Virus record (IMG/VR): IMGVR_UViG_3300028393_000282
Coordinates: 1 to 27,736 of that record
From: a virus
DNA: 27,736 nt
Direction: 5' to 3' (one strand)
Shown here: positions 1-27,736 of the stretch, piece by piece
Layout of the letters: each line of letters begins with the position of its first letter
Numbering within the stretch: the first letter of the stretch is position 1
Notes under the pieces: model-generated
Seen by the model: only the letters and a program-made list of their open reading frames with translations
Databases searched by the model: none
What the model was told of the DNA's origin: nothing
Made by a program: the position numbers and the translations under genes

Positions 1-95
1 AATTTAAACACACCTTGTATATATTCCTTTGTACATATTTGTTTTAAAGGGTCGTTTTTTGATAAAAAATCATCTAATACTTTTTCGTTAAACAT
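1..95 (-). CDS. Partial gene, first 31 codons only, cut by the window edge
   Basis: An ATG at 95-93 on the minus strand opens a frame with no stop down to base 1. The visible protein begins MFNEKVLDDFLSKNDPLK and continues to GVFK. It lies 35 bases downstream of the gp41-like helicase gene on the same strand and is probably in the same transcript. In T4 the helicase gene 41 is followed by primase gene 61, so primase is a guess by gene order. The visible residues contain no zinc finger and do not resemble the start of T4 gp61 as I recall it, so no function is assigned. No Shine-Dalgarno sequence is visible upstream. Confidence 0.55.
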   Translation of the reverse strand, partial: MFNEKVLDDFLSKNDPLKQICTKEYIQGVFK

Positions 96-130
96 GTATG
101 CAGATTATTTACTGCATTTATGTATATTAA

Positions 131-1486
131 TCAAGTTTCTGTAATGGAAAGTTTATCTAAAGTATTTTGAGCATCTGCAATAGCTTGTTGTGGTGTTTCA
201 GTACTAAAATGATCAGGATTAACTTCATTAAGAGTTAGCGTTTCATATTTTACTTTGAACGCACAACTACCATAGTTAGCGCCAAATCGATTCTTTTGCA
301 TACCGAGGTTAATAATACCGAGCTCTTTATCTTCTTCTTCTTGCCATAGCGAACAAATAACGTCACAAGTTGCTGCTAATCCAATACTCTCAGATATACC
401 TTCCATACCAGGTGATGATGTATTAAAGGAACCACGATTAAGTTGAGAAGCTGTAACAAACGGAATATTATATTTAAAAGATAGAGCTCGAAGTTGCTCA
501 GCTATTTCTTTTACAGTTTCGTAAGAGTTTAAATTCTTTGTAGAAGATTTAAGAAGGTTAATATAGTCAATAACTACAACTTCAGGTTTGAAACCTTTAT
601 GGCCAAGCTTAGTAATATAAGCATCAATATGTCTTACGGTAACTGTCTTTGGGGGATATTCTTTAATAATAAGCTTACTATCGATTTGCTTTTCAATATG
701 CTTAACTTGTTGTTTAAGTTCATCTGTAAAGACTTTAAGTTGATTGTGAGGTATTTGTGTCATCTGTGCACTAATCCTTTTTGCATACATATACTCTGAC
801 ATTTCTAAAGAAATAAGAAGTACGTTTTTATTTTTTAAAACAAAATTAGTAGCAATATTACCTAAAAAAATACTCTTACCGATATTTACCTGACCAACAA
901 GACAGGTGAGTGTTTTAGGAAACAACCCACCTTCTAATTTTTCATCTAAAAATTTCCAACCTGTTGGAATAGGGTTATATATAGTAGTGAGTTCTTTAAT
1001 ATGGTTATCTACATCCTCAAAATACCAATGACCGGAATTTTCAGTAAGATTAATAGTATAAGCCTTTTCAAACTCTTTAAGTGCATCAGCGGGGTCTGCT
1101 TTACCTTGAGCATACTTTTCAGCAGTTTCTAAAATAGTTTTATATAAACATCTTTCTTTAAGAAACCTCTCTGTATTACTAAGTAACTCTTCTTTATTAA
1201 ACTTCGTATCAATTTCTTTAAACCGGTTAGCAATATCGTTAAACGCTTTTCGTTCCTCTTCAGAAGTTAATCTTGACTTAATTTCAGTTGCTGTTGGTAC
1301 GGTACCTCTCTCAGAAAAGAAAAATGCAATTGTTTTAAACACAGTCTGGATACTCTTATCATTGAAATAAGCGGGATCAGCATGTTCTATAATTGTTGCT
1401 AAATACTCCTGACTTAAAAGAGAGTTAAAAAGAATAATGTTCTCGTAATAATCGAGATCAAGCTTACCAGGTTCTGGATTAGACAT
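131..1486 (-). CDS. 41: DnaB/gp41-type replicative DNA helicase
   Basis: This is the predicted hexameric helicase that unwinds DNA ahead of the fork and acts with primase. The 451-residue length is close to T4 gp41 (about 475). An N-terminal helical domain (about 1-150) precedes a RecA-like ATPase domain. The Walker A motif is GQVNIGKS at 198-205, the Walker B segment VVVIDYINLL ends the beta strand carrying Asp307, and the sensor segment TASQLNRG is at about 345-352. The ATG overlaps the uvsX stop by one base (TAATG), which suggests translational coupling. The gene stops with TGA. Its position directly after uvsX resembles the T4 order uvsX-40-41-61. Confidence 0.93.
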   Translation of the reverse strand: MSNPEPGKLDLDYYENIILFNSLLSQEYLATIIEHADPAYFNDKSIQTVFKTIAFFFSERGTVPTATEIKSRLTSEEERKAFNDIANRFKEIDTKFNKEELLSNTERFLKERCLYKTILETAEKYAQGKADPADALKEFEKAYTINLTENSGHWYFEDVDNHIKELTTIYNPIPTGWKFLDEKLEGGLFPKTLTCLVGQVNIGKSIFLGNIATNFVLKNKNVLLISLEMSEYMYAKRISAQMTQIPHNQLKVFTDELKQQVKHIEKQIDSKLIIKEYPPKTVTVRHIDAYITKLGHKGFKPEVVVIDYINLLKSSTKNLNSYETVKEIAEQLRALSFKYNIPFVTASQLNRGSFNTSSPGMEGISESIGLAATCDVICSLWQEEEDKELGIINLGMQKNRFGANYGSCAFKVKYETLTLNEVNPDHFSTETPQQAIADAQNTLDKLSITET

Positions 1487-2583
1487 TATTCGATATTATC
1501 GACTTCTTCTTCAATATCTACTGTAGAACTAGTGCCATAGCAAAGTTTTTCTTGTAAAACTTTTTCTAATTCAGGCATAATCTTTTCCCAGAATTTAGGA
1601 TCTTTTTCAAGATCTTTTCTATAACCAAGACTTTCACCTTTATACATTACTGTACGTCCAGGTTTTTCAATAACACCGAACGCTTCTGCAATTTCAAAAA
1701 GACCAGCATGTTTATCAAGACCTGTTTTAAAGTTTAAATAAAGTTCAGTCTTAAGATAAGATGGTACAAAACGGTTTTTCACTGTCATAGCGCCAAGCGT
1801 TACACCTGAAATATTATGAGCAATAGCCACAGATTGTTCATTAGGGTTGTCACTAGCTTTTTCGTTCTTCGTACTAAGTTGTACAAGAACCGAAGCAAGA
1901 TAAATCGGTCCCTTGCCACCACTCTGAGTTTTAACAAGAGTAGGGAACATTTCCATTCCTTCATAAATGTGATTACTAAATAAAATTGGTACCTTTGCTT
2001 TAGCAGCTTTATAGGTAAGTGTACGCATCATCGATTTAATAGCTTTTGCTCTTTGTCCTACATCTGCTGAATCTTTACCAGCTGTAGCATCTTTAATTTC
2101 CTTAGCACTTGCAAGATTTCCAAGAGAGTCAATTGCTACGATAAACTTAAGATCAGGATTATTCGCCTTAATAACGTTATCGAGAAATGCACTCATTTGA
2201 TTACGGCAATCTTCAATCGTCTCAACAGGGTAGTACTTAACACGAGATGTATCCATGCCAGCTCCTTCAGCACTTTTCTTATCAACAGCTACCTCAGAAT
2301 CCCAAATTACAGGTATATAGCCTTTCTTTTGAGCATTAGCCATAACCTTATTCATAATAAGAGTCTTACCAGCCATCGAAGGTCCAGCAAAACCTGTAAT
2401 ACGGCCTCCTGGAATTCCCTTATACATGGATCCTGAGATAATAGCGTTTAATGCATACGAACCGGTATCAATCCAGTCGTCAGCAGTTGATAGAGTAGCA
2501 GCATCTAATACTGCGGAGTCGGGGTTTAAGTCGTCGACTGATTTAAAAATGTCTTTTAAATAAGAGAGTTCGTTTTTAGCCAT
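1486..2583 (-). CDS. uvsX: UvsX, RecA-like strand-exchange recombinase
   Basis: This recombinase should coat single-stranded DNA and catalyse strand invasion for recombination-dependent replication. Its 365 residues are slightly fewer than T4 UvsX (about 390). The Walker A motif is GPSMAGKT at 67-74. The Walker B stretch FIVAIDSLGNLASAKE (Asp152) is nearly the same as in T4 UvsX, including the SLGNLAS run. A conserved SNHIYEGMEMF segment with a following GGKGPIYLA loop also matches the T4 family. The acidic C-terminus (DIEEEVDNIE) is typical. Its partners UvsY, UvsW and gp46/47 are all in this window. It starts with ATG, without a visible Shine-Dalgarno sequence, and its stop overlaps the helicase start. 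Confidence 0.95.
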   Translation of the reverse strand: MAKNELSYLKDIFKSVDDLNPDSAVLDAATLSTADDWIDTGSYALNAIISGSMYKGIPGGRITGFAGPSMAGKTLIMNKVMANAQKKGYIPVIWDSEVAVDKKSAEGAGMDTSRVKYYPVETIEDCRNQMSAFLDNVIKANNPDLKFIVAIDSLGNLASAKEIKDATAGKDSADVGQRAKAIKSMMRTLTYKAAKAKVPILFSNHIYEGMEMFPTLVKTQSGGKGPIYLASVLVQLSTKNEKASDNPNEQSVAIAHNISGVTLGAMTVKNRFVPSYLKTELYLNFKTGLDKHAGLFEIAEAFGVIEKPGRTVMYKGESLGYRKDLEKDPKFWEKIMPELEKVLQEKLCYGTSSTVDIEEEVDNIE

Positions 2584-2618
2584 ACCGAAATATTAGATGC
2601 TGCTTCTATTAAAGCAAA

Positions 2619-3008
2619 TTATTCTTCGTCAAAAAGACGAACAACATCACCAGCTCCAGCAGGAGCTACACCCGGATTAGTCGGTGTGATAATCGGGCTA
2701 GGGTTAAAGATTTGCTGGTACTGAGCCTGAAGCTTAAAATCAAATGCAACATCTTTACATTCGGTAATAAGCTCACGATTATACTTCCAAACAGTAGGCT
2801 CAGTCTTATCGGCAAGAAACTCTCTGAAGAACAGAGGAAGAATCTGTAACGATAGTTGACCAGTCTGCTGATTAGGCATAATGTGTACTACGGCTGGGTT
2901 CTTAATGGTAAGAACCTTATCTGATGTATCAGCATCAATGCGTTCTCCAAGGATTGTACGTCCTACAGAGTCGAAGAATACTGCTATTGTGTTTGTGGTT
3001 TCGCTCAT
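2619..3008 (-). CDS. Small phage protein, possible Sm-like fold
   Basis: The function of this 129-residue protein is not known. Residues about 15-65 look like alternating beta strands (GRTILGERID, KVLTIKNPAVVHIMP, GQLSLQILPLFFREFL). The pattern of a first strand with Gly, a KNP turn and a later LQILPLF strand recalls small Sm/Hfq-like proteins of marine T4-like phages. That comparison is from memory and weak. A helical segment (KLQAQYQQIFNPSPII) follows, then a Pro/Gly/Ala-rich linker and an acidic end. It lies between queF and uvsX on the same strand, 46 bases after queF and 35 bases before uvsX. It is probably expressed with the recombination genes. Confidence 0.75.
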   Translation of the reverse strand: MSETTNTIAVFFDSVGRTILGERIDADTSDKVLTIKNPAVVHIMPNQQTGQLSLQILPLFFREFLADKTEPTVWKYNRELITECKDVAFDFKLQAQYQQIFNPSPIITPTNPGVAPAGAGDVVRLFDEE

Positions 3009-3028
3009 ATCGTTAATATATTATTATA

Positions 3029-3036
3029 GATTTATA
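3029..3036 (-). promoter_or_regulatory. Weak late-promoter-like box upstream of the small 129-aa gene
   Basis: Read on the minus strand, the box is TATAAATC, seven of eight matches to the T4 late consensus TATAAATA. It lies 20 bases upstream of the ATG at 3008, in the only clear gap between queF and this gene. In such AT-rich DNA a seven-of-eight match can arise by chance, so this is only a candidate. Confidence 0.22.
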
Positions 3037-3054
3037 GTTTGTGCTAGGGTTAAT

Positions 3055-3966
3055 TTACTGACCCATTGCTTTTTTTGTATAAAGGGTATGGTTAATAAGA
3101 GCAGATGGTAGAAGCTCTACTCTACTGGCTCTTGTAGGATTAATATCAAGAGATCCACGACGAGCGTAAAGAAGAGTTACAGCACAGTCAATTACAGCTG
3201 GATGACCCATAATGCTTGTATAAAGCTTTTCAGCACAAAATTCATGAAACTCATTTACTTCTCTCAAAGAAACAACTTGCTTGAAGAGTGAAACAGGGTT
3301 AACTTCACAACCCTTCGTTACAATGCGAATATAGGCCGTACCTGTATCTTTCTGCTTTGTATGTCTGCAACGCGATCTCAAAGCGTTTGTAAAATACTTA
3401 CACTCAACAATCTCTTCACCGTCTGTAAGAGAGTAGAATTTAAGATGCTCTTCCTTTGAAGCGTAATCTGTAATTTCTGTACTAAAATGAATCTTATCAG
3501 TAAGATCTACATAACCGTAAACAGGATCAGCGGCGCTAGTATCAGCTCCGGAGCGGAAAAATTTAACTGAAACAGGTGTCTTAAGAACGTTCTCAAGATC
3601 TGTACGAATCTGATTCTCATAATTGTCAATAGCTTGAGCGTATGTTTCTCCCATCTTACACATATCAAATGAATTACAGTAAAGCTTAGCAGACTTTGAC
3701 TCTACCATGAACTCTGAATCGCATGAATAAACATACTTGAGGGTACCTGCTACTGGTACTCCACTATTAAGAAGGAATGTAGCTTCGTGACAATGCCAGG
3801 TATCGTACCCAACAAAACTATCTGCTTTAATATTCCAATCGTCTCGTGCAAGAGAACGAGGCATTGGGTTAAGCAATGATGGATCAAACGTATCGGTGTA
3901 TACTGCATACGAAGCCGAAGATCCTAAAGACTTCGATGCAATGTCATTCATGTTAGTTGTACTCAT
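3055..3966 (-). CDS. queF: QueF-type NADPH-dependent preQ0 reductase (nitrile reductase)
   Basis: QueF reduces the nitrile of 7-cyano-7-deazaguanine (preQ0) to the aminomethyl base preQ1. At 303 residues this is the long, two-domain (E. coli-like) type. Family landmarks are clear. They are the DTFDPSLLNPMPRSLARD start, VESKSAKLYCNSF at about 88-100 (the E-S-K-S signature), the catalytic Cys200 in SRCRHTKQKD with Asp207 seven residues on, NEFHE at 238-242, and YARRGSLDINPTR near the end. All the expected catalytic residues are present, so it is probably active. It is the last gene of a four-gene operon and overlaps the kinase stop by ATGA. Beside dpdA its likely role is DNA modification rather than tRNA queuosine. 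Confidence 0.93.
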   Translation of the reverse strand: MSTTNMNDIASKSLGSSASYAVYTDTFDPSLLNPMPRSLARDDWNIKADSFVGYDTWHCHEATFLLNSGVPVAGTLKYVYSCDSEFMVESKSAKLYCNSFDMCKMGETYAQAIDNYENQIRTDLENVLKTPVSVKFFRSGADTSAADPVYGYVDLTDKIHFSTEITDYASKEEHLKFYSLTDGEEIVECKYFTNALRSRCRHTKQKDTGTAYIRIVTKGCEVNPVSLFKQVVSLREVNEFHEFCAEKLYTSIMGHPAVIDCAVTLLYARRGSLDINPTRASRVELLPSALINHTLYTKKAMGQ

Positions 3967-4520
3967 AATTCGTAAAAATCGTTGTTGTGTATTTCTACCT
4001 CTTTATCTTGTAAAGCTACAAAGAATTGTCTAGCACGTTCTTCAACAGAGCCACTAAGCCTTACAACAGGTATTGCATATGATTTAATAATACAATCAAA
4101 AGATTGCACTACACTATCGAAAAAATCTTTATTAACCGTTCGTTGACCATCCTCTATAAGAGGTAATTCCGGCTCAACATAGAAAATGATATCGTATCTA
4201 TCAATCATTACCAAAAACAAATCTCTAATAATATCTAACACTTTAAGATCTTTTATTAAAGCCATTGAATAAGCATAACCATCTAAAGCACAACGGTCGT
4301 AAATCCTATCACCTTTTTCGTTAAGACGTTGAAGATGTTTAGTCATAATTGCAAGCTGAGTTACTTCATCACCGTCTTCATTAATATTATACCCCGCTTT
4401 CTGCATACCTCTTGTTAAAGAAGTTTTAAACTTAAAATCAGTAAGTACATTTATATCTTGTAAATACTTTACAAGAGTAGTTTTACCTTGACTATGAGCT
4501 CCTGAAATAGCTATCTTCAT
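3963..4520 (-). CDS. P-loop kinase-like NTPase inside the DNA-modification operon
   Basis: This 185-residue protein has a Walker A loop GAHSQGKT at 7-14 at the extreme N-terminus. It resembles the AAA_28/NadR-like and deoxynucleotide or thymidylate kinase groups. A DRCALDGYAYS segment (about 80-90) looks like the nucleobase or lid region of such kinases, and a FYVEPELPL strand follows. The substrate cannot be read from the sequence. It could be a dNMP kinase serving replication or an enzyme of base modification. It overlaps the formyltransferase stop and the queF start, each by ATGA, so it is translationally coupled to both. This placement argues for a role in the same pathway, although DpdA-based modification needs no nucleotide kinase. 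Confidence 0.85.
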   Translation of the reverse strand: MKIAISGAHSQGKTTLVKYLQDINVLTDFKFKTSLTRGMQKAGYNINEDGDEVTQLAIMTKHLQRLNEKGDRIYDRCALDGYAYSMALIKDLKVLDIIRDLFLVMIDRYDIIFYVEPELPLIEDGQRTVNKDFFDSVVQSFDCIIKSYAIPVVRLSGSVEERARQFFVALQDKEVEIHNNDFYEL

Positions 4521-5056
4521 GCACTATATATTAAATGCTTATTCAAAAAAGTAAACCATAAATTCGTAGCATCATCATGTAATGTTTTAATAGTTTTATC
4601 TAAAGTTAATCCTTCAATAGAAATATAACTATGTTCAAATATTTCCCCAGCATCAAGTTCTGCTATACAACGATGAATTGTATTACCTGAAAAAACAAGT
4701 TTTTGTTCATAAGCCATCTTTTGAGGGTCCTTACCTTTTAATTCTGGATTATGTATAAGATTAGCAGGGTGAAGATTATATATTTCATGACGTTCACAAA
4801 CAATAGGTGGAATAATTCTTAACCAACCGTGAAGTGTTACAAGAGAATTATCAGAAATAAAATGTAAATATTCTCCAGCTGAAGGGTTTTTATTAATCTG
4901 AAATATTACTGACCCGTACTCTTCTAAAAGAGATGAATTAATACCCGTTAAATCCTGTTTATTAGTAATAATAAGATCTGGTACTTTATTGAGTTTTTTA
5001 GAAACTCTATAAATTTCTGATCCTGTCTGACTAAAAAACGCTATCCATTTTTTCAT
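4517..5056 (-). CDS. PurN-fold formyltransferase, candidate dPreQ1 formyltransferase (DpdN-like)
   Basis: The fold is that of 10-formyltetrahydrofolate-dependent formyltransferases such as PurN. The LHGWLRIIPP segment is at about 75-84 and IYNLHPANL at 92-100. The second carries the Asn94-x-His96 catalytic pair, and AELDAGEIF at 132-140 supplies the conserved Asp135. At 179 residues it is slightly short of PurN (about 212). It overlaps dpdA and the kinase gene by ATGA at each end. Work on phage 7-deazaguanines has proposed a dPreQ1 formyltransferase, named DpdN, that makes 7-(formylamino)methyl-7-deazaguanine in DNA. The operon context fits that role. A purine-synthesis or sugar formyltransferase is the alternative. 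The link to DpdN is inference. Confidence 0.8.
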   Translation of the reverse strand: MKKWIAFFSQTGSEIYRVSKKLNKVPDLIITNKQDLTGINSSLLEEYGSVIFQINKNPSAGEYLHFISDNSLVTLHGWLRIIPPIVCERHEIYNLHPANLIHNPELKGKDPQKMAYEQKLVFSGNTIHRCIAELDAGEIFEHSYISIEGLTLDKTIKTLHDDATNLWFTFLNKHLIYSA

Positions 5057-5898
5057 GAACAGAACTTTCTAAAGAGCGATGTATTATAAAAAGCTAATTC
5101 GAGCTGTTCACGGGTTATATTAGCTCCGATATAATCAACAAGCTTTACTGACCATTTTTCATGTAAACCGTAAACAGGATTGTACTTTTTATAAAGAATA
5201 GCTGCTACAATAGGGTTAGATGTATCAATTGTTGTAATATCTTTCTTAAAGGGTGCATTATTATAGAGTATAAACTCCCAAGGAGTTGCACAACCTAAAA
5301 GGTGATGCTTTTTATTAGGTAGTAATATCTTATCATTATAAAGACGGTATAATAATGCTGCTCTACCAAGGGTATACCGTACCCACTTATTTAACTCAAG
5401 TCCTTGAGCCCAAATAGGTAGTGGATCAGTATCCTTCATATAATCATCCCGTGTATTCCATTCATTAAGATAAAACGAATAATCAAAAGATATAGCTATT
5501 TTATCGACACGAGGTGCAATATAGTTGTAACAATCAGCAATTTCCTTATATGTCTTACCTTGAACCACACCAATCTTTCTACCTGGAAGAGAATAGTCAC
5601 TACTAAACTTTTTAAAACTTTCAATAGTGCCTTCAGCACTTTCTAATACATCAGGTATAATATACTCGGTTGGACAAAGCTCTTTAACCCAAAAAGCAAA
5701 CTCTTTAGGGTTGTAGGAAGTTCCAAGTTCAAAAATACTATTATCAAGCAATACATGTCTACCCATATCAACAGATTCCTTATAAAATTTAAGATATTCT
5801 GGTTGTTCAGGTAATAAGTGTACTAAACAATAATCATAATCGTTATAACCTCTAGATGTTTCTAGAAGACTGATAGGTGTTTCGTGACTTATAAGCAT
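5053..5898 (-). CDS. dpdA: DpdA-like DNA guanine transglycosylase (TGT superfamily)
   Basis: DpdA enzymes replace guanine in DNA with a 7-deazaguanine base by transglycosylation. This 281-residue protein follows the TGT TIM-barrel plan. VLLDNSIFELG at 49-59 carries Asp52, in the place of the general acid/base Asp of TGT. GVVQGK at 110-115 matches the TGT QG loop. HHLLGCATPWEFILY at 198-212 matches the TGT MGVGxPED segment. TTIDTSNP at 222-229 carries Asp225, the likely nucleophile. The C-terminal Cys-rich zinc site of tRNA TGT is absent, which fits the DNA-acting DpdA families. Its first-gene position and ATGA coupling to the formyltransferase set the modification pathway. The DpdA subfamily cannot be fixed by eye. 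Confidence 0.88.
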   Translation of the reverse strand: MLISHETPISLLETSRGYNDYDYCLVHLLPEQPEYLKFYKESVDMGRHVLLDNSIFELGTSYNPKEFAFWVKELCPTEYIIPDVLESAEGTIESFKKFSSDYSLPGRKIGVVQGKTYKEIADCYNYIAPRVDKIAISFDYSFYLNEWNTRDDYMKDTDPLPIWAQGLELNKWVRYTLGRAALLYRLYNDKILLPNKKHHLLGCATPWEFILYNNAPFKKDITTIDTSNPIVAAILYKKYNPVYGLHEKWSVKLVDYIGANITREQLELAFYNTSLFRKFCS

Positions 5899-5903
5899 AA
5901 ATA
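5896..5903 (+). promoter_or_regulatory. Late-promoter-like box before the small plus-strand gene
   Basis: The box CATAAATA lies 13 bases before the ATG at 5917. It matches the T4 late consensus TATAAATA in seven positions and the looser NATAAATA form known from T4-like cyanophages. Spacing is similar to the exact box at 23697, which lies 11 bases before its ATG. It overlaps the first codon of dpdA on the opposite strand. Confidence 0.35.
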
Positions 5904-5916
5904 TTGTACAATAATA

Positions 5917-6156
5917 ATGTCAAATGCAGATAATATCAAGTATTTTGTTTATAAAAGAATGGTTCATGTAATAAAAGTGGGCCCGATATATATTTGGAAT
6001 ACAGCCTCCACTACAAAAAGCGATTGTATAGACAAAGCTTTAAAACATTTCAAAATAAAATCAGAGCGTTTTTTAAAATTTAAAGGAGCTGAAATTATTA
6101 AACTTTTTATTAAAGAAATAAGAGTTCAAGAAAATAATTCAAATAAATCTGTTTGA
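5917..6156 (+). CDS. Small rightward gene of unknown function (79 aa)
   Basis: I do not recognise this protein. The frame extends upstream to 5884, but that start would overlap dpdA, so the ATG at 5917 is preferred. It leaves 18 bases to the divergent dpdA start. The protein is basic, with strand-like KRMVHVIKVGPIYIWNT followed by helical segments (DCIDKALKHFKIK, GAEIIKLFIKEIR). It is the only plus-strand gene inside the leftward block, and its last 31 bases overlap the 3' end of the polymerase gene tail to tail. No minus-strand frame fills this 227-base gap. A late-type box lies just upstream. It may be a late or regulatory gene, or a chance frame. Confidence 0.5.
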   Translation: MSNADNIKYFVYKRMVHVIKVGPIYIWNTASTTKSDCIDKALKHFKIKSERFLKFKGAEIIKLFIKEIRVQENNSNKSV

Positions 6157-8669
6157 ACTTCTTTACCTATAATTGGTAAATACCATCCAATAGCTTCGTA
6201 AACACTCTCTATTGGTGGTGCTACAATTTTTTCAAACATTTTATCATAATCAATTTTTATTTCACTAAATTCTTTTGGATACTCAGTAATAAACGCTACT
6301 GCTTCTAAACCGTAAGGGTTTTTACTAGCATAAAAATACTTAACTTTTTGACCTGGTCTGATTAATTCGTATTTATTCTGTAAATTAAATTTTTCTAAAA
6401 GTAAATTATAAGCAAGAGCGGCTTTAACATGGCCCGGGGTACCTTTATTAAATTTGTTTAAAGAAGCTCCTTCAGCATATTTTTCTGGCTCTTTAACAGA
6501 TCTTCTAAACGAAGCTTCTGATATACTTAAATTTCTAAAAAGATCATAAGCCTCTCTATAGATTTCATTTGTCTTTTTTACATCTTTTGTAAGAAATGCT
6601 GTTTCAATTGTTTTTTGAATAATAGCTTTAACTTCTTTTGGAGTTGTAGATCTAGCAAGCTCTACTCCGACATATTTAAATTTATTTGTAGTAACACCTT
6701 CTTCATCAAGAATACGAAGGATGTAACGTTTCTTTTGTAAAAAAGAACCTACATCAGCTATAGCTTCGCGCTTGAAGACAAATCGTGGGTCGATAGAATT
6801 TAATTCTTCTTTTGCCCATTCGAGAATTTTAATACTTAGATGTTTATCAATAGAATCTACAATAGTATGTACTTCAGGTACTATGATACATTCTTTAGCT
6901 AAATTAATGCCAAGCTTATCTAAAATAGGCTGTATGGTTATATATAAAGAATCAGTATCACCGCTTAAGATTAATGTTTCATTAACATTGAAAATATCTT
7001 TTGCGTATTGATCAATAATATTGCCTCCAGCCTTAGCTACTGCTTGTCCCGTTAAAGTAATAGATGAAGCGTTATCAATATCCATAAACGCTGAATGTTT
7101 ATTAGCAAATGTACCGTAAATGGAATTAAGAAGAATTTTTAGTGTGTATTGTAGTGTATCAAAATATTGAATTGAATCAATTGTATCTTTATCTTTTTTC
7201 TTAGATTTTTTGAGCTCTATCATTCGATTACGTGCATACACACGTTCATCGTAGATACTATTAATTAAGTTAGGACAAACACCTTTAAATTTTTGTGAAT
7301 ATAATACACCTGCTTTAGATACGGCTATCTTTTCTTCTTTTATAAATTTTCGAAACTTATCTGTACTGATTGTTGAAAGCTTACCATTAGCGAGCTTTAT
7401 TTCTAACTCATTATCTACTTCTAGATCTCCTGTAACAATCTTTCCTAATTTTGTTTCTGGAGAGATATTAAGAGTTATAATTGTGTTTGGGTATAGAGAA
7501 TTAACGTCAAAGCTTACAATCGATTCTTTGAGGCCTCTAACAGGTTCTCTCACGTATCCGCCTTCTAAAGCTTCTCTCGTTACATCATTCTTAAACGTAG
7601 GAATAATATATCCTTGTTTTAAGGCTTGTAGTGACATCGCACCTGTTACGATTGATACTTTACCTAAAGCTCTTTCAAAGTTTGTACAGCCTTTGTATGC
7701 AAGTAAACGAATAATTTTAAGATAATTTAATTTATCTTCAAGTTTACGAAGAAGATCAACATCCTGAATATTATAATCAACAAAATTATCCCAGTCTGTA
7801 TCAGCTAGTGTAGACAAATTTGTTGCGTTAATTGCTAATTTACCTTCATTAAGTTCATATTCAGCAATGTAATTTAAAGAGTAGGACTCTCTATCACCTT
7901 TTGAATATGTTTTGTAAATTTCCATATAATCAAGACAACTAACACCGGATATATACCAACGTCCAATGTCTTTACCAAATTTTTGAAAATTTTCTCTATA
8001 GTTAATTTCTCTTACCGGGGATAATTGACGAATAAATTCTTCACCAAGTAATTTTTTAGCACGGTTAATAATATACGGGATATCAAAATGTTCAGTATTC
8101 CACCCTGTAAGAATATCTGGAGGGTCCTTTTTCCAAAAATCTATAAACTTTTCAAATAACTCACATTCATCTTTACATTTATAATATGTAACATTGCTCA
8201 ATGTAGGTTTGTAATCTTTCTTTAATCCCCAGGTATGAATCTTACCTGTAATAGTATCAAGTATAGTGATTAATGTTACAGGGTCTTTAGCTTTAGTAGG
8301 AACTGGAAACTCATTAGGTGAGTAAGTTTCAATATCAATAAAATATACTTTTAACGGAAACTTACTAAACTCTTCTTTATGTACTTCTTCTTTAAAAGAA
8401 TCAATAAGGAATTGTTGATCAACGGGTAGGTTACCGAAGAGTCGGTTTGTTTTTGTATCAGTAACAAATCTATTACGATCAAAAGAATTTTTAAAATAAT
8501 ACTTCTTTAAGGGTGTTTTAAAAATAGATATAGCATCAGCAGCTCCATCTTTTTCTGTATATAGATAAGGAGTAAACGGAAAATCTGTATCTATTCTATC
8601 TCCCTCTTCCGTCCAAGTACGGAGGTGTACCACACCTTCTCTAGAATTATAGTAAGCGTTTCTATACAC
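6126..8669 (-). CDS. 43: Family B replicative DNA polymerase, gp43-type
   Basis: This 847-residue protein has both 3'-5' exonuclease and polymerase domains, close to T4 gp43 (898). Exo I is FIDIETY with Asp112/Glu114, Exo II is GWNTEHFDIPY with Asp196, and Exo III is YNIQDVD with Tyr299/Asp303. Polymerase motif A is SFDVNSLYPN with Asp388, in which the usual final Ser is Asn. Motif B is KILLNSIYGTFANK at about 511-524, and motif C is SGDTDSLY with Asp571/Asp573. The C-terminus QTDLFELFS looks like a sliding-clamp-binding peptide. The start is GTG, because an in-frame TAG lies 12 bases upstream with no ATG between. It stops at TGA directly after the clamp peptide. Confidence 0.97.
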   Translation of the reverse strand: MYRNAYYNSREGVVHLRTWTEEGDRIDTDFPFTPYLYTEKDGAADAISIFKTPLKKYYFKNSFDRNRFVTDTKTNRLFGNLPVDQQFLIDSFKEEVHKEEFSKFPLKVYFIDIETYSPNEFPVPTKAKDPVTLITILDTITGKIHTWGLKKDYKPTLSNVTYYKCKDECELFEKFIDFWKKDPPDILTGWNTEHFDIPYIINRAKKLLGEEFIRQLSPVREINYRENFQKFGKDIGRWYISGVSCLDYMEIYKTYSKGDRESYSLNYIAEYELNEGKLAINATNLSTLADTDWDNFVDYNIQDVDLLRKLEDKLNYLKIIRLLAYKGCTNFERALGKVSIVTGAMSLQALKQGYIIPTFKNDVTREALEGGYVREPVRGLKESIVSFDVNSLYPNTIITLNISPETKLGKIVTGDLEVDNELEIKLANGKLSTISTDKFRKFIKEEKIAVSKAGVLYSQKFKGVCPNLINSIYDERVYARNRMIELKKSKKKDKDTIDSIQYFDTLQYTLKILLNSIYGTFANKHSAFMDIDNASSITLTGQAVAKAGGNIIDQYAKDIFNVNETLILSGDTDSLYITIQPILDKLGINLAKECIIVPEVHTIVDSIDKHLSIKILEWAKEELNSIDPRFVFKREAIADVGSFLQKKRYILRILDEEGVTTNKFKYVGVELARSTTPKEVKAIIQKTIETAFLTKDVKKTNEIYREAYDLFRNLSISEASFRRSVKEPEKYAEGASLNKFNKGTPGHVKAALAYNLLLEKFNLQNKYELIRPGQKVKYFYASKNPYGLEAVAFITEYPKEFSEIKIDYDKMFEKIVAPPIESVYEAIGWYLPIIGKEVQTDLFELFS

Positions 8670-8708
8670 ACCTATATTCTATATACTGGTAATTGTTTAT
8701 CAAGCAAA

Positions 8709-9956
8709 TTATAAATTACACTCTTTAAGATATTTTCTATCTGGTGAACCAAACGGTGTAGTGTAAGCTTCGAGATGTTTATTGAGATTTCTTTCATCTT
8801 CGAGCCAAAACCTCTCTGCATGCTCTCTAGAACGCTTGCAAAGTTTTGTATATCTATCTTGATCCTTAAGAGCATATTTGATTTGATCGATAAACTCATC
8901 TCCGGTCTTGTATTTAAGAGTGGCGTCTTTATACGTAACCATATCAGGACAAATACAGGGTAATCCAATTGCACCTGACTCAATAAGTTTAATATTACTC
9001 TTAGCACGATTAAAATTATTGTCTTCAAGAGCAGCAAAACAAAGCTGTGTACCTGAGTTAGCCATTACGCTAGGAAAGTCTGGAAGCTGTGCCCACTCTT
9101 TATATACAATTTGACCAGCGTCAATAAGTGGTTTAAGTGGGAGTGGGTAGCAACCGTAAAACTGCCACTTAAACATAGTACGTGTTTTAATAACAGCATC
9201 GACTATAGCAGAAAAATCATCTCGTTGACCAGTTCTGTTAGTAACATCGACATGTGTACCGGAGGCAAAGATTGATATAACTGGCTTCTTTTTATTTTTA
9301 TCGTAATTCTTGATAAGACTATTGAGATTGTAAAAACGATCAAACCACCCTCTGGAAAGGTAATTAGGTATAACTGTAGTATTTTTATTACCAGTTTTAT
9401 CAATAAAGTAATCACGCATGAAATCACATGTAACAGTAATTTCATCACACATACCCATAATATCTAATATGCTACCGCGAATTTCATCTGATGTAAAAGC
9501 GTCTTTATTGCGATTAAAATCAGGTATATCTTCACGAAAGACAATATCATCAATTTCGTAAATAAGTCTAAAACCAACTTGCTTAGAAATTTCTTTAAGC
9601 ATCTTAACAAATTCTCTCTGAATAGGTGTAGCTTGACGTTGAATTTTTACAGCAGAGATGCCTTGATAAAACCTTGGATCTAATACCATTGTAGTAAGCT
9701 CGGAAATAACGGCTTTATTATAGAGATTAAGCATCATGTTTGGAGCCATACAGCGATACCAGCTACAGCCGCCATAGTCAGCTAAATAGTTAATGGCTCT
9801 TGGTAAACCTTGTCCCGGTATTTCAGGAGGAGGTAATTCGGTGTTTGGAGGTAATGGCAAGACTTGACACGTATTAGGTAGCCCTGGTGGTAGTCCTAAT
9901 GGTGCACCCATGTTATGTGCTATACCGGAGTGATTAGTTAAAAATGATAATTGCAT
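8709..9956 (-). CDS. GT4-like (GT-B) glycosyltransferase with a proline-rich N-terminus
   Basis: This is a predicted retaining glycosyltransferase that moves a sugar from a nucleotide sugar to an unknown acceptor. The N-terminal Rossmann half has YGGCSWYRCMAPNMML near 60-75, IYEIDDIVF near 139-147 and a VIPNYL linker. The C-terminal half has SIFASGTHVDVTN and KSNIKLIESGAIGLPCI, the E-x-x-x-G-x-P pattern of GT4 donor sites. Residues about 18-53 are very rich in proline, glycine and leucine, which is unusual for the family and may be a flexible tail. It lies alone between gene 46 and the polymerase, outside the main glycan cassette. T4 has its clamp and loader genes in this interval. Confidence 0.85.
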   Translation of the reverse strand: MQLSFLTNHSGIAHNMGAPLGLPPGLPNTCQVLPLPPNTELPPPEIPGQGLPRAINYLADYGGCSWYRCMAPNMMLNLYNKAVISELTTMVLDPRFYQGISAVKIQRQATPIQREFVKMLKEISKQVGFRLIYEIDDIVFREDIPDFNRNKDAFTSDEIRGSILDIMGMCDEITVTCDFMRDYFIDKTGNKNTTVIPNYLSRGWFDRFYNLNSLIKNYDKNKKKPVISIFASGTHVDVTNRTGQRDDFSAIVDAVIKTRTMFKWQFYGCYPLPLKPLIDAGQIVYKEWAQLPDFPSVMANSGTQLCFAALEDNNFNRAKSNIKLIESGAIGLPCICPDMVTYKDATLKYKTGDEFIDQIKYALKDQDRYTKLCKRSREHAERFWLEDERNLNKHLEAYTTPFGSPDRKYLKECNL

Positions 9957-9961
9957 AGGGT

Positions 9962-11755
9962 TTATAATATATAAGTAAAATTATTCTTTTTTTCCAGGAA
10001 AATTGTATTGTCAACTTTAGCAGTTATTGCTGTACCACGATGAGTAATAATATAACAATTTTCGTTATATTTTTCTGTTCTTTCCCGTAGTATTCTTAAT
10101 ACTAACTCAACACCTTTATCATCTAAAGAAGAATCGAGTAATTCATCATAAAATATGGTACTAAAGTGTACGTCTCCCTGCATTCTTCTAATATCTAAAA
10201 ACGCAAATAAGCATGCTAAATCTATACGCTTACGTTCTCCACCTGAAAAATTAAAATATGACTTTTCTTCGCCTTTTTCATCAGTGATTGTTTCATCAAA
10301 ATATTCATTAAATTGACAAAGACAATTAGCGTGCAAAGCTTCAAGATAATAACCAAGACGAGAATTAAGAATCTGTAATATTTTTTTAACAATATAAGAT
10401 TTTACTCCTTCTTCTGAAACTACAAACTTTACACATTCAAGAACGGAAAGTTGATGATCTAAATTGTTTATCTCAGCCTTATTAATATTGCATTCATTTT
10501 CGAGCTCAGAGACACTTTGTTCTAAAATAAAATTTGTTTCGTAAGCTATACTTTGCTGTTCTTTTAAAGATTCATCGTTATTATCAGTTAGTAAGGTAAT
10601 TTTTGTTTGTAAATTAATATTATTAGTTTTAATTTTGTTAAGACCTTCTTTCTTAGATTCAAAAGTTTTTATTTCTAATTTTTTATTTGTTTCTTTATCT
10701 TTAAATGAATCAACAATATTAATAGCAGTTTGTCTATCCTGTAAGAGTAAACTTAGCTGATCATTAATTTCTTTTTTATTTTGTTCCTTATGTTTAATGT
10801 CGTCTTCTGGAAAAGGTCGCTTACATGTTGTACAGCTCGATCCAACATTTTCAAGATCTTTAAGCTGTTTTTCAAGCATACTAATGTTAGTACGTATTGT
10901 TGTTAATGTATTATCAGCATCTCTACGATTATCTTGAATATCATTAAGTTCGTTGTTAAGAATATCTATTTTTTTAATTAAAAGGTCGTCTACGTTTTTA
11001 GGTAGCACAACTATTTGTTCTTTTAAACTATCTATTTTTACTATATTAAGAGCAATTTTATCTGCAATTGTCTGTATTCTACTATTTTTATTCTCTTCAA
11101 ATTGATCTAATTGCTGCTTATTAGTGTTATAATTTTTTTCTATAACTTCATTTTTTGAATATATAATTTCATAATCTTTTTTAAGATTGTTATATTCATC
11201 TCTTGTTAGAGAGAGCATATCAGAGAACGCTTCAAGATTTAAAACGCTTTCAATAAATTTGCGTTTATCAATTTTACTCTGTGCCATAAACGGTACAGTG
11301 TTATTAATTGTCATTATAACGGAATTTTGAAATATTTTTCCTGTAGAGCGTAAAAGTTTTTGTATAAACTCATTTGTTTTCGCCATTGTAGAGTGTGTTA
11401 TATCTACACCATTTTTAGATAAAAAACACTTAGTAGGAGATAGTGTTCTAACAATTTGATATGTATTTGTATTACCGTTGTTAATAATTTGTAATTCTAA
11501 TTTAACTTCACAAATTTTTTTAGTAAAAGAGTTTGTAATAAGATCTTTATTAATTTCTCTAATTGTTGTTCCAAACAAAGCAAAATATAAGGCGTCTATA
11601 ATAGTAGATTTACCTACACCGTTTTTTGAATCTTCTTTATCGTAATTAATACCAGTAATTACGTTTACACCAGGCTGAAAATTAACTACAGCGGGTGTAT
11701 TACCTACAGAAAGAAAATTCTTAATTGTTAATGTTTTAAAATTAATTAACCGCAC
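9962..11755 (-). CDS. 46: gp46-type recombination nuclease subunit (SbcC/Rad50 ATPase)
   Basis: With gp47 this protein should form the Rad50-Mre11-like complex that resects DNA ends before UvsX loading. The 597 residues are close to T4 gp46 (560). The Walker A motif NGVGKST is at 45-51. Long coiled-coil arms (about 180-300 and 320-430) flank a zinc hook CTTC at 308-311. The ABC signature is NFSGGERKR at about 503-511, and the Walker B/D-loop is FYDELLDSSLDD. The start is GTG and no in-frame ATG precedes MRLINFKTLTIKNFLS, which matches the usual N-terminus. Its partner gene 47 is separated by the glycan cassette, whereas in T4 the two are adjacent. Confidence 0.95.
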   Translation of the reverse strand: MRLINFKTLTIKNFLSVGNTPAVVNFQPGVNVITGINYDKEDSKNGVGKSTIIDALYFALFGTTIREINKDLITNSFTKKICEVKLELQIINNGNTNTYQIVRTLSPTKCFLSKNGVDITHSTMAKTNEFIQKLLRSTGKIFQNSVIMTINNTVPFMAQSKIDKRKFIESVLNLEAFSDMLSLTRDEYNNLKKDYEIIYSKNEVIEKNYNTNKQQLDQFEENKNSRIQTIADKIALNIVKIDSLKEQIVVLPKNVDDLLIKKIDILNNELNDIQDNRRDADNTLTTIRTNISMLEKQLKDLENVGSSCTTCKRPFPEDDIKHKEQNKKEINDQLSLLLQDRQTAINIVDSFKDKETNKKLEIKTFESKKEGLNKIKTNNINLQTKITLLTDNNDESLKEQQSIAYETNFILEQSVSELENECNINKAEINNLDHQLSVLECVKFVVSEEGVKSYIVKKILQILNSRLGYYLEALHANCLCQFNEYFDETITDEKGEEKSYFNFSGGERKRIDLACLFAFLDIRRMQGDVHFSTIFYDELLDSSLDDKGVELVLRILRERTEKYNENCYIITHRGTAITAKVDNTIFLEKKNNFTYIL

Positions 11756-11789
11756 TAGTTTAGTATAATAAAAATATGTTAAGAATCAA

Positions 11790-12620
11790 CTAAACAAGTT
11801 TCCAATTTTGTGTATATAATTCTTTTATATTCCAGTTAATTTTACTACAGTGTAATAACTGTCTATTTAAATATTCAATTGTAATTTTATTCCAGTCTTT
11901 TGTAAAAATAATAGGTAAATGTTTAAATTGACTAAAACATTCATGATCTTCAACAATAGGAACAGACTGTAGATATAGACATTCCCAAATTCGATGACTA
12001 TCTACTCCATTTCCGTGTGGACAAATTGTAAAATAACTCTTAGATATGTCTCTCCAATATTCATTATTAGGCTTTTTACTCCGCATAAGAATACCGTTTT
12101 TTCTTGTAACTTGATCGCATATACTGCGCTTAGAAAATTGCTTAGAAAAATTTGTACCTGAATCAAAATTTTTAAACACTAAATTATTTTTAATATTATT
12201 TTCACTACGAATATTGTTAATAAGCTGTTGATTGCCATGAGGCCATTGACCGTTAGCAATACCTATTGGTAATGAATATAGTTTAGGATGATTTATATAT
12301 CTGTTTTGACAAAACCATTTTTTAATATTTGTAGATTCAAGATATTTTAAATGTTGTTCGTTAATATCATGGTCAGAATTATGTGTAACAATAATAGTAC
12401 CTTTTTGTAAGTATGGTAAAAATTTGTTCATAAAGTCATGAACAAAATGAGAATAAACAAAAATCGTTTTAAATTGTTTAATTATTTCTACTGATGTATC
12501 TGCTATACGTAAGAGGTTTTGTTGTTTATTTTTAATTTGATCATCAATAATGCAGTTATTTTCACTAAAAAAACTTACTTCAGTTAAACTTTGAAACTCT
12601 TCACCTGAAATAATATTCAT
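11790..12620 (-). CDS. Exostosin-like (GT47-type) glycosyltransferase
   Basis: The C-terminal half of this 276-residue protein carries YFTICPHGNGVDSHRIWECL followed by YLQSVPIVEDHECF. This is the exostosin/GT47-type nucleotide-sugar site, in which a Gly-rich turn precedes an Arg/Trp-Glu helix and an SVPIV strand. The N-terminal half (IFVYSHFVHDFMNKFLP, GTIIVTHNSDHD, LYSLPIGIANGQWPHG) fits the acceptor half of such enzymes. Donor and acceptor are unknown. It is the downstream end of the glycan cassette, 34 bases before gene 46. An A-rich stretch with no Shine-Dalgarno sequence precedes the ATG. The interrupted methyltransferase ends three bases upstream of its start. Confidence 0.75.
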   Translation of the reverse strand: MNIISGEEFQSLTEVSFFSENNCIIDDQIKNKQQNLLRIADTSVEIIKQFKTIFVYSHFVHDFMNKFLPYLQKGTIIVTHNSDHDINEQHLKYLESTNIKKWFCQNRYINHPKLYSLPIGIANGQWPHGNQQLINNIRSENNIKNNLVFKNFDSGTNFSKQFSKRSICDQVTRKNGILMRSKKPNNEYWRDISKSYFTICPHGNGVDSHRIWECLYLQSVPIVEDHECFSQFKHLPIIFTKDWNKITIEYLNRQLLHCSKINWNIKELYTQNWKLV

Positions 12621-12623
12621 TTT

Positions 12624-13115
12624 TTAATTAAAAGCTACAACTGAAAAAGCCCAATACAAATCTCTTTCGCTATGAATAATATCTTTATATTTTAATTTAT
12701 GTAAAACATCTTTAATATGAGACGGGTAAAATAAATGATAATGTTTTCTATTGTTTTGTGAGTTCCAGTATTCCATGTCAGGGTGTGGTAAGTATAAAAA
12801 TAAAACACCACCTTTTTTAAGATGCTTTTTTCAATATTCTAAAGCTCCAACATAATCTGCTAAATGTTCGAGAGTGTGACTACTAAAAATATAGTCGTAT
12901 TTTCTTTTAGGTAAATTAAATGCATCATATTCATCGTCAATAACAATATTAATCGGCTTAGCACCAGGTAATGTCCACTTATTAAAACCGCCAATATCTA
13001 TTCCTTCTCCAGTACAAAAATGTTGTGCAAGAGGTAGTATAAACGAGCATGCATTTCCTTTCTTAATATAAGAAGGATAAAGATTGTTGTTATATTTAAA
13101 TATATTTTTATTCAT
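12624..13115 (-). pseudogene. SAM-dependent methyltransferase interrupted by an in-frame TGA
   Basis: The open part (12831-13115, 94 residues) contains EGIDIGGFNKW, a SAM-binding motif I, and DYIFSSHTLEHL, a later methyltransferase strand. It ends ...YVGALEY then TGA at 12833-12831. The same frame continues without another stop for 68 codons as KKHLKKGGVLFLYLPHPDME and onward to WAFSVVAFN and TAA at 12626-12624. The continuation is ordinary methyltransferase sequence. Related proteins have Trp at the interruption (EYW-KKHLKKGG), so a TGG to TGA change explains it. TGA is a genuine stop in several neighbours, so a recoded genetic code is unlikely. It is probably a recent nonsense mutation. A sequencing error or suppression is possible. 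Confidence 0.82.
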
Positions 13116-13121
13116 AATAAT

Positions 13122-13736
13122 TTATTGTTTTTTAAACACCGCTGTAAGTATATTTTTATTTTCTCCTTTACGTATAGTATCTTCTATTTCAGAAAAATTT
13201 AAACAACTAAAACCTATCTTTTTAAAAAAAGATATTAAAGACTTATCATTAAAGTGGTGTAAATGTTCATTTGGTTTTCTATGCTTCCAGTTAGAAAACC
13301 ATTCGTCTGAATGATAGTGACACCAAGGTAAACTTATATAAACGTAATTACATTTAATACTACATATTTCGTAAATATCTTCAAAATGTTCTAATACATC
13401 AAAAAATGAAACAACATCATAGTGTCTGTCTATTAAGGATGTTACTTGTTTAGTACCTTCAGGTGGAGGAAGTGTAGTGATATCATATCCGTAACACTCG
13501 GGTATAATTTCTTTACACACTTTTAAAAAATCACCTGACCCGTACCCTACATCTAAAATAGATGTAGGTATATGTCCTATACTGCCTATTAAGTATCCAA
13601 GTCTAAGGTACCCCATACTTAGAGTTTTAGGATACTTATAATAACTATTTTTAATATAATCTACATCATAGGTAATAACATTAAAATTTTGTTGATGAAT
13701 AATACCACATTCATCTGTTTCATAATTATCTATCAT
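13122..13736 (-). CDS. Class I SAM-dependent methyltransferase
   Basis: This 204-residue protein has motif I SILDVGYGSGDFL at about 59-71, a motif II acid in YGYD, and a DVVSFFDVLEHFED strand-helix near 107-120 typical of the Methyltransf_11/23 families. HHFNDKSLISFFKKIGF near the C-terminus is also characteristic. The methyl acceptor is unknown. Its place among glycosyltransferases suggests sugar O-methylation. The adjacent interrupted methyltransferase is only distantly similar, so the two are not a simple duplication. No Shine-Dalgarno sequence is present before the ATG, and the upstream 30 bases are almost all A/T. Confidence 0.87.
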   Translation of the reverse strand: MIDNYETDECGIIHQQNFNVITYDVDYIKNSYYKYPKTLSMGYLRLGYLIGSIGHIPTSILDVGYGSGDFLKVCKEIIPECYGYDITTLPPPEGTKQVTSLIDRHYDVVSFFDVLEHFEDIYEICSIKCNYVYISLPWCHYHSDEWFSNWKHRKPNEHLHHFNDKSLISFFKKIGFSCLNFSEIEDTIRKGENKNILTAVFKKQ

Positions 13737-13769
13737 ATATTACGTATTATATTATAATGTAACAAAAAA

Positions 13770-14495
13770 TCAAATTATTTCAATGTAATTTGTATTAGAA
13801 AATGTATAGGTGTAGCTTTTATGCGGTAAGTATTTTGTAGGAGTAATAATATCTATTTTAACATCACTACCTGTTTGATGTTTTATTGTTGATGCTAAAA
13901 CTGATTGACCTGAAAATAGTGCAATAAACTGTTTAGCAGAAGCTATAGCATCTGAAAATGTTTTTAAATCATTAATATCTATTGTAGGTATATTTTCATT
14001 TTTACAAAAATCTTTACTATAATCTACTTTAGTATGAGTAATATAAATTATATCTTGTTTTTTAATACCAAGACTTGTTACGGCGTTTTTGATCTTTTGA
14101 AGATCATATTCGTGTTGAATACTATGTGTTGTAAAATTAATTAAAATTTTATCTTTATATTCTTCTATATACTTTGGTGTATAATAAATTTTAGGATATT
14201 CATAAACAGTATTAAACCCGTATACTTTTTGTAAAACTTGTATGTGGTTAACAGACGTATTTTCAAATTGTTTACATCTATCTAACCACGTTAAGTCTGT
14301 AAAATCTATCTTTTCTTTTTCAATATACGGGTTTAATTCCCATACAAAGTTATTAATATCGTTGTTTCTACAGGCATTCTGTTTAGATAGATAACATTTT
14401 ATATTATTTTGAAAGCATAACTCCGGTATAATAGAATGCGCTAAATTATCCCCTAAACCGCCCCAGGGCTGATAAATGACTATATTCCGTTCCAT
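13770..14495 (-). CDS. GT9-like glycosyltransferase, first of two paralogues
   Basis: The N-terminal PWGGLGDNLAHSIIPELCF is the glycine-rich start seen in heptosyltransferase-like (GT9) proteins. The frame is open to 14531. I choose the ATG at 14495 because it gives MERNIVIYQPWGGLGDN, which aligns with the paralogue at 16038-16775 (MNKKIILNLDVWGGLGDN). Both share WGGLGDN, RNN, VW-x-x-NPYI and a late FSGQSVLAS / LSGNHCLAA segment. Length is 241 residues, shorter than ordinary heptosyltransferases (about 340). The start overlaps the 3' end of the fucosyltransferase-like gene by 16 bases. Donor and acceptor are unknown. Confidence 0.75.
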   Translation of the reverse strand: MERNIVIYQPWGGLGDNLAHSIIPELCFQNNIKCYLSKQNACRNNDINNFVWELNPYIEKEKIDFTDLTWLDRCKQFENTSVNHIQVLQKVYGFNTVYEYPKIYYTPKYIEEYKDKILINFTTHSIQHEYDLQKIKNAVTSLGIKKQDIIYITHTKVDYSKDFCKNENIPTIDINDLKTFSDAIASAKQFIALFSGQSVLASTIKHQTGSDVKIDIITPTKYLPHKSYTYTFSNTNYIEII

Positions 14496-15166
14496 TCTGG
14501 TAAATATATAAAGGGGTGAAAGCTTGTACAATGTTTGGTAGGATAAAAAATGTTTTTAGCATTACTTAAAAATGCTATCCACCAGCTAAATGTACCATTA
14601 CTAATAATAATATTATTACATTTCCTGCCAAAATTAATCGTGTTAATTGCTGAATCTTCATAAAGATTCATATTATACTCTTTTATAAGTGTTTGAATAA
14701 AATCACTATTTGGTGAGTCACTAGCTATATAAATTTTATCGTATGTTAATTTTGATATACATTTCCGATAATACTCTATGCCAGGGTTAAAGCGTGTTGC
14801 ATCATCTAATCTTATATGAATAAACAAATCATTATTTTCATGTTTATCTAATTTAAATAAATACTTAATATCTTGTTTATATAATTTTATAAAATCTAAA
14901 TTTTGAAAAAAACCTTCATATAAAATACCGTGATTTAAATCCCCATTATATTGTAATAAGGGTATAAGATGTTCATCTTTATAATGAATAAACGTTTTAT
15001 TTATTTTTGTACCAGAGTAAAAATTAAAATTAAGAGTTTTACATTCTTCTACACTATAATATTCATGTACTTTATAATCGTATTTTTTAGCTAATAAAGC
15101 TAATCCAACATTTTGAAATATATGATTTCCAAGACGTGTACCTTCTATTTGTAAGAGCCTTAACAT
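14480..15166 (-). CDS. GT11-like alpha-1,2-fucosyltransferase
   Basis: Family GT11 enzymes transfer fucose from GDP-fucose. The N-terminal GTRLGNHIFQNVGLALLAKK matches the GT11 LGNQMFQY-type start. LFIHIRLDD at about 114-122 corresponds to the HxRRxD motif, though the second Arg is Leu. IISNGTFSWWIAFLSNAKNI near 190-209 matches the SNSSFSWW motif. The length of 228 is shorter than typical GT11 proteins (about 290). No GDP-fucose synthesis gene is visible in this window, so the donor must come from elsewhere in the phage or from the host. The relaxed Arg motif leaves substrate specificity open. Confidence 0.78.
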   Translation of the reverse strand: MLRLLQIEGTRLGNHIFQNVGLALLAKKYDYKVHEYYSVEECKTLNFNFYSGTKINKTFIHYKDEHLIPLLQYNGDLNHGILYEGFFQNLDFIKLYKQDIKYLFKLDKHENNDLFIHIRLDDATRFNPGIEYYRKCISKLTYDKIYIASDSPNSDFIQTLIKEYNMNLYEDSAINTINFGRKCNNIIISNGTFSWWIAFLSNAKNIFYPTKHCTSFHPFIYLPEWNGI

Positions 15167-15169
15167 ATT

Positions 15170-16033
15170 TTAAACATATAAATGTAATTTCTTAGAATGT
15201 ATATGTAAATTACAAATAGGTATTTTTATTCCGTTATAAATCGTATAAGGTTTTTTATCAAAAACAACTTCTATCTTTTTATCAATTATAGCGTCCCCAA
15301 TATAGTGAGCTCTTTCAGCATATCCTGGCGGGTGGTTGTGATTTGTACCTCCTACGTATTGACCGTAAGATGCTCCATCAAATAATGTACCTAAGTTATC
15401 AAAATTATCATTTCCTGGCTTAAATGGTAGAATTGGTAAATAATCTATCGTACCTGGTTTGTAATTGTAGATAATATCAATTAATTGCATTTCCGATAAA
15501 TGCGGATATTTAGTTGCCTGTATAACATAACTATGCCCTTTTCTTAATAACTGATCTAAGCATTTATTAAATTTTGTAAAATGTTCTAAACTATTGCAAT
15601 AAACAAACCCTGCTGAGCTTTGCTGATATCCAACTCGAGTAAAGTAAATTGACGGTGATAAACAGTCTAAATGTTTAAAATCAGAATATATAAGATTGTC
15701 GTATTCAAGGTGAATAAACTTATCTATATTGTTTTTCTTACAATATGTATAAAGTACAAATAATCTAAAAAGAGAAGTATACCAAAAAGGACACCAAACA
15801 AGATAGGTAAAATACTCCTTACACTTTCTATAAAATTCAATTGACTCTTCTTTCATATGATTATCAATATAATCATTAGATAAAATAATTGGCTCTGTGT
15901 TTAAATACTTTTTAGTTTGATTTATGCTGACTTGAGCGTAAGAAGGAATCTGTTCAAATACCCACTGAACAGGGGTAAATTCGTGACCGTAAGGTAATTT
16001 TTTATAATCAATATGTACGTATATAGCTTTCAT
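15170..16033 (-). CDS. Putative GT-A-type glycosyltransferase, uncharacterised family
   Basis: This 287-residue protein begins MKAIYVHIDYKKLPYG. It has FIHLEYDNLIYSDF at about 106-119, where EYDN takes the place of a GT-A DxD metal site. A later GTLFDGASYGQYVGGTNH segment (about 215-232) resembles acceptor-side segments of uncharacterised glycosyltransferases in environmental phages and algae-associated viruses, which I recall only loosely. It lies between the GT9-like and GT11-like genes, with short spacers of 3 and 4 bases, so it is part of the same transcript. No substrate can be named. Confidence 0.6.
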   Translation of the reverse strand: MKAIYVHIDYKKLPYGHEFTPVQWVFEQIPSYAQVSINQTKKYLNTEPIILSNDYIDNHMKEESIEFYRKCKEYFTYLVWCPFWYTSLFRLFVLYTYCKKNNIDKFIHLEYDNLIYSDFKHLDCLSPSIYFTRVGYQQSSAGFVYCNSLEHFTKFNKCLDQLLRKGHSYVIQATKYPHLSEMQLIDIIYNYKPGTIDYLPILPFKPGNDNFDNLGTLFDGASYGQYVGGTNHNHPPGYAERAHYIGDAIIDKKIEVVFDKKPYTIYNGIKIPICNLHIHSKKLHLYV

Positions 16034-16037
16034 TTTA

Positions 16038-16775
16038 TTAAATTTTTATGTACTCAAAGTCACCTTCAAAGACAAAATATTTCATATTATAATATATTTC
16101 AGGTATAAAACAAGTTAAATTATTTCTTATAGCTGCAGCTAGACAATGATTTCCTGAAAGAGAGCAAATATATTTTTTACAGTTACGTATTATTTCACAG
16201 TATTCATTAATATTGTTTATTTCAATATACTCTACCGGTTTGTTAATAATTTCTTTAGTATAATCTGTAAATGTTTTATCGTTTTTTAAATTATTAAATT
16301 TAACAACTGTTAATTGCTCTTTAAAACTGTCAAAATATTTTTTCATATTTTGACGATGATAAATTTTATCCATTGTATTATTTTCGTTACTACAGGTAAT
16401 GTCAACAATTATCTTATTTTTAACATTAAAGATATCTTCTTTATTAAAATCATAATACAGTTCAGGTATTTTCCCGTACGGTGCTTCAAATTTAAATATT
16501 TTTTCCATGAGAGCTATCCAATGAGTAGAGCCGTCGTATCTAATAAGATTGTTATCAGCGATATTAATACCTTTTTTATTGGTAAAACCAGCTATATAGG
16601 GATTTTTATCCCAAACGAGGTTTTTTATTTCGTTATTACGCCAAGGAATACTATTAGAAATATAAACTCCTTTGTAGCCAAATTTTTCAAAAAAACGTCT
16701 TGGTATAGTAGACATTTGTAAATTATCTCCTAAACCTCCCCATACATCTAAATTTAAAATAATTTTTTTATTCAT
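16038..16775 (-). CDS. GT9-like glycosyltransferase, second of two paralogues
   Basis: The 245-residue protein begins MNKKIILNLDVWGGLGDN and is a paralogue of the protein at 13770-14495. It shares WGGLGDN, IPRRFFEK/IPELCFQN, RNNEIKNLVWDKNPYI and a C-terminal CKKYICSLSGNHCLAAAI. Identity between the two is clear at the N-terminus and weak in the middle, which suggests an old duplication. The gene ends one base after the two-domain glycosyltransferase gene begins its downstream spacing (16777), so the two are tightly packed. Function beyond a glycosyltransferase-like role is not known. Confidence 0.72.
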   Translation of the reverse strand: MNKKIILNLDVWGGLGDNLQMSTIPRRFFEKFGYKGVYISNSIPWRNNEIKNLVWDKNPYIAGFTNKKGINIADNNLIRYDGSTHWIALMEKIFKFEAPYGKIPELYYDFNKEDIFNVKNKIIVDITCSNENNTMDKIYHRQNMKKYFDSFKEQLTVVKFNNLKNDKTFTDYTKEIINKPVEYIEINNINEYCEIIRNCKKYICSLSGNHCLAAAIRNNLTCFIPEIYYNMKYFVFEGDFEYIKI

Positions 16776-16776
16776 A

Positions 16777-18423
16777 TTAATTCCAAGTATGCATTAAAAG
16801 TAAATCAGAGTCTGTTTGTTTTGCATTGTTAATAGTTTTGATAATTTCACTATCATTCCATGTTTGACCGATGTTAGAATCTTTACCAGTGTTATACTGT
16901 TTTATTTGTTTGTACTGGTATAAATTAGGGTAATATGTTTTTGTAAAATTACAATACATTTCATATTCAGAAAAATGATATAGTAAATTCATATTACTTT
17001 GTATTTTATTAATTAATTCTTCTGAAGAAGAGCAACTACAATAACTTAAAAACGAATTAATAATAGTTTTATTAAAAAAACCAATATCTCCAATGCCTGT
17101 ATGATCTAACGCTTTAGATATATTAAAAATTTTTTTAAGATATAAAAAATAAGGAAAATGATTTTGTTTCCAACCGTAATGCCAAATTGGTTGATTTTTA
17201 TCAAATGTCGCTAATGATTTTAATAAAACAGTATCACTATCTAGGACTAGATAATAATCTTTTTCAGTTATATTTTGAAAAAGTTTTAACATTTGCTGGT
17301 ACATCCAGTTCGGTCTATATGAAAAACTATTTCTATTTATATTAGGTAATATATCTTTATCTAAGTAAAAATTAACTTTACTGTCTTTAAATGATTCTAT
17401 CTTGTTTGGAGATACAATGTATATTTTATTAAATGTCTGATACTTGTAAATGCTTTCGAGTAAATAAGGTATCTTACATTCATCTTTTGGTGCGACGGGT
17501 ATAAAAATATCGTACCCGTCGTTAGGTACATCCTTATACCTTGTAAAACTATTATTAAAAGTTATCGTTGTCTCAGGAAACGGATTAAAACATTTTTGTT
17601 CTAGTTCGATTTCATTAGAAAAAGGTTGATACCACTTACAGTTGTTTACTGTAGGTCGCTTCATTAATACTTGCTGTACATAACTAAACCATAGTTGACC
17701 AATTAAAGTATTACGCTTAAACACATCTTCATTATAATAATTTTCAATTGTATCTTGACTTGATGTGCTGTTATGTTCTATATGAAAACATACAGGGGGT
17801 AGTTTATTAATAAATTTCGTTTTAACGAGGGTAGCAAGCATTGTTGCATAATACGTATCCCAATAAAAGCGTCCTAAGATAAGATCTTCAAAACTATTTC
17901 TTATTTGTAACCAAATATCTTTTTTTATAAGAAACACATCAAAACCGTGTACAGAATATGATTCAATTTTAGGTGTTTCGTTTAAAGATTCAATATCATA
18001 TATATGCATACGGCTAATAACGTAAGCTTCAGAATCGTCAATTTCTTTTAAGAGTCTATTTGAAACAATAATGTCGTTGTTTAAAAACAAAAAATAATCA
18101 CAGTCTGTACTAGCTAGTACATCAAATATTTCTTTTACAGATGGTAAAGCTTTATTGTTATTATCTATCTCGTTTTTTCTAGCATTATATTCGTTTGTTA
18201 ATCCTTCGTGTTGAAAATATTCATGTATTAGAGTGTTTGATTTTACTTTAAGATTATTGAGAGTGGTAAAACCATCGTAGTTAACATTTTCATTCTCAAA
18301 ACAAATATTATATAAATTAATATTGTCTTTTTTTATCTTTAATAAGCTTTCAATACAGAATAACTCTCTCTTATTAAGAAGACTTAAATTCTTAAACCCG
18401 TTTATACCAATAGATATTTTCAT
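16777..18423 (-). CDS. Two-domain glycosyltransferase, GT-A plus DUF6492-like
   Basis: This is the largest protein of the cassette (548 residues). Residues about 1-290 form a GT2/GT-A-like domain with DYFLFLNNDIIVS at 109-121 and a FHIEHNS segment near 213-219. Residues about 304-548 form a second domain starting YDIFIPVAPKDECKIPYLLE, with YRPNWMYQQMLKLF at 369-382 and YYLVLDSDTVLLKS at 390-403, as in DUF6492-type glycosyltransferases (DSD at 395-397). The fusion suggests two transfers by one protein, or a polymerising activity. Its start overlaps the upstream GT2 stop by ATGA. A Ser/Cys-rich loop (YCSCSSSEE) occurs near 465. Confidence 0.75.
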   Translation of the reverse strand: MKISIGINGFKNLSLLNKRELFCIESLLKIKKDNINLYNICFENENVNYDGFTTLNNLKVKSNTLIHEYFQHEGLTNEYNARKNEIDNNNKALPSVKEIFDVLASTDCDYFLFLNNDIIVSNRLLKEIDDSEAYVISRMHIYDIESLNETPKIESYSVHGFDVFLIKKDIWLQIRNSFEDLILGRFYWDTYYATMLATLVKTKFINKLPPVCFHIEHNSTSSQDTIENYYNEDVFKRNTLIGQLWFSYVQQVLMKRPTVNNCKWYQPFSNEIELEQKCFNPFPETTITFNNSFTRYKDVPNDGYDIFIPVAPKDECKIPYLLESIYKYQTFNKIYIVSPNKIESFKDSKVNFYLDKDILPNINRNSFSYRPNWMYQQMLKLFQNITEKDYYLVLDSDTVLLKSLATFDKNQPIWHYGWKQNHFPYFLYLKKIFNISKALDHTGIGDIGFFNKTIINSFLSYCSCSSSEELINKIQSNMNLLYHFSEYEMYCNFTKTYYPNLYQYKQIKQYNTGKDSNIGQTWNDSEIIKTINNAKQTDSDLLLMHTWN

Positions 18424-19211
18424 TTTCCGTAATTTTTACTTCTCATAATAAGCTGTTGAAGAGTTTTATCTTTAGACAAATCAGGGATTTGTGTTACATG
18501 ATGTCCGTGTTTATCAACAAATTTTGACCATTGTTCTTGAATTCTTTGTTCTCTAGAACCGTCTGAGCGATTTGCAGATTGTAAGCGACTAACGGCAACG
18601 GGATTATTCTCAATCAAAACATCTGACCCTGTTACATCTGCAAACCACCAAAAGGGAGCTGCATGACCTTCTTTAGACTCTCTATACGCCATATCAATAT
18701 CAAATGGATCTCTAAATTGTGTGTCATACAGACCAGTACTCTCAAAAGCTGTATAATGATGATACGTAAATTCATTGCACATATTTTTATAAAATGAAAT
18801 ACTTATTTCTGGTGTATATTCTATAGTGAGTCTAGGGGTTCTGCTACCTGGTTTTCCAGATTCCCAAGAAGTACTAACATAGGAAAAATATTTCAATCCA
18901 GAAATTTCTGATGCTTTAATATATTTTTCAAAAATACTAAAATCTTTAATAATCATATCATCTTCAATAAGAAAAATATGTTCACAGCCTCTATTCATTA
19001 AAAAATTAATAGCGTCGTTTCTACAAATAGCAGGGTAACAATTAACGCTATGTTGAATCCAATGACACTTGTAGTCTTCTTTATAATGATCACCACCATT
19101 AACAACTACTAATTCATTAATTTTATTAAGTGGAATAGATTTATAAAGAGATTTAAAATAATCTTCTGAATTGTATGTTACAATACCTATACCAATTTTA
19201 CCTTTTTCCAT
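18420..19211 (-). CDS. GT2-family glycosyltransferase, paralogue of the next gene
   Basis: The frame opens at 19226, but the ATG at 19211 gives MEKGKIGIGIVTYNS, matching the paralogue start MNKIGIGIITCDRP. It also leaves only one base after the stop of the short upstream ORF. The protein is then 263 residues. The GT-A donor site is IFLIEDDMIIKD, with Glu-Asp-Asp at about 83-85. Family members transfer a sugar from a nucleotide donor in the cytoplasm. Both paralogues share FEKYIKASEISG / FQKYIEASNLSG and FWWFADV / FRWFADI, so they are a duplicated pair. The acceptor is unknown. Confidence 0.83.
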   Translation of the reverse strand: MEKGKIGIGIVTYNSEDYFKSLYKSIPLNKINELVVVNGGDHYKEDYKCHWIQHSVNCYPAICRNDAINFLMNRGCEHIFLIEDDMIIKDFSIFEKYIKASEISGLKYFSYVSTSWESGKPGSRTPRLTIEYTPEISISFYKNMCNEFTYHHYTAFESTGLYDTQFRDPFDIDMAYRESKEGHAAPFWWFADVTGSDVLIENNPVAVSRLQSANRSDGSREQRIQEQWSKFVDKHGHHVTQIPDLSKDKTLQQLIMRSKNYGK

Positions 19212-19212
19212 A

Positions 19213-19323
19213 TTATTTTTCATCACGGGAAACTACTTTAAGATGTTCTTGTGTGAGATTATCACAGTGAGGTAGATTATCTAAAAATATATTATATGTT
19301 TTATGTATAAGTGCTTCATTCAT
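19213..19323 (-). CDS. Short 36-codon ORF between two GT2 genes
   Basis: The frame begins with ATG at 19323-19321, overlapping the stop of the upstream GT2 gene as ATGA, and ends with TAA at 19215-19213. The peptide begins MNEALIHKTYNIFLDNLPHC and ends with VVSRDEK. The ATGA overlap upstream and the one-base spacing to the next ATG are exactly how the other genes of this operon are joined, which argues for translation. It may be a real small protein or a remnant of a deleted gene. No family is recognised. Confidence 0.5.
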   Translation of the reverse strand: MNEALIHKTYNIFLDNLPHCDNLTQEHLKVVSRDEK

Positions 19324-20132
19324 TTTTTTCTATATTTCTTTCTTATTTGTTTTACAATATCAATAGTTTGTTCTTTAGTCCAAAAGACATCTGTAGGACC
19401 TGTTACATTAATTTTAGATTTATTTGCAAATATTGCTACTGCTTTTTGAAAATTAGATGCCCATTTTTCATCTCGTCTAATTTCACTACCAGAATGATTC
19501 TTATCTAATTCTTCAATATACTTGTTACTATCAGCTATATCAGCAAACCATCTAAATGGTGATGTCATGCCTGCCTGAGCTATAAAAAATGTATGATCAA
19601 CGTGTTCCATAGCGTTATAGTATATCGGGTCCATTAATCCAACAGTTTCTAAGCACTTTTTAGTGTAAAAACTAAAAGCACCATATACATTCGGGTAGAA
19701 GCAGACAGCTATATCTTTACTATATTCTACTTTTAGTCTTATAGCGGGCGCTCCATTTGGTAAATAGTTATCATTACCGTGAAATGCAAAATTAAAATGC
19801 TGTATACCTGATAAATTAGATGCTTCTATATATTTTTGAAAAATATTTGTATCTTTTATAATAATATCATCTTCTAATAAAAATAAATATTCACAGTCTT
19901 TTTTTAAAAGATAATCAAATGCAATATTTTTTGATTTACCGACACCGATTTTACCTGTAGTTTTGTAAACGTTCCAATTTGTTTTGTTAATGTTTTCAAC
20001 AGATGAAGTCTCACCATCATCAACAATTATTACCTCATTAATATTAGAAGCTTGAGTGTTAAGTGTATTTAACAACTCTGTTAAATATTTGGGTCTATCG
20101 CAAGTTATAATTCCAATTCCTATTTTATTCAT
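19320..20132 (-). CDS. GT2-family glycosyltransferase
   Basis: This 270-residue protein begins MNKIGIGIITCDRPKYLTEL, the standard GT2 start, followed by NEVIIVDDG at about 32-40 and LFLLEDDIIIKD at 83-94 as the metal/donor site. GLMDPIYYNAMEHVDH and SPFRWFADI follow, shared with the paralogue downstream. The C-terminus is basic (RKKYRKK). Its start overlaps the 3' end of gene 47 by eight bases, so the cassette is joined translationally to the recombination operon. Its sugar and acceptor cannot be deduced. Confidence 0.84.
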   Translation of the reverse strand: MNKIGIGIITCDRPKYLTELLNTLNTQASNINEVIIVDDGETSSVENINKTNWNVYKTTGKIGVGKSKNIAFDYLLKKDCEYLFLLEDDIIIKDTNIFQKYIEASNLSGIQHFNFAFHGNDNYLPNGAPAIRLKVEYSKDIAVCFYPNVYGAFSFYTKKCLETVGLMDPIYYNAMEHVDHTFFIAQAGMTSPFRWFADIADSNKYIEELDKNHSGSEIRRDEKWASNFQKAVAIFANKSKINVTGPTDVFWTKEQTIDIVKQIRKKYRKK

Positions 20133-21183
20133 TTGTAATTAAAGATTGTTTGTAGAGATCTAAACATTTATCTAAAATATCTTTTTTGTTTACTTTAGTT
20201 TCAAGTAAGTTTACAAATTCATGTAACGAAGATTCAATATCAAAACTGAAGTTTTCCATATCTGTAGCTGATAATTGAATATTTTCAAAAATATTAAAAT
20301 TTGTTCTTACATGTAGCGGTTTACATTGATTAAATTTTGATAAAATTAAATCTAATGCTTGTGAGTTAAGATTTTTATCAATACTAAGATCTATAAAGTT
20401 ATTAGAAACTATTAATGATAAATCTTCTAACTTAACAGAACCATCTGTAAGTTCTGAAATTTTAACTTTTTTATGCTTAGGTGTTATATTATTTTCAATT
20501 AATTCAATTTCAAGAGTATCAGTATCAAGAATAGATATACCCTTCACTTGATCTCTATCACCAAAATCTAGTTCGTATGGTGAACCAAGATAAAGAATAC
20601 TTCTATTGTTTGAGTATTTTCTATGCTCACGGTAGTGAAAATGACCCGTAATAATAATTTTACCTTTATCAATTAATTTCTCAGTATCAAAGCCGTGATC
20701 ACATATCTTATGTTGATTCATTTTGAAATTTGTAATTTCAAAATGACCTATTACTACATCACTTTTAGGTATACTGTCAAGTGTAGTGCCCCAAGGGCAG
20801 AATGTAAATGATTTATTATTAATAAAATAAGTTCTTAAGTCTTGATATACGGTTATATTTTTATTATTAAGAATAGATATAGAATTAACATCAGACTTAT
20901 CTTTATAAAAACAATCATGATTACCGGTTATAGCTATAATGTTATAATCTTTTAATATATCGAAAAATTTATGTGTAGCGTGAATAGTATTAACACCTAT
21001 TTCGTGTCTATTGTGAAATATATCACCGGCAATAATAATGTCATTAATATTTTTATCTCTTAACGTATTATTAAGCCAGTGAGCAAAGTTAATGGCTATA
21101 TCATGCCAGACAGCTGAATCTTGATGTACACCTAGATGTAAATCACTAATACAGGCTACTTTGTTGCTAGAAAAATTAATCAT
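20125..21183 (-). CDS. 47: gp47-type recombination nuclease subunit (SbcD/Mre11)
   Basis: This is the metallophosphoesterase nuclease that pairs with gp46. The 352 residues match T4 gp47 (339). Five-motif metal-site residues are visible: SDLHLG (Asp14, His16), AGDIFHNRHE (Asp54), TGNHD at 86-90, and TGHFHYREH with His181 and His183. The C-terminal half (about 240-352) would bind gp46. Its start overlaps the gene 55 stop by eight bases (21176-21183), and its own stop overlaps the first glycosyltransferase. Expression of the nuclease subunits may be unequal because the glycan cassette lies between them. Confidence 0.95.
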   Translation of the reverse strand: MINFSSNKVACISDLHLGVHQDSAVWHDIAINFAHWLNNTLRDKNINDIIIAGDIFHNRHEIGVNTIHATHKFFDILKDYNIIAITGNHDCFYKDKSDVNSISILNNKNITVYQDLRTYFINNKSFTFCPWGTTLDSIPKSDVVIGHFEITNFKMNQHKICDHGFDTEKLIDKGKIIITGHFHYREHRKYSNNRSILYLGSPYELDFGDRDQVKGISILDTDTLEIELIENNITPKHKKVKISELTDGSVKLEDLSLIVSNNFIDLSIDKNLNSQALDLILSKFNQCKPLHVRTNFNIFENIQLSATDMENFSFDIESSLHEFVNLLETKVNKKDILDKCLDLYKQSLITNE

Positions 21184-21745
21184 TACTGCTTTCAGTAGAA
21201 AGGCTTTCGTCGTAGAGGGAACTATTACTATCGTCTTCTAAGTGAGAATTTTTTCTCGAGGGCAGCTGACCTGATTCCTCTAATAAACTATATACTTCGT
21301 TTTGATATCGATGAATAGTGTCATGCTCTTTCTTTTCTTTCTTTATTCTGTTCTGAAACGCTCTATACGCTACTTTTGTAAAATAGGAAAAAGGATTATA
21401 ACCACTATCACATTTAAACCTATGACGTGTTAAAGCAGTAATCATTTTAATTACTGCATCACCAATCATTTCACTTTTATAAGAATAGTTAATAAAATTT
21501 TGCGCGTAGCCTAGCCGTGTACCGATTTTCTGAATCATATCAGCTAATTCGTTGTCAAGTACACCTGTTTCGTAATACTTTTTAATACATACCTCCATAT
21601 AAATAGGGTCTACATAATTAGGTTTTAATTCTTCCTTTGTACGTCTTACTCTCTTCTTAGGGTCTTTTTTTGGTTTTATATCATCTATTTCTAAAGATAA
21701 ATCATCCATGTAAAAATCTTCATCATTATTTTTTTTGGTGGCCAT
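21176..21745 (-). CDS. 55: gp55-type late-transcription sigma factor
   Basis: T4 gp55 is a short sigma-70 relative that directs host RNA polymerase to TATAAATA late promoters. This 189-residue protein matches T4 gp55 (185) in its conserved middle: YSYKSEMIGDAVIKMITALT at 88-107, GYNPFSYFTKVAYRAFQNR at 115-133 and IKKEKKE after it, corresponding to sigma region 2. The N-terminus carries a basic stretch (KKDPKKRVRRTKEE). The C-terminus is Ser/Asp-rich (LYDESLSTESSND) and lacks an obvious hydrophobic clamp-binding tail, which T4 gp55 has. An exact late-promoter box occurs at 23697. Confidence 0.88.
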   Translation of the reverse strand: MATKKNNDEDFYMDDLSLEIDDIKPKKDPKKRVRRTKEELKPNYVDPIYMEVCIKKYYETGVLDNELADMIQKIGTRLGYAQNFINYSYKSEMIGDAVIKMITALTRHRFKCDSGYNPFSYFTKVAYRAFQNRIKKEKKEHDTIHRYQNEVYSLLEESGQLPSRKNSHLEDDSNSSLYDESLSTESSND

Positions 21746-21781
21746 AAACTACTAGTTATAATATATTAATATTTTTAATAA

Positions 21782-23239
21782 TCAACTTTGATTTATGTCT
21801 GTAATAGTGTAAGGTATTTGTTCGTTATCGTATAATCTTATACGTTCGTCTAAATGAGCGTTACCATACCGTAAATTATCACCAATATCAAAAATAGTTG
21901 CTCTCTTCTTACTGGTGTGCTTACGTAGGCTTCTGCCTATAGATTGTATAATTTTTATCTTAGCTTTACCTATAGCCGCAAAAACTATATTATGAAGATT
22001 TTTAATATTAATACCTGTACTAAAAATTTTAGATATAGCTATACAGATTATATTGTCTTCTTTTTCCATAAGTTTACGTATATTTTCTCTTTCCTCTATT
22101 TCAATATCTCCGTGAACAAAATATACTTTCTTCTTTGTATTACTAGAAAGCACTCTTAATAATTCTTCACCATGTGCTATTCTATCAACCATAATAAGTG
22201 TGTTTTTATTAACACCGTTTATTATTTTTGTAATTAAGCTGTTTCTAAAAATATTTGTTTGTAAAAATTGTATTTCTTCCTCGTATCCTGCTGTAGGTGA
22301 TGCTCCGTTTGATTTAGTAAATTTAGGAAGATTACTATATGTAACTTTTAGTATGGCAACATGAACTTGAGATATGTAATTTAGTTCTCTAAGATCAATT
22401 GATTGTTTTTTGTAAATTACTCTTCCGAGTTTACCCAGAATATTCCATTCATCTATTTTATTATCGGGCATTGTACCTGTAAGACCGAAGCGATATTTTG
22501 CTGTTATCTGATCTACTATTTTATTTACCTTATTACCGTGTTTAAGTTTATGAACTTCGTCTATGATTAGTAATTCTACATCTTTAAGTAAAGATAAGTC
22601 TTGTTTTTCAGATTGAAGAATTTGTATATTAGCTATTATAATAGAAGCGTTAAAATCAGGCTCATAACTTCCTGTCCATTTAGTTATTTCGTTTTTCGGT
22701 ATTCCATACTCAATAAAATCTGAATAAGATTGTGTAACTAATTGAATGTCGGGTACTAGTATTAGTGTTTTTAGTTTATTTTGTTGTAATTGAATAGATC
22801 TAACAATTGTTGCCATAACAAATGTCTTACCGGCAGAAGTAGGTAAAATTATTACACCATTTTTATTCTTTAAAGCAGCTTTAACAGTTTCATACTGATA
22901 GTCTCTCAGAGACATACCTAAAGTAACTATATCTTTGTCCTCATCCCATAAATGTGGAGTATGTATAAAATCTTTAAACTTATCTGTTATTTGAATATTA
23001 AGCGGTACTTCTAATGTTTGTAAATATTCTAAGATAGTATAAACTAGTCTAGGTTCAAATCTTCCTTGAGGAGTGATTGCATACTGTCTTGACGGTGGTC
23101 TATAACCAACACTAAATCGTCTTTTAAAAGCTTGATTTTTATCTTCTACAGAAAAATATTCGCGTATATTAGAAATATAATCTGTTATTAAAATACCTTT
23201 CTTTCTACCGGAATCAAAATCTATAGTAACATTTATCAT
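21782..23239 (-). CDS. uvsW: UvsW-type superfamily 2 DNA helicase
   Basis: UvsW unwinds R-loops and branched DNA and switches T4 from origin-dependent to recombination-dependent replication. This 485-residue protein is close to T4 UvsW (503). An N-terminal domain (about 1-105) precedes motif Q/I: LRDYQYETVKAAL at 111-123 and ILPTSAGKTF at 131-140. The DEVH box LLIIDEVHKLKHG is at about 223-235, with GLTGTMPD after it. Domain 2 ends with QSIGRSLRKH, the motif VI arginine finger. Its start overlaps the uvsY stop by one base, so both are co-expressed. Confidence 0.95.
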   Translation of the reverse strand: MINVTIDFDSGRKKGILITDYISNIREYFSVEDKNQAFKRRFSVGYRPPSRQYAITPQGRFEPRLVYTILEYLQTLEVPLNIQITDKFKDFIHTPHLWDEDKDIVTLGMSLRDYQYETVKAALKNKNGVIILPTSAGKTFVMATIVRSIQLQQNKLKTLILVPDIQLVTQSYSDFIEYGIPKNEITKWTGSYEPDFNASIIIANIQILQSEKQDLSLLKDVELLIIDEVHKLKHGNKVNKIVDQITAKYRFGLTGTMPDNKIDEWNILGKLGRVIYKKQSIDLRELNYISQVHVAILKVTYSNLPKFTKSNGASPTAGYEEEIQFLQTNIFRNSLITKIINGVNKNTLIMVDRIAHGEELLRVLSSNTKKKVYFVHGDIEIEERENIRKLMEKEDNIICIAISKIFSTGINIKNLHNIVFAAIGKAKIKIIQSIGRSLRKHTSKKRATIFDIGDNLRYGNAHLDERIRLYDNEQIPYTITDINQS

Positions 23240-23661
23240 TATGTTGTTTCAAGCTTTACAATTTCAATTAAATTTTTAATATCATAACTTATACTTCTAA
23301 AGTTTGATTCAATTTTACCTAGATACTCAACTAGCATTTCATTTTCAGCAATTAATTCATCTATTTTCTGAATAGTTGGATGATTATCAGCTGCCATTTC
23401 CCTAGTCCTGATACTAGTACCTACGGGTAACTCAGCTTGAATTTTATCTGAAAGTTTAATAACTGCTTGTTTACGTAATTTTACAAGTTTTAAAATTTCT
23501 TGTTTATGAAACATTAAACGTCCTACCCAATAATGACGAGCACCGGGTAAATCCATTTGAATTTGCTTCATATTGAACTCGTCTACAGCTACATACTTTT
23601 TAATCTCTTCGTTATATTTTTCAAAAAGAGATTCTTTAATTTCTTCAGGGGTTACATCCAT
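23239..23661 (-). CDS. uvsY: UvsY-like recombination mediator
   Basis: UvsY loads UvsX onto gp32-coated single-stranded DNA. The 140 residues match the family length (T4 UvsY 137). The order of features is also similar: an acidic start, a D-x-x-x-M-K-x-Q segment (about 27-35), a conserved basic/hydrophobic helix (YWVGRLMFHKQEILKLVKLRKQAV) and a C-terminal helix (YLGKIESNFRSISYDIKNLIEIVK). Direct identity to T4 is low, so the call depends on length, pattern and the adjacent uvsW, which is also next to uvsY in T4. It is the first leftward gene from the divergent region. Confidence 0.78.
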   Translation of the reverse strand: MDVTPEEIKESLFEKYNEEIKKYVAVDEFNMKQIQMDLPGARHYWVGRLMFHKQEILKLVKLRKQAVIKLSDKIQAELPVGTSIRTREMAADNHPTIQKIDELIAENEMLVEYLGKIESNFRSISYDIKNLIEIVKLETT

Positions 23662-23667
23662 AACCCC

Positions 23668-23695
23668 ATTTTAGCTATTAATTGCAATAAAACAA
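23668..23695 (-). promoter_or_regulatory. Candidate sigma-70-like promoter for the leftward operon
   Basis: On the minus strand TTGTTT (23695-23690) is followed after 16 bases by TAAAAT (23673-23668), then GGGGTT and the uvsY ATG. This is a weak match to TTGACA/TATAAT with slightly short spacing. The leader would be almost absent, so the true start may be elsewhere. It is the only visible candidate in the divergent gap. Confidence 0.25.
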
Positions 23696-23696
23696 C

Positions 23697-23704
23697 TATA
23701 AATA
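23697..23704 (+). promoter_or_regulatory. T4-type late promoter box TATAAATA
   Basis: This is an exact match to the T4 late consensus, in the 54-base divergent intergenic region, oriented to the rightward genes. The ATG at 23716 follows 11 bases later, so the transcript leader would be only a few bases. The window encodes gp55, the factor that recognises this sequence. It is the best-supported promoter in the window. Confidence 0.7.
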
Positions 23705-23715
23705 TTAATGTGAAT

Positions 23716-23955
23716 ATGTTTGATAGCATTGTTAACAGCATTTTAAATGAAAATATGAATGTAGCTGGTGGTGCAGGTAGTGTACTTGGAGCCGGTGTCA
23801 CATCCACAGCTTCACAGCTTTCAGCAGATACATATGCCAATAAAGACATTAGAGTAGCTAAACCTTTAGGTTCTAAAGTTATTACAAGAAGTAGGATTTC
23901 AAACTCAATTTACGGTAGTAAATCTAAATCAAAACGTCGCAAACGTAAAAAATAA
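23716..23955 (+). CDS. Small basic-tailed protein with a propeptide-like N-terminus (79 aa)
   Basis: The frame is open from 23557, but that would run through uvsY and the promoter, so the ATG at 23716 is chosen. The protein begins MFDSIVNSILNENM, then a Gly/Ala/Ser/Thr stretch, and ends with a strongly basic KSKSKRRKRKK. The N-terminus resembles that of the 25557 protein, and LNE fits the L-x-E cleavage pattern of T4 prohead protease. A basic tail could bind DNA. A packaged internal head protein is a reasonable guess. No family is recognised. Its last base overlaps the start of the next gene. Confidence 0.72.
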   Translation: MFDSIVNSILNENMNVAGGAGSVLGAGVTSTASQLSADTYANKDIRVAKPLGSKVITRSRISNSIYGSKSKSKRRKRKK

Positions 23956-24377
23956 TGGATACAGGTCACTGGGTTCTGTGGAAAGATGTTGAAATAAACG
24001 AAAAAATATTTGGTTTTATTTACCTAATAACAAATATTACAAATAACAAGAAATATATTGGTAAAAAACAATGTATTTCAAAATTTAAGCGGAAACCGCT
24101 AAAAGGTAAAAAAAACAAAAGAATTGAGTTTAAAGAGTCGGATTGGAAGTTTTATACAAGTTCTTCAGTTGATTTAAATAATGATATCATTAAAATTGGA
24201 AAAGAGAATTTTAAGTTTGAGATACTTAAAACTTGCGGCTCAAAATGGGAATTGGCTTACGAGGAAGTCAAAGAACAAATAGGTAGAGAAGTCTTGTTAA
24301 AAGATGATTATTATAACGGTATTTTAAATTTAAGAATCGGTAGACCTCCAAAAAATCTATTAAATATAAAGAAATGA
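23955..24377 (+). CDS. Putative GIY-YIG endonuclease
   Basis: The N-terminus has GFIYLITNITNNKKYIGKK at 20-38, a GIY...YIG layout with Tyr34-Ile35-Gly36. KPLKGKKNKRI and ESDWKFYTSSSVDLNNDIIK follow, and then GKENFKFEILKTC, the usual helix-strand pattern of small T4-like phage nucleases. KDDYYNGILNLRIG ends the core. The 140-residue length fits a single-domain enzyme without a DNA-binding tail. It may be a homing or DNA-processing nuclease. It begins in a TAATG overlap with the previous gene and ends in an ATGA overlap with the next. Confidence 0.82.
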   Translation: MDTGHWVLWKDVEINEKIFGFIYLITNITNNKKYIGKKQCISKFKRKPLKGKKNKRIEFKESDWKFYTSSSVDLNNDIIKIGKENFKFEILKTCGSKWELAYEEVKEQIGREVLLKDDYYNGILNLRIGRPPKNLLNIKK

Positions 24378-24985
24378 ATAAGAATCTAGTAGCTAAAAAA
24401 GTTAATCGCTGTTTGTATTGTGGTTCAACAAGCTACGGTAAGGGGTGTAAATATGCACCAAACGGAGTTCACTTTCACCCGGATGATCCAAAAAAGTGCT
24501 CATATTGCGGTTCTCCAAATTACGGTAGAGGCTGTCATTTAAACCCGTTTGATAAAATTCATATGCACGGTATTAATTTTAATTCTATGTTTGGTGAAAC
24601 ATTACAACAAAACATACAAAATCAATTTTTAATAAAAGAATTAAACAAGAATTATGAAAATTTTATTGCCTTTAAGTTAGGTATAATCGATAATAACGGT
24701 AATAAAATTAAAGAACCTTTAACTGAACAAGAAAAAGTTGCTTATTCTCCTTATGTTAGAAACATTTTAAAAATTAAAAAGTATCTCGGTTCAAAATTAG
24801 ATCTTATTAATCAAACTTCATTACTTGAAAATCAAAATAAGTTAAATTACAATAAAAATAACCATTTACAAGTTTTAGAATACGAAGAAAAGATAAAAAA
24901 TGTTTTTAATCAGTTACATCAAATAACAGAAGAAGCATTACATGACGGACTTACATTAGAACAAATTGAAACAATGCTTCAGTAA
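24374..24985 (+). CDS. Tandem zinc-finger protein of unknown function
   Basis: Two near-identical metal-binding repeats occur at 13-35 and 42-65. Each has the spacing C-x2-C-x8-C-x7-H-x-H: Cys13, Cys16, Cys25, His33, His35 and then Cys42, Cys45, Cys54, His63, His65. Each also has the YCGS...YG-x-GC motif. The rest of this 203-residue protein is mostly helical and charged, and ends EEALHDGLTLEQIETML. It could bind nucleic acid or a protein. It overlaps the GIY-YIG gene by ATGA. I do not recognise the family. Confidence 0.82.
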   Translation: MNKNLVAKKVNRCLYCGSTSYGKGCKYAPNGVHFHPDDPKKCSYCGSPNYGRGCHLNPFDKIHMHGINFNSMFGETLQQNIQNQFLIKELNKNYENFIAFKLGIIDNNGNKIKEPLTEQEKVAYSPYVRNILKIKKYLGSKLDLINQTSLLENQNKLNYNKNNHLQVLEYEEKIKNVFNQLHQITEEALHDGLTLEQIETMLQ

Positions 24986-24986
24986 T

Positions 24987-25481
24987 ATGAATTATAAAGA
25001 ATTTCACGGTAGTAGAGTGTGTGCTATTGACTTTGAACCGCTTTTAATACAAGCTATAAGAGAAACACTTTTTGTATGTAAAAAATACAATATACCATTA
25101 AAAGTTAATGGTAAAGGTTCAACAGATGTAACTAGATTTTTTTATCATTATTGTTTAGAAAAATTTTGTGCAGCTCTTAAGGAGTGCCCTAGTAAGTATA
25201 ATAAAGCTCTGGTTGTTTATCCCATTACCAAAGGCATACCGTTTACAAATATTAAATTAAAAAAAGTACTTAATGTATTTCCATCGCCGTGGTGTGAATG
25301 TACATCATTTAATTCTCCGGATATTGAAATGTCTGTTTTAAGTGCAATTAATAAAAATAAAATAAACAATCAAAATATTGATAAGTTTGCTAATAAAAAC
25401 ATGTTATACACTTTTATTAAAAATTATAAAAAAAGTAAAACTTTTTCTTCAGGAACAGTAGATTTTTCAGACAACTTATAA
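24987..25481 (+). CDS. Hypothetical protein, 164 aa
   Basis: The frame opens at 24966, within the previous gene, but the ATG at 24987 follows that gene's TAA with one base between and is preferred. The protein begins MNYKEFHGSRVCAIDFEPLL. It has several Cys residues (FCAALKECPS, SPWCECTSF) that could bind a metal, and a TDVTRFFYHYCLEKF helix. The C-terminus is Lys/Ser-rich. No family is recognised. Only the operon layout and codon use support it. Confidence 0.65.
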   Translation: MNYKEFHGSRVCAIDFEPLLIQAIRETLFVCKKYNIPLKVNGKGSTDVTRFFYHYCLEKFCAALKECPSKYNKALVVYPITKGIPFTNIKLKKVLNVFPSPWCECTSFNSPDIEMSVLSAINKNKINNQNIDKFANKNMLYTFIKNYKKSKTFSSGTVDFSDNL

Positions 25482-25556
25482 TAAATGAATTAAAAGCCTT
25501 TACGGCACCTTACAAATGTTCTATAAAAATATAGAGTTTAAGATTAAATACAATAT
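25482..25556 (+). promoter_or_regulatory. Intergenic leader with a late-promoter-like TATAAAAATA
   Basis: This 75-base gap separates the tightly packed genes before it from the low-complexity gene at 25557. At 25522-25531 it has TATAAAAATA, which is a late-type box with two extra A residues. It lies 25 bases before the ATG. The match is inexact, so promoter activity is only possible. No clear hairpin terminator is visible. Confidence 0.25.
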
Positions 25557-25946
25557 ATGTCTAAATTTGAATCCCTTTTAAATACAATGTTAACAGAGCT
25601 CGGACCTGTTACCCCTCAAAGCGCACCATCTATTAATAGTACTACAGCTCCAACTACTAATACAAATGTAACAAATACAGCTAACCCTGCTACAGCAACT
25701 TCTTCTGCTAACCCTGCTAATGTTGGTAATCCTACTAATCAACAGCAACCTCCAAAGCCTGGAACAGCTCCTAATACAGCTACTCCTTTTAGCTTAACTT
25801 CTCCTCAAACTGCTACCACTATAAATGCTTTAGCAGATACTAAGTCTGCAGCAGACGTCACTAAAGTACTAGCTGATCCCAATCATCAGAAGATCATTAC
25901 AGGTTATATTAATCACGTTAATACTCCCTCTACACCTGCCAAGTAA
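25557..25946 (+). CDS. Low-complexity Thr/Pro/Asn/Ala-rich protein
   Basis: This 129-residue protein begins MSKFESLLNTMLTELG. A long region (about 17-90) is made almost only of Thr, Asn, Ala, Pro, Ser and Gln and is probably disordered. A short ordered C-terminal region (NALADTKSAADVTKVLADP and HQKIITGYINHVN) follows. The N-terminus matches the F-(D/E)-S-(I/L)-x-N-(S/T)-x-L-x-E pattern of the 23716 protein, and LTE fits an L-x-E prohead protease site. An internal head or other virion protein is likely, but this is inference. Confidence 0.75.
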   Translation: MSKFESLLNTMLTELGPVTPQSAPSINSTTAPTTNTNVTNTANPATATSSANPANVGNPTNQQQPPKPGTAPNTATPFSLTSPQTATTINALADTKSAADVTKVLADPNHQKIITGYINHVNTPSTPAK

Positions 25947-25954
25947 CACTATGT

Positions 25955-27133
25955 ATGTTACAGGAGTCCTTTAGTAATTTTTTTAATAAAAAACACATTT
26001 CATCTCTTTTAGTTGAAGGTGGTCAATCAGCTATTAATCAAACTCAAAAATTAAGAGAGTTATCTGGAAACTCTAATTTGTTTTACGCTCCAGCTCAGCC
26101 CAATAAGGCAGTTTTATCTGAAATTGATAAAATTCGTCAAATATTATTAACTCATAATTTAATCGAAGAAGATGAACCGCAATATATATTAGGTTCATCA
26201 CGACTTTTTGCTGTAGCTTCTGGTAAAAAACATATAAACGAAATTGTTGATGAAATCGAAGATATCGAAACTGTAAAACATGCACTAAACAACAAGAAAG
26301 TATTTGGCGATATTGATTTAGACGTAAAATATAAGGAAGGAGTAACTGCTGAAATGATAGCTCGTACACTTATGGATGATAATCCTAAAAAATACGCTGC
26401 TGAACAAGCTACTAATGAAGTTTTCACAGCAGTAGTGTTAACGGATTCTGAACAAATAATTCAAATTGACATTGTTAATATGACAAAGAAGGGAGATTTC
26501 TTCGCTCATAAACAATTCAGTAGTGCAGCTGATACAGCTCACGGAATTAACGGTGCTCAACGAGATTTACTTGAATCTGCTATCATCGCCACTCACCCTG
26601 TTGATAAAAACGTTGAAGATTTAATACGCAAAGAAGTTGAAAATTCATTAATTTATAAAAATTTTAAAGAAAAAAACGGAAATAAATTTAAATTAGATTT
26701 TCAAATAAAACCTTCATTAACTGGTGACGGTTTTACATATAGAGTTATATTTTTAAAAGACGGAAAACCCTCTAGTTATTCTAAAGGTGGTATAACTTAC
26801 GATAGAATTAGTAAAATCGTTGATATGTCTAAAAATGGTATACCGCAGGTAATTCCTTACAACGCTATGAATATAATTACTAAGCTTCTTGGCTTTAAAG
26901 ATACCAGAAGTATCAAACATTTTGTAAAAATGATTGAATTTGTATCAAGTTTAGAAGACTCTACAAGAAAACAGCACATTTTTGACAAATATATAGACGG
27001 TTTAAAACAAAAAGTACCAAATCAAGTAAAACCTGATAGTGCAGCTACTGGTATTAAGTTTTTCTTAGCACATGTACCCGGAATTAATCAAATAAAAATA
27101 AAAGAACTAGAATCTAAAAACGTTAAAATATGA
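25955..27133 (+). CDS. Polymerase-beta-superfamily nucleotidyltransferase-like protein
   Basis: The 392-residue protein has YILGSSRLFAVASG at 77-90, the Gly-Ser loop of nucleotidyltransferases. FGDIDLDV at 117-124 has the paired carboxylates (Asp119, Asp121, Asp123), and IIQIDIV at 168-174 offers the third (Asp172). A C-terminal domain (about 220-392) would complete it. The substrate is unknown. The N-terminus MLQESFSNFFNKK is followed by LLVEGG, an L-x-E/G junction like a prohead protease site. A nearby ATG at 25951 is out of frame. Its TGA overlaps the ligase ATG, so the two proteins are likely made together. Confidence 0.72.
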   Translation: MLQESFSNFFNKKHISSLLVEGGQSAINQTQKLRELSGNSNLFYAPAQPNKAVLSEIDKIRQILLTHNLIEEDEPQYILGSSRLFAVASGKKHINEIVDEIEDIETVKHALNNKKVFGDIDLDVKYKEGVTAEMIARTLMDDNPKKYAAEQATNEVFTAVVLTDSEQIIQIDIVNMTKKGDFFAHKQFSSAADTAHGINGAQRDLLESAIIATHPVDKNVEDLIRKEVENSLIYKNFKEKNGNKFKLDFQIKPSLTGDGFTYRVIFLKDGKPSSYSKGGITYDRISKIVDMSKNGIPQVIPYNAMNIITKLLGFKDTRSIKHFVKMIEFVSSLEDSTRKQHIFDKYIDGLKQKVPNQVKPDSAATGIKFFLAHVPGINQIKIKELESKNVKI

Positions 27134-27736
27134 ATTTATCATTTAGTAATTACATGTTAGTAAAAGAAGCTATAAAAATGCCTTCTATACCGCATCTTAT
27201 TAAAATGACACCGGTACAAGCTATTGATTTTTTCCTTTCAGAAGATGAAGAGTGGGATGTTACTGAAAAAGTAGACGGTTATAACGTTTCATTTGGTTTA
27301 GATGAAAGTGGTCAGATGTTTGTTAAATCAAAAACACAAGAACCTCAAGTCGATACTAAGCATTTTGAAGAATTAGCTAAAGTATATCCTCATAATATAG
27401 TTTTTGCTAAGCTTTTTAATTATCTCGAAGATAATTCGTTTCAAGATTGGTACGAACAGATTGTAAGAAAAAATAACAGCGAATTAAAACAGTTAAACTC
27501 AAATTTTACAGGTTTACAAATTTTTGGTGAGTTGTTTTCTGGTGACGAAAAAGCAAATGTACTTCAATACAAGAAAGAAAAAATTGGACGCGGTGCTATT
27601 TATTTATTTTTTCTGTTCTTGAATAGTCCTAACGATAAAAAAGGTATTAATATTACCAACACTAAAGTTGGTATGAATATATTAAAGCAATTTAAAACTT
27701 TTTTTGATAATAAAGAGGATGGAAAATTTATATTAA
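27130..27736 (+). CDS. KxDG-type polynucleotide ligase, partial (runs off the window)
   Basis: ATG at 27130 opens a frame that stays open for 202 codons to the window end. EWDVTEKVDGYNVSFG holds Lys47-x-Asp-Gly50, motif I of nucleic acid ligases, where Lys takes AMP. KSKTQEP follows and GLQIFGELFSG (about 118-130) resembles motif III of Rnl2-type RNA ligases. The end of the nucleotidyltransferase domain and any C-terminal domain are missing, so RNA versus DNA ligase cannot be decided. The N-terminus MNLSFSNYMLVKEA shares SFSN-(F/Y) with the preceding protein and may be a packaging peptide. Confidence 0.8.
   Translation, partial: MNLSFSNYMLVKEAIKMPSIPHLIKMTPVQAIDFFLSEDEEWDVTEKVDGYNVSFGLDESGQMFVKSKTQEPQVDTKHFEELAKVYPHNIVFAKLFNYLEDNSFQDWYEQIVRKNNSELKQLNSNFTGLQIFGELFSGDEKANVLQYKKEKIGRGAIYLFFLFLNSPNDKKGINITNTKVGMNILKQFKTFFDNKEDGKFIL

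Follow-up and report, generated by a model that had tools for sequence, protein, structure and literature searches.

The window analyzed here is a 27.7 kb viral fragment with T4-like genes (a family B DNA polymerase and UvsX), and a 58 kb IMG/VR contig that matches it at 99.996% identity over its full length represents the same virus. On the minus strand, positions 3055–5898 hold four open reading frames (ORFs) joined by three ATGA overlaps of 4 nt each (5053–5056, 4517–4520, and 3963–3966), an arrangement that had been described in an initial annotation and that we confirmed from the ORFs. They encode a DpdA3-type (CP220/immuto-type) guanine transglycosylase of 281 aa (5053–5898), a DpdN-like, PurN-fold 10-formyl-THF formyltransferase of 179 aa (4517–5056), a P-loop kinase of the AAA_28/NadR-kinase/dNK-TMK superfamily of 185 aa (3963–4520), and QueF, the preQ0 to preQ1 reductase, of 303 aa (3055–3966). 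The same four-gene order occurs in the cultivated Flavobacterium phage vB_FspM_immuto (NC_055915) and in dozens of environmental contigs, and it is kept down to ~44–47% protein identity, indicating that it is not due to chance. The operon is another of the immuto kind, and its interesting part is the association with a kinase.

A conserved gene of 84–90 aa with no assigned function lies on the opposite strand and overlaps the start of the DpdA gene, both in the window (5884–6156, plus strand) and in a close relative, L003 (7761–8015, minus strand). Elsewhere in the window, at 8709–20132, glycosyltransferase-like and other sugar-related-looking genes stand amid recombination and replication genes.

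The four proteins of the operon

The transglycosylase was assigned by fold, homology, and profile alignment. A Pfam search returned no match, the TGT family included, and PHROG matches were to unnamed families only; a PDB sequence search with the DpdA profile also found nothing, so that a comparison of folds was needed. The AlphaFold (AF2) model is a barrel (mean pLDDT 90), for which VIA gave Z scores of 17.2 to archaeosine TGT, 16.4 to the DNA preQ0 insertase DpdA (7ui4), and ~16 to bacterial TGT, values that amount to ties, while the top Foldseek ranks were taken by murine TGT with queuine and Zymomonas TGT. Asp52 (LDNS), Asp83 (PD), and Asp225 (DTxxP) are invariant, including in Bacillus and Weizmannia phage relatives of 20–26% identity. 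The TGT fold and DpdA-type catalytic aspartates of the initial annotation both stand. The three aspartates match conserved DpdA1/2 positions when the profile of the diverse DpdA3 family is aligned by hhalign (probability 94.9), a level that the narrow DpdA3-family profile alone did not reach against DpdA1/2. If roles follow the known TGT mechanism, the putative catalytic residues are Asp52, Asp83, Gln113, and, as nucleophile, Asp225. Among annotated proteins, the nearest relatives are that of immuto, where it is named DpdA, and those of the Campylobacter CP220 group, with 43% identity to the DpdA of CP220 and of immuto (E = 8e-68 and 1e-57). This homology, together with a TGT fold bearing the general Asp and the nucleophile Asp, places the protein in DpdA3, a family name reportedly used by Cui et al. 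in 2023, and the enzyme is predicted to exchange guanine for a 7-deazaguanine. GenBank records name a Bacillus phage member of the family (BSTP12_038; L041, 7896–8684) as NadR, integrase, or polynucleotide kinase, and it looks misannotated.

The formyltransferase matches Pfam Formyl_trans_N (E = 2e-9), is 45% identical to its immuto homologue, and retains Asn94, His96, and Asp135, which align with the PurN catalytic triad. A PurN-fold enzyme whose site is Asn-His-Asp and whose gene accompanies those of DpdA and QueF is what we expect of DpdN, and the two are presumably the same; Cui et al. 2023 reportedly found formylated dPreQ1 and predicted the formyltransferase DpdN. We predict that the protein formylates preQ1 at its aminomethyl group.

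QueF carries both of its Pfam domains (QueF_N, E = 5e-23; QueF, E = 1.6e-7) and the catalytic Cys200 and Asp207 as first annotated, along with FHE at 240; the C-x6-D and FHE-type motifs are kept in all 117 related QueF ORFs tested. It matches PDB 3bp1 (E = 1e-32) and scores 170 bits on TIGR03138, below the NCBIfam equivalog cut-off of 293.

The kinase, assigned from Pfam (AAA_28, E = 7e-13), its model (pLDDT 80), and the survey of gene context below, has the P-loop kinase fold, Walker A, DR motif, and DGxR lid of the deoxynucleoside/nucleotide kinase superfamily. VIA matched the model about equally to NadR (Z 15.7), thymidylate kinase (TMK; 15.1), and deoxyadenosine kinase (14.4), and the substrate may be a nucleoside or a nucleotide. 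One homologous AAA_28 family is shared by CP220, immuto, and the window (32–37% identity). Streptomyces phages and Motura also carry distant AAA_28 kinases, and no annotated DpdA adjoins these, so the family is not exclusive to DpdA3 systems. Directly next to queE–queD on the 58 kb contig (16265–16897) lies a further AAA_28 kinase that shares 28% identity with the one in the operon, and CP220 likewise has a second copy (5416–5931).

Gene content around DpdA3 across phages

Scans of viral contigs for DpdA3 relatives yielded at least 541 and at least 516 stretches encoding one. Among the matches listed, 73 lineages (clusters at 90% identity) had enough flanking sequence for comparison: 33 carry kinase, formyltransferase, and QueF, 8 kinase and QueF without formyltransferase, 17 the kinase alone, 1 kinase and formyltransferase without QueF, and 14 none of the three nearby. 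A kinase thus lies within ~4 kb of DpdA3 in 59 of the 73 listed lineages, whatever their formyltransferase or QueF content. Of the 34 lineages with a formyltransferase among the matches listed, 33 also have QueF and every one has a kinase, and no listed lineage that lacks a nearby kinase has a formyltransferase or QueF. On the DpdA tree the formyltransferase changes state at least six times and QueF at least five, and one lineage with the kinase but neither of the other two (L109) groups within the well-supported clade to which the window belongs.

The initial annotation had left the role of its P-loop kinase-like protein unexplained. The kinase assignment holds, and the comparison adds that the gene constantly paired with DpdA3 is that of the kinase and not that of the formyltransferase. 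With the kinase constant and the other two genes changing on the DpdA tree, as in L109, DpdA3 and the kinase form a core to which QueF and the formyltransferase are added as modules. The kinase is kept without formyltransferase and QueF in L109–L111 and in CP220, which rules out a part for it in formylation; operons with QueF only or the kinase only are as expected if the formyltransferase acts on the preQ1 product. Swapping formylated, aminomethylated, and unreduced variants on a single DpdA3–kinase core would give phages a modular way to change the DNA chemistry that faces host defenses.

The partner is not always the same kinase. Four P-loop kinase families stand beside DpdA3 across phages. 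Besides AAA_28 there are TMK-like proteins, whose gene overlaps that of DpdA in Bacillus phages BSTP12 and Youna2. Cellulophaga phiST and Chryseobacterium MA9V-3 have an AAA_18-like protein immediately upstream of DpdA3, and Vibrio phage D479 has a T4-type deoxynucleotide monophosphate kinase (PF21448) that overlaps DpdA3. The AAA_28 kinase of one lineage (L190) also scores above the Pfam deoxynucleoside kinase cut-off. Systems of the DpdA1/DpdA2 type, such as those of phage 9g and Streptococcus phage Dp-1, resemble these loci in combining a TGT-fold DNA enzyme with preQ0 genes, but their transglycosylases are longer (median 306 aa vs 269 aa for DpdA3) and the kinase partner is absent from the controls: within ~3.5 kb of DpdA in ten named DpdA1/DpdA2 phages we found no small P-loop kinase, the sole P-loop ORF there being an exonuclease in R26L. 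At one DpdA1 locus from the environment (L180), a NadR-like ORF of 374 aa lies ~3 kb away.

Adjacency of the kinase is not universal, as the 14 listed lineages without one nearby make clear. When kinase-less DpdA3 contigs were searched whole, 5 of 13 records had an AAA_28 kinase elsewhere, and the complete genome of Brevundimonas phage StAshley, which has DpdA3, contained none of the kinase families searched for. In the T4-like relatives L208, L210, and L213 a thyX-like gene follows DpdA3 in the kinase's place, and AAA_28 kinases lie elsewhere on the L208 contig. We did not find the recurrent pairing of different kinases with DpdA3 described in the literature searched; it may be mentioned in Cui et al. 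2023 or Crippen et al. 2019.

Other genes also turn up next to DpdA3. GIY-YIG homing-endonuclease-like genes flank DpdA on both sides in L021 (3202–4005 and 5002–5796), and one lies between DpdA and the formyltransferase in L154 (6842–7648; Pfam GIY-YIG). In L003, phage bilin synthesis genes, for heme oxygenase and a ferredoxin-dependent bilin reductase, separate DNA polymerase from DpdA (6591–7780), and L004 and L028 have a gap of similar size at the same place. A uracil-DNA-glycosylase fused to a family A DNA polymerase directly follows DpdA3 in L200 (6808–9174; confirmed by Pfam in L200 only), and similar starts are seen in L202, L206, and L196.

Predicted product and preQ0 supply

We consider it likely that this DpdA3-type operon replaces genomic guanine by N-formyl-preQ1 (7-formylaminomethyl-7-deazaguanine). 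The phage would make preQ0, which QueF would reduce to preQ1; DpdA3 would put the 7-deazaguanine in the place of guanine. Either before or after this insertion, the PurN-like enzyme would transfer a formyl group from 10-formyl-THF to the nitrogen of the 7-aminomethyl group. The kinase would serve insertion, a step that all DpdA3 phages share, and not formylation, and the modified base may protect the DNA from restriction. The occurrence of the formyltransferase almost only with QueF, among the matches listed, lends the predicted product good support, and the gene order of immuto, the likeness to CP220 DpdA, the presence of queD and queE, and the intact QueF residues all argue for it; to be set against it, as far as sequence goes, are the resemblance of the formyltransferase to PurN and the lack of folE and queC on the 58 kb fragment.

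The initial annotation, finding no preQ0 synthesis genes in the window, had placed them elsewhere in the genome or left preQ0 to the host. For two of them the first alternative holds: queE (16899–17663 of the 58 kb contig) and queD (17656–18108) lie together 1.1–2.3 kb beyond the window end and ~22 kb from the operon. A search for folE and queC on the 58 kb contig, itself a genome fragment, did not find them; in the related contigs L011, L012, and L014 the helicase gene is followed ~2 kb downstream by folE, and queC is present in immuto, CP220, and one 230 kb relative. The immuto locus has the same order of DpdA, formyltransferase, thymidylate-kinase-like protein, and QueF, with proteins 37–45% identical to those of the window, and it differs in having one extra small ORF between DpdA and the formyltransferase, in clustering folE, queE, and queD upstream of the operon rather than at a distance, and in its DNA polymerase, which is of family A instead of B.

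By sequence the formyltransferase invites another reading, that of an ordinary purine or sugar enzyme placed here by chance, with dPreQ1 as the base in DNA. PurN was its best named match in a clean search, a PDB search from an alignment that included the E. coli PurN being biased, and PurN-like genes are known in cyanophages. The initial annotation had set just such a best match against its own proposal, and literally this is what was found, but the bit score and gene context override it. On the NCBIfam PurN equivalog the protein scores 32.9 bits (cut-off 150.1), which rules out identity with PurN, and Glu14 apparently replaces the Asn13 of the PurN phosphate loop. Moreover, the gene lies in or beside a DpdA3–kinase–QueF operon in 34 listed lineages and tracks QueF, making chance placement unlikely. 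Since QueF and the preQ0 genes supply tRNA queuosine in bacteria, the operon might instead raise queuosine in host tRNA. A formylated dead-end product would be senseless for queuosine, and the transglycosylase, with no Pfam TGT match, belongs to the DpdA3 family of CP220 and immuto and not to canonical TGT, a membership that leaves a tRNA role with almost no probability.

Route of base insertion

Why some phages replace every guanine and others only part has been a question since the Campylobacter phage reports. In CP220 and CPt10, 100% of dG is reported to be replaced by dADG, and partial modification is reported for several DpdA1/2 phages (PMC8306585). CP220 has adjacent DpdA and kinase genes orthologous to those of the window (43% and 35%) but has no QueF or formyltransferase beside DpdA3, which matches its different final base. 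The constancy of the kinase suggests that the insertion step involves nucleotides. It points to a kinase that serves base insertion itself, possibly through the nucleotide pool, an unproven idea that appears to conflict with the published view.

The literature is divided on the route, with a modified-dGTP route 'as proposed for Campylobacter phages' mentioned by Hutinet et al., 2019 (PMC6884629) and DpdA listed as a nucleic-acid-level enzyme in a 2025 paper (PMC12783734). We give roughly even chances to the latter kind of exchange, in which DpdA3 would act on finished DNA like other DpdA enzymes and the kinase would support it, for example by phosphorylating recycled nucleotides or by salvaging released guanine (through a phosphoribosyltransferase to GMP, then to GDP). 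The TGT fold and catalytic residues favor this, as does the fact that immuto, L246, and the 58 kb contig each carry a gene for a phosphoribosyltransferase, but it leaves unexplained why DpdA1/2 loci lack a nearby kinase and why several kinase families recur beside DpdA3. These facts would be accounted for if DpdA3 acted on free dGMP (or dG/dGTP), the kinase raised the modified nucleotide toward the triphosphate, and the phage polymerase incorporated it, so that replacement of guanine would be complete; we regard this as possible, though short of probable. Pairing independent of formyltransferase and QueF content and a kinase fold similar to deoxynucleoside kinase, TMK, and NadR speak for it, as do MazG-type proteins beside or near DpdA3 in L246, L195, phiST, and immuto; in this scheme MazG-type pyrophosphohydrolases would provide dGMP while reducing dGTP, much as MazZ/PurZ do in 2-aminoadenine phages. 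Against it, DpdA and TGT enzymes work on nucleic acid, phage nucleotide-metabolism regions often carry kinases and MazG, and StAshley has DpdA3 with none of the kinase families searched for. Infected cells reportedly showed no dADG phosphates in the 2019 study of Crippen et al., and Cui et al. in 2023 reportedly argued for post-replicative insertion.

We put forward, as a tentative idea, a contrast between two kinds of system: DpdA3 and a dedicated nucleoside or nucleotide kinase would act on the free deoxyguanosine nucleotide pool, so that all guanine is replaced before replication, whereas DpdA1/2 would edit finished DNA, with formyl and aminomethyl groups as exchangeable add-on modules. Pairing with four kinase families, which the DpdA1/2 controls examined do not show, points to one gene and one enzyme assay and makes the choice between a free-nucleotide and a finished-DNA swap testable.

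DpdA3 proteins have a slightly more acidic surface than DpdA1/2, a weak sign of a free-nucleotide substrate given the related sequences and small control set compared. A dGTPase role for the CP220 HD hydrolase was not supported: the protein is an HD + AAA_33 fusion, with no homologue detected near DpdA3 in the first locus set. Genomes with 2-aminoadenine (Z), whose systems comprise PurZ, MazZ, and DatZ, use another base and other enzymes, and a nucleotide-level route in DpdA3 phages is hypothetical; their layout of MazG, base-change enzyme, kinase, and polymerase resembles that near some DpdA3 genes.
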